Source of the DNA: Zanthoxylum bungeanum
Taxonomy: Eukaryota > Streptophyta > Magnoliopsida > Sapindales > Rutaceae
Direction: 5' to 3'
Length of the DNA: 64,000 nucleotides
Assembly: GCA_019454045.1 (NCBI GenBank)
Contig: SKCR01038866.1
Coordinates: 186,001 to 250,000, forward strand
Shown piece by piece: positions 1 through 64,000 of the stretch. The first letter of the stretch is position 1. Each line of letters starts with the position of its first letter. The position numbers and the translations under genes are program-made. The notes below the pieces were generated by a model, which had not been told where the DNA came from, made no database searches, and saw only the letters and a list, made by a program, of their open reading frames with translations.

Positions 1-873
1 CCTGCTTTTGTAGACAATTTAATTCAATTCATATTATATGTGTAAAAAAAATTAGAATAAACAATCTCGTCCATTTAATGATGAGCAACTATAAATGAGG
101 AATAATTAAATTAAATAAAATGAATATTGTTAAATTAATGATTAACTGACTAATTTTATATGACAGTTAACATGAACAATATAACCAGCTAATTCATTAC
201 CTCATGTATACACTATGAATAAAAATAATGTAATTCATTTTAAAAATATTTTAAAGTGACTATCACTTCACTGCCTTTAGGTTTTGTCTTTAATTTCTAA
301 TGATTGTTAACAATTGAATTTAAAACCGTCCTGCACAAAGAACAATATGATTTTCATTCTAATTAATTAGGAAATAATTTGTAAAAAAAGGCTATATAAT
401 ATGAGATTTTCATATCAAAAGAATAATTAGATTTTTTTTTTAAAGAATATAAAAAATTGTGGACAAAAAATTATTCCATAGTATGATATGATATTTTTTT
501 ATTACTATTATAGAAGAGAGTTATTGGATGATCAAAAAATATAATGAAGTGTGAGTGCATAGCTACTAAAAAAATATATAATAGTATTATGAAGGAATGA
601 TTGACCACAAGATCATTTGCTTCTTTGCATAATCCCTGTCCAAGAAAAATCAAGGGTTTTATTATGGGTGATCTCGTGGACACTCACAAAAATTTGGACT
701 AAAATTAGGAGTTTTCGAATCTAACAAAAATTACTATCAGAAGTCAAATCTTTTATTGATAGGAGCAACACATTTTAGAAACTCATATAGAACCCTCCAA
801 AACTCAAGGCCGCCCATGAATGCTATATATTTATTATTATTATTATTATTTAAATGATTTTTATTATATTTAC
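1..873. other. Unassigned A+T-rich sequence
   Basis: I see no gene, RNA gene or recognisable repeat end here. The stretch is strongly A+T rich with homopolymer runs and a short TTA microsatellite just before the LTR at 874. Small open frames on both strands show no recognisable domain. Confidence 0.5.
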
Positions 874-1688
874 TGTACATGCTAAATTTGGGATAAAGAC
901 CCAAATGTCATTAAATCTCAGGCCCACGCATCGGTCAATGCCCCAATTAGCACCAAACCGCCCTGAGTCCACACAATGATTTATGGACGAGGTCCATCGG
1001 CCTATACGCCCTAATTGGCAAAGGCCCAAACGGCCTAAAGGCTTCCAAGAGCCCGCATGACTCAAAAGGGCCCAATCAGACCCTAATAGTGCTACTTATT
1101 GTCCCAGTCGACAACCCTGTATTATATAATGTCCCATTAGATATTATCAGCCATTCTACGCACTAATTTATCATTAATGAGATAACTAAGTATTTGGATA
1201 AAGGCAAACTACCTACAAAAATGATGATATAATACAAATAATATAGGGATTACACCTAATCCAAGATATCTAGACACTCATAATTCAACCTTGATTTAAC
1301 TACCCTTTCCTAAATAGAGTTGGTGTACGACTTTTCCAAGGAATTCTAGTCCGACTTGAAGGTTACTTCACAGCCTATAAAAAGAGAGAGGGACCAAGGA
1401 AAGATTCATTCAAGCTTTAGCACTCACACTCGAGTTCTCAAAGTATACAACACCTCATACATACCAGCCCAGTGCCCTCACGGCAATGTACGAAAATCAA
1501 GGTAACCTTAAACCTCGCGCTTCCCTCTATTTTCATTTGTCTACATCGATGATTTGAGCGTCGGAATGCCTACGGCATCCACCACACCGGTGGGTAAATA
1601 TTCTGACCTCACTTTGTCTTTATTTTGCAGGATCGCTAGTGCCCCATCATAAAAATTCTCAATTGTAGGCCGAAGGTAAAATTCAACA
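874..1688 (+). repeat. 5' LTR of Gypsy-1 (Tat-like Ty3-gypsy)
   Basis: The LTR starts with TGTACATGCTAAATTTGGG. The start was set by comparison with the related LTR at 53823, which begins TGTACGGGCCAAATTTGGG. It ends in CA just before a primer binding site at 1698. Both LTRs share a late block reading TTGAGCGTCGGA followed by a CCACCACACC box and GTGGGTA. No matching 3' LTR is found downstream, so the element is truncated or its 3' LTR was lost. The boundary at 1688 is uncertain by a few bases. Confidence 0.75.
1376..1383 (+). promoter_or_regulatory. TATA box of Gypsy-1 LTR
   Basis: TATAAAAA sits in a G+C-richer stretch of the LTR and is followed by an AG-rich run. This is the expected place for the element's Pol II core promoter. 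The related LTR has TATAAAA at the equivalent place (54158). Activity is inferred only. Confidence 0.5.
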
Positions 1689-1697
1689 TCTATAAAT

Positions 1698-1712
1698 TGG
1701 CACCCACCATGG
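1698..1712 (+). other. Primer binding site of Gypsy-1
   Basis: TGGCACCCACCATGG lies directly after the LTR. It resembles the TGGCGCCCACCGTGG primer sites common in plant Tat-like Ty3-gypsy elements. The related Gypsy-2 has TGGTGCCCACCATGG at 54429. The site fixes the 3' edge of the 5' LTR and the + orientation of the element. Confidence 0.75.
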
Positions 1713-1759
1713 AGCCCCGACGATTCATAGCAGGCAAAGATCTCTCAGTCTACGATCCA

Positions 1760-3160
1760 CACAACAAACTTACAGACATGGCTTTTGGCAACAAAAACAC
1801 ACTAGACTCCGTGGCTGGATAGTTTGTCGCTCTTCAAGAACGGTTGCAAGCACTGGAGAAGGAGAACCTCGCGATGCGGAGCACCAACACCAACCTCCAA
1901 AAGAAATTGGAGCAAATGGCCTCGACCTCTCAGCAGTGAGGAACTCAGGGCCACCCCATCGACCCCGTCATTCAAACTAACCTTTTAGGGGCATTCGACA
2001 ACGTGGCCGATGATGATCCACCACCGGACGACCGCCCTCAGAGCCACCAGACGACTCACAATTCCCCTCCAGGGAACCCAACATAAAAAGTGACCTCCAC
2101 CATACGTAAAGAGATAGAGAAGTTCAAAGAGGAAATTCTCTCTAGCCTATCTGAAGTGAGGCTACAAGTGAAGAAGAGTCGGGCCGAGATAATTTTGGAC
2201 ACTTCTTTCCTGGAGACCATCCGTAGAACTTCCACGGAAGTTTAGCCCCCAGACATGAGGGTCTACGATGGATCCACTGACCTGGATGATCACGTCTTCC
2301 ATTATAAATATAAGATGATGTCTACTGCCTTAAATCCACACCAATGAGAGGCTGAAAAGTGTAGAGGGTTTGGAGAGACGCTAGTAGGCCCAACCTTTAC
2401 TTGGTTCATTAACCTCTCGTACCAATCTATTGGATCATACCAAGAGTTGGCAGATAAGTTCGTGGAATACTTCACAAGCTCTTGCAAGCTTGAGAAGTCC
2501 ACGAACGACGTCAACGCAATCCAACATGGGAAGAGAGAATCTCTATGAAGCTATGTGACTGGCTTCAATAATGAGAGGATATCAATACCGGATCACCACC
2601 AGCCATCGGAAAAGTAAGCCTTCAGGAATGGTTTGCTCGTCGATAGTGGGCTCTATAAAAAGCTAACAAAATACCGATGCTACACTATTGACCAAACCTT
2701 AGCCCGAGCCTAAATTGAGATTAGGTGGAAAGATGATAAGAGGAACAAGAAGTGTGAGAGTTCCACCAGCCACCATAGAGAGAAAATCCTGAATCCCCCC
2801 AAGTGGCCCACAAAATTTGATGGTAATGCCCGAAAATGGAAGAAAGAATGACTCAATGGAGAAGAGAGCATCGACCGCTCAATCGGGATTACGAGTGCAA
2901 ACCCTTATCCTACGCGATTCAGAACCGGTCATCGCCAAATAGACGAGTCTCCCAGACTATAACTTTAATATGTCTCCCGAAGAATTAGTTTCAGTCATCA
3001 AGAAGATAGGAAATGAAGTAAGATGGCTCGTATGTCCTAGAGATGGATCTTCTATGAAGGACACTAGCAAATGGTACGAGTTCCACCCGGACTATGGGCA
3101 CATGAAAGCCGACTACGTCGCCCTAAGTTTATAGGTCCTAGAGCTGCTGAACCAAGGGTA
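1760..3160 (+). pseudogene. gag of Gypsy-1, degenerate
   Basis: The + strand translation between about 2250 and 2700 gives a retrotransposon gag core: a YDGSTDLDDHV-like start, then a GPTFTWF block, a YQELADKF block and an SYVTGFN block. Upstream is a short coiled-coil-like N-terminal part with a leucine-rich heptad pattern near 1800-1920. The frame is broken by several stops at places where related elements have Trp or Gln, as expected from C-to-T and G-to-A decay. It would have encoded the capsid/nucleocapsid protein, but no CCHC knuckle is clear in this copy. Confidence 0.7.
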
Positions 3161-3161
3161 T

Positions 3162-3850
3162 TTGAAAGACTTGCTTACGGAGAATGGCAAGACTACACTG
3201 GCCAGAAGAGATGAGAGAGGCGATAAAGAAGACGGACCCTCGCCACTGCCTCCAATCAACAACACAGTAAACCTTATCGTAGGAGGGTCAGAGATCAATG
3301 AAGATTCTTATTCAGCCGTCAAGCAACACACAAGAGAAGCTGTAGCCAGAACATCCCAACCCACGAAGACATTTGGACATGCGTTTACCAACCTGACCAT
3401 TGGGTTAACCGAAGATAAAAGTTTAGGTCAAACAAACCCCCATCATGACACTCTAGTGATTTCCCTACAAGTAGCTAATTTCTTGATCAAAAGAGCCAAC
3501 ATCATCTTCATCACAGCTCTAACAGACATGGGCTTGGAACTAGATAAAATCTATCGACAGTCTACCAAACTAATTGGATTCAGTGGGGAACAAAAGTTCA
3601 TATTGAGAGAGACATCACTCCCAATATACGCTAGAAGGGTCAATAAACTAACGATGTTTTAGGTCTTATACTGCCCTTCAGCCTACAACTTGATCGTCGG
3701 CCATCCATGGATTCATGACATGATGGCAGTCTCATCCACCTTCCACCAAGTGTTGAAGTTCCCCACAAAATGGGGAATACAAGAGATCAGAGGAGACCAA
3801 CTGGCCTCAAGAAGTTATTATTAGATGACCTTGAAGGCCAAACCTACTTC
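3162..3850 (+). pseudogene. Protease region of Gypsy-1, active site lost
   Basis: An open frame at 3162-3662 carries the end of gag and an aspartic-protease-like segment. The expected Asp-Thr-Gly catalytic triad reads Asp-Met-Gly at 3525-3533, explained by one ACG-to-ATG transition. The downstream segment NLIVGHPWIHDM-like near 3690-3720 matches the end of retroviral-type proteases in this lineage. The protease would have cut the Gag-Pol polyprotein. With the Thr lost and stops downstream it is not expected to work. Confidence 0.6.
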
Positions 3851-3959
3851 AACATAACAATTACATAAAGGGCCTCGTCGGGCCAAGCCGGATCAGCCTG
3901 ATATCGATGAACTTGATGAGGTTCAGATTCACCCCCAGCTTGCGGACCACAAAGCTCAT

Positions 3960-4960
3960 ATTGGAGCCCGTCTTGAACCTAAGATATGCAACGAGTTAAT
4001 CAACTTTCTCATATAACGACGTGACTATTTTTCATGGTCACACGAAGACATAGCCAGAATTTACCCCGAGATGATAACCCACGAGCTCCATTTAGACCCG
4101 AACTACCTTTCGCTTAAACAGAATGGAAGAAAGTTTTCCCTAAAGAGGAACTGAATCATTGATGAAGATGTTCAAAAGCTTTTGGAGAATGAGGCCATCA
4201 AAGAAGTCCAGTATCCCGAATGGCTAGCCAATGTTATGGTGGTTCAGAAGAATAATGAGAAATGAAGAGTCTGTATCGACTTCACAGATCTAACTACGGC
4301 ATGCCCGAAGACTCATTCTCCTTGCCCCATATTGATTCGATGGTCGATGCTAAGGCTGGACATGAGTTATTGAGCTTCATGGATGCCCACTCAAGCTATA
4401 ATAAGATCCTTATTCATTTGAACGACCAGGAGAAGACGACCTTCATCACCAATATCTATTGATACAAAGTAATCTCTTTCAGACTTAAGAACGCCGTGGA
4501 TATATACCAGCGCCTTGTCAATAAAATGCTCTCCCAACAGATAGGGAAGATAATGGAGGTGTATATTGACAATATGTTGGTGAAGTCACTGAAAGCCGAG
4601 CAGTACTAGAGCATTTGGGGAAGAAGTTTGATATAATAAAGAAGTACGACATGGAGTTGAATCCCTACCAAGTGTGTCTTCAGCGTGTGATCTAGAAAGT
4701 TCATAGGCTACATGGTCACTCAACGAAGGATAGAAGCCAATCCAGACAGATCAAATCCATCCTCGATAGTACCTCCCCCACATGCTCGAAAGATGTCACA
4801 CGACTCACATAGAGAGTAACAACTTTGAACATGTTCATCTCTAAGTCCACAAACAAATGCTTTTCATTCTTCTCTGCTCTCAAGAAAGCGAAAGATTTTG
4901 AATGGACCCCAGCATACGAATAAGCTTTGGGGTAACTCAAGAAGAACTTAACCACCCTAC
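3960..4960 (+). pseudogene. Reverse transcriptase of Gypsy-1, dead
   Basis: The RT begins with an ELHLDPNY-like segment near 4090 and the motif KxRVCIDF near 4260, where a TGA at 4263-4265 replaces the usual Trp codon. The frame then shifts and gives a DSFSLPHIDSMVD block and a FMDAHSSYN block (4310-4400). The catalytic YIDD box reads Tyr-Ile-Asp-Asn at 4562-4573, a G-to-A change that removes an essential Asp. Stops and frameshifts follow. It would have copied element RNA into cDNA. Confidence 0.8.
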
Positions 4961-4979
4961 CGCTCATCTCCAAGCCAGT

Positions 4980-5345
4980 CGACGAGGAGAAGCTTTACAT
5001 CTATTTGGGGGTGTCTGAATGAGCAGTCAGCGTAGTCTTAATATGAGAAGAAGATGAGACTCAACTTCCAGTATACTATGTGAGTAGAACCCTACTTGAT
5101 CCGAAGACTCTCTATACTCAGATGGAGAAGCTTATTCTGGCCTTGATAACAATGACTCAAAAATTACGCCCCCTCTTCCAAGGACACCCAATCACAGACT
5201 ACGCCGCTTACCCAATGAGGAACATATTCCACAAACTCGATCTCTCCAAGAGGCTAGTCAAATGGATGGTGGAGCTCTAGGAGCACGACATAACTTACCA
5301 ACTCCGAACTGCGTTCAAGTCTCAAGCACTGGTAGACTTCGTGGA
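4980..5345 (+). pseudogene. First RNase H domain of Gypsy-1
   Basis: Translation gives LYIYLGVSE-like, then YYVSRTLLDPKTLYTQMEK and a TDYAAYPMRNIFHKL block. This is the RNase H that normally directly follows RT in Ty3-gypsy elements. The frame has isolated stops at 5022 and 5278. A second RNase H-like domain follows downstream. Confidence 0.65.
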
Positions 5346-5389
5346 TGACTTCTCCCTCAGTCTATAAGCCAAAGCCAATTTGGAGATTC

Positions 5390-5750
5390 ATTGTGTCCAG
5401 CCAACAACAACGTGAAAACTTGCCATGGATGGTTTAAGCAACAAATGAATATGCAGACTTGGACTTGTACTCACCACATCTGAAGAAGAAACAATGCAAC
5501 ATGCAATCAAGTGTGGCTTCAAAGTCACAAATAATGAAGCTGAGTACGAAGCCCTAATTACTGGACTAATATTGGCCAATGATCTTGGAGTTAGGAGGAT
5601 CGATGTTCAGTCAGACTCCCAAATCATTGTCAACCAACTTCAAGGGTCATACCAAGCCAAAGACTCAACTCTAAGTGACATTCGAGAGGTTTTCAATTAC
5701 ACATGTTCCTACGGTAGAAAACACCCATCCTGATGCCCTAGCCACCCTCA
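5390..5750 (+). pseudogene. Second (additional) RNase H domain of Gypsy-1
   Basis: The open frame at 5494-5733 contains NNEAEYEALITGL, then VQSDSQIIVNQLQG. These are the Glu and Asp motif blocks of the extra RNase H that marks the Tat lineage of plant Ty3-gypsy elements. Together with the RNase H just upstream this supports a dual-RNase-H Tat-like assignment. The beginning of the domain is interrupted by stops. Confidence 0.65.
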
Positions 5751-5859
5751 GTTCAACTATACAATAGGACAAACCCCAATCTATTTCAATAGTTTACTTG
5801 CAGTGGCCGAACATCTTGGAAAGAGGAGACCAAATACGTTACCTCGATTAGTTCAATCG

Positions 5860-7060
5860 ACTCTTGGATGACTCTACTGGTTAAATATCTGAAAGACGAC
5901 ACACTCTCACACGACAAGGTTGAAGCTCAGAAGATCCAAGGCCAAGCTGTGAGGTTTACCTTGTTTGATGATCAACTTATGAAGAGATCTTATTCTGGGC
6001 CCTACGTCAAGTGTGTCACTCCCGAGGAAACCCAATACGTATTGAATGAGTTTCACGAATGAGAGTGTGGGAACCACTTCGGAGGAAACAGTTTAGCATG
6101 CCTAGCCCACACAACAAGGTATTATTGGACTACCATACGAGTCAACGTTACAGACTTTGCCCGAAGATGCGAGAAATGTCAGAGGTTCGTCCAAGTCTCG
6201 TACTTATTGCCAGAGAGACTCAATCTCATTCTTTCCCTTTGGCCATTCATAAAATGGGGTATGGACATCACATGCAAACTCCCAACAGCTCCAGACCATC
6301 GAGTCTACATGCTTGCACTCACATACTACTACTCCAAGTGGATTAAAGCGGAGGCCGTTGCCAAGATACGAGATCGTGAAGTCCAAATCTTCATTTAGAA
6401 GAACATTATAAGTCAATTCATCAGCCATCATTTTCAAGACTTTTGGAGAAATTAAGGACTCGACTTCTTGATTCCACGTTTCCCATAAGCTAACGATCAA
6501 GCTGAGTCTTCTAATAAAACCATTATCAGCACACTGAAGAACCGAGTGGAGAAATCTAAAGGGGCATGGGCAAACGAGCTCCCCGAAGTATTATGGTCTC
6601 ATCGAGCGATATCTCATTCATCGATTGGCGAGACCCCATTCTAACTAGCCTTTAGAGCTGAAATAGTCACCCCAGTCGAAGGAAATGTTTCATCCCCACA
6701 CTACCATTGGCTCAAAGAAGAATCCAACAAACAGCTCATGAATCACAGCCCCGACACAATCATTGAGTTAAGGGAGCTCGCCTTGATATAACTTGTTGCC
6801 TATTAGCAAATGATGGCCAAGCACTTCAATAAGAATGTCAGGTGTCGAAATTTCAAAGAAGGAGAATGGGTCATACGCAAGTTACTAAAGAGATTTGAGA
6901 TGAAAATATTGGACCCAAATAGGAAGGCCCATACGTCATTACAAAGATCATTGGGCAATGAGCATACATATTGAGGACAGTGTCTAGGAAGCCCAGGTAA
7001 AATAGTTGGAATTTCGTGCAACTCAAACGATTCTTTAGGTAGACCTAACGAACTAAGAGT
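5860..7060 (+). pseudogene. Integrase of Gypsy-1, degenerate
   Basis: A zinc-binding head (NEFHE, then RCEKCQRF near 6165-6190) is followed by the catalytic core start GMDI (about 6258) and a YYYSKWIKAEAV block. Stops appear at 6060 and 6396. The C-terminal part includes KNVRCRNFKEGEWV near 6830-6870. Stops and frame changes run throughout, so no active protein is expected. It would have inserted element cDNA into the chromosome. Confidence 0.7.
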
Positions 7061-7615
7061 CATAGACTATCCGTTCGAAAAGTGACTGATCTCTGACTAA
7101 GGGAAATAACGACTATCTTGTAGAGTTTCTTTACTTGGAATTTCTTACTTAAAAGTTTTTTTTTGTGTTTTTTGACTCAAGACTGGGGCAATTCCCCCAA
7201 TAAATTAAGGTTATTCAAATTTCTACGTCTCACACGACATTTAACTACCTAAAACTTATATCTTGTCCCAAAGCAACTAGCTCTCGCTTGAAGACTTAGC
7301 TTTTATCTTAACCAAAGTCTTGAGTAGACAAACCGACTAAACGACTAGATTATTATAACAAGACATGCATCAAAGAACAAATATAAAAATGAAATAAAGC
7401 TCCAAGGAAACATGTATCCATTCAAGAGTTCGGTTTTCTTCTACAAAGCTAAGGATATTCTATAAAAGATAAATACAAAGAGGGAGTCAGTCATCCTTTT
7501 TTGGGTATTGTGGGCAACGCCAATAGGAGCGCTTAGATCATCAGTGATTGGGACACCCTCGACGCCTAGCTCTCACACTAAGACTTAGCTTTCATTATAT
7601 TCTATAATAAAGTTA
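7061..7615. other. 3' non-coding region of Gypsy-1 with possible polypurine tract
   Basis: No gene is seen. AGACTGGGGCAATTCCCCC near 7170-7190 resembles the G-rich polypurine tract region of this lineage and is itself a small inverted repeat (GGGG/CCCC). No LTR resembling 874-1688 follows before the Copia-B LTR begins at 7616, so the 3' end of Gypsy-1 is missing. Confidence 0.4.
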
Positions 7616-8774
7616 TGAGAAAATATTCCAAGAATATTATCTTTTTATCATGATTAATGATTAATTAATATTTAATTAATTCAATTAAACATAATAAAAA
7701 CAAGTGTCAAAATTTAATTACCATTAGGCCATTAATGTGTATCTAATTAAATTAAATATCGTATACAAATACACATTAAAAAATAACGCGCATGTGTAAA
7801 TTATGAATAATTCGAATTATCCATAATTAATTGCCTAAATGCTCAATAAGTACACTTCATATTGTGAAACTTTCTAAGTTCAAGTTTATATGTCACAAAA
7901 ACCATTTTCATGTTCGTAATTTATCCACTCACAAATTACGATGACCACAGATAATCGAGTTGAACCATACAAGTCGAGATCATTGCATATATTTAATCCA
8001 TTTATCATAGGCTATCCGAAAGATTCCGGAGATATAGAATAACGTCAAATCTCTGTTATGAACAATTCAAATATGTCGCGACATAATCGTGATTCTCTAA
8101 ATAAATACTCGGAACTCATTTATAAAGTATACCTTGGCCAAATATTTCAAAGAATCACTTATTGGATACCTAAATCCCATACATGTGACTGCCAAAACCT
8201 TTCTGGATACATCACAAGATATCGTAAGTATTTATCCACACTCAATAAATAGGCGGAGGTCTGATCTTAAAAGATCGTTGACGTGACTGCCATCAAAGTG
8301 TGGAGGATATCCTACATATCTACAGTGGTATCTCAAGTCAAATAAGCTAATATGTTACTCGACTTGAGAAGATTAATTTCGACGTTGGTGTACCATCTAT
8401 TAGGAATCTTCAAGTGAGTCGTTCAGTATTTATCCAAGGAGTCTCTTTAAGACTCATGGTTAAATGAGATGAGCCATTGTAACTATTCTAATATACGACA
8501 TGTACTGCTCTCATGGGTTTACTAACCGGCAATGTATGTAAACATTGACTAGGAACTATTTTAATGAATGAAATTGTAATGTCTCTCAGTGTCCATTGCG
8601 ACGTTTTTGCAACTACATTACAATAACTCATTCTATGGATTATTTACGTCTTTACCATCATACAAAAGATTATATCGATGAAAGTACTAAATTTTATTCA
8701 AAATAAAATATAAAAGTGCAACGTATTTATAATAAATACATCAAAAATTGGCGTGCCGAGCACCAACTCTAAAA
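7616..8774 (-). repeat. 3' LTR of Copia-B (partial)
   Basis: It matches 16256-17384 closely from TGAGAAAATATTCC through the block TCAAATCTCTG and the run AAATTTTATTCAAAATAAAATA. The inner end, CACCAACTCTAAAA, corresponds to the CTCCAACTCTAACA end of the Copia-E LTR. It is followed by ATTTCTCCTACG, the reverse complement of a polypurine tract. The outer part present in the right LTR (about 13505-14304) is absent here. Confidence 0.75.
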
Positions 8775-8841
8775 ATTTCTCCTACGTGCTCTAATACCGG
8801 TTTTGATGGTATCTAATACCTATCGCCTCCACATAAATATC

Positions 8842-9340
8842 TTATATTCTCAAAGGTAAGGCATTCGTAAGTGGGTCTACTATATTGTCCTCTCCGGCTA
8901 TCTTGCATATGACAACGTCTCCTCGAGCAATGATCTCACAAATAATATGGTACTTTTGTTCCTCATGTTTCAACTTTTGATGCACTCTCAATTCTTTTGC
9001 TTGTGCGACGACACTACTATTATCACATAACAACAGGATCAAATCCTCGATGCTTGGGACAACTCCCAACTCTGTGATAAATTTTCAAATCCATACAGCT
9101 TCTTTTATAGCCTCAGATACCGCAATATATTCCGCCTCAGTGGTGTAATCAGCTGTAGATCCTTGCTTGGAACTTTTCCAAAAAACTGCGACATTATTAA
9201 GAGTAAATATAAAATATGATGTAGACTTTCTATCATCAGAATCTGACTAAAAATCAGAATCTGTATATCTTGTAATATGTAAATCACCACCTTCATAAAT
9301 AAGAAACTTATCCTTAATACCTTTAAGTTACTTGAGGATA
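8842..9340 (-). pseudogene. RNase H of Copia-B
   Basis: The - strand reading shows the C-terminal block GEDNIVDPLTNALP (about 8850-8895), equivalent to the ADPLTK end of copia pol. Before it comes SVVAQAKELRVHQKLKH, normally NSGA..NPV.H.R.KHI. The segment encoding AEYIAVSEAIKEAVW, normally the Glu block, is read near 9090-9150. Frame changes separate the pieces. It would have removed the RNA strand of the RNA/DNA hybrid. Confidence 0.7.
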
Positions 9341-10510
9341 TGTTCAACAACCATCTAATGGTCGTTACTTGGATTAGCCTGATACATGCTAGCAATACTT
9401 ACTGCATGACTAATATTAGGTCTCATACACAACGTGGCATATATAATGATTCCTAAGCATGATGCATATGGTTGATTAGACATTCTAGTCTTTTCATCTT
9501 CCGTTTGAGGACACATATTCTTTGAAAGATGAATGCCATATCGAAAAGGTATGTTAGAAATTTTACAATTACTAACATTATACCTATCTAAGATCTTATC
9601 TATGTACGAGGATTGAGATAACCCAATCAACCTCATTTCTCTATCTATATAGAGTTTTATACCAAGTATATAAGAGGCCTCTCCCAGGTCTTTCATGGAG
9701 AAGTTATTACAGAGATATGCTTTCGCCCTACATCATCCCAAGATCAATCCCAATGATCAGGATATCATCAACATATAGTACCAAGAACACTACCATGCTC
9801 CCACTGACCTTCTTATAAACACAAGGTTCCTATTTGTTTTTGAGAAAACCAGACAATCCGATTACCTCATCAAAATAAAGATTCAAACTATGTGATGCTT
9901 GTTTAAGTCCCTAAATGGACTTCTTAAGCTTACATACCATGCTTGAATTTTGGATGGAAACAAAACCCCCTGACTGTTCTATATAGATTTCTTCATCAAG
10001 AAACCCATTAAGAAAAGCGATTTTGACATCCATTTGCCAAATATCATAATCATTGTACACAAAGAAAGCCAATAAAATCCTAATAGACTTTAGTATTGCT
10101 ATTAGTGAAAAGGTTTCATCATAGTCCACACCCGGCCTCTAAGTATAACCTTTAGCAACTGATCGGGCCTTGAATGTTTCAACTTTCCCATCAGGCATTC
10201 GCTTTATTTTGTAAACTCATTTACAACCAACGAGAATAATTCCCTCGGGAAACGGAACCAAGTTCCAAACTTGATTCTCATGCATAAAGTCTAATTCAGA
10301 TTTCATAGCTTCCTCCCACTTAGCGGAGTTAATTTTTAACATTGCTTCTCTGTAGGTACATGGATCAGTCTCATCTATAAGAAGTACATCAAGACTATTG
10401 TCTTGTATGAAATACAAGCGATCAAGAGGTCTCGATATCCTATTAGACCTACAGAGAGAGGATGGAGAAGGTTCTGCACCTACCTGAATTTCTGATTCCT
10501 CTATCATTCT
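9340..10510 (-). pseudogene. Reverse transcriptase of Copia-B
   Basis: From the right, the domain starts with EAMKSELDFMHENQVWNLV (near 10260-10320). It continues with DYDETFSLIAILKSIRILLA and WQMDVKIAFLNG (9990-10125), then a YVDDILI catalytic box around 9755-9775, which is intact as a motif. It ends with MKDLGEASYILGIK and RPNISHAVSIASMYQANPS (9360-9696). Several stops and frameshifts break it. At 9910-9930 the segment that encodes the YGLKQA-like block is itself an inverted repeat (arms AAGTCC/GGACTT). Confidence 0.8.
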
Positions 10511-10559
10511 CCCCTCTACAGGTTAAACTTCATCAAGCTCGACCCTCCTATGATTACCA

Positions 10560-11310
10560 CCTTCCACCAAGAATTCTTCCTCAATAAATCTGGCGAATCG
10601 AGCTACGAACATATTTCGATGCTCGAGATCATAAAATTGATATCCTTTGGAATTCAAAGGATATCTAACAAACCTAACCTTTTACCCTCGAGGTAAAAGT
10701 TTATCCTGCTGTGTCACATTGACGTATGCATGACAGCCCCAAACTCTGACATAGTTAAGGTTCATTTTCCTACTCACTCATATCTCATATGGATTAGTAG
10801 GAACAACTTTAGAGGGAACCCTATTCAACAGATGTGTAGCAGTTAGAAGAGCATAGCCCTATAAAAGTAAGACAGATCTGTAAAACTCAACATAGATCGG
10901 ACCATATCCAATAAAGTTTGATTTCTCCTTTTGGATAATCCATTGTATTGTGGAGTACCCGGAGAAGTATATTGAGCGAGAATCCCATTCACTTTAAGAT
11001 ACTCCGTGAACTTGCTATTAATATATTCAACACCTCGATTCTATCGAAGGCATTTGATAAATTTGCCAGTTTTCTTTTCAACTTCATTATGAAATTCCTT
11101 AAACCTTTCAAAGAATTCTGATTTATGTTTCATCAGATAAACATAACCATACCGTGATATATCATCAGTAAAGGTCACGAAGTATGAATAGCCACTATGA
11201 GTAGTATGACTTATAGGACCACATACATCACTAAGTACGAGTTCTAATAGGTCACTGGCCTGATGTCCAACACCGGTAAATGGGGCTTTAGTCATTTTAC
11301 CTCGAATACA
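10560..11310 (-). pseudogene. Integrase of Copia-B
   Basis: The - strand frame at 11041-11295 reads LLELVLSDVCGPI, then YFVTFTDDISRYGYVYLMKHKSE, the first part of the copia integrase core. The continuation toward 10560 includes a YSPGTPQYNGLSKRR-like block (about 10930-10970) and the GYAVLLTATHLLNRVPSKV-like block (about 10805-10860). Stops interrupt the frame. Confidence 0.75.
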
Positions 11311-11370
11311 AGATTAATAAGTTGGATAAGGTTTTATGGTTAGATTCTCAATCAGACCATTATTAACCTA

Positions 11371-11925
11371 TTAGGTTAAGCATCGTACACCTATATGTCC
11401 TAGCCGCATATGCCATAATTCAATATCAGTTATATTAGATCCACTACGTTTATTATTCTCTATTTCATAAACACCTCTAATAGCATGCAAAACATAATGA
11501 CCATGTGAATTTGAACATTTATGTAACAAAACATCATTCATACCATATATATATATAGAAAAGTTCTTAATAAGTACATGATATCCTTTTGTATCTAATA
11601 CAAATAATGAGATAATATTTGTCATACAACCGGGCATAAAAAGATAATATGTCAAAATAATGCTGCCATGGGATAATCGAATCTCATATTCACTAACAGT
11701 TGCTGCAGTTAGAGAATTTCCATTCCCAAAACGCAACTGCATCTCCCCAAGATTCAACATCTACTGATCTTCAGCCCCTGCAACGACTTATAGATATGAG
11801 TAGGACAAGCAGAATCTAAAACTCATCCAAAACTAGTGGCTTCATAAGCCAAAAAGATATCAATAACAGGGAAAATAAACATACCTGATATCGAGGCCTT
11901 CTCCCGTCTGACGGAAGCAATATAG
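11371..11925 (-). pseudogene. Protease and GAG-pre-integrase region of Copia-B
   Basis: A 129-codon frame at 11371-11760 ends in ELWHMRLGHIGVRCLT, the LWHxRLGHI signature of the GAG-pre-integrase domain just ahead of the integrase. The expected DSACPTH-like protease segment lies at about 11795-11820 (reading SDSACPTHIYK with a broken frame). This order fits Ty1-copia. Confidence 0.7.
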
Positions 11926-12720
11926 TTTGGGCAATTCCTTCTCTAGTGCCCAATCTTGCCACAGTGGTGGCACTTGTCCTCTGCGGCCTTCTTTTTTGAA
12001 TTTCCAGGCTTCGTTACCTTTCATTTAGGAGGGATACTAGAATTTGTCTTCTTTACCTTTTTATTTTTCTTCTTAAACGATTTCACAAATTAGGAAGAAG
12101 AAGGACCAATCAAATAAGACTTAGTAATGAGTGTCGGTACACCCTTCTTAATATCATCCTCCGCAGTCTACAACGTCTTATGTAGCTGAATGTAGGAACA
12201 ATGAATGTCGTGCATGTTGAAGTTCATGATAAAATGAGAATATGATGGTGAGGGTGAGCCCAAAATCAGATTCCAGCCTAATGTCTCATTCAGCTGGAAG
12301 TCGCGCCTCCTAAGGTACTCGATGAGATCCATCATGTCCAAGACATGTGGGCTCACTTTCTTACCATCATCCAGACGAGCGTGGAACAGTTCCACTGAGA
12401 TTCTGTATATCGGGGCTTGCTCCTGATTTAGGAATAACTCCCAAAGCTGAGTAATAATGTTGAAAAAGTCAGATATATCCATATATTTCCTCTTCAGATC
12501 AGGAGACATAGAACAAAGAATGAGTGACCTGACTCTCAGATCATCATCTCTCCATTTTTTAAAAGTCTCTATCTCCTCAGGGGTTGACTCCGGAACAATA
12601 TCCAAAGGTACTGGATTATCCAGCACATATCACAGCTTCTTCGATCTCAAGATAATCTTAATATCTAATTCCCATTCAGAAAAGTTTTCAGGGGCTGGCT
12701 AGTTTGTTTGCGTCAAGGAA
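11926..12720 (-). pseudogene. gag of Copia-B with CCHC knuckle
   Basis: A 152-codon frame at 12168-12626 reads DLRVRSLILCSMSPDL, then ITQLWELF, then YLRRRDFQLNETLGWNLIL. This is the UBN2-type gag of copia elements. Further downstream at about 11940-11985 is a zinc knuckle, CHHCGKIGH followed by RRNC, with one stop inside it. The N-terminal part near 12640-12715 (FSEWELDIKIIL) is in the same frame up to a stop. Gag would form the virus-like particle and bind element RNA. Confidence 0.75.
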
Positions 12721-13492
12721 ATGTGCAAAATGATTAGAAGAAGTGGTTACTGCCATCACAAAACTTAATAAAAGAAAACAAGAATTGACAGATAAAGTAA
12801 TTTCATTGATATCATACAACATCTAACAGAGCATGGATTTTTAATCTAAAGTTTCCCTTCTACTACTTTACATACTTTCATAATCCCCAAATAAAATACG
12901 AGATTTCAATAATTAAATTAAATTCTATAGTAGGAAGTGTATCACAAGAACATATTTCGACACACAACTTTGGCACGTTGCGCCTACATATGTTCGCGAG
13001 TAGATAACAATTATCAATCACATCAAATGTGACTCCTAATGTAGGTTCAGAACCATTTCTGATCCTCTCTACTATGGCATCTATTGGATGAGGCGTGTTC
13101 AAGGCAATAATTATCAATGACAAGCTCAAGGTACTTATACACTACCTCACTGCTTTGGCATCTATTGGTATGCACTTTCGCTCGAATTTATCTCTTATCA
13201 AAATAAGTTTTACCGGTGAAAATTAGTTCCTATAAACTACACCCACACAGATTTGGCATGTTACGGGCATGGCCATAAAAATGAATTCGCATCCGTATTG
13301 ACAAGACAGACCATTAAAGTGTACAAATACACACATATACAAATAAAGCCTTATTATGGAGGATTTTTCAATTACTATCAAATAGTTAAAAAAATTGATC
13401 TAATCAATTTAATTTAAGCAAGTGAAAAATAAATTGGATTAAATATCAAATATTTAATAGTATGATAAATATTTTTGGATGTGGGATCAGAC
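12721..13492 (-). other. 5' leader of Copia-B with hairpins
   Basis: This non-coding leader matches that of Copia-E (48240-48905). It contains repeated TTTGGCA-type motifs near 12968, 13076, 13149 and 13250. Arms GAACATAT (12948-12955) and ATATGTTC (12988-12995) enclose the first one. In Copia-E the equivalent arms are GAATATA and TATATTC, which keeps the pairing. Confidence 0.6.
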
Positions 13493-13505
13493 GCTCTGAC
13501 CCCCA
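13493..13505 (-). other. Primer binding site of Copia-B (mutated)
   Basis: GCTCTGACCCCCA on the + strand corresponds to GCTCTGATACCA, the reverse complement of the copia initiator-Met tRNA primer site TGGTATCAGAGC. It sits at the inner edge of the right LTR. Confidence 0.6.
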
Positions 13506-16500
13506 TTTCAGGTTTTGGCATTTTGGTGGCAGAGGTGCGGTTTCAGGCAAAAATGGTTTTTAAATATTTTAAAATTTTCGAACTAATTAGCCGATATCCA
13601 ATACCTCTGATTAGATCATATTTCACTGATACATGTTATTTGTTAACAACTTAACGGCGTAAAGTAATCGTAAAAATACGACAAAGATTTTACAAAAACT
13701 TTTCCGAATAAATACTAAGAAAAATGGGTAACTATAAAAAATCACACATGCTAATAAAAAGAAAAACAAGGTTATTGTCAAATCTAACAACGTCAAGTAT
13801 TTGGAAACAAATATATTGTCCATTAATATATTTTGGAAACAAGTAATATATATATCTAATACATATTAGTATGCTTATGAAAAATAATTTATCAAGACTA
13901 GAAGCAAGTGTATCACCTTAATCAAATTAAGCTATTAAATTTGCTTCAAGGTCTCCAAATCATTCTCCTTGGTGTTCTTTTAGAAACTAACCCTGACTTT
14001 TCTTTTTGCTCTCAACTCTGTGAGAAAAATGGCTAACCAAAAAATGAAAACACATTTTTCATTTTGAACTCACCATGGACGAAATTGAAGGTCTTTTTGG
14101 GCATTTAACAAGTCCAATACTTGGTCCAAAAAATTACACACATTTTATCTTATGTAAATAAGATTATTTAGCCAATTTTGAGACACAAACATAATTTGGC
14201 CAATCACAATTACCCGAATGTTAAGAATATGCCAAGAATATTATTTCTTCTAGAAAGCTAAAATTAATTAACAACTTAATTAATTTGAATTTCCTTTTTT
14301 TTAGTGTCCTGGACATGCCAATGATCTCTAAGCGTTGATATGTGTGTGAATTTACCAAAGAAAATTGCGGAATACTTACATTGGTCGGATTTCGGATTTC
14401 AAAAATTCATGGATGTAGAAGAAGCTCCAAGCCTTTTTTGTTGTTTCAAACTCATGGGTGAGTTTCCCTATCACCTTCACTTGACTCCTTATGTGCTAGC
14501 AAGAACAAATTTTGAAAGAAAAATTTTGTCCTCCAAGAGAGCAAACTTTCGGCTAAGAGAGAAAGTTGGGAGAAGATGAATAGTTCCAACTTAATTCATT
14601 TGTTGACTTTTTTAAAAAGTGTGTGTTGTGTGTAAAAGTTGTAATAAATACTTTCAACAACTTCCATCACACTTATGACAAATTGATGTGAGTTAGTGGG
14701 TCCCACCACTTTGAATTCAAAATTCAAGTTGGTTCACATAACACGCTTTGGTCCCGATTTCTTTTAATCCGGTTAAACGAATTTTCTGTCGCAACGTAAT
14801 TAAATCTAATTTAATTAAATAATAATACCTTGTAAAATTATTACGGAAGTCGCTTACGAATTAATTCCAAATTAATTAGTTCACTTGAATTAAAATCTGA
14901 TTTTAATTCCGCATTGAAATCCAATTTCAATTAATATATCCAATATATTATTTTAGCCCAAATAAATAATTAAATATAAAATCCAATTTAACTATTAAAT
15001 TTATTTTACCGATTAATTCCAAATTAATCGCGTTCTCTCTTCTTCACGAATTAATCCCAGATTAATTCATGACGCAATTAATCCCAGATTAATTTTCTCT
15101 CTCTTAATTATCCCAGATTAATTATTGCCATAATTAATCCCAGACTAATTTTCTCTCATAATTAATCCCAGATTAATTCTCTGTTCGAGTCAAATCTCAT
15201 CGGTGAATCTTTGGGAAGCGACCCATGAGATCCATGGATATATTGGCAGTAAATACGATCATTGGAGTATCCGAACACATGCGTACCCAGTACCACGTTC
15301 TTACCGATTTACAAGACATGATTGGCTTATAGCAAATCACTGTGCCTAACCAATTCTCCAGAAATATTCAACAAAGAATATGTAATCTTTATCAGGCGTA
15401 GTATACTAGGTATTGCGTATTACGATCCAATATCATATGTCACATGCTAGGCCTGGGGCTGGAATTGTGTCTGCCCCGTACGAAGCATATTTCGGACCAT
15501 CAGTAACTAGTCTCTGTAATCGGATAATCATGACCTTGTCATACTACCCCGATAGCTGCAACATATAAGAGTACCAATTCTGTATCCTGCGTGATCATCA
15601 TCTCCATATGACTGAAGTGACACTTCCATCTTGACATAACACCCAATACACTACGATTCTCAATAAACCCAGAAGAGGCGTACACAGAACCTGTTAAAGC
15701 CCCAGACGACCAAAGCTAAAACGTACTGATTGTCGCAAGTATTAGCGATGCAAGTCTCAGGTTAAGACCACATACACCTACCCTGATTCGGATTCCCATA
15801 GACACATAGTCATACTACCAGTGAGATTTCGAGGGGTATATCCAGAGCAAAGCTGTTCCCGTACCATCGGCAAACAGAACCTCCTATCACACTTGCATAA
15901 GTGTCCAATACTTAAATATATGAGAACTATGCTGTTAAGCTTCCATAACGCGCACAAGTGTAATACTAGTCTATTCCGCATTATCGATGTCCAGTCTCGA
16001 TAATACTACGACTAGTGAGATTTAATGATTAAACCTTTCGTGGATTAATATTGTCTCATATCTTATTAATTCGGTACTAATCATATGGACTTTTATCATT
16101 TATATATAAAAGTAATCCAATTACAAAATGATAAAAGAGCAATTTTCTTTGTCACATAGTTAATTTTTTACAATAAAACCATGTCCTTTACAAAATAGTG
16201 ATGCTATGGGTCATAATTGTCCAACACCTTTCACTAAATGACAAAAATAAGGTTATGAGAAAATATTCCTAGAATATTCTCTTTTTTATCATGATTAAAA
16301 ATTAATTAATTCAATTAACCATAATAAAAACAAGTGTCAAAATTTAATTACTATTAGGCCATTAATGTGTATCTAATTAAATTAAGTATCATATACAGAT
16401 ACATATTAAAAAATATGCATGCGTAAATTATGAATAATCTGAAATATCCATAATTAATTGCCCAAGTGCTCAATGAGTATACTTCATATTGTGAGACTCT

Positions 16501-17384
16501 CTAAGTTCAAATTAATAGAAACCATTTCCGTGTCTGTAATTTGTCCACTCATAAATTACAACGACCAACAATAATCGAGTTGAACCATACAAGTCAAGAT
16601 CATTGTATATATTTAATCCTCTTATCATAGGCTATCCGAATAGTTCCAGAGATATGAAATAACGTCAAATCTCCGCTATGAAAATTTCTAATATGTCGCG
16701 ACATAATCGTGATTCTCTAAATAAATACTCGAAACTCATTTCCATAGTATACCTCGGCCAACGATTTCAAAAAATCACTGATTGGATACCTAAATCCCAT
16801 ACACAGGACTGACAGCTCCTATCTGGATACATCACAATATATCGTAAGTATCTATCCACACCCAACGAACAAACGAAGGTCCGATCTTTAAAGATCGTTG
16901 ACGTGACTGCCATCAAAGTGTGGAGGATATCCTACATATCTAAAGTGGTATCTCAAATAAAAGGAGCTAATATGCTACTCGACTCAAGAAGATTCATTTT
17001 GACGTTAGTGTACCATCTATTAGGAATCTTCAAGTGAGTCATATAGTATTTATCCAATAAATACCTACATGTCTATATGAGTCTCTTTAATACTCATGGT
17101 TAACTGAGATGAGCCATTGGAACTATTCTAATATACGACATGTACCGGTCTCATGGGTTTACTAACCGATCATGTTGTAAATCTTGACTAGGAACTATTT
17201 TAAGAATGAATCAAGTTGTAATGTTTCTCAGTGTCCATTGTGACACTTTTCCAACTACATTACAACAACTCATTCTATGAATTATTTACATCTTTACCAT
17301 TATACAAAAGATTATATCAATGAAAGTACTAAATTTTATTCAAAATAAAATATATAAGTGCTACGTATTTACAATAAATATATC
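13506..17384 (-). repeat. 5' LTR of Copia-B, split by a solo LTR
   Basis: The first part (about 13506-14304) aligns with the start of the Copia-E LTR, including GTTTTTAAATATTTTAAAATTTTCG and a degenerate ACTTTTGCGAAA-like block. The second part (about 16227-17384) aligns with 7616-8774. The gap is a family-C solo LTR. The final segment with the GAGCACCAACTCTAACA end is missing. Confidence 0.65.
14305..16226 (-). repeat. Solo LTR of Copia family C
   Basis: It runs from TGTCCTGGACATGCC to ATTGTCCAACA. It matches the two Copia-C LTRs (30203-33711 without its insertion, and 39737-41832) along its length: the serial AATTAATCCCAGATTAATT hairpins at 15040-15180, the block GGGAAGCGACCCATGAGATC, and the CTATGGGTCAT...CCAACA end. 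No internal region or second LTR is attached, so it is a solo LTR. CCTTT occurs just after it and at 14293-14297, a possible but unclear target duplication. Confidence 0.75.
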
Positions 17385-17895
17385 ATAAAAGTGCTACGTA
17401 TTTATAGTTTATATTTCACCAGTTTGCAGAGTATACATGTTGAAGAATCATGTTTTCACGAGTTAAGCACGCATATTTTCAGTTATGCTTTCCCGCCGCA
17501 TGTTTTTAGTTTACATTTTCAATTTACATTGGTACATTATATGAATACGATCTACATTTTTAGTTTGTGTGTTCCCATTTTAGAAGTACTGATTAAGAAA
17601 TCAGTTTGGACGATGTTCATTCCATGCCAATTCTAAAATAGGTAATGAATTTCGTAGCATTGTATGCATGAAGCAATACACATTTCATTTCTCCAGTTTA
17701 TATTTTTAATCTGCAATTCATGTTTACAGTTTTCAAGTTATGTTTTGCACATATCATGTTAACGTATTTGCAGTTTATGTTTTCATATTACAAGTCTACA
17801 GTTTATCTTTTCAGCTTGCATGTCATGTTTGAAAGTTTAAAGTCATGTTTCCCATGTATAATGTTCATGTTTAATGTTTTTTATTTGGGCGGATG
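17385..17895. other. Low-complexity CATGTTT/AGTTTA-rich stretch
   Basis: No gene is supported. The sequence is made of loosely repeated words such as CAGTTTATGTTTT, CATGTTT and AGTTTACATTT. It lies between the truncated Copia-B LTR and an inverted LTR fragment. Short open frames here follow from the repeated words. Confidence 0.45.
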
Positions 17896-18690
17896 TGGGA
17901 CCCCTCGGTACCCCGTACAGTGGAAGTGGGTATAACCCATAGATATCAAGGATATGTTTATTTTTAAATTATTTTATAGAATACTATATTCCGTTACGAA
18001 TCTGTAGGAAAAAAATGGACCAAATCAGAGTCTGGAGGCTTCGGAATAGAGAAAATGAAGTTTCAGCGCTCATGGACAGTAGCTGTCTACGTGTCTCGAC
18101 GCTCGAATTCGGGAGTCACAATGCCCAATCTGTGAATACTCATCGTCGTGACGTGCAAGAGTGAGCGTAACGCCGCCCAAAGCTCTGAGAGTTCAGTGTC
18201 GCGACGTTAGAGATTAGTGTCACGACGTTGCCTTGTGTAAAATATTGACAGAAAGTATTTTTACCTTTAATTCAATTCTAAACACTTCCAATTTTCTCCA
18301 AACACTTCAATACACCTAAAAGTCCAATTTTAACATAAAAACCAATATCAACACATGTTATACAACAAACATACATGTATTTTAAATACATATATGTATT
18401 TCTTTGAATCAAAATATAAACCAAAATAGAATCCCATAATAAAGTGACTCATGGACAATTCTAGGTCACTTAAAGGTGGTCACGTGATTCTAGAATGGTA
18501 GACATAGCTCCAAGCTATCTTCTAGAGTTTCAAAAACTCTAATTTTATGTTTCATGTCCAACATGAATATTTTCATCCAATTACAAACATATTGTGTTTA
18601 TACTTCCAAAGCATCTGTGCACAATTAATTAGCCTAATTTCATCTTCAAGCTAGGTTGTTATGTATCCAATACATAATTCATCATTATAT
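17896..18690 (-). repeat. Inverted LTR fragment related to the 3' half of the Copia-F LTR
   Basis: Read on the - strand it matches 52655-53430 on the + strand. Examples are the segments around GACTCATGGACAATTCTAGGTC, TTCTAGAATGGTAG, and GTATCCAATACATAATTCATC. It stops exactly where the Copia-F LTR begins (18691), so F either inserted here or was joined head to head with it. It contains several CG-rich palindromes (for example GTCGCGAC at 18199-18206). Confidence 0.65.
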
Positions 18691-19578
18691 TGTTGGAGTT
18701 GGTGCTTGGAGCGCCAATCCGAATAATATATTATACATTATTTTTTATTATTTATTAATAAAATAACTACATTTTCATTTTAACCTTATTAATGGAAATG
18801 TCATTTCCCATATTAGATTGATATATATAAATGTGCTAAGAATGACTTCGACCTTAGAATAGTATGTAGTAATACTAGAAATTGAGTGGTTCGACATTGG
18901 GATAGGATTATTGTTATAAACTATTCTTAAAGTAAATATTCATAGTCATTGGTTTTGGAATACGATCTAATTCCTATAACCTAAAAGACTAGCACATGTC
19001 GTATATTGAAATTAGAATTCCAATGGTTTAACCCGATGTACCATGAGCAAAAGAAGCTCGTATAGAAATGTGGGTATTCTTTGAAGCGAATACTGAATGA
19101 CTCACAAGTGATTCCTAATAGTTGAAAGTACACACTACCGTCAATAGGAATCTACTCGAGTCGAGTAGCATATGTGATCCTTTGACTATAGGATATCATA
19201 GATTTTGTGTGTGATCCTCAACAGTTTGATGCCATATATGTCAGAGACCTTTCATGGTTTGACCGCTAGAAGTTCGTTAGGATTGGACCAATACACTTGT
19301 TAATCAAGTGTGTATCAAGATAGGATCCATCGGCGCATATGTGTACTATAAGGGGTTTAGGTATCCATGTGAGTAAGTCATAATTCCTAAGACTTTGGCC
19401 AAAGCCGATCACCTAGGGTGGATCGCATATATCAGAAATGGTTTTCTGATTAGTTATAAAGAATCATGGACATGTCGACATGAGAGGTGCGCCTCGGAAA
19501 CTTGACGGTGTAATCTATGTTTCCTAAGCACAACTCAGATAGCCTACGACATGGGGATTGTTAAATATATGTGATATC
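18691..19578 (+). repeat. Copia-F LTR, first part
   Basis: It contains blocks found inverted in the Copia-B LTR: target words such as TACCATGAGC, ATGTCGTATAT, GTCACTCACAAGTGATTCC-like and ACCTTTGATGGCA-like segments. It ends at the ATATC duplicated by Copia-E (19574-19578). Confidence 0.65.
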
Positions 19579-20599
19579 TGTTGGGGTCAAATCAGGGAGG
19601 TGCATCAGAAGAAGCGCTGTTCGGGCGAAATCATAGTTTAAAATTTTTAAACTTACGAATAAATTATTCAATATCAAATATTAATAATTCATTCATATTT
19701 CACCTAAACATATTATTTGTTGATATCATATAACGAAATAAATAATATAGAAACATCGCGAAACTTTTGCGAAAATATTTTTTCGTAAAATAGCATAAAA
19801 CGCGTTTCTGGCCAAACCGACCGACCAATTCTCATGGGGACTGCCCGGTCGCCCAGACCAAAACATTTGGACAGTTCGTGGGCTGCCCGAACAGTGTCCA
19901 GTTCACTGTTTGGGCAGCCGTTACCCGTTAACGCCGTTTTTCTCTCTCGTTTTTCACTCCGAAATAATTTCCGACAAATATTTTCTTGGGCAATTAAAAT
20001 AAACCAATTTATTCTATTACTCAAAAATAAAAAATGAATTTTTTATCTGAAAAATCAGATTTATCATTAATTGCTATGAGACCCTACACTTTGTAAATTA
20101 ATCATTTTGGTCATTAAATTGTCAAATACATATTTAATTGATTTCAAATCAATCCCAAAATAATTTATACAATTTGCAACAAAACCAGAAACTTTTCCTG
20201 AATTCCGAAATTGCCCAGATATTTCCAGAATTATGAAAACAGCCCAGATTTTGTATTAATTATAATTTGGCCCAATTTGTTCAAAACACTCAAGATCAAA
20301 TCCAATCAATCCCAAATTTGACATACATCAAATATACATCAAATTATATCATATATATGAAAAGCCCCAAAATTTGAATGGGTTAAGAACCCTAATTTCA
20401 CAAATTACTCAAATTGGACAATTTACATTAAATTGAAAAAAATCAACACTTTAATCATCCAATTACCACACCAACCAAGTCTCACCATCATGAAATTAAT
20501 CAAGAACAATTCTAGGTTAATTATGAATGGCTAATTACTCTAAAATAACAACTTAATTTTCTAATTAATTTATTAAGCTTTAATCATACATGCATAACA
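19579..20599 (-). repeat. Copia-E left LTR, outer part
   Basis: It matches 48922-49980 nearly throughout, including the GGCCAAACCGACCGACCAAT block, the GACTGCCC block and the AATTGCCCAGAT block. It stops at GCATAACA, where the Copia-D LTR TGTTGGGAAGC begins. Open frames in it on both strands are not conserved between the two LTR copies and have no domain. Confidence 0.8.
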
Positions 20600-22538
20600 T
20601 GTTGGGAAGCGGCCGCGAGTGCGCAGCGGAAAATTAAAATTATTATACTGCTTTCCCTTTGCCCAAGACCCATTTGTTTTATTATTCTACAAGCCTATGC
20701 ATGTTACTATATATTCTAAGCATAAAACTCATAAAACATGCAAAGAACATAAACCTAAACATGCTAACTATCATAAGAACTCTAATTAAAATAAAGAAAG
20801 AAAAAGACTTACTTGAACCGAAGACTCCTCCAGTCCTCCCTCCAATCTACAAGCTTTTCTGGAACTCAGCAAGCTCTTCCACGTTCCAAAGAGCCACCCA
20901 AGTGTGTGGCCTCCAAAGATGCACACACCAAAGCCAAAACTAACGGTAAGACTACGCCTTGAGTGCACAAGTATTTTGCCATTGGTGCTAGCCTAAACAA
21001 ATACCTCAAAACTTTTAACTCGAGGTTCCTCTAGTCAATTAGACTTAAGGATCCACAAAATCAGTGGCTTACTCTTAAACTTTAGAGTTGCTCACTTATA
21101 TAAATCCAAGATATGAAAGGTTTTGGTGTAGCCTATTTGTAAAGAATTCTTTGGGGTTTATATAGTGCTCCAAAGACAACAAAATTAATTAAGAATCCGA
21201 TGTGGGATAAAAGCTAATTTAATCTTAGCCATTGGATCATAATTTAGTGGTTTAATGAGATTATAAAACCCTAATAAGAATTTGGGCCGAATTGGAATTC
21301 AAAACAAATAATTTTTTTTACTATTCATGTTACTATTCACGTGAATAGTAATTTTTTTTATTCCAATTCCAAAAGTGCCTCTATTGTCATTCACCAATCC
21401 ATAAGCCACTATGGAACCTCATAAATGATCTGTTCAATAATTAAACACATTGAACCATTTATGAACAATTCCTACAACAATCATATATGCTGTTATATTT
21501 GTACTGTGCACCGTTAACCATTGATTTCGACTTTGTTGTGTGTGACCATTTGGGTTCCCCTCAAGTTGGACATGAAATGAATCGTGATAATTTAATCGAA
21601 CATAAATTATCCTCCGATCAGATGGTCGTTCGATTTCAATGACCAAGGTTGACATCTAGCAACATGCCAAGGCCCCCAAATGAGAAGGAAAGATATATAT
21701 ACCCATTATATATGAAATTTACATATAATACGGTCCCTCGCCTCACTGTATCCCCACCTATTGACCTAGGGTACGGAAAGTGTCTACCCATATGGTCAAA
21801 TGTATGATGTTGATAGTGTCATGAATCGTGCTAACCCAAGAATCTCACATGATTCTTCCGCTGTGGCCACAGTCTCAAGCACTGATCACACATATCAACC
21901 CGCAAACTGGAATACTACTCTTATAAGAAAATATTATTCGAGAGAGTGGCGATTCTCTGTTGTATCTTTACAAACTTCATGTGTTTCAACAAATGATCCA
22001 ATCATACCCTTTTGACCGGATCTTTTGAACCAGGGAAGGAGAATGTCAAAGTTATTTGATCCACACAGAAGATTGTAAAGACCTCAAGTCAAAGGACTAG
22101 TCATATAATCGATACATGAAAGTTCTCACAGAAACATAAGATAAACACTTCATATGAAAACTTTCGGCGGTCAGTTCGATGGACACGAGCAATTCATGCA
22201 TCCATGTGATACACCAAGCGGACGGATCTCCGCTAGTAGCCTGTGAGATCTGCTACCCCACTTAAGGATGGATCATATCATCATGCTAGTCTCTCCATTT
22301 TCTGAACGCCCAGATTATTCACAAAACTATGACAAGAAACATTTAAGAGTAATGATTCTCATAAGGCGTGGAAGCCATCGTCTTATTACTCCAAGGGCTT
22401 TATTACAATGTTGATGATTCATATAAGTTATGTAAGACACGTATAATAAAGATTGCCATTTTATTAATTAATGAAAATATTACAAATACATGTACATATA
22501 GCCCATCCACATGTTGGGTATAGGGCATATCCCTAACA
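20600..22538 (-). repeat. 3' LTR of Copia-D1
   Basis: TGTTGGGAAGCGGCCGC opens and CATATCCCTAACA closes the LTR. It is followed by ATCTCCCACTTAC, the reverse complement of a polypurine tract. It matches 26625-27929 and 43322-44832. It carries the block ATGGTCGTTCGATTTCAATGACC and the inverted repeat TTACTATTCACGTGAATAGTAA at about 21331-21352. Confidence 0.85.
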
Positions 22539-23170
22539 ATCTCCCACTTACACAATAGCCAACTAGTATGAATCTGGACATCAGACTATCAGGTGTGCCT
22601 ATCATGCTTTTGTTTAGTCAGCCCTTTAGTCATAGAATCTGCAAGATTATCTTCTGTGGGTATTTTCTCTATAATAACTTATTTTCTCTCAACAATCTCC
22701 CTGATGAGATGAAATCGCCTGAGTACATGCTTGGATTTCTGGTAGGACCTTGGTTCCTTTGATTGAGAAATGGAACCCGTGTTGTCACAGTACATCGTGA
22801 CACCATTCTTTATCGCGGGAAGCACTTCCAGCTCCGTGATGAACTTCTTTATCCAGACTGTTTCTTTAGCAGCCTCAGATGCTGCAATATACTCGGCTTC
22901 AGTAGTGGAGTCCGCTGTAGTTGACTGCTTTGAGCTTTTCCAACTGACAGGACCGCCATTTAAAGTAAACAGATATCCTGTTGTGATCTGCTGTCATCTC
23001 TATCGGTCTGAAAGCTCGCATCACAGTAACCAATGACTTTCATCTCAGAACAATCTCCGTATGTCAAAAATACATCCTTAGTTCTTCTCAGATACTTGGG
23101 GATTTTTTTGACAGCTGCCCAGTGTTGCTCACTAGGATTTGCCTGATACCTGCTCGTTATGCTAAGAGCA
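22539..23170 (-). pseudogene. RNase H of Copia-D1
   Basis: Read on the - strand: KVIGYCDAS near 23020-23045, then SWKSSKQSTTADSTTEAEYIAASEAAKETVWIKKFI (22840-22950) as two adjacent blocks, then DNTGSISQSKEPRSYQKSKHVLRRFHLIREI (22690-22790). The usual catalytic Asp and Glu blocks can be recognised. Frameshifts break it, notably near 22990. It lies directly next to the 3' LTR as expected for Ty1-copia. Confidence 0.75.
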
Positions 23171-24129
23171 TAAGAGCATCAGGTCTTGTACATATCATGA
23201 CGTACAAGAAATACAACAGCACTCCCACTACTTTTCCTGTAAACACAAGGCTCGTCTACATTTTTGATGAAGTCAAATTCTTTGATTGTCTCATCAAATC
23301 GTATATTCCAACTTCTGGAGGCTTGCTTGAGTCTATAAATGGATCGTTTAAGCTTGCATACTTTATTATGATCATCCTTAGATGCAAACCCCTCAAGTTG
23401 TGTCATATAGACTTCCTCTACGAGGTTCCCATTAAGGAAAGCTGTTTTGACATCCATCTGCCAAATCTCATAATCAAAGTGTGCAGCTAGTGCCAGTAAA
23501 ATTCGAATGGACTTTATCATTGCAACAAGCGAGAAGGTTTCATCATAGTCAATTCCTTGGATTTGTCTATAACCTTTCGCCACCAACCTAGCCTTATAGG
23601 TTTGGATGTTGCCTTCTGCATTAGTTTTACGCTTGTAAATCCACTTGCACCTTATGGGTTTTATCCTTTCAGGTGCATCTACCAAGTCCCAGACTTGATT
23701 CTGATACATAGAGTCTATTTCGGATTTCATGGCCTCAAGCCACTTGACTGAATCAATGTCACACATTGCTTTGTCATAACTGGTGGAATCGTCATTATCA
23801 ATGACCTGATCATGTTCCTCATCAATATGGAAACCATATCTTTCGGGCTCATGTCTTTCCCTACCAGACATTCTAAGTTCATAACCTTGTAGTTTTTTTG
23901 TCGCTGCCTTTTTGAAGGGCCTGGGGTTTTGTTCTATGTTAGTTTTTTCTTCTCGTACCTCATCGAGGTGAAGTCTACACCCACTATATTTCTTGAGAAG
24001 GAATTCATTCTCTAGAAATTTAGCATTTCGTGAGACAAATGTTCTTTGTTCATTTGGGACGTAGAACACGTATGTTATTAAGTTCAAGGCATATCCTACA
24101 AATTTACATTTAACTGCATTATCATCCAA
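23171..24129 (-). pseudogene. Reverse transcriptase of Copia-D1 with catalytic-site deletion
   Basis: A 316-codon frame carries the pol linker and RT: SVKWLEAMKSEIDSMYQN, then QVWDLVDAPE, KARLVAKGY, GIDYDETFSLVAMIKSIR, WQMDVKTAFLNG and IYRLKQASRSWN. It ends soon after AVVFLV. The segment with the YVDD catalytic box and about 100 following codons is missing. The sequence then jumps to the ITSRYQANPS block near 23130-23160. The RT is therefore inactive despite its long open frame. Confidence 0.85.
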
Positions 24130-24700
24130 TTTGTTAGTTTGTGTGAGCTTGGCATATGCGTCACATCCCCAAACTCTTAGATAACTAAGACTAGGACGTT
24201 TCCCAGACCATAACTCATATGATGTTTGACTAACAGTCTTAGAATGAACTTGGTTTAGTAGTAGTATTGCAGTTTCTAAAGCAAGACCCCAAAATGAAGA
24301 GGTAGATCCGTGTCTGGCATCATTGATCAGACCATATCTAATAATATCCGATTTCTACTTTCGGAGACCCCATTATGCTGTGGAGTTCCCATAGGAGTCC
24401 ACTGGGAAACAATGACATTTTCTCTCAAGTAATCTTGAAATTCGTTGCTTAAGTATTCACCACCTCGATCAGACCTTAGTGACTTAATACTTTTATTAAG
24501 CTGGTTTTCTACTTCAGCCTTGAAGTCTTTGAATTTCTCAAAGGCTTCAGATTTGTACCGCATAAGGTACACATACCCATATCGCGAATGATCATCGATA
24601 AAGGTATTGAAGTAGGAGAATCCACCTCTAGCGGTGACTGACATTGGTCCGCATACATCAGAGTGTATGAGTTCTAATGTCTCCGCTGCACGCTGTCATT
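24130..24700 (-). pseudogene. Integrase of Copia-D1
   Basis: Frame 24327-24644 reads FSYFNTFIDDHSRYGYVYLM, then LRSDRGGEYLSNEF and SQWTPMGTPQHNGVSESRN. The Asp-Asp-Glu acidic residues of the core fall in these blocks as far as can be judged. The C-terminal part (24130-24320) is in other frames and includes an LLLNQVHSKT-like block. A stop in the CESC-like zinc region near 24740 further disrupts it. Confidence 0.8.
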
Positions 24701-25590
24701 TACCTTTGAAGGGTAATTTGGTCATTTTACTAAGTAAACAAGACTCACAACTTTAATAAGGTTTATATTTGAAGAGTTTGAAATACCCATCCTTATGTAG
24801 CTTAGTTAATCTTGTTTCATTGATATGACCTAAGCGACTGTGCCATAGAAGTGATTCATTGAGATTATTCGAGTTAACGTTGTATATATTAGAGGTTGAA
24901 CATTATTTGTTAGTTTGTAAGACATAGATACCATTATTCAAAATACCATATCTATATTTTATTTCATTGAATGAATAGAACATTCATTACAACGTATTAG
25001 ACATGAAAAGCCTTTATTACATAAAGAATAAATTGAAATGATGTTCTTTACTAGAGAAGGTACATAAACACAATCTTCTAAGTCTAAAACTAAACCATTC
25101 GGAAAAAATAATGAATAAGTCACCACGCACAATGCAGCCAATTTTGCTCTATCACCCATGCGTAAGTCAACCTCCCCATGACGGAGTCTCCTACTATTTC
25201 ATAGGCCATGCACATTGTTACACAAGTGAGTCCCACAACCGGTGTCAAGCACCCAAGTAGAAGGTTCAGAGTTTTGAGAATATAGTTCAATCATATACAA
25301 CATACCTGAAGCATTGGGCTTCTTGGCCTGTTGGGCTTCCCTAGCTTCATTGGCTTTCAAGGATCTGCAGTCTTTCTTCCAATGACCCTTTTTCCACAAA
25401 AGAAACATTTCCCATTTCCTTTTTCTCTTCTCCACCTTACCATTGGGCTTTAGGTGATCTGGAGCCTTGGCCTTGCCCTTATTTTTCTTTGGGCCTCTTG
25501 GCTTCAGGTCCGTACCCGTAAGCATGACAGAGGTTTTAAGCTCCCGTTTCAGGTCCTTCTCTGCTTGCTTTATCAGATTGTGTAATTCCT
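24701..25590 (-). pseudogene. gag C-terminus, protease and pre-integrase of Copia-D1
   Basis: Frame 25199-25525 holds a basic linker, a damaged zinc knuckle (FLLWKKGHWKKDC, the first Cys pair lost) and the protease start STWVLDTGCGTHLCN with an intact DTG-type triad (Asp-Thr-Gly). The GAG-pre-integrase block (LLWHSRLGHI) is near 24830-24860. The gag is cut at about 25590, where the sequence changes to a hAT transposase. Confidence 0.75.
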
Positions 25591-26624
25591 TTACTTTATC
25601 TTATTGCTGCTATTTTTAATCCTAGCTTTAAATTAGAAGGTTTGAATGGTGGTTTACAAGCTTACTATTGTTATTTAGGAATATTAGATGAAATTGATAT
25701 TACAAGCATAATGACGAAATTAAGAAATGATTTAATTGTTTTATTTAATGATTATATTGTAAGAAATAACTTAGGAACATTAGGTGAATCTAGTAGTAGC
25801 GAACCGGTAATTCAAACAAGACTTAGCGCATGGGATCGTTGGTTATTGCAACAAAATAAAAAGCTAGGGATACAACAACTAATAACCCTGAATTAGATAA
25901 TTATTTATCTAAAAATTTGAGTTTTCTAATGAAAGTTTATGCAGTAAAAATTTTAAAATCCTTGAATGGTGGAACCGGCATCAAAATATATATCCTGTTT
26001 TTATCAATTATTGCTAAAAGATATTGGCAGCACCTATTTCCACCGTTGCGGTTGAGCAAGCCTTCAGCTTGGGAGGTAATATATTGGAAGCTAGGCGATC
26101 TTCATTACATCCAAGCACTCTAGAAGCAACAACTTGTGTGGATGATTGGACTCGAGCTGATCTGAGACAACAAGAATATGCCCCCGATGATTTTGAAGAT
26201 TTGTTCGATAATGCTTCTACAAGTGCAACAACAAGTGCAAGCGGAACTGGAGCCGAATGATCAACTGATAATGATGATTGATAATTGTAAAATTTTAATT
26301 TACAAAGGGGATATGTCTTAAAATTCTAATGGAACTACGTGAGCTTTGATTCCTCTCACCCTTGGAGGATACGTAGGCAACTTAATTTTTAAAAATTTAA
26401 GCTCAAGCTCTTCAATGTAATAATTTTTTTTTATTTATAAAATTAATCTCATTTATTTTAATTAATTTTCAAAATTAAAAAAAAGGTTTGGAACCGAACC
26501 GGAACCGGAACTGAACCGGTCTGTTCTGGTTCGGTTCAAGGTTCCGGTTCCACTTAAGTGTGGAACCGAAAACGGCCGGTTCGGTTCGGATCCGAACCGG
26601 AACCCAACCGCCCGCCGGGTCTAG
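25591..26624 (+). pseudogene. hAT-superfamily transposase C-terminus
   Basis: The + strand encodes FNPSFKLEG (25613-25639), then an Asp/Glu-rich linker, LSAWDRWLLQQNKK (25822-25863), and after a frameshift LEWWNRHQ (about 25962) and PISTVAVEQAFSLGGNILEA (26030-26090), then CVDDWTRADL. These are the hallmark blocks of the hAT C-terminal dimerisation region. Upstream catalytic parts are missing. A 3' region rich in GGTTCC/GGAACC follows (26488-26610). The remnant sits at the join of Copia-D1 and Copia-D2. The family would move DNA by cut and paste with 8-bp target duplications. Confidence 0.85.
26488..26620. repeat. GGTTCCGG/CCGGAACC subterminal repeats of the hAT remnant
   Basis: Many copies of AACCGGAACC and GGTTCGGTTC lie in both orientations in about 130 bp. 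This matches the subterminal repeats of the hAT-like element at 31685-33066. The expected terminal TGCTCACCCCTA is absent, so this end is truncated near GGGTCTAGC. Confidence 0.7.
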
Positions 26625-27929
26625 CTAGTTTAATCTTAGCCATTGGATATTAATTTAGTGGTTAATGAGATTATAAAACCCTAATAAGAGTTTGGGCCGA
26701 ATTGGAATTCAAAATAAATTTTTTTTACTATTCACATGAATTATAAATTTTTTTTATTCCAATTCCCAAAGTGCCCTTATCATCATTCACCAATCCCTAA
26801 GCCACTATGGAACCTCATAAATGATCTATTCAATAATTAAACAAATTGAGCCATTTATGAACAATTCATACAACAATCATATATGCTGTTATATTTGTAC
26901 TGTGCACCGTTAACCATTGATTTCGACTTTGTTGTGTGTGACCTTTTGGGTTCTCCTCAAGTTAAGACATGAATGAATCGTGATAATTTAATCGAATATA
27001 AATTATCCTCTGATCAGATGGTCGTTCGATTTCAATGACCAAGGTTGACATCTAGCAACATGCCAATGCCCCCAAATGAGAAGGAAAGATATATATACCC
27101 ATTATGTATGCGATTTACATATGATACGGTCCCTCGCCTCACTGTATCCCCACATATTGACCTAGGGTACGAAAAATGTCTACCCATATGGTCAAAGGTA
27201 TGATGTTGATAGTGTCATGAATCGTGCTAACCCAAGAGTCTCACATGATTCTTCCGATGTGGCCACAGTCTCAAGCACTGATCACATATCAACCCGCGAA
27301 CTGGAATACTACTCTTATAAAAAATATTATCCGAGAGAGTGACGATTCTCTGTTGTATCTTTACAAACTTCATGTGTTTCAACAAATGACCTAATCATAC
27401 CCTTATGACCAGATCTTTTGAACCGGGGAAGGAGAATGTCAAAGTTATTTGATCCACACATAAGATTGTAATACCTCAAGTCAAAGGACTAGTCATATAA
27501 TCGATATATGAAAATTCTCACAGACACATGGGATAAAAACTCCATATGAAAACTTTCGGCTGTCAGTTTGATGGACACGAGCAACTCATGCATCCATGTG
27601 ATACACCAAGTGGACGGATCTCCACTAGTAGCCTATGAGATCGGCTACCCCACTTAAGGGCAGATCATATCATCATGCTAGTCTCTCCACTTTCTGAACG
27701 CCAAGATTATTCACAAAACTATGACTAGGAACATTTAAGAGTAATGATTCTCATAAGACGTGGAAGCCATCGTCTTATTACTCCAAGGGCTTTATTACAG
27801 TGTTGATGATTCAGATAAGTTATGTAAGACACATATAATAAAGATTTCCATTTTATTAATTCATGAAAATATTACAAATACATGTACATATAGCCCATCC
27901 ACAAGTTAGGTATAGGGCATATCCCTAAT
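26625..27929 (-). repeat. 3' LTR of Copia-D2, 5'-truncated
   Basis: It matches 21205-22535 of the D1 LTR, from TTTAATCTTAGCCATTGGAT to GGGCATATCCCTAA. About 600 bp of the outer side is missing at the hAT junction. The final CA is lost and a TATATATA run joins it to an internal pol fragment, so the polypurine tract, RNase H and most of RT are deleted. Confidence 0.8.
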
Positions 27930-28390
27930 ATATATACAAAGCCTCAAGCCACTTGACTGAATCAATGTCATGCATTGCTTCGTCATAACTGGTGGGATCG
28001 TCATTATCAATGACCTGATCATGTTCCTCATTAATATGGAAATCATATCTTTCAGGCTCATGTCTTTCCCTACCAGACCTTCTAAGTTCATAACCTTGTG
28101 GTTGTTCCATCGCTGCCCTTTTGAGGGGCCTTGGGTTAGTTCTATGTTAGTTTGTTCTTCTCGTACCTCATCGAGGTCATTCTACTACTCCCACTATATT
28201 TCTTGAGAAGGAATTCATTCTCTAAAATTTAGCATTTTGTGAGACAAATGTTCTTTGTTCATTTGGGACGTAGAACACGTATGCTCTTGAGTTCAAGGCA
28301 TATCTACAAACTTAAATTTAACTGCCCTATCATCCAATTTGTTAGTTTGTGTGATCTTAACATATTCGTCACATCCCCAAACTCTTAGAT
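27930..28390 (-). pseudogene. Pol linker and RT start of Copia-D2
   Basis: The frame 27925-28110 encodes GYELRRSGRERHEPERY and then DEAMHDIDSVKWLEA, where it breaks off at the LTR. This is the same segment as in D1 at 23720-23880. The remaining RT and RNase H are absent. Several small frameshifts lie between 28130 and 28390. Confidence 0.75.
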
Positions 28391-28960
28391 AACCAGACTA
28401 GGACGTTTCCCAGACCACAACTCATATGGTGTTTGACTAACAGTCTTGGAAGGAACTTGGTTTAGTAGTAGTGTTGCAGTTTCTAAAGCAAGATCCCAAA
28501 ATGAAAGAGGAAGATCCGTGCCTGGCATCGTTGATAGGACCATATCTAATAATGTCTGATTTCTCCTTTCGGAGACCCCATTATGCTGTGGAGTTCCCGG
28601 GGGAGTCCACTGGGAAATAATGCCATTTTCTCTCAAGTAATCTTGAAATTCGTTTCTTAAGTATTCACCACCTCGGTCAGACCTTAGTGACTTAATACTT
28701 TTATTAAGCTGGTTTTCTACTTCAGCTTTGAAGTCTTTGAATTTCTCAAAGGCTTCAGATTTGTACCGCATACGGTACACATACCCATATCACGAGTGAT
28801 CATCGATAAAGGTAATGAAGTAGGAGAATCCACCTCTAGCGGTAACTGACATTGGTCCACATACATCAAAGTGTATGAGTTCTAATGTCTCCGCTGCACG
28901 TTGTCTTTTACCTTTGAAGGGTAATTTGGTCATTTTACCAAGTAAACAAGACTCACAAGT
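28385..28960 (-). pseudogene. Integrase of Copia-D2
   Basis: Frame 28385-28780 reads LRSDRGGEYLRNEFQDYL, then SQWTPPGTPQHNGVSERRN, and FWDLALETATLLLNQVPSKT. The upstream frame supplies TARGGFSYFITFIDDHS and the zinc-binding CESCLLGKMTKLPFKGK block. A frame change near 28785 separates them. It is better preserved than D1. The arms TGTACCG and CGGTACA (28760-28780) form an inverted repeat that is less perfect in D1. Confidence 0.8.
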
Positions 28961-29570
28961 TCCATAAGGTTCATATTTGAAGGGTCTGAAATACCCATCC
29001 ATATGTAGCTTAGTTAATCTTGTTTCATTGATATAACCTAAGCGACTATGCCATAGAAGTGATTCATTGAGATTATCCGAGTTAACGTTGTATATATTAG
29101 AGGTTGAACATTCTTTGTTAGTTTGTAAGACATAGATACCATTATTCAAAATCCATATCCATATTTTATTTCATTGAAATAAATAGAACATTCATTACAA
29201 CTTATTAGGCATGAAAAACCTTTATTACATAAAGAAGAAATTGAAATGATGTTATTTACTAGAGAAGGTACATAAACACAATCTTCTAAGTCTAAAACTA
29301 AACCATTCGTCAAAACTAATGAATAAGTCCCCACGCACAATGCACAGCAGCCAGTTTTGCTCCATCACCCAATGCGTAAGTCAACCTCCCCATGATGGAG
29401 TCTCCTACTATTTCTCAGGCCATGCACATTGTTACACAAGTGAGTCCCACAACCGGTGTCAAGCACCCAAGTAGAAGGTTAAGAGTTTGAGAATATAGTT
29501 CAATCATATACAACATACCTGAAGCATTGGGCTTCTTGGCCTATTAGGCTTCCCTAGCTTCCTTGGCTTT
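28961..29570 (-). pseudogene. Pre-integrase and protease of Copia-D2
   Basis: SLLWHSRLGYINETRLTKL (about 29020-29075) marks the pre-integrase domain. Frame 29146-29340 (NGLVLDLEDCVYVPSLVNNI) is the typical C-terminal protease segment. The protease DTGCGTHLCN start lies near 29430-29465 in a shifted frame. Confidence 0.75.
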
Positions 29571-30202
29571 CAAGGATCTACAGTCTTTCTCCAATGACCA
29601 TTCTTTCTACAAAAGAAACATTTCACATTTCCCTTTTTCTTCTCCACCTTACAATTGGGCTTTAGGTGATCTGGAGCCTTGGCCTTGTCCTTATTTTTCT
29701 TTGGGCCTCGTGGCTTCAGGTCCGTACCCGTAAGCATGACATAGGTTTTAAGCTCCGGTTTCAAGTCATTCTCTGCTTGCTTTATCAGATTGTGCAATTC
29801 TGCATAATAAAGTTATAGAACTCTTTTGGTAAAGACTGAAGAATTAGATCGTGACCTATCTCATGATCCATGATGAACCCGAGGTTGGCCAATTTTTCAA
29901 TGTGGCCAATCATCTTAAGCACATGTCCACTAATAGATCCTTCATTATACCTTGTTTGGAATAAGGCACATGACACTTGGAATCTCACGGTATGAACGGA
30001 AGTTGCATATAACTCCTTCAAGTGAAAGATGATGGTTTGAGCATCCATATCTTCATGAGCTTTATGAAGTTAGTCCGACATAGAGCCAAGCATTATGCAA
30101 ACTGCTTGCTCATCATCATCGACGTGTTTTTTCCAAGCGTCAAATGTATTTTGGTCAGTATCTTCTGCGGGTTCATGGGGAAATGGTCTTTCAAGAACAT
30201 AG
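29571..30202 (-). pseudogene. gag of Copia-D2, main part
   Basis: Frame 29785-30048 reads LYATSVHTVRFQVSCALFQT, then EKLANLGFIMDHEIGHDLIL. Frame 29570-29797 adds a basic linker and a zinc knuckle CFFCRKNGH. At 30202 the gag is cut by Copia-C. The missing N-terminus is at 41838-41950, on the far side of Copia-C, and the two pieces join in frame once one CATAG copy is ignored. A stop near 30070 and a frame break near 29797 disable it. Confidence 0.85.
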
Positions 30203-30934
30203 TGTAGGAGTTTCAATCAAGTCCCAAGGATCACAAACATGCATAAAAACGAATAGAATACAACCAAGGAGTAAGGCGGAATTCATACTCACATTGATGG
30301 GTTTTGATGAAATGAAACAAAGACCAAAAAAACACACTGCATGTTGCTCCCTGACAGTGATCTGCGAATGGTAGGGGCTGCACGGTGGTGGGGTGTCTTC
30401 CTCCTTGTTCATTCGGCCATGGATGTCACCATTGAAGCTCCAAGATTCAAGCTTTTCCATGCTCACAAATTCGTTTCCCTATCACCTATGTATAACCCAA
30501 GGTGTGCTAACACTACTTCATCTTCTTTGATTCTCCATTTGATTCGGTCATACCAGAAATTTTGAGGAGAAAAAACGGTTCAAAACCGTGAGAAGAGAAG
30601 AAAGAAAAGAGGGGGAAGAAGAAATGCGGTAAAGAGAAGAGTGGAGAGTGAGAGAAAAAGAAATGTAATTAGGTTTTTATATTTTCTAAAATTAATTAAA
30701 AACCATTTACATTTCTTTTAACTTTCCATTTACCAAAAGTCAAAAAGTAAAAGCAAAAGTTGCTTTTTCAACTTCTACATCAATCACTCAAATCAAGTGA
30801 CAACATGTCACATCACTCAAAGTGACATTTGATTTGACGCTTGATGGGACTTGCGATTTGACGCACGATTTGACTTGCGTGCCGCACTCGAATTCGAAAT
30901 GCGAATGCGCTCGCAAATAATCCCGGGCTCGGGT

Positions 30935-31275
30935 TCGCTAATTCCAAATTAACGAATTTTCGTCGCGTCGTGATTAAATGATTACGCCTAGCGAAATCAC
31001 TATTCACGTCGCTAACGAATTAATTCTAAATTAATTCGTTCGCCCGAATTAAAATCCAATTTTAATTCCGCGTCGAAATCCAGTTTCGATTAATATATCG
31101 AATATATTAATTTTTAAACGATTATTCCAAATTAATCGTTCTCTCTCTTTAACGATATTTTATCCGAGATAAATATCTCCGTAATTAATCCCAGATTAAT
31201 TTTCTCTCTCTTCCAATTAATCCCAGATTAATTTTCTCTCTCTTCCAATTAATCCCAGATTAATTAAAGTGCGAG
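30935..31275. repeat. Serial short hairpins in the Copia-C LTR
   Basis: Consecutive inverted repeats include AACGAATTAATT/AATTAATTCGTT around CTA, GAATTAAAAT/ATTTTAATTC, TCGAAA/TTTCGA around TCCAG, TAATATAT/ATATATTA, and three tandem AATTAATC/GATTAATT units around CCA. The solo LTR has ATTGAAA/TTTCAAT where this LTR has TCGAAA/TTTCGA, which keeps the pairing. The AATTAATCCCAGATTAATT unit varies in number: about 5 in the solo LTR, 3 here, 2 in the right LTR. Confidence 0.8.
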
Positions 31276-31684
31276 TCATACGTCATCGGTGAATCTTCAG
31301 GAAGCGACCCATGAGATCTCCGGATATGTTGGCAGTAAATACGGTCGTCGGATTATCCGAACACGTAAGTACCTCTCTTACTACGTTTATACCGATTTAC
31401 AAGACAAGGTTGGCTTCTAGCAAAGCGCCATGCCTACCCAATTCTCCAGAAATATTCTTACAGGAATATATAGATCTGTATCAAGCGTAGTATACCGTAG
31501 TATTGTGTATATCGGCCCAGTATCGGATAGTCACGTGCTAGGGCTGGGGCTGGATAAGTGTCTGCCCCGTCCGAAGCACATGTCGGATGTCTGTTAACTA
31601 GTCTCTATAATCGGATATACATGACCTTGTCATAATATCTCGATGGCCGGCCAGCACTTAAGAGCACTAATACCGTATCCTGCG

Positions 31685-33066
31685 TAGGGGTGAGCAAAAC
31701 CGGTTTCGGTTCCGGTCCGCATAGAAACGGAACCTACCCGGAAAAATTCGGTTCCGCACTAAGTGGAACCGGAACCTACCCAATTAAACAGGGTACCCTA
31801 TTATTCGGTTCCAATTCGGTTCCGGTCCGGTTCTGGTCCGATTCCGAATTACCCTATTGACACATTATGAATCTGTCAAAACAGATTTACAAAATTATCT
31901 GTCAAAAGAAAAGGTTGTCCAAAACAGGTTACTGCTTTTAATTATAGCTAGTTAATGTTAATATGAAAAACAGGTTACTGCTTGCTCATTTATAAATCCC
32001 AAGGCAGAAAAAATCTTTCCACAAACACAATGCACTGAATGCAGTACATCAAATGAGAATCCTGTAATCTTGGAAAGTGAAACCCCGTCAAAATTTCTAC
32101 AATCCAATTGAAGAAGGGCTTAGAAAATTGATTGTATTGTTACCATTCAAAAGCAAGCTGCCAGGCAAGCTTGCTTTTGAATGGTAACAATACAATTTTC
32201 ATTCAACAATTTTGTCCTAACTGGGTATGAAATCTGCCAAGCAAGCCTAACATAGTTACATTCATTCAGTTCGAATTTGAAATAAGCCAGTCAGCAATTT
32301 GCTTAGAACCTTCCACAATATACTAAATCATGTATTCATCTTACAATCATAATTAGTTTATGATAATATGGGGGAACAAAGAAAATTAAATAATCAAATC
32401 AAACACATAGTCAGTCAATTTACAAAATAATAATTATAATAACTATAAAAATAACAGAATTTTACTTAACTATTTCACCAGACTGTAACGCTACATGCAC
32501 AGATCAAGAAACTTGGAAGTGGGAAAAGCTTACTTCTGTGATTGCAGGCGCAGCTTTGATTCGAAGCCTATGAAGCGATCGAACTGGTGAGAACTGAGAA
32601 ACTGCTGTGAGATTGTGAAATCAGATTTAGGGATTTAGTAATTACGGTTGCTGGCCAAAATCAACTTGCTGTTGCTTTTAGATTGAGAGTTTGAGACTTA
32701 AGTTTTCGTATTTTAGATTTAGGGTTGGGTTTCTACTTTCTTACTTGCTGTGCCGCCTGTCACTTTTGTTGTTTTTGTATAATGATTGAAAAAGAAGACG
32801 ACATTTTGCCCTAAATGTGACGAAATCGGTTATATAAACGGGTATTAGAATCGGTATTTAATCCGGTTTTGAAATACGGTTTCGGTTCCGGTTCTCTGGT
32901 CCGGTTCCGGTTCCGATTATTTTGGAACCGGAACCGGACCGGTTACACCGGTTCCTTATTTTTGGAACCGGACCGGACCGGTTACAACCGGTTCCGGTTC
33001 CAAACCCGGATTTTCGGTCCGGTTCCAACCGGTTCCGGGTAGACCCGGAACCGATGCTCACCCCTA
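31685..33066. mobile_element. Non-autonomous hAT-like element with 8-bp target duplication
   Basis: Perfect 12-bp terminal inverted repeats TAGGGGTGAGCA and TGCTCACCCCTA are flanked by ATCCTGCG on both sides (31677-31684 and 33067-33074). The right LTR of the same Copia-C has a single ATCCTGCG at the same place (about 41188-41195), which is the empty site. Subterminal regions are packed with GGTTCCGG/CCGGAACC words. No transposase is encoded. The same subterminal words occur in the hAT remnant at 26488-26620, a possible source of transposase for this family. Confidence 0.93.
32131..32196. repeat. 29-bp perfect inverted repeat with 8-nt loop
   Basis: The arms 32131-32159 and 32168-32196 are exact reverse complements; the left arm begins ATTGTATTGTTACC and ends AAGCAAGCT. 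The loop is GCCAGGCA. It lies inside the hAT-like element. The perfect arms and short loop suggest a recent template switch or a precursor-like RNA hairpin. Confidence 0.9.
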
Positions 33067-33711
33067 ATCCTGCGTGACATCATCTCCACTATAACTGAAG
33101 TGATACTTCCATCTCGACATCACACCCAATACACTACGACTCTCTGATAACCCAGAAGCGGTGTACGCAGAGCCGGTTAAAGCCCTGTACCACCAAGACC
33201 AAAGTCTACCGATTATCGCAAGTATTAGCGATGCAAGTCTCAGGTTAAGACTATACACACACCTACCTTGATTTCGGCCTCCCATAGACACATAGTCATA
33301 ATACAATGGGATTCCGAGGGGTCTATCCAGAGCGAAGCTGTTTCCCGTACCATCGGTGAAACACGACCTCCTATCGCACTTGCATAAGTATCAATACTTA
33401 AATATATGAGAACTATGCCGGTGTGCCCTCACAACGCGCACAAGTGCAATACTAGCCTATTCCGCATTATCGATGTCCTGTCTCGATAATACTCCGGCTA
33501 GGGATATTTAATGATTAATCCTTCGTGGACTGATACTGTCTCATATCATCTCAATCCAGGAACTAATCATATGGACCTCTCTTCATTTATACATATATGG
33601 TGATCTAATCACAAATGATGAGAGTGCAATTTCCTTGTCACATAGTTAATTTGTACAACAACACACCGTGATCTGTACAAATAGTGACGCTATGGGTCAT
33701 ATTATCCAACA

Positions 33712-36700
33712 ATCTCCCACTTGGCACATAGCCAGTCACTCGAGTGTCTAACACCCGAACTATGTACGGTTCGCTCAAATTACTGAGAGAAAGGTTTTCG
33801 TCAGCGGATTTGCGTAATTATCTTTTGACGCGATTTATACGATCATCACATCGCCACGATGTATGATCCGAACGAATCAGATAAATATAGAAGTATATAT
33901 CTGGATCGTCGATGAGACCTTTAATTCCTTAGCCTGTGCTGACGCCTAGCTCAGCTGCTAAAAGAACTATATCTAATCTAATTAGATTTATTATCGATCC
34001 AAATGGCTTCTATTGCTGCCTCAGCTGCAGCAATAATCCGCATTTGTTGTTGATTCGGTAACAGTTATCTTGCTCGGAATATTTCCAGCTTACTGTCCCG
34101 TTATTCAAACTTTATAGTACCGCAGTATTTACCGGTTTGGAAACTTGCAGCAGTGATCCTAGTCACTTCAAGTTCTCCTACTCCATAATTTAAGACAGCA
34201 TCTTTAGTTCTCTAAGATACTAATAGATGTCCTTAACTTCAACTTCAATCCAATGACTATCACTTGGATTGTCCTGATTGTGACTCCATATGCTCAAAGC
34301 GCATGAGACACCATATCAAGTACATTTTAAATGTACAATTTCCCAGAGAGTGTTAACAACTCCAAATCTATCCAGTAGATCTTTATTCCTTGAATAAAGG
34401 TTGTTACTCCCCAGAATTCTACGGAGAATTTCTTATGAAAGCCAAGCTTTCACCGATTGCTTTATGGGAATTTCATTTCCAAGAAATGACATATTATCAT
34501 TATTTTATATGACATTCATGTCAGTGCACTCCCACTAACCCTTTTATATACACAAGAATCATTTCGTTTTGAATAAATCATACTCTCCATTATGATTACA
34601 TCAAAACGATAATTCCTAGAACCTATGCTTGCTTCAATCCAAACATGGATCGAATAACCTGCAAACCTTGTTTGCTTGTTATGGTACGATAAAACCGACA
34701 GGATGTTATAAACATCCTCCGAAAGGTTTCCTTTTCAGGAAAGCGATTTTCCGTTAAGCTGTCATATTTCATAAATGAAATACACAGCTTTAGCAAGCAT
34801 TATCCAAATGGATTTACAATGGCAACAGGTAAAAGGTTTCGTCGGAATCAACACAATGTTGATAACTCTACCTTTTCTTTACAAGCCTAGCTTAGTACGT
34901 TGGTATGTTGCCTTCCATGTATGTCTTCCTTGAAGACATTTAATGTACCAATAGGCACAATGCCTTGTGGTACAACAACTAGTATCCAAAATAGTTGTTA
35001 TACATGGAATCCATTTCGGATTCATGGCACTTTGCCATAATAGGGAGTCGATACCTCGTATCACTTCCTCAAACGTAGTCGGTGGATATACCTTCATAAG
35101 ATTGACACTCTTTATGAGGTTAGATCAGAAACTCATACCCCAGGTTGTTTTCTGACTCTATCCGATCTACGAGTTCTTGTGTATTTGAAGATTAATGGTA
35201 TAGATTCATCATTGATGAACTATTTATGTTCCATTAGGAATAGGTGCCTTGAATAGTATTACTCTATTACTTTATTCTCGATTTTCACGAGTTTACTATC
35301 CCACTGACCACTGCATGTCTGTATTCCTCTCAGGAAAACCGCATGGTGAGCAACAATCTAATTGTTCTCATGTGAGATTATAAGTACTATACTTATGGTT
35401 TCCCTTAGGATAACATATATTGGCACTTATCCATTTTGGGTCCTTAGTTTGGTATCATCCAAACGTTATGCCTGGCATACCCAAATTATCAGGAATGAGA
35501 AACCCGGTTCTTTCCCGTTCATATCTAATATGTAATCTGTCAAACAGATTATTATGGAACCTTATTCTAAATAAGTTATTGCACTGTTAAAACTTATCCG
35601 TTGAAGGAAATAGTAGCTCAGAGCGACTCATGATTAGCCTTATCATGTCTAACATGATTCGGTTAATCCGTTCGGAAACACCGTCACTTTGACGTGTTCC
35701 GTGAGGAGTCCTCATTTGAAAGAATACTATACTCTTTCAAGTATATAAGAAACTTATTGCTTAAGTATTTTCCATTACGGTCTTACCGTGACGGTATAAT
35801 ACTATAGCCGATCTGTTTGTCTATTTCGTGTCGAAACTCTAAAAGTTTCTGATTTGTGTTCTTCAAAAGAAACACATAACCATAACGTGATGCCACATCC
35901 GTTAAGGTCACGAAATATTCATGTTCACATCTAGCCTAGCTAGATATGGGCCCACTAACTTCACCATGAATAGGGCTAACAGATCGGTGGCTCTTACACT
36001 ATTACCAAGTAAATAGTGTTTTAGGTACTTTACCTAACAAACTAGATTCGTAGACTTTATTTGAATAGTCAAATCAGTCCTAGTACCCACTCTTCAAAAG
36101 TGTGGATATACGAGTCTCGTTAATTGTGTCCTAGACAACAATGCCACAAATAAGTCTATTGATCAAATCAATTTGAGCTATTTATTTGTCATTTTATATG
36201 TTTGAGATTTTATTTATTCAAAATATAAATTCTGTTATTTACATCTAATGTATTTATCTCAGTATCATCTTTATATAATAAAACACTTAGTGTTCTAGAA
36301 TATAAAGGTTTATCCGCAACGGTTAAACACTGATATAGAGATAATGTCTCTAGTCAAACTAGTTACATTATAACAGTTCCTAATTTAAGTACACACCCGA
36401 AGGGTAGTTCCTAAACTTAGGTATCTACGGTCGAAACAGCGACTTTCGTCCCGTTTCCGATTCGCAGAGCAATCTCAGCTTGAAGTCAGTATCCTGCTCA
36501 AAGCAGATTCTGAACATCAATACATATATTTTATGTACCACACTAAGTATTTAAAATCTAATTTCAATACTAGCTGTGAACATAACTAAGACAAACATTT
36601 TCAAAGTAAGAGCCTTGCCCTTTCTTTAATTCCTTCGTGTCTGCCATATCCAAATGGTAGTCACTTTGGGATATGTCAATTATCCTTTTCAATATTTCAG

Positions 36701-36980
36701 AAACCTTAGGCCAAGCCTTGGGTTTTTAGAATATCGAAACGATTTGCACCTCGTGCTACATGCCCAATTGCAAACTTTGACTTTATCTCCTCTAGAATAG
36801 TCAATTAATTCTCCAAGAATTATAAATTGCAATTTTAATACTTCTTAAATCTAAAATTAGATTTATGACAAGTATATTAAATTAAGCATTAAAGTCATCA
36901 TCACATAAATCTTCCAAAGATTTTATGCTCTACTTATTTTGCTTAATTTTGGGCTTAAGGTATAATAAGTTATTTTATCA
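33712..36980 (-). pseudogene. Pol-derived region of Copia-C, reduced to a chain of hairpins
   Basis: It is colinear with copia pol at the DNA level. Near 34000-34030 TATTGCTGCCTCAGCTGCAGCAATAAT corresponds to the AEYIAASEA block of D1. Near 34525-34620 CTCCCACTAACCC and the following words correspond to the RT part of B and D1. No open frame survives. The sequence is packed with short inverted repeats, mostly 5-8 bp arms around CTT, CTA or CAA, for example CTTTATTC/GAATAAAG (34381-34399), ATGTCTTC/GAAGACAT (34921-34939) and TAATCTGT/ACAGATTA (35533-35551). Confidence 0.75.
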
Positions 36981-37420
36981 AATAAGGTAACCTATTATTT
37001 ATTCCCAATTTGAAAATTAAATCATTTAAATATTTTAATCCCAGATTATATTTTAAATATCCAACTTTTCAATTTTATCTTGATTACAATAGTCCAACTA
37101 TTTAATCAACGATTAGTGGTACTATATTATAATGATTATAATAGTCCAACTATATAATCAAATATAATCCAAATTAATTAACCTCAATTACATTGATTAC
37201 TATAATCCAATTATAAAATCAACTGTAAACTGAAATTAATTAATTCAAATATATTGATTAATATAATCCAATTATATATAATCAAGTATAATACAGTCCA
37301 ACTGTTTATTAAAACAACAATTTAAATATTAGTCTAACTAACATTTAATCTAATGACGAAATAATTTAAATGAGCGCGTATGGCGAGTAATTGAACGAGT
37401 ATTGCAAATTCAATTCTTGC
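36981..37420 (-). other. Copia-C gag-to-leader region with TCCAA-loop hairpins
   Basis: No frame is seen. Repeated units of the type GATTA...ATAGTCCAACTAT...TAATCA occur at about 37081, 37134, 37195 and 37256, and ACAGTCCAACTGT near 37293-37305. The arms differ from unit to unit while the TCCAA centre is kept. Confidence 0.65.
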
Positions 37421-39722
37421 CTCCCACTATTTTTCGTCGAGCCTCTAACCCTCTGTCGAGTACTCGGGAAACCGTGTTTCCTAGTGGGCTAGGATCCCGT
37501 TAAATATCACACAATCTTGACTTTGGCCAACAAATTGTATGATAATTAACTAGGTAGATCTCGAAGATCAATTGGATCTCATCCAACTCCTAGATCCAGT
37601 AGGTGGACATCCAAGTCCCAAACATATATCTTATATATGCCTATACATCGAATGTATACCCTAACCTTTTTCCTCTGAATCAACTAGGCCTTGGCTTTGG
37701 CACAACAAACCTAGTGATCCCAGTCAAGCGCGGACCCATTGACATGGAAGCTTCGTAATCAATGTCAATGGACAAGAAGTGGTCTTGACTTTGGCCAACA
37801 AACCACAACTTGGACACGACACCGATATGGAACAAAGCCTCGTGATTAAAACACATCTTCGACGGACAAGGGCTTGACTTTGGCCAACAACCCCTGCCAA
37901 TCTCGGATCTTGAGTAAGAATCACTCAATGGAAGGAAAATAAACGCTTGATATTTAACGAGGTTTTTCGCGTGCAAATTGGCTACCAATTTTATTATCTT
38001 TGTTAAGGTCTCATCATCATACACCCTTAAACATGCATTCTAAACACATAATAAAGCGCATATGTAAAATAATAATGATGCGGATGGATATTTTACATTG
38101 ATCCTAGATCAAATCTCTCACTTTCTCTCTCCCGCTAGCACAAATATTTCTTCTACCCGTTACACTACACTTCTAAAGAAACCTCATATACATAGAGGGG
38201 AATAGGTGAGAAGAGAATACAAAGAATAGGAGATAAGGCTGGACTCGCAGGTCCAATTAATAAATCAAATTTATTACAATTTCCAAAATCGCCCCACCCA
38301 GCTAATATCCATCCGATATACATTATTCAAACATCACAACCATGTATTCATACAAGCATGTTATCAATCAATCAATCAAATTAATTAATCTTGATAATTA
38401 GTGATCATCCAATGTTCAAACAAAGATTTGATTTTGTTCGAGTCAAACTCGTATTGCGAACACGTACTCAAAGTACGATTTCTACGAATTAAATTAAATT
38501 ACATAATTAAATCCAATTAAATACGCATTTAATTCTAATTCATTATTTAATTCCAAATTAAATATTACACTTTATAAAATAAACCTTTACGACTTAAATT
38601 CCAAATTTAATCGTTACGGGTCTCAAAGCCCGATTAATATCCAATATTAATTTAATTAAAGTCCAATGGGCTTTTAATTAATTTCTTGAGGCGTGGACTT
38701 TTGGTCAACTCGGGTCAAACCCGCAACCAAAGTCCAATCCGGGAGTTACCAATTTTGGCCCATTAGGCCCAATTAAACGTTAAAGGTTCATTAGTCGCAT
38801 TTGGGCCTTTTGGAAGCGGTTTTGGGCCTAATTGGATCCAACCAATTTTGGCCTAAACCAACTTTGTACAACAAAGTCCAATAAACCCAATAACAACTTT
38901 AAAAGCCCAAATCCAATTTTAAGCCCAATAATTTAATTCCAAAAATTCCAAATTTTCAAATTAAATTACCTAAAGTGTATAGCATTATTAATTGCCCAAA
39001 TCAAAGTTTCCAAAACATCAAATTTGTCCAATTAATCATGCTTAACATCAATAATCATGTCCAACATAATTGATCAAAATCAAACCCAATTAATACATGC
39101 TAAAGTCTCGGCCAAAGGGGAAAAATATGCCCAAATCAAATTCAATCCAATTGAACCCAATCAAACATAAATTCAACATCCCCAAATGATTTCAAGTCAT
39201 CCAATGAACAAAAAATCAAAAAACCAAGACATTAGGGCACTTGCAAATTCGGCCATCACAAGCAAATTGGGGAAAAATTGTTCCAAACACTTTTCATCAA
39301 ATTGATCTAATCAATCATCAATTAAACAACATTCAAGCATTCTAAATCATCCAATTTCATTAAACATGCTCAAAATCAAGTTTACCCAAATTTGTCATGC
39401 CCAAAATTTGGGGAAAAATGGATCCAACCAAATTTCATGAAATTGATTATGCACAACATCAATTCAACCTCATTCAAGCATACTATACTAAACAATTTAA
39501 TCATTTGATGCTCAAATTGAGTTTACCCAAATTAAAGTTTTGGCCAACATTAAGCAAATTGGGGAAAATCAATCCAATTAATTTTTCATCAAATTGATTA
39601 CATATAACTCTAATTTAATCATATACAAGCATTCTTAAACAAACAATTTGTCAAAATCATGCTTAAATCAAAAAGCCCCAAATTTTGCTCAAGAACCCTA
39701 AATCGTTTTTATGCAACCAATA
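37421..39722 (-). other. 5' leader of Copia-C
   Basis: This is non-coding. Four hairpins between 37511 and 37896 show a common loop (CTTGACTTTGGCCAACAA or a variant) on different stems. From about 38000 to the primer site it matches the leader of the C-type element at 62186-63656, with the block CATACACCCTTAAACATGCATTC and the CTCTCTCCCGCTAGCAC block. The rest is A+T rich with GCCCAA-type words. The long open frame at 37680-38024 spans the hairpins and has no domain. Confidence 0.7.
37511..37896. repeat. Four leader hairpins sharing one loop sequence
   Basis: Stems are ACAAT/ATTGT (37511-37515, 37534-37538), ACTAGG/CCTAGT (37683-37688, 37710-37715), GTGGT/ACCAC (37779-37783, 37802-37806) and AGGG/CCCT (37869-37872, 37892-37895). 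The enclosed loops read CTTGACTTTGGCCAACAA three times and a CTTGGCTTTGGCACAACAA variant once. The loop is kept while the stem sequence changes, as expected of a selected RNA structure. Confidence 0.8.
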
Positions 39723-39735
39723 GCTCAAGATACCA
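39723..39735 (-). other. Primer binding site of Copia-C
   Basis: GCTCAAGATACCA on the + strand resembles GCTCTGATACCA, the reverse complement of the initiator-Met tRNA primer site, with a one-base insertion and changes in the middle. It directly precedes the LTR start TGTAGAG. Confidence 0.65.
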
Positions 39736-39736
39736 T

Positions 39737-41832
39737 TGTAGAGTTTCAATCAAGTCCCAAGGATCACAAACATGCATAAAAACGAATAGAATACAACCAA
39801 GGAGTAAGGCGGAATTCATACTCACATTGATGGGTTTTGATGAAATGAAACAAAGACCAAAAAACGCACTGCATGTTGCTCCCTGGCAGTGAGCTGCGAA
39901 TGGTAGGGGCTGCACGGTGGTGGGGTGTCTTCCTCCTTGTTCATTCGGCCATGGATGTCACCATTGAAGCTCCAAGCTTCAAGCTTTTCCATGCTCACAA
40001 ATTCGTTTCCCTATTACCTATGTATAACCCAAGGTGTGCTAGCACTACTTCTCATCTTCTTTGATTCTCCATTTGATTCGGTCATACCAGAAATTTTGAG
40101 GAGAAAAAACGGTTCGAAACCGTGAGAAGAGAAGAAAGAAAGGGGGGAAAAAGAAATGCGTAAAAGAGAAGAGTGGAGAGTGAGAGAAAAAGAAATGTAA
40201 TTAGGTTTTTATATTTTCCAAAATTAATTAAAAACCATTTACTTTCTTTTAACTTTCCATTTACCAAAAGTCAAAAAGTAAAAGCAAAAGTTGCTTTTTC
40301 AACTTCTACATCAATCACTCAAATCAAGTGACAACATGTCACATCACTCAAAGTGACATTTGATTTGACGCTTGATGTGACTTGCGATTTGACGCACGAT
40401 TTGACTTGCGTGCCGCACTCGAATTCGAAATGCGAATGCGCTCGCAAATAATCCCGGGCTCGGGTTCGCTAATTCCAAATTAACGAATTTTCCGTCGCGT
40501 CGTAATTAAATGATTACGCCTAGCGAAATCACTATTCACGTCGCTAACGAATTAATTCTAAATTAATTCGTTCGCCCGAATTAAAATCCAATTTTAATTC
40601 CGCGTCGAAATCCAGTTCGATTAATATATCGAATATATTAATTTTACCGATTAATTCCAAATTAATCGTTCTCTCTCTTTAACGATATTTTATCCGAGAT
40701 AAAATATCTCCGTAATTAATCCCAGATTAATTTTCTCTCTCTTTAATAATTAATCTCTCAGAATTAATCCCAGATTAATTAAAGTGCGAGTCATACGTCA
40801 TCGGTGAATCTTCAGGAAGCGACCCATGAGATCTCCGGATATGTTGGCAGTAAATACGGTCGTCGGATTATCCGAACACGTAAGTACCTCGTACTACGTT
40901 TATACCGATTTACAAGACAAGGTTGGCTTCTAGCAAAGCGCCATGCCTACCCAATTCTCCAGAAATATTCTTACAGGAATATATAGATCTGTATCAAGCG
41001 TAGTATACCGTAGTATTGTGTATATCGGCCCAGTATCGGATAGTCACGTGCTAGGGCTGGGGCTGGATAAGTGTCTGCCCCGTCCGAAGCACATGTCGGA
41101 TGTCTGGTAACTAGTCTCTATAATCGGATATACATGACCTTGTCATAATATCTCGATGGCCGGCCAGCACTTAAGAGCACTATACCGTATCCTGCGTGAC
41201 ATCATCTCCACTATAACTGAAGATACTTCTTCCGTCTCGACATCACACCCAATACACTACGACTCTCTGATAAACCCAGAAGCGGTGTACGCAGAGCCGG
41301 TTAAAGCCTGTACCACCAAGACCAAAGTCTACCGATTATCGCAAGTATTAGCGATGCAAGTCTCAGGTTAAGACTATACACACCTACCTTGATTTCGGCC
41401 TCCCATAGACACATAGTCATAATACCAATGGGATTCCGAGGGGTCTATCCAGAGCGAAGCTGTTTCCCGTACCATCGGTGAAACACGACCTCCTATCGCA
41501 CTTGCATAAGTATCCAATACTTAAATATATGAGAACTATGCCGGTGTGCCCTCACAACGCGCACAAGTGCAATACTAGCCTATTCCGCATTATCGATGTC
41601 CTGTCTCGATAATACTCCGGCTAGGGATATTTAATGATTAATCCTTCGTGGACTGATACTGTCTCATATCATCTCAATCCAGGAACTAATCATATAGACC
41701 TCTCTTCATTTATACATATATGGTGATCTAATCACAAATGATGAGAGTGCAATTTCCTTGTCACATAGTTAATTTGTACAACAACACCGTGATCTGTACA
41801 AATAGTGACGCTATGGGTCATATTATCCAACA
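39737..41832 (-). repeat. 5' LTR of Copia-C
   Basis: It matches 30203-33711 (without the hAT element) with few differences and holds the empty hAT site near 41188. Short open frames on both strands in both LTRs are parallel because the LTRs are near-identical, not because they are genes. Confidence 0.9.
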
Positions 41833-41837
41833 CATAG

Positions 41838-41950
41838 AAAATATTTTCTTGTCGTAAGACAATTTTAAGGTTTCTAAACCAGTCATTGTAGTTGTCCCCT
41901 TTGAGCTTATGCTCATCAAGGATGGAACAGAGTGATACTCTGTTTGCCAT
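41838..41950 (-). pseudogene. gag N-terminus of Copia-D2
   Basis: From a Met at 41948-41950 the - strand reads MANRVSLCSILDEHKLKG, then NWF-type NDWFRNLKIVL and IFYVL, the typical start of UBN2-type copia gag. It is cut at the CATAG target duplication of Copia-C and continues at 30202. This is direct evidence for the nesting order. Confidence 0.85.
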
Positions 41951-43310
41951 TTGAATGTTGTAAAATATTTTAACCCACATGTTAAGAGAGAATGTTTTAA
42001 ATTAGGAATATGTTTTCATTATGTTTCATAATAACCTGGGCTTTTAATATTATAAAGTTGCTCCCACTCAATTATTTTAAACTTTTAAGCAAATCGCATC
42101 AACCCAATATAATGGATTTCTTGTGGGTAAGGATCCCATTATCATCATTTCATAACTCCGACTAGGGCCGGTCGTTATAAAATATGATAATTAGGTAGGT
42201 TCCCAACCAATTTTTGATATAAATCACAATTCCTTGATCATTGGGTTGGGCAATCAAACATGCCATAACTTATGCTAGTCCTTGTGGACACCCAATCTTT
42301 GCCACTAAGTTATAAGACCACGCTTAAGGGTCGCTGTGTCTTATGACTCAGAAAAGTCAAACAATTGTCAATAGTACGATTTATGGACAAATTGGTATTG
42401 GTTAGTCTCGTAAAGCCTAGTCCTGCCAATACGGTTTAAGCCATTTGGGTCAATACTTTACAATGGGAGGCAAATTTTAGACTTAAATTATTATTGAGGA
42501 TTTTAGCAAGTTTAAGTGAATAACGTCAAATGGATTCCTCAATTGAAAATTCCCCAGAGGGAGGGTGGAGCGAACTCTTTTAAATACCCTTACCTCTTAG
42601 GCTCTTATTGCATTGGTGACAGGAATAAACAATAGATCCTCCAAATTAGTCCAACACTTTAAATATGGTTTAAGGTTAGCTTTGAGTAAATGATTATCTA
42701 GATGTCTTCACAACTTTTCCTTTTGGATATAAAAAGGTAGTGAGTGAATGAAGACACCAAATCATTATCTAACTCTAGTAATACCTTTGGTTAACTTTAG
42801 TTTGGAAATTTTTATTAACGCCTTGGTCCCACCCCACTTGTATATTTTATAATGTCTTTTATTATAAACAAGTGATTTATATTTATTAGCCTTAAAGGTA
42901 ATAAATCTTTAAGTTCATCAAAAATAATTACTTAGCTAAGGGATAAACAATACACTCTCTATTTCCTTAGAAAGTCTCTAGATGCTTGCACCCTAAAATA
43001 ATCATGTAAATTCTAATCATACATAGAATCATCAAGCATATGAGTTTTAATATGTTGGAATTATTTTAGGCATTAAATAACTTTGATTAATATTTAATTA
43101 TGATATTGTATTTTATTTTATTCAAATAAATTTACTATTCACGATTTTTACAGATGCGTGAACTTTAAATGTAATTTCACAATTCAACTCTTAACCAAAT
43201 CATGCAAAACTTGTGCCTAAAATTAAGTTTAGGGTGTTAGCTTTCCAACGAACTTTTACACACCCAATTTCGAATTCAAATGAGAGAGAACTAATCAAAA
43301 CACAAATGGC
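41951..43310 (-). other. 5' leader of Copia-D2 with hairpins
   Basis: No gene is seen. Three long-arm hairpins occur: ATTATCAT/ATGATAAT (42138-42145, 42184-42191) with inner ATAAC/GTTAT; ATAACTTA/TAAGTTAT (42266-42273, 42307-42314); GTATTGG/CCAATAC (42395-42401, 42426-42432). Each encloses a CTAG-containing loop (CGACTAGGGCCGG, GCTAGTCCTTG, GCCTAGTCCTG). Confidence 0.7.
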
Positions 43311-43321
43311 GCTGATACCAC
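43311..43321 (-). other. Primer binding site of Copia-D2
   Basis: GCTGATACCAC on the + strand (with GGC before it) is the reverse complement of a shortened TGGTATCAGAGC site; two bases are missing. It touches the LTR start at 43322. Confidence 0.7.
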
Positions 43322-44832
43322 TGTTGGGAAGCGGCCGCGAATACGCAGCGGAAAATCAAATAAATCTAATTATGATGCCGCTATCCCTTTGCCCAAGACC
43401 CATTTTTTTTATTATTCTACAAGCCTAGGCATGTTACTATATATTCTAAGAATAAAAACTCATAAAACATGTAAAGAACATAAACCTAAACATGCTAACT
43501 ATCATAAGAACTCTAATTAAAATAAAGAAAGAAAAAGACTTACTTGAACCGAAGACTCCTCCAGTCCTCCCTCCAATCTACAAGATTTTCTCGAACTCAG
43601 CAATCTCTTCCACGTTCCAAAAATCCACCCAAGTGTGTGGCCTCCAAAGATGCACACACCAAAGCCAAAACTCAACGGTAAGACTACGCATTGAGTGCAC
43701 GGGTATTTTGCCATTGGTGCTAGCCTATGAAAATACCTCAAAACCTTTAACTCGATGTTCCTCTAGTCAATTAGACTTAATGATCCTCAAAATCAGTGGC
43801 TTACTCTTAAAATTTAGAGTTGCTCACTTATATAAACCCAAGATACGAAAGGTTTGGTGCAAAAATTTGTAAAGAATTCTTTGGGTTTATATAGGTGCTC
43901 CAAAGACAACAAAATTAATTAAGAATCCGATGTGGGATAAAAGCTGATTTAATCTTAGCCATTGGATCTTAATTTAGTGGTTTAATGAGATTATAAAACC
44001 CTAATAAGAGTTTGGGCCGAATTGGAATTCAAAACAAATAACAAATAAATTTTTTTTTTACTATTCATGTTATTTATTTATTTATTTATTCCAATTCCCA
44101 AAGAGCCCCTGTCGTCATTCACCAATCCCTAAGCCACTATGGAACCTCATAAATGATCTGTTCAATAATTAAACATATTGATGATTGAACCATTTATGAA
44201 CAATTCCTACAGTAATCATATATGCTGTTAAATTGCACTGTGCACTGTTAACCATTGATTTCAACTTTGTTGTGTGTGACCTTTTGGGTTCCCCTCAAAT
44301 TGGACATAAAATGAATCGTTATAATTTAATCGACCATAAATTATCCTCCGATCAGATGGTCGTTCGATTTCAATGACCAAGTTTGACATCTAGTCATACA
44401 ATCGATACATGAAAGTTCTCACAGACACATTGGATAAACACTCCATGTGAAAACTTTCGGCGGTCAGTTCGATGGACACGAGCAACTCATGCATCCATGT
44501 GATACACCAAGCGGACGGATCTCCGTTAGTAGCCTATGAGATAGGCTACCCCACTTAAGGGCGGATCATATCATCATGCTAGTCTTTTCGCCTTGTGAAC
44601 GCTCAGATTATTCACAAAACTATAACTAGAAACGTTTAAGAGTAATGATTCTCATAAGGCATGGAAGCCATCATCTTATTACTCCAAGGGCTTTATTACA
44701 GTGTTTGATGATTCATATAAGTTATGTAAGACACGTATAATAAAGATTTCCATTTTATTAATTAATGAAAATATTACAAATACATGTACATATAGCCCAT
44801 CCACAAGTTGGGTATAAGGCATATCCCTAACA
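43322..44832 (-). repeat. 5' LTR of Copia-D2
   Basis: TGTTGGGAAGCGGCCGC to CATATCCCTAACA matches the D1 LTR (20600-22538). About 430 bp are missing near 44390, where TTTGACATCTAG is joined directly to TCATACAATCGATACATG. It ends at the remaining piece of the Copia-E LTR. Confidence 0.85.
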
Positions 44833-44903
44833 TGTATTGCTTTTATTCATGAATTGTACATAAAATACGATGCGGATTGATGCTCAGAGCACCAACCCTA
44901 ACA
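44833..44903 (-). repeat. Copia-E left LTR, inner end
   Basis: The segment from TGTATTGCTTTTATTCATGA to CACCAACCCTAACA matches the last 75 bases of the right LTR (51655-51730). It is followed by ATTTCTCCCACTTGC, the reverse complement of a polypurine tract GCAAGTGGGAGAAAT. Confidence 0.8.
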
Positions 44904-47900
44904 ATTTCTCCCACTTGCTATAGTGTCATTCCATGGTATCATATACACATCCCGATGTGTATCACCTACTCATGGCCCTCAAGAACTCACCTAGCGCTCA
45001 AGAGGTAGGTAACAACAAGTACGCCCGCTATGACAGATTGAGTTTATCCAACAAACACAATTTTTTTCCTTAGCTAGCATCATTCATATTTTTGTAGAAA
45101 CTAAGTTCTACATCAATATGACTCAGATGCCATATCAACATTGTGCTTCAGCTACTAAGTTGTCTAAGTATTTAAGCATCAAATCTAAAATACTATGTAG
45201 ACAACCGCAAACACAACACTAATACCAAACTTCTAATATACAAGGTCACGGTGCAACTTCATAAGTCGATACTTCATAAGTTGCAATTAACTCCACTCTC
45301 ATAGTGGAATCATATGTGACACTCCCACTACATCTTTTCTGACTCTTTATGACGTAGACTGTCTAACGTCATAATTAGACTCAAAACTAATCTGACCCTA
45401 ATGGTTGCGGATTTATTCTCCATTAATAAGAAACGTGTTCTTAATATCTCAAAGATAATAAAGAACATGTTTCAAGACCCATCTTATGGTCTAGAGGATA
45501 TCAAAATAACTCGTAACAGTTACGATTAAATTGATATCTCTAATCGTACTTAATATAGTATTCATTATGCCATCATTCTATGATGCATAAAATTGACTAG
45601 ACATTTTAATCAATTTCTTTTTCGACAAAAGAAATCATCATTTACGAAAGATGAATATATATACATTAGACACACTAATTGTCAAACAGTTATACTAACA
45701 GTCATACAAATATTCTCAATGTGTCCTTTATTAGATCATATCTAATGCACGACTAATGAGAGTATCTCACAAGTCTCTTAGTTTTATATCATATATAAAA
45801 CTTTATATCGAATATAATAGAGAGACCACTCCCACTGCTTTCACGGAGAAAATAAAACCCAGGTAAACCTTTTACCTCATAAACATCTCATTATTACCTT
45901 AATAATGATAATGTCATTATGATGTAAAATACTACAAAGAAATTTGTACGCTCCCACTAACCCTTCTATCTCATATGTATTCTCTATACTTTGATAAAAT
46001 CAGACAATGTGACTGATATCAAAATTAGAAAACACAAATTTCCAAAAAGCTCATCCGAGTCTACAATAGGCTCTATAAGCTAATATACTAAATTGTAATC
46101 TTAGCATAATACAAACTACATGGCCATTCCAAAACGAACTCTTCAAACTAAGAAATCACAATGGATCTCTTATTTGAAGAAACCATTCAGAAATGCCACT
46201 TTGTATTCATTAGCTAAAATGTACAATTTAATATCATCATTAACCAACAGATCTTAAATTATTCAATCAGTGCGACTAGAGACAAGTTTCCTCAGAATCT
46301 ATAATAGATTGCTGAGTATAACTTTTCTCACTGTCATACTATAAAGGTCAAACCTTTAATAAGCTCACTGTGCTTTTGTCGCGTAAACCATTTGCACATT
46401 TTATGAACGATTCCTAATGAAAGCTCAATCAAGTTCCAAACTTGATCGTAGTAAGCTATGAACAATCTAAGATCTATGGTCTAATGCTAATTTCCGGATT
46501 CGATATCAAATATCGCTCCCACTATAAGTTATAGGATAATTTTCTTCAATAAGAAAACAACAGAACCATTAAGTATCAAATACTTTGCAAATGATTTTGT
46601 TATCCTATTGAACTTATTTGGAAGTAATAAAAGGGTATTTTTATCTAATTAATTATGTAGTTCCATTTATAGTTTATCACTGTATTTGACTTCAATAAGT
46701 CAAGTATTTTCTACAATAATCAACATCCAATGTTACATACTAAGTAATAAATAATTTTATTACTCGAGATCGTAGAAAAGATATTCTATCAAATAGAATA
46801 CAATATTCTATTAAATAAAATAAATGATAAACTTCTACTCGTACCTCTGAGGCGCAAGTAATATCAATTATATAACAATTATACAAAAGATAGATTTAAA
46901 TCTCAAACATTTCAAGATTCGAATTTTCTACTTATACATATCATATATGTAACTGTAGAAACCAATGGAATATTAATTAAAATGATGAATTAGTGTTACT
47001 GGAGCATATCCCAAAGAGTATTAAAACTAATTCGGTAACTCTCAATATCAAACGAATCAAATCGCATAAGATTCAATTTCTTCCACTAACTAATTCCATC
47101 AATATGAAATCGTGGAAGAATAATATTGATGTAAGAATTATATTCTTCGAATAACCTTAGAAAAAATTACCCTAAATTCATATGTTTGATCGTATCAAAC
47201 ATCTTTGAACAATTCAAAGACTCACGATGAATTTTAACGATATAATTTTCAAAAACTTCAGATCAAATATCTTTGAACCAGTCAAAAGATTCTATCCGCA
47301 TTTCATCAGAAACACGTAACTAAGCCATGACAATTCATTGACTAAGTTACGAAGTAAAGAAAACTACCTTAAGCAATTTACAATTAATTAAATTACATAC
47401 ATCCAATGTATCAATTTAATAAATTTTATGTTTCAATGACAATCATTGGTTAAATGAGATTTAGTCACCTTCGCGAATACAATATTCGTTAAATGGATAA
47501 GGATATATGATGTGATCTCATATCAGACCATCCTTTACCATATGGAATAAACATCCAATACTTAAGTGATAAAATCTCATAAAATAATGTTCTAAGTTAT
47601 TTACTTAACCGGATATTTTTCTTAATGTTTATCTATTCGTTAATGACACTACTAGTCGATTTAAAATATGTAACAACTATTTAAAAAGAACAAGTAACTA
47701 TCGAATAGTCGCAAGTTCTGATATCAAATATCGAATCAATCATTCAACAATATTTTAAATAACTAGACGGAAGATCTGATATCCAATATCTACAGTTGTC
47801 GTATTGTGAAAATCAATATTTTCTATACACAACTATACCCATCTTCTTTCTTTAGCTTTATTATTTACTTTCAAATTATTTACATCATTTGCAAATAATC

Positions 47901-48230
47901 GAAAAATAAATAATGTCTGACACGTGACCTCTGATTGTCACTAATGCCAAGAAACGTCATTATTAGATAAACAAATACCTAATGGAGTTTTCTTAATGCC
48001 AGTGAAGAATCTCGAGACATGAACCAATTCATGTCAATCTTTACCGCATAAGAAACTATTATATCTAGAAGGATTATATCATTATATATTCTAATATAGA
48101 ACCTATTCTAGAAATCTGCTACCACAATTGAAGTCAGAAAATATATATAATATACATGCAGTGGATAAAAGTTTAATTCTATCAAAATAATAGAATAACT
48201 AACAACAAGAGCAATAATTTACATAATATT
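44904..48230 (-). pseudogene. Pol/gag-derived region of Copia-E, reduced to hairpin chains
   Basis: Colinearity with Copia-B pol is still visible at the DNA level. Near 45950-46110 GCTCCCACTAACCCTTCT and CAGACAATGTGACTGA correspond to the RT part of B at 9790-9890. No open frame over 60 codons remains. The region is filled with inverted repeats such as ATACACATC/GATGTGTAT (44943-44962), ATTTCTTTT/AAAAGAAAT (45613-45635), nested GATATCAA/TTGATATC around TCGTAAC/GTTACGA (45497-45538) and ATTAGAT/ATCTAAT (45730-45746). Confidence 0.7.
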
Positions 48231-48905
48231 ACACACCGCATAAGTTAAGGATTTTTAACCTAGTAGTGCCTCCCACTACTTTAAGTAAAACCGTAATCCC
48301 CAACGGAAATGAGAATTCAATAATTAAATTGAATTCCATAATGGGAAGTGGACCCATGAATATATTTCGACTCAGAGCTTTGGCACGTTCTCGCCTACGT
48401 ATATTCATTAGGTAGACAACTCATTATCAATCACACTCACTATGACTCCTTGGTTCGGTCCTGATCATTTCTTATTACGACAGCTTTGGCACGTCCACAA
48501 GGAGGTGTATCAAGGTTAAACTTGTCAATGAAAAACTCAAGCTACCGATGTAGTCCTAACAGCTTTGGCACGTTCAGGATTTCCACTTCACTTGAATTTG
48601 TCTCTTATCATATAAATTCTACCGTGCAAATGAACTACCTTCAACTATCACTGCACAGCTTTGGCACGTTACAACCATAGCATCATGAAAACATTTACAT
48701 CCGTATTGACAAGGCGAGCGAAGAAACAAGTATTCATAATACCAGTCACTTTCTTAAAACCTTATTTAAACGAGGATTTTCCAACAAAAGATGCTTTTAC
48801 TTTATTTAATCAAATTAAATAAACACATGCATGTATAAAAGTAATGATTAAATTAAACATTGAATTTTAAAGGGGTAATCATATCGGGTGTCCAGGATCA
48901 GACTC
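48231..48905 (-). other. 5' leader of Copia-E with repeated GCTTTGGCACGT hairpins
   Basis: AGCTTTGGCACGT occurs four times (near 48377, 48483, 48560 and 48657). The first is enclosed by ATGAATATA/TATATTCAT (48356-48364, 48400-48408), the second by CTCCTTG/CAAGGAG, the third by TCCTAAC/GTTCAGGA with one bulge. The leader aligns with that of Copia-B. A 64-codon open frame across it is not conserved in B and is not called a gene. Confidence 0.7.
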
Positions 48906-48917
48906 GCTCTGATACCA
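48906..48917 (-). other. Primer binding site of Copia-E (canonical)
   Basis: GCTCTGATACCA on the + strand is the exact reverse complement of TGGTATCAGAGC, the initiator-Met tRNA primer site of Ty1-copia elements. The LTR starts four bases later at 48922. Confidence 0.9.
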
Positions 48918-48921
48918 TTTT

Positions 48922-51730
48922 TGTTGGGGTCAAATCAGGGAGGCGCAGCAGAAGAAGCGTTGTTCAGGTGAAATCGTAGTTTAAAATTTTTAAACTTAAG
49001 AATAAATTATTCAAAATAAAATATTAATAATTCATTCATATTTCACCTAAAAATATTTATTCGATAGCATATAACGACATGAATAATATAGAAACATTGT
49101 GAAACTTTTGCGAAAACGTTTTTCCGCAAAATAGCATAAAATGTGTTTCTCGGCCGAACCGACCGACCAATGCTCATGGGGACTGCCCAGGTCAGCCCCA
49201 AAAACATTTGGACAGTTCATGGGCTGCCCGAACAGTGCCCAGTACACTGTTTGGGCAGCAGTTACCCGGTAACGCCGTTTTTCACCGTTTTCGCGTATTT
49301 TCACTCTGAAATAATTTCCGATAAATATTTTTCTTGGGCAATTAAAATAAACCAATTTATTCTAATTACTCAATAAATAAAAACTGAATTTTTTATCTGA
49401 AAAATCAAATTTGTCATTAATTGCTATGAGACCCATACACTTTGTAGATTAATCATTTTGGTCCTTAAATTATCAAATACATATTTAATTGATTCCAAAT
49501 CAATCCCAAAATAATTTATACAATTTGCAACAAAAGCCAGAAACTTTTCCTGAATTCCGAAACTGCCCAGATTTTTCCAGAATTATGAAAATAGCCCAGA
49601 TTTTGTATTAATTACAATTTGACCCAATTTATTCAAAACACATCAAGATCAAATCCAATCAATCCCAAATTTGACATACATCAAATATACATCAAATTAT
49701 ATCATATATATGAAAATCCCCAAAATTTGAATGGGTTAAGAACCCTAATTTCACAAATTACTTAAATTGGACAATTTACATTAAATTGACAAAATTCAAC
49801 ACTTTAATCATCCAATTACCACACCAACCAAGTCTCACCATCATGAAATTAATCAAGAACAATTCTAGGTTAATTATGAATGGCTAATTAACTCTAAAAT
49901 GTCAACTTTAATTTTCTAATTAATTTATTAAGCTTAATTACAATAATAAGCAAATAAATTAATCATACATGCATAACATCCTCAAACACGCTTCCAACAA
50001 ATTTAATTACAAATTCAAAAAGTAGAGAAACAAACTTAACAACACAATTTGAAGTTAAGAATAATAGAAACATTTTCTATATAGAAGAAAGTATAAGAAA
50101 CTTACAAAAATTCCAAATTTTTGGCTTTATTTATCTATCTTTCTTCAATTTTCTCTCAACTCACTTTGTAAAAACTTGTGTTGGTTTTGAAAAAATGAAA
50201 CAAAACCATTTTGTATCAATTTTCCTCCTTGGCCGAATTTCAACAAAAAATAATAATCAAATACTTTAATTTTTATTTCAATATTATTGGTACACATTTT
50301 GCTAAATATTTAGATAACATTTATCCATTCATAAAGCATACTAAAATGTGTTCCAATGGCAACATGCCATTTCCAAACTTAATAAAGTTAATCATGAAAT
50401 AAGATATTTGTTAATTTAATTATATTAATCATATAATATTTATATAATTAAATAATTAAATATAAATATCTTAAATATATGTATTATATTTACATTAAAT
50501 ATCTCAAATACATATATTAATGATATAAGTCAAATATCACAAATTGATATTTTATTAATGTGTATTTAATAAAATAAAGTATTAAATAAAATACACATTA
50601 ATTTTGGAAATGACCGTTAGGTCCCGATTGCATGTATTTTTCGTTTAACCGTTAAACGAGTTATAAATAATCAGTATTATTCATAACAGTTGCCCTAGTG
50701 CTCTACAAGTATATTTCATTAGTGAGACTCTCTAGATTCAGGCATATCCGTCACGAAATCCAATTTTGTGTCCATAATTCACCCACTCGTAAATTATGAC
50801 GACCACAGATAAACTCGCTAAATCATATAGGTCGAGGTCAATGCATACGTATAATCCCTCTGTCACAGGTATCCGGATTATCCCAGAGATATCGATATAA
50901 ACGTCAAATCTCAATAGGAATAATCCCGTCGACGTATCTATTAGCAATCTCTAAATAACATTCGGAACTCACTTTCGAAGTATACTTTGGCCATAGATTT
51001 AACAGATTGCTAATCACATGATGGACTGCCTATGCTCTGTACACAGAACTGACAGATCCTTTCTTGATATTCACAGGATATCATGAGCATGGGTCCACAC
51101 CCAACAAATAGATGGAGGTCTGATCTAAATAGATCGGTGACATGGCTGCCATCTAAGTGTGAATGATAAATCATATATCCACAGTGGTATCTCAAGTAAA
51201 AGAATCAATATACTACTCAACCCGAGAAGATTTCTATTGACGTTGGTGTACCATCTATTAGGAAATCTTTGGTGAGTCGTTCAATGTTTATCAAATAAAG
51301 ACCTACACGTCTATACGAGTCTCCTAAGACTAATGGTTCATTGGGATAAACCATCGGACCAAATTCGATATGCGACATGTACTAATCGCAGCGGATTTTA
51401 CTAACCGACCCGTGTCAGTAAATCTTGACCAGAAACTTAATTTAAGGATATATAATTTATAGTGACACTTCCCAATGTCAATTACAAGCTATGTTGTAAC
51501 TGCGCACTACGTTGTAAATTCTGGGGGTCTTTGCCTAATATATATACATATCACTAAACCAGATTTAGTTTCAATCTAATCATTCTAATCGAAATTAGAT
51601 CGAATATGTATATAAAAGACAAGAGGTGCTACCATTTAAATTAGTAATATTATGGAAAAATGTATTACTCGTATTCATGAATCAGACATAAATACGATGC
51701 AGATTGGCGCTCAGAGCTCCAACTCTAACA
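48922..51730 (-). repeat. 5' LTR of Copia-E (full length)
   Basis: TGTTGGGGTCAAATCAGG to CTCCAACTCTAACA, about 2.8 kb. The first kilobase matches 19579-20599 and the last kilobase aligns with the Copia-B LTR. The large size explains most of this otherwise gene-free stretch. A 5-bp duplication ATATC follows at 51731. Confidence 0.85.
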
Positions 51731-53440
51731 ATATCATCGACTTGTATAGTTCAGAAAGGTCGTTCGTATTCTTCACGAATTCAGAAATGGCTGAATTACG
51801 TACATATAAACTAGGTTTATATGATGAATGTGTCTTGCCTTAGAGAGTCTCATAATATGAAGTGTATTCATTGAGCACTTGGTAGTCGATAATTTTTTAT
51901 AATAAATAATATTTGATATTATAATTATCAACTAAAATAATTAAGTGTTATTGGATAACCTTAATTATTTACTTTGACCCAACTGGATTAATTGGATTAA
52001 TCCAAAATCACACAATGGATTTGTTGTAATTTTATAAATATCTCTACTATTAGAGGATATTTTGATAATTACAAATATATAATAATATGTGTATTTGACT
52101 TGATTTATGTAGATTAAATCAATGTGATAGACATATAACTAACCCATTCATTAAACTTTGTCTTGATTTAATTGAATTAAATCAAAGTGATAGATAAAGG
52201 TAATCAATCATACCTAATTATACATATTTGGACAAATTAGATTAAGCCCACATAAAAGTTAATTAGAACTTTTATTAATTAAAAATTACATAAGTTTTCT
52301 ATAAAATGTAAGGTTGAACAATGTGTTAATCATGTTTAAGAAAGTTAAAATAAGCAAGAATTAGATATATTAGCCTAAGTAAAATAAGTGTTTAGAGAAG
52401 TTTTGGAAGTTCCTTACAATATTTCAACAAGGAGAAGAAGATTGGATCTTGGAACCAATCTTGCTGGCTTTGGAAATTCTCTATAACAACAAGGAGAAGA
52501 AGATTTGATCTTGGAACCAAGCTTGCCAGCTTTGGAAGTTCTCCACAATATTTCAACAAAGAGAATAAGATTGGATCTTGGAATCAAGCTTTCTAGGTAA
52601 ATTTGATATTCTCCAAAGCTATTTTTTCATTAGTGAGTTATCATTAGTGAGACACATGGTGATGAATTATGTAGTGGATACATAATAACATAGCTTGATG
52701 TTAAAATTAGGCTAATTAATTATGTACGGATGCTTTGGAAATATAAACACAATATGCTTTTAATTGGGTTAAAAATGTTCATGTTAGACATGGACTTAAA
52801 ATTTGAGTTTCAAACTCTAGATAAAAGCTTGGAGCTATGACTACCATTCTAGAATCACTTGACCACCTTTGAGTGACCTAGAATTGTTCATGAGTCATTT
52901 CATTATGGGATTCTAATTTGGTTTGTGTTTTGGATTCAAAATTTATGCATGTGCATATTTAGAATAAATTTATATTTTTATAAAAATATTTGATATTTTG
53001 AAAAACATGATTTTATTCTATAACATGTGTTGATGTTGGTTTTGATGTTTAAAATTAATTTTCGGTGTTTGAAAGTATTTAGGGAAGGTTGGAAATTAAC
53101 TGGGTTAAAAACCTTATTTTCATCAGCTCTCTGTTTCCAAAGAGCTGAAGGAAATCAAATGAAAAAAATAAAAAAATGATCAGTGCGCACTGTAGTGCAC
53201 ACGTCGCACACTAGTGCGGGTCGCTATCGTGCACTCTGAAACTTATTTTCTCTCATTTTTGAGTTTTCAGACTCCGATTCAGCCCTGGTTTTTTCCTATG
53301 CATTCATAATGGAATATAGTATTCCATTAAATTATTTAGAAATACATCCATGCTTGATATCCATAAGTTAGACCCACTTATGCTTCCCGAGACACCGATC
53401 TGACCATATGGGTCCCACAACCGCCCTAACATGTTGCATT
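51731..53440 (+). repeat. Copia-F LTR, second part
   Basis: It resumes after the Copia-E insertion with words found inverted in the LTRs of B and E (AGAGAGTCTCATAATATGAAG, GAGCACTTGGTAGTC). From about 52655 it matches the inverted fragment at 17896-18690. The 3' boundary near 53440 is approximate; no primer site was found. It contains G+C-rich palindromes at 53184-53234. Confidence 0.55.
52402..52597 (+). repeat. Three tandem copies of a ~65-bp unit in the Copia-F LTR
   Basis: Units at 52402-52468, 52469-52530 and 52531-52597 each begin TTTGGAA and include CAACAA followed by GAGAA-type words, then GATCTTGGAA and an AAGCTTGCCAGC-like end. The copies differ by substitutions and a 5-bp deletion in the second. 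Confidence 0.85.
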
Positions 53441-53822
53441 TTGACATGTTTTTGAATCTATGCCTCTATAATTTTAATTTAAATATGCATAAGTCATATT
53501 AGATATGCATTGTATGTTTTAAATTAAAATTTTTATTTTGACCCAACCATGTTAATGACTTGATTGTCATAAATCTCCCATGATTAGGTGATTATTTTAT
53601 TTTAAATAATAGTATTAATAATGTTGGAGCGTTATTGGATGGTCCGTCTTGTCAATACGGAGATGAATGAGTTCTTACTACTTATGCCAAATACCATCAT
53701 TATTGTGAAGGTGTAAGTGCTCAGAACTTAGGTCGCTCCGGTAAAACATTAGATGTAGCGTGATGAGTTAACGTAGTCACCCAATATCATCATTATTGTG
53801 AGGGTGTACTTACGAAGCTCAT
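53441..53822 (+). other. Leader of Copia-F with repeated hairpin motif
   Basis: The block GTCTTGTCAATACGG matches the leaders of B and E. The motif CCAATATCATCATTATTGTG or a variant occurs twice (53687-53713 and 53781-53805), each inside paired arms: AGTTCT/AGAACT (53670-53675, 53723-53728) and CGTA/TACG around the second. It is cut at 53823 by Gypsy-2. Confidence 0.6.
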
Positions 53823-54419
53823 TGTACGGGCCAAATTTGGGCCAAGGGCAAAATCATGTTTTCACTCCGGGCTCAATATCAGTCCAAACCCAAATGCCTA
53901 ACAGTATACGTCCCATGAGACTTAAACTATTCTTATCTAAAGCCCAACTCCTACAAATAGCCAATTCCTGGGCCAAGAATTGATCAAGGAACTAAATACT
54001 TCTTAGACCCATATACTAGGAGGATCCCACATCACAACCTATTGACTTTCCCACACCCAAACCAAATTTTTTTCCTTAATTACCCCCACGTGGTTAGCTA
54101 TTTTTGCTCTGAAAATTTTATCATTTAATATATTAAATGACACACCTTCTAATAACCTATAAAAGGTTGCAGAATTCATAGTTGCATGGAGGTTTTTAGC
54201 TCGCATACTTGAGCTCTCAAAAGAGATTATCCTTTAATCATCGGCTCACCACCCTCTCGACAGTCAACAGAGGTCAAGGTAACCTCGAACCTTGTTCTTC
54301 CATTATTGCTCGTCTTCACTACTGACTTGAGCGTCGGAGTGCCTATGGCACCCACCACACCAGTGGGTAGGAACTCCCCGCCCACTCTACCTTTGTTTTA
54401 CAGGAGGTGAAATCCAGCG
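53823..54419 (+). repeat. 5' LTR of Gypsy-2 (Tat-like)
   Basis: TGTACGGGCCAAATTTGGG opens it and the LTR ends before GTCTATAATTTGGTGCCC. It aligns with the Gypsy-1 LTR in the opening words and in the TTGAGCGTCGGAGTGCC block. The exact end is uncertain. Confidence 0.7.
54158..54164 (+). promoter_or_regulatory. TATA box of Gypsy-2 LTR
   Basis: TATAAAA lies within CCTATAAAAGG, about 260 bp before the LTR end, at the same relative place as in Gypsy-1. Function is inferred. Confidence 0.5.
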
Positions 54420-54428
54420 TCTATAATT

Positions 54429-54444
54429 TGGTGCCCACCATGGG
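54429..54444 (+). other. Primer binding site of Gypsy-2
   Basis: TGGTGCCCACCATGGG follows the LTR and differs from the Gypsy-1 site by one base in the shared part. Confidence 0.75.
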
Positions 54445-54499
54445 CCTTAGCAATTAATAGCAAACAAAGTCTCAATCTACGATCCTTTTAACGCACCTA

Positions 54500-55364
54500 C
54501 TCATGGCTTCAGATAGTGAGCAGGCACTAGACTTTATGATCACACAGTTAGCTGCTCTACAGGAATAATTAAGAGTGCTAGAAGAAGAAAATCTTGTCAT
54601 GTGAAGCTCTAACACGAGCCTTTAGAAGCAATTAAAACAAATCTCCTCAACCTCCCAACAACACGAAACTCTGGATCATCCCAAAAACCCTACCCTTCAA
54701 ACCAATCTCTTTTGAGCATTCAAAGATGTGGCGAGCGATAATCTACCATCAGAAAACCACCACCAAAGTCACCAGAGAGGTCATTATACCTCTCCAGCCG
54801 ACGGAGCACAGCAAGTCACCTCATCAATGCAGAAGGAAATGAAAGCATTCAAATAAGTAATTCTATCCAGCCTACTAGGAGTCAGGCTACTGGTAAAAAA
54901 GAGTTGAGCCGGCATAATTTTAGACACTCCATTCTTAGAGAAAGTCACTTCCATTAAACTCCCAAGAAAGTTCAGCCCCCCAGATATGAAATTTATTATG
55001 GATCTACAGACCCAAACGACCATGTTGTCCATTACAAATACAAGGTGGTGTCTACAGGTCTGGCTCCACACCAATGAGAGGCTGGAATATGCAGAGGATT
55101 TGGAGAGACATTGGCAGGCCCAAACCTCACTTGGTTCATCAATCTACCATACTGATCCATTGGGTCATGTCATGAACTAGCAAACAAGTTCGTGGATCAT
55201 TTTGCGAGCTCTTATAAATTTGAGAATACCACAGATGACCTCAACGCAATCCAACATCGGAAATGGGAATCCTTTCGAAGCTACGTGCCTCGCTTTAATA
55301 AATAAAGAATATTCATCCCGGATCTCCACCAGAAAATCGTTGTAGAAGCCTTCAGGAATGTGCT
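54500..55364 (+). pseudogene. gag of Gypsy-2, truncated
   Basis: The translation parallels Gypsy-1 gag: a coiled-coil-like start near 54540-54660, then MKFIMDLQTQTT, EAGICRGFGETLAGPNLTWF and DDLNAIQH blocks. It has scattered stops at Trp and Gln positions and is cut at 55364 by the Athila-like LTR. The remaining pol of Gypsy-2 is not in this window. Confidence 0.75.
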
Positions 55365-55782
55365 TGATAAGCAGAAAATATATCAATATTTACCGCCCCT
55401 TTTACTTAATATTTTGTATAATTTCTCGAGTTTTATGAACATTTTGATGTGTTTTGGGTTATTTTTTAGATAAATAAGATTTCAGGACTCTCTGGAATTA
55501 AATCGGGGACAAAACAGTGAAAATGGACAAAATGGCAAAATTGGAATTTCTGCGTCGCGACGAGCTGATGTAATTTACTTGCCGACACATGTCATCATGA
55601 TGTCACTGATCAATTATGCAACCAGCCGACACGTGTCCTTATTGATGTAAGCAATGATGTTAGCGTCATGATGCGCAAAGCATTCTACATCGCGACGCCG
55701 AGCTAATAATTCTATCGACAGCCACGTGTCATCATCTTGTCGAATCAACGGCGCGTCGTGACGCACAAGGAAAAATTTTGCA

Positions 55783-55790
55783 TATAAATT
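55783..55790 (+). promoter_or_regulatory. TATA box of the Athila-like LTR
   Basis: TATAAATT follows a run of G+C-rich palindromes (GCGTCGCGACG-type at 55553, 55690 and 55750) in an otherwise A+T-rich LTR. This arrangement suggests an upstream regulatory array plus core promoter. Function is inferred. Confidence 0.5.
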
Positions 55791-56038
55791 GAAGCTGAAA
55801 TCATAAGGAAAATTCATACATTCTTCTGGGGATTTCCTAAGAATACTAAGAAGATTGTATCTTGTTTGTTTATTTACAGCTTTCTTGTATTTAATTTTTA
55901 TTTTATGCAATAGATCTTTCTTTATTTTTCTTTAAAGTATGAGGAGGTAACTCCCCTCTGCTGGGGTGAAAGGTAAAGCTTTTATTACTAATATTTAGAT
56001 TACTCTCCCTTAATTATAATATATAAACTAATTAAAAA

Positions 56039-56186
56039 CCTGACTTAATGGGATACCGCCTTTATGGTCGGTTGAACTTAATTAAATTGATTTTAACCTG
56101 ACTAAATTGGATACCACCTTTATGGTCAGTTAGAATTAATCAAAAATCTGACTTAATCAGGATACCGCCTATATGGTCGGTTGATA
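56039..56186 (+). repeat. Three tandem GGATACCGCCTTTATGGTC repeats
   Basis: Three units of about 40-60 bp each contain CTGACTTAAT-like words followed by GGATACCRCCTTTATGGTCRGTT. They lie inside the Athila-like LTR downstream of the TATA box. Confidence 0.85.
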
Positions 56187-57081
56187 ATGTCATACAAGTT
56201 TATTTATTATAATAAGAGAGATATCTAAATTAGAAGTAATAAAAGTTGATCCTCTAATCCCCATCATTTTCTTTATTGTTAATTTATCTTTTTAATTTCC
56301 AAGCTTTACTTTATGTCATTTACTTTATTTATATCTATAATAGTCCTAGATATATGTGGTAACTAAACTCCTTATCTAGAGTTTTGATGAATTCCAATAT
56401 CACCGTTTTATCAGTGGTTATTTTATGTCTTGGGTAATATAAAGGTTTATTTATTGAGTCTTAAGCTTAATGCTTCTTATTAATTGGCCACTAATAAGAT
56501 TGATTTGGTAAACTTAAAATAAACTTGACAAATGAATTTTAGGTTTCAGCCTTAGATTCAATAGCTAACGATCTCACCTTAGGGCAAAAGATGCTTAGGT
56601 AGATTTCCTTCTAGGATAGACATATACCTGTCGGGCGGGGGTAGCCACAATTGGAACTTTATCTTAATGAATTCAGGTAATTTGGTTAACATAGACATAT
56701 GATTAATTGGATTAATTTAGGTGTTTGCATCTGACCATCGACATAGGCTTTTGCATATTTTCGTGTTCCAGGTTAATAAACCGATATATTGCACAAACAT
56801 GAGATAATCACTTCATCTTTAAAAGATATTGGAAGGATTCACAACCCTAGATAGTTTTATAATATTGAATTTTCCTTAATTGTACTTTCGCACTATTTTA
56901 TTTACTTGTTTCAGATAAAAATCACCATCCAACCAATAATCAATCATTTAGATACTTGTAAACATTTGACTTCATAAATTAATAGCTAAGGTATTAATTC
57001 CTCGTGGGATCGATACATTTTATACTACTTGAGCGATACGTGCGCTTGCATAACGAGTGTGTTTATCACCGATCAAGTTTT

Positions 57082-57097
57082 TGGCACCGTTGCCTGG
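57082..57097 (+). other. Primer binding site of the Athila-like element
   Basis: TGGCACCGTTGCCTGG resembles TGGCGCCGTTGCCGGGG, the tRNA-Asp-type primer site of Athila and related plant elements. Confidence 0.8.
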
Positions 57098-57206
57098 AAC
57101 TTATTTATCTTTCACTATTAATTTTGGGGTTAGATATGTTACTTGTGTCTAATTTCTTTTTATTTATTATTTTTATTTTCTTGTGTTTCAGGTTCTTAAA
57201 CACTAC

Positions 57207-58960
57207 ATGAGAAGAACCAGAAGCTTTGAAATCCGTCCGCTTGACCCATAAATTGAAAGAACCATCAGACAGTTGAGAAGAGAAAGGCAAGAAGGTCAAG
57301 AAGCACTGATCAACATGGAACCTGAACTGTTGGAAGTTGCACCACCAATTTCCATTCGAGACAGAACTATTCCAGTGGTTGACGGCTTCATATCATGCAT
57401 TGTACTTCCTCCCTTACCAGCAAATGCATGGGACATCAAAACATGCATTCAGATGATACAATAATCAGTTCAGTTTGGGGGAGTGCAACTGAAGATCCTA
57501 ATGCCCACATCAGCAACTTCCTAGAAGTTTACAACACATTCAATTACAACTGAGCGGCAGAAGAAGCAATGAGACTGTGTGTTTCCATATTCTTTGAAAG
57601 ACAGAGCTAAGGCTTGGCTACATTCACTACCAGCAGGTTCCATCACAACTTGGAACACTCTTGCCACCAAATTCCTTGCAAAGTACTTCCCCCAGCCAAA
57701 ACAACAAAGTTGAGGAATGACATCACATCCTTTGTGCAACATGACTCAAAATCCATCTGCGGAGCTTGGGAGAGATACAAGGAGTTGCTCAGAAAATGTC
57801 CTCACCATGAGATTGCAAAGTGGCTACAAGTCCAAACCTTCTATAATGGAATTTATGGACTAATGAGAACCACAATAGATGCCGCTGCTGGAGGAGCTTT
57901 AATGGAAAAAGGAGAAGATCAAGCCTGAGACTTAATTGAAGAAATGGCCAACAAAAATTCCTTGTGGCCAACAGAAAGGAGCATGATTCAATGAATAGCA
58001 GAAATTTACGAAGTAGGAGCCAACACAACATTGAATGCCAAGTTGGATTAGATATGAAAATTCATGGAAACTCTTAGCATGTAGATTAATGCTGGAACCA
58101 CAAGTTCACCATATGGAGGAGCACCAGAGGTAGAATCTTACAATCAACATGATGAGACGGTGAACTATGTCAATAATTTCAACAAACATGAGAACAATCC
58201 ATATTCCAATACCTATAACCCAGGTTGGAGGAATCATCCCAATTTCGCATGGAGCAACATTGTAGGGTAAAGGAACAATCCACCATCAGTATTCCAATAG
58301 CAAAATCAAAGCCATGAGTATGAGAAGAAGCTAGAAACAGAAGATTTGCTTGCAGAAATATTCAAAACCAAGAAGTCAAATATGATGCTATATTTCAGGC
58401 CTAATCAGCATTGAATCAAAGCCTAACTGCTTCTATAAAGGCACTGGAAAATCAATTGGGACAACTGGCCAATGCTCAGAGTTATAGACCGCAATGTACC
58501 CTTCCTAGCAACATAGAACCAAATCCAAAGAACATGGGGAAGGAGCAATGTCATGCCATCACTTTGAAAAGCGATACTGAGATCAACAAAGATGTTGGAG
58601 TCAAGGAAAATGATGAGGAAGTTCCAAAAGAAAACAGCAAAGCAGATCCACATATGGAGGAAAGAGAAGCAAAAGCAAATGATCGAGAAAGATTCAATCC
58701 ACCACCACTATTTCCACAGCATCTCCAGAAACATAAACTAGACAAGCAGTTTGCTCGATTCCTAGAGATCTTCAAAAAGCTGCATATCAACATTCCATTT
58801 GCAGAAGCGTTGGAACAAATGGCCAGCTATGTCAAATTCATGAAAGATATTCTGTCACGAAAAATAAAGATTGGGAGATTACGAGACAATAGAATTGACA
58901 GAAGAATGCAGCAGCATCATTCAGAGGAAGCTTCCCACAAAGTTAAAAGATCCTGGTAGT
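57207..58960 (+). pseudogene. gag of the Athila-like element
   Basis: The frame opens with ATG at 57207 (MRRTRSFEIRPLDP) and has a stop at codon 15. It continues with PISIRDRTIPVVDGF, then DPNAHISNFLE, LKDRAKAWLHSLPAGSITTW (near 57600-57640), and SICGAWERYKELLRKCPHHEIAKWLQVQTFYNGI. A 182-codon frame at 58411-58959 gives LENQLGQLANAQ and LDKQFARFLEIFKKLHINIPFAEALEQM, the conserved C-terminal part of Athila gag. Frameshifts occur near 57470, 57720 and 58875. It would form the capsid. Confidence 0.85.
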
Positions 58961-59278
58961 TTCACTATCCCTTGCACCATAGGAGAACATAACTTCGGTA
59001 AGACTTTGTGTGATTTAGGTGCTAGTATTAACTTGATGCCTTTTTCCATTTACAGGCAACTACAGACTGGAGAAGCAAAGCCCACCTCAATCTCTTTGCA
59101 ACTTAATGATAGAACGCTCACATTTTCGAGAGGTGTATTTGAAGATGTGCTTGTCAAAGTTGACAAATTCATTTTCATAGCAGATTTTATTGTCCTTGAC
59201 ATGGAGGAAGACGAAGAAGTGCCCATCATCCTCGGGAGACCATTCTTGGCTACAGGACGAACCATTATTGATGTATAA
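58871..59278 (+). pseudogene. Aspartic protease of the Athila-like element
   Basis: The 135-codon frame reads ELTEECSSIIQRKLPTKLKD, PGSFTIPCTIG, then the active site CDLGASINLMP (catalytic Asp codon at 59012-59014), and ends EVPIILGRPFLATGRTIIDV. This is the standard retropepsin pattern of Athila pol (D-L-G-A-S type). The domain itself has no stop, but pol ends shortly after. Confidence 0.85.
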
Positions 59279-59880
59279 AAAGGAGAACTAACCATAAGGG
59301 TACAAGACCAAGAAGTAACATTCATTGTTTTCAAAGCCATGAATTTCCCGGATGATGAAAAGAATTAGGAATATTTCAGACTTGATGTGATAGATAGTAC
59401 CGTCCAGAACTCCGATGCAATGCAAAGTTCCACTGAAAAACTTAAAGCATGTCATTTGCCTGTGGAGCATGAAGATAAAGCATACTGCGCATTAAGCATA
59501 CTGCGCATTAAAGAAGTTAAATCTTGAAATACAAGCAACATGAGAGAAACGGTTCCACCAACTCAACGAAATGGAGGAATTTCACATACAGCCTTTTGAG
59601 AATTCTAAATTGTACAAAGAAAAGGCTAAAAAGAGACATGATGAGAAGTTAATGCACATATAAATGGAACTGGGGCAGCGAGTATTATTAAATAAATCAA
59701 GGTTGAAATTTTTCCGTGGGAAGGTAAAATCACGGTGGTCATGACCATTCTTAATCACCCACGTTTTACCAGATAGAGCTGTTGAGTTACATGATCCCAA
59801 CTCCAATAAAACATTCAAAGTTAACATAAAGCGTGTCAAGCACTACTGGGGAGAATCATTTGAACGACAAAAGGAAAGTG
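59279..59880 (+). pseudogene. Pol remnant: post-protease linker fused to integrase C-terminus
   Basis: After the protease the linker runs to about 59480. A short direct repeat (AAGCATACTGCGCATTA, twice at 59477-59509) marks the deletion joint. Directly after it the integrase tail begins: RFHQLNEMEEF, then SKLYKEKAKKRHDEKL (about 59600-59645), LLNKSRLKFFRGKVKSRW and VNIKRVKHYWG (near 59820-59850). All of reverse transcriptase, RNase H and the integrase core are gone, so the element is non-autonomous. Confidence 0.8.
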
Positions 59881-60030
59881 TCACACTTTCAGATTCAGCC
59901 TAACGTTTCCGGGAAGTCATGTCTAGCTGACGACATTAAACTTAGAGCTAGCAGGGAGGCAACCCATGTAATTTGTGTATATATTCAGATTTGGTGTGAT
60001 TTATTTTTGTGTGTTTAATTTTTGTAGGTA
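59881..60030 (+). other. Spacer after integrase of the Athila-like element
   Basis: It contains the GACATTAAACTTAGAGCTAGCAGGGAGGCAACCCATG segment in two parts, which in Athila-like elements closes pol (an LLGREATH-like reading). No separate gene is seen. Confidence 0.5.
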
Positions 60031-60039
60031 AAGTCACAG

Positions 60040-60500
60040 ACATGATGGAAGACGTTCTCGCAAATCTTCACAAGCAATTTCCTTCTCTCCCTTAAAACTC
60101 TCTGATGAAAGTCTACAAAGCTCGCATGGAACATATGAGACTTCAGATGATAAAAGGTATTCCTAATGACATTCGTTGGATTATTGAAGCACGAGTCTGA
60201 TTGGCAGGTGAGTCATCTGACTCTTTTGTTTCATTTCTGTCTAGTTTAGGAAAAAACACCTATGCTAAGAAAAACAGAGCTAAAAGATTAGGTGCTTGCT
60301 ATAAATATACACACATGACATGTAATACTCGTTGTCATTCTTTAGGAATGGTGTCTGATAACCGCGAAGATAAAATTAAATTCATTAGGGATGGCATGAT
60401 TAAGGAGTCTTTGGATGACATATCATTGACTCTTGAGACGCATCTTAGTGGATATGTGTATCACGTAATTCGTATGTTACATACACAGTTTCAAAAATAA
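60040..60500 (+). pseudogene. Post-pol ORF with Cys/His cluster, unknown function
   Basis: Reading from an ATG at about 60041, one frame of about 150 codons runs to the stop at 60498-60500, broken by two stops (near 60092 and 60198). The best part (60201-60500) has a basic stretch, a cluster with Cys at three places and two His (GACYKYTHMTCNTRCH), and then a conserved-looking RxDKIKFIRDG segment. The order basic stretch, Cys cluster, K-F-I/V-x-x-G resembles small nucleic-acid-binding proteins of betaflexivirids. This is similarity of pattern only. It may equally be a 3' ORF native to this Athila lineage, since it directly follows pol. Confidence 0.5.
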
Positions 60501-60835
60501 TGACAATAATTATGTCTCGGGAATCTGACTTTAAAAGACCATGTTTGCCAATTTATAAGAAAATTGGATGGAAAGCTTGTCTCTGACACATAGACGTCAT
60601 TCAAGCCGTTACTTCTTGTAGATATTATTATCTTTTTGTCTTTAACTAATAATTGTGATTTTATTTTATTTTCTCCGACGGGATCCAGACTTTTTGACTT
60701 TCACGATTTATTTTTATTGTTTAACTAATAATTGTCATTTGGCAGGTACTAGTGCTATTATTACTCACCCTTTTTCAGGTTCTATAAATTCAGCTCGTTA
60801 TTGCACTCTTGAAGACATCTAGATTTGAGAAAGAA

Positions 60836-60838
<3 letters not shown>
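60501..60838. other. Non-coding stretch between post-pol ORF and microsatellite
   Basis: No clear gene. Two short readings (KIGWKACL near 60560 and GTSAIITHPFSGSINSARYC near 60746-60805) look coding-like but are too short to assign. The words ACTAATAATTGT occur twice (60645 and 60723). Confidence 0.4.

Positions 60839-60929
<91 letters not shown>
60836..60929. repeat. (TA)n microsatellite
   Basis: About 90 bases of TA dinucleotides with two small interruptions, directly in front of the LOG-like ATG. Open frames through it are meaningless. Confidence 0.95.
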
Positions 60930-60933
<4 letters not shown>

Positions 60934-61582
60934 AAGCAACTTTAAGAAGACGAGTTGTAAACATCTGTGTGTTTTGCGGTACTAGTATGGTTCTAAGCCA
61001 GAGTTCGTTGAGGTAACACAAGAATTGGGTAGAGTCATAACTGAGAGGAATATGCACCTAGTATATGGCGGTAGCAATCTTGGACTAATGTGGTACATTT
61101 CAAGGGCTGTACAGGAAGAATGTAGTCAAGTTTTGGGAATCATCCCAAAACCTTTGGGAGAGGCAAATCTTATAGGACCATCAAACAGAGATGAATGCAT
61201 CGTGCCAGGTATGTCTGAACGACTGGTTGAAATGATTAATCATGCTGATGCTTTTATTCCTTTGCCAGGTGGCTTGGGCACAATGGAGGAAATTTTTACA
61301 ATGCTATCTTGGGTGAGCTTGAACAAACACCAGAAACAAATTGGGTTGTTTAATGTTGAAGGATTTTATGAATTTCTTTGTGTGTTTCTTGATGATGCCC
61401 GGAGAAATAGGTTCATGTCAAAACCTGTAAAAGATATCATCTTTACTGCCAGAACAGCCCATGATTTAATTGACCAACTTTTAGCCTTTGAACCACGAAT
61501 TGACCCTATCCTTTCCAAGATTAACTGGTCCGAAAATGATCGTGGTAAAAAGCGTCGGATAAATCTGGATCTTAACCTTTAA
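60930..61582 (+). pseudogene. LOG-like: LOG-like cytokinin riboside 5'-monophosphate phosphoribohydrolase retrocopy
   Basis: From ATG at 60930 the sequence reads MEATLRRRVVNICVFCGTS, then a single-base deletion near 60984-60987 shifts the frame. The second frame runs without stops from YGSKPEFVEVTQELG to a stop at 61580-61582. LOG enzymes release active cytokinin base from its riboside monophosphate in one step. The family signature PGGLGTMEE (near 61266) is intact and the Arg of the SERLVEM block is present. The phosphate-binding YGGxxxGLMG motif ends in Trp instead of Gly, and a GG pair after VQE reads EC. The length (about 217 codons) is normal. No introns are present although plant LOG genes have several, so it is a retrocopy. 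The C-terminus INLDLNL fits an LxLxL EAR-like motif. It lies inside the Athila-like element, between pol and the G-rich 3' end. Confidence 0.85.
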
Positions 61583-62185
61583 TTCTCTTTTTAGATGTAG
61601 AATTTCAGCTAACCAGGTACTGTCTTCTAAACTCTTCTTCTACTTTTTAGACATTGGGGACAATGTCTCAATTAGGTTTGGAGGAGGGGAATAGTTGATT
61701 AGTATCTTATTTTTATTTTTTCGTTGTGTTATTTTTGCATGGTTTTTAGTCAAAAATTTTCAAAAATTCAAAAAAATTATAAAATTTAAAATTTAAAAAA
61801 TAAAAAATATTTTGTTTTTGTGTTTTTAACTTGATTAATCAGGTGGAATGGTGTTTGAGATAGCTGTGTAAGGAATTTCCACTCCTGAGATGCATCTCAA
61901 CATTTTCGTAACAAGTTAATTTTTATTTATTTCCTTTTGAATTATTTAATTCGTGAATTCTCCATAATACTGACTAAATTGGATCTTCATATGCTCAGTT
62001 GACAGGTATTATCAACATGCATGGTAACATACGGCCATGAGTTGTAGGTGAAAAGTTTGTAATATTCAGTCTCTAGTTTAATTCGAGGAAGCATCTAAAA
62101 AATGATGGAATAAAAAAAATATAACATCTGAAATCCGAGTAATTAAGTCTGTATGGGTGTTTTAACACATAGTGCCCTAAAGCCA
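61583..62185 (+). other. 3' non-coding region of the Athila-like element
   Basis: ACATTGGGGACAATGT (61650-61665) followed by TTAGGTTTGGAGGAGGGGAATAG in the form of a G-rich tract is the usual 3' signature ahead of the Athila 3' LTR. The following A+T-rich stretch has no gene. The region is cut at about 62186 by sequence of a C-type Copia leader, so the 3' LTR is not seen. Confidence 0.65.
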
Positions 62186-63656
62186 ATTTATTATCTTTGT
62201 TAAGGTCTCATCATCATACACCCTTAAACATGCATTCTAAACACATAATAAAGCGCATATGAAAAATAATAATGATATGCGGATGGATACTTTACACAAT
62301 GATCCTAGATCAAATCTCTCCATTTCTCTCTCCCGCTAGCACAAGTATTTACTTCTACCCGTTACACTACACTTCTAAAGAAACCACATTGACATTGAGG
62401 GGAATAGGTGAAAAGAGAATACAAAGAATTGAGAGGTAAAAGGCTGGACACGCAGGTCCAATTAATAAATCAAATTTATTACAACAATTTCTAAAATTGT
62501 CCCACCCATCTAATATCCATCCGATATACATTATTCATGCATCGCAACCATGTATTCACACAAGCATGCTATCAATCAATCTAATCAAATTAATTAATCT
62601 GATAATTAGTGATCATCCAATGTTCAAACAACGATTTGATTTTGTTCGAGTCAAACTCGTTTTTGCGAATAAGTACTCAAAGTACGAATTCTCGAATTAA
62701 ATTAAACTACATCATTAAATCCAATTTAATATGCATTCAATTCTAATTCGCTATTTAATTCCAAATTAAATATTACACTTTAATAATAAACCTTTTACGA
62801 CTTAAATTCCAAATTTAATCGTTACGGGTCTCAAAGCCCGATTAACGTCCAACATCAATTTAATTAAAGTCCAATGGGCTTTTAATTAATTTCTTAAGGC
62901 GTGGACTTTTGGTCAACTCGGGTCAAACCGAATAGCCAAAATCCAATCCGGGAATTACCCCATAAGCCTAGAAATCAATTTAGGCCCATTAGGCCCAATT
63001 AAACTTTAAAGGTCCATTAAGTCGCATTTGAGCTTTATGGAAGCGGTTTTGGGCCTAATTGGATCCAACCAATTTTGCCTAAACCCAACTTTGTACAACA
63101 AAGCCCAATAAGCCCATTTACAACATTAAAGCCCAAATCCAATTTTAAGGCCCAACATAATTAAACACAAAAATCCAATTTCACATTTAATTAACCTAAA
63201 GTGTATATCATGATTAATCACCCAAATTAACATTTCTAAAACATCAATTTATACAATTAATTATGCTCATTTTCATCATCACATGTCCAACACATTTTGA
63301 TTAAAATCAAACCCATTTTCATGCTATTATGCTCTCGGCAATGTGGGGAAATTATGTCCAATTTTAATCCAATCCAATTGAATCCAATTAAACATTAAAT
63401 CAATATCCTCAATTGATTTCCAACACATCCAATGAATCAAAAAAATCAAAAATCACCAAGATCACAATTAGGACACCATTCGGCCAAGCCAAAATTTTGG
63501 GGAAAAAATGTTCCAAACACCATTTCATCAAATTGATCAAATCAATCCTCAATAAAACATGTATTAAGCATACTCAAACATCCAATTAATTCAAATCATG
63601 CTCAAATACATTTTACCCAATTTTAAGCCATAAGTTTGTTTCATGCTTTTAACAAC
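62186..63656 (-). other. 5' leader of a second C-type Copia element
   Basis: It matches the Copia-C leader from about 37990 to 39722, with the CATACACCCTTAAACATGCATTC, CTCTCTCCCGCTAGCAC and GACTTAAATTCCAAATTTAATCG blocks. It starts abruptly at 62186, so the four-hairpin part is absent. TCCAA-centred hairpins (for example TTAAATTCCAAATTTAA near 62803) are kept. Non-coding. Confidence 0.75.
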
Positions 63657-63668
63657 GCTCTGATACCA
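63657..63668 (-). other. Primer binding site of the second C-type element
   Basis: GCTCTGATACCA is the exact reverse complement of TGGTATCAGAGC and lies just inside the LTR start at 63670. Confidence 0.85.
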
Positions 63669-63669
63669 T

Positions 63670-64000
63670 TGTTTGGAGTTCTACGGTCCTAAGGATCGAA
63701 TCAAAAGCAAGAAAACATGTACGAATAATAACGGCGAAGTTGCGGAATACTTACATCGAGTGGTTGAGCGACGCGAGAGGCAACAAAAATTATTTTTGCT
63801 CGGCAGTGAGGGTGTGCAGCTCACTGGTTTCGGCCATTTGAGCTTCTTTGTCAAGCTCCAAGCTTCGTCAAACGATTCCCGGCTCATGGGTGGACTTCCC
63901 TATCACCTTCGCATGACTTTGTAGTGTGCTAGCACTCCCGATTTTGCCATAAAATCGCGACTCTTGCTTCCCATTTCATCCTTGGTTCAGGGTAGTGGAC
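63670..64000 (-). repeat. 5' LTR of the second C-type element, cut by the window end
   Basis: TGTTTGGAGTTCTACGGTCC opens it. It aligns with the solo LTR at 14305-14560 (GTTGCGGAATACTTACAT and the CTTCCCTATCACCTTC block) and more weakly with the Copia-C LTRs. The two open frames here, one on each strand, overlap and have no domain. Confidence 0.7.

Follow-up and report, generated by a model that had tools for sequence, protein, structure and literature searches.

Template switching that corrects quasi-palindromes is one route to near-perfect short hairpins. In plants, the RM boxes of Sireviruses repeat a single palindrome, built on a CGG-CCG core, in the LTR and the env-side regions in the extracts available of the papers that describe them (PMC2829016; PMC10760457); in the maize Sirevirus motif, CACCGGACNNNGTCCGGTG, arms of 8 bp enclose a 3-base centre (PMC10760457, extract). 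Dispersed stem-loops with a common loop motif guide the assembly of RNA viruses, as outlined in the accessible part of PMC6281560. Exposed guanosines are the binding targets of retroviral zinc knuckles; the MoMuLV protein, which has one knuckle, binds UCUG (PMC7599994, in the portion available). For LTR retrotransposons, the accessible portions of papers on Ty1 Gag (PMC8396678), Ty3 RNA (PMC11381356) and LTR structure (PMC3601003) describe no loop-defined arrays running the whole length of the element.

Here we analyse a stretch of 64,000 nucleotides of Zanthoxylum bungeanum DNA (the window), which contains several nested, mutually homologous retrotransposon blocks and a LOG-type gene at 61 kb. 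Every copy-to-copy comparison below is drawn from copies inside the window. Related Copia-type elements A, B, C, E and F carry hairpins, and a further copia family, D, has few; the labels A, C, E and F were coined for this analysis, while B and D1 are those of the initial annotation. Hairpins with a T-N-G loop in element sense and arms of at least 5 bp number 15 in B (7500–13600, minus strand), which retains open gag and RT pieces and has a CCHC zinc-knuckle motif (11931–11972, minus strand) with a stop inside it. There are 23 in A (13600–20590, minus strand), 21 in the minus-sense part of E (45348–51200, with its own pol relic at 45348–47705) and 10 in F (61900–64000, minus strand), which is homologous to the gag-side part of C. 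A block homologous to part of A lies inverted on the plus strand (51600–53700) and has 12. The LOG-like open frame (61025–61582) contains Lysine_decarbox and LDcluster4 domains; its named plant matches reach 42–53% identity and the best matches up to 79%. An array of 49 AT dinucleotides (60836–60931) is the source of a hairpin peak at 60 kb, and tandem repeats of 141 bp (39267–39533) and 62 bp (52402–52591) lie inside retrotransposon blocks. No relative was confirmed when viral contigs were searched with a D1 pol piece, an exact LTR hairpin word and a two-row RT alignment.

The hairpins noticed initially lie in element C. A PPT-like octamer, AGTGGGAG (33714–33721), followed by AT and then the TG of the LTR start, and a PBS-like sequence adjoining the 5′ LTR (39723–39735), which we take to resemble a copia PBS, together give its sense as the minus strand. 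The 5′ LTR (39737–41832, 13 T-N-G hairpins with arms of at least 5 bp) faces a 3′ LTR that is split into a distal piece (30203–31685, 10 such hairpins) and a proximal piece (33067–33711). Between the LTRs lie a 5′ internal, gag-side part (36500–39736), with 25 such hairpins against 0.72 in shuffles, no C-N-A loop and no listed ORF above 119 aa, and a pol relic (33790–36498) that keeps the order integrase to RNase H and has in-frame stops. The relic is supported by blastn and tblastn matches to 23.2–25.2, 9.6–11.3 and 28.3–29.0 kb. The initial annotation's view that the region is colinear with pol of D1 and B is borne out by minus-strand alignments of 34526–36498 to 23219–25195 in D1 (57.5% nucleotide identity, 2045 columns, E 6e-57) and of 34367–36048 to 9640–11315 in B (56.5%, 1740 columns, E 2e-32). 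Colinearity from integrase to RNase H with D1, which has RVT_2, and a position between LTRs place C in Ty1/copia.

We found no intact gag-pol frame in C: no ORF of at least 120 aa is listed in 33712–39736, and in minus-strand tblastn 8 of 10 pol pieces among the matches listed, some of them overlapping, contain stops. We therefore term C non-autonomous. Its LTRs are 96–98% identical, with 35 of 2097 aligned sites (<2%) different. Such near-identical LTRs around a dead pol mean that C most likely moved with its pol already dead, and it most likely took the proteins for that move from elsewhere. In the LTR comparison (30203–31685 with 39737–41197; 33067–33711 with 41189–41832) transversions (20) outnumber transitions (15), to which alignment shift may contribute; a tandem hairpin unit differs in copy number between the two LTRs, perhaps partly for the same reason. 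Inside hairpins 12 of 342 aligned bases differ and outside them 23 of 1755, several of these being shifted alignments in short repeats. The piece of about 1.4 kb that splits the 3′ LTR (31686–33066) is unmatched in the other LTR, has no T-N-G hairpin with arms of at least 5 bp and contains a near-perfect palindrome (32131–32196). An inverted repeat (33689–33699 and 33722–33732) flanks the PPT/LTR junction; the accessible text of PMC2829016 describes such a repeat in Sireviruses as well as in certain classic copia elements.

Sirevirus membership was considered for C and rejected, the Sirevirus PPT and the CGG-CCG motif core both being absent. The Sirevirus PPT octamer AGGGGGAG, of which several copies should precede the 3′ LTR, has no exact occurrence in the window, and among 56 hairpins of C only 2 contain CGG with CCG in their arms (list read by eye). 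A Sirevirus-type AT/TG attachment site after the PPT is present (AGTGGGAG-AT-TG).

Dense short hairpins were originally noticed in 33830–36380 (minus strand), the bulk of the dead pol of C, and they are real. Among three-base loops, this region has 37 hairpins with arms of at least 5 bp against a mean of 3.62 in 100 dinucleotide shuffles, 20 against 1.05 at 6 bp or more, 13 against 0.22 at 7 bp or more and 4 against 0.08 at 8 bp or more. With loops of 3–8 bases and arms of at least 7 bp the count is 17 against 1.24, so the initial estimate of about one chance 7-bp case holds for that loop range; three-base loops alone would give 0.22. The excess is greatest at loop length 3, and in C pol loops of 4–7 bases show a lesser excess, with 2–4 hairpins each (arms of at least 6 bp) against 0.8–1.0.

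The seven perfect hairpins quoted at the outset all lie exactly where they had been placed. On the minus strand, which is the sense of C, two have loop AAG and 8-bp arms (34381–34399 and 34921–34939), two have loop TAG and 7-bp arms (35380–35396 and 35929–35945), one has loop TTG and 8-bp arms (35533–35551), one has loop AAG and 7-bp arms (36021–36037) and one is nested, with an inner loop TTG (36341–36371). Another minus-strand hairpin with loop TAG and 7-bp arms is at 35642–35658. A further example, originally given as 34011–34033, is indeed a hairpin, but spans 34011–34035 with 9-bp arms and a 7-base loop.

The feature had been thought confined to pol. Instead, hairpins cover all of C, LTRs included, as well as its relatives A, B, E and F: the three-base-loop excess spans C and the blocks at 7.5–20.6, 45–53.7 and 62–64 kb. 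Hairpins are at or near chance in the blocks at 1–7, 42–45, 54–60 and 31.7–33 kb and in the LTR blocks of D, which served as controls, and they are sparse in family D. The density of T-N-G hairpins is 2.0 per kb in the pol of B, 5.9 in that of E and 6.2 in that of C, and their spacing is random (CV 0.96).

The loops follow a rule that has a strand. The CTT, CTA and CAA loops reported initially are present, but they are the antisense of AAG, TAG and TTG, and over the full length of the element the loop in sense reads T-N-G, most often TGG. We pooled perfect hairpins with arms of at least 5 bp over oriented blocks, in element sense, and compared them with 40 shuffles. T-N-G was found 149 times against 3.4 in shuffles, a number that does not stand for as many independent events since both LTRs of C are counted, LTR hairpin words are repeated in tandem and hairpins of common descent recur in homologous blocks; its mirror class, C-N-A, was found 4 times against 2.8. 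A-N-G reaches 30 against 3.5 and its mirror C-N-T 7 against 2.6, and smaller excesses are seen for T-N-A (24 against 6.3), T-N-T (19 against 6.8) and A-N-A (16 against 5.2). Counts for G-N-G, C-N-G and C-N-C are 9 against 2.6, 6 against 1.8 and 1 against 1.2. The G at the 3′ end of the loop counts most, and U at its 5′ end strengthens the effect. In 33770–36500 of C pol alone there are 17 T-N-G hairpins with arms of at least 5 bp against 0.20 in shuffles, and no C-N-A. Over 8123 bases of C, with arms of at least 4 bp, T-N-G occurs 74 times against 3.3 expected from composition, and C-N-A 2 times against 2.1. The closing pair in 56 hairpins of C is T-A in 41, C-G in 8, A-T in 5 and G-C in 2. 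The sequence Y-U-N-G presumably resembles a U-turn motif.

In the inverted A-homologous DNA at 51.6–53.7 kb the loops move to the plus strand (12 against 0). This is hard to square with DNA palindromes that serve as cis-regulatory boxes in the style of the Sirevirus motif, in which case the loop rule should not follow element orientation, as it does, and should be found on both strands. Palindrome-rich LTRs are a Sirevirus trait in the available part of PMC2829016, and the LTRs here do contain tandem copies of one hairpin word. However, the stems differ from one hairpin to the next, with no stem sequence common to them and the three-base loop as the shared feature, the arrays run through pol, and the stems tolerate G.T mismatches and not A.C (see below). 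We regard regulatory boxes as very unlikely.

Codon usage can be set aside as the cause in the open pieces of B. Among the six pieces, two of which overlap by 41 bases and two of which gave a Pfam family (gag or RT) among four scanned, there are 6 T-N-G hairpins with arms of at least 5 bp in 2085 bases; synonymous-codon shuffles give 0.45 on average, and none of 300 reaches 6. The open pieces of D show a slight excess (3 in 3312 bases against 0.40 in codon shuffles, P 0.007). The stems are AT-rich, as would be expected if base composition, codon usage or chance had made the hairpins, but dinucleotide shuffles, the mirror loop class, the other blocks of the window and the codon shuffles all fail to reproduce them, and we give this explanation practically no weight.

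If the hairpins are read as RNA, G.T and A.C mismatches should differ, since a G.T mismatch becomes A.C when the opposite strand is read and a strand-blind process could not distinguish the two. With the distal piece of the C 3′ LTR left out as a duplicate, stems of at least 7 pairs with one interior mismatch have G.T in 15 cases, A.C in 1 and another mismatch in 17 (P 0.003 against a share of 0.59); at 6 pairs or more the counts are 18, 4 and 22 (P 0.021), and a simpler count gives 12, 4 and 15. Mirror-class stems with one interior mismatch have one of each. As G.T is tolerated and A.C nearly absent, sense RNA appears to be the form in which the hairpins are read. Between homologous copies, 31 hairpins with flank identity of at least 0.6 show single changes to G.U in 8 cases, to A.C in 2 and to other mismatches in 14. 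Double changes number 8 against 1.9 expected, and 4 of the 8 are Watson-Crick. One hairpin persists in both B and E, where three of its pairs are compensated and the middle loop base has changed. A test for stronger conservation of the loop ends than of the middle base gives P 0.035, 0.073 or 0.67, depending on which of three filters is applied to the flanks. That the hairpins act at the RNA level is well supported. Folding energy does not separate the strands: MFE z-scores for C pol are −2.59 (sense) and −2.62 (antisense), with a control block at 31.7–33 kb as low. A search of 30000–54000 against Rfam 15 returned no match at gathering score.

How did the hairpins arise? According to the initial annotation, the arms had changed to match each other, possibly by repeated template switching inside hairpins. 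The first part is partly right, with the qualification that either arm is roughly as similar to the relatives as the surrounding sequence. Compared with B, the two arms of C hairpins have identities of 0.51 and 0.54 (outside, 0.53) and those of E hairpins 0.63 and 0.68 (outside, 0.55); for all 35 hairpins of C with any loop, compared with D1 and B, the arms give 0.51–0.52 and 0.55–0.56. A simulation of arm copying gives 0.59 for the ancestral arm and 0.37 for the replaced one, and no replaced arm of this kind is seen. Changes in C hairpin columns relative to B fall in the 5′ arm only (21), the 3′ arm only (18) or both (19). Template switching inside hairpins therefore found no support, and we rejected quasi-palindrome template-switch products as the source when the one-copied-arm test failed; with relatives this divergent, small numbers of such events are possible. 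Of the columns that form hairpins in C, 41% pair in B as well and 37% in D1; the random figure is 27%. With both arms changed and the columns partly paired in relatives, the hairpins most likely grew from partly paired sites by scattered substitutions in both arms. None of 15 positions is common to the pol hairpins of C and E (random 0.42), so the two arrays had separate origins under one loop rule, and 2 of 4 are common to B and E (random 0.10).

Mutation in place of selection would have reverse transcriptase, or another strand-specific copying process, perfect near-palindromes with T-N-G loops through template switching or biased changes. Strand specificity is compatible with reverse transcription, and most hairpins sit in dead pol regions. 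Retention of identical arms between copies is also near the neutral model (15 of 60 against 13.9), unless gapped cases are dropped, in which case 15 of 38 are retained against 9.3 expected (P 0.017). Set against this are the lack of a replaced arm, the balance of one-sided changes, the hairpin excess in open pieces of B, the little excess in LTR blocks of D, which are non-coding, and the scarcity of A.C beside G.T within stems. We consider a mutational origin unlikely, though slow, strand-specific, biased point mutation is a possible source of the hairpins.

Selection for a structured RNA, the other cause suggested originally, gained support from the loop classes (T-N-G 149, C-N-A 4), the stem mismatches (G.T 15, A.C 1) and the open pieces of B (6 against 0.45). 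We infer that selection on RNA structure, of whatever kind, probably built the hairpins. In the model that we put forward, the genomic (sense) RNA of A, B, C, E and F would carry dispersed short stem-loops with a stem free in sequence and a loop of three bases, U-N-G or the looser N-N-G, closed mostly by U-A or C-G. Selection at the RNA level would have made them through ordinary point substitutions. Coding would limit their number in B, where pieces are still open, and in C and E, with pol dead, their density is about 6–8 per kb. The loop G would be exposed, and its likeliest reader may be the CCHC zinc knuckle of Gag from an autonomous partner. RNA rich in such sites would then be gathered into particles, with non-autonomous elements as heavy users.

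Gag binding and packaging are favoured by analogy: the triloop ends in G on the sense strand, known knuckles bind guanosine, B has a CCHC motif, and viruses offer a parallel. Counting against Gag as reader, Ty1 Gag binds diverse RNAs at similar affinity in the available part of PMC8396678. Other points against the model are the near-neutral retention of arms, the dependence of loop-end conservation on the flank filter, the random spacing, the MFE z-scores, the weaker G.T bias in the simpler and looser counts, and the smaller excesses in other loop classes and in D. Taken whole, with selection on sense-RNA stem-loops, the Gag zinc knuckle as reader and packaging as the gain, the model is plausible but tentative. 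The same loop rule, mismatch bias, changes between copies and codon shuffles of B would serve equally if the stem-loops were selected for another reader (reverse transcriptase, integrase or an RNA-binding protein of the host) or another use (dimerisation of the RNA at its loops, or RNA stability). That alternative names no reader, and the 3′ loop G suits known zinc-knuckle binding, by analogy; we think it possible, if somewhat unlikely. Also doubtful, but worth stating, is the stronger form of Gag reading: a loop-based RNA assembly code in which on the order of a hundred U-N-G triloops per genomic RNA would be read by Gag nucleocapsid, and non-autonomous families, by converting their dead pol to packaging sites, would become competitors of the autonomous partner for particles.

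These arrays bear on which LTR-retrotransposon RNAs enter particles in plants and on the continued mobility of families with dead genes. They suggest that dead pol may remain under selection as RNA, which would alter the dating and annotation of such copies. If Gag does read the loops, non-autonomous families, free of coding, would compete with their autonomous partner for particles. A sense-oriented array makes for a cheap test, since sequence predicts which RNAs a Gag should prefer.

A literature search over the top 8–20 titles and abstracts for each query, with subscription papers mostly outside it, returned no description of T-N-G hairpin arrays. Quasi-palindrome correction should leave one arm replaced and impose no rule on the loop, and neither fits here. 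The nearest published plant case, going by the extracts available, is the Sirevirus RM box, which likewise is a short palindrome found many times over in Copia elements of plants; in contrast to RM boxes, the stems here differ, the loop is common and sense-oriented, and the arrays run through pol. Packaging signals of single-stranded RNA viruses resemble the arrays in being many dispersed stem-loops with a common loop motif and variable stems (PMC6281560, accessible part). Here, however, the carrier is a retrotransposon, the loop is a U-N-G triloop, and copies per kb are far more numerous, in a non-coding relic. Finally, by analogy, the arrays may share with retroviral packaging hairpins a G in the loop or linker, which in those hairpins is the contact of a CCHC knuckle (PMC7599994, portion available); whereas retroviral hairpins of this kind occur in small numbers close to the 5′ end, the hairpins described here occupy about 100 places along the element.
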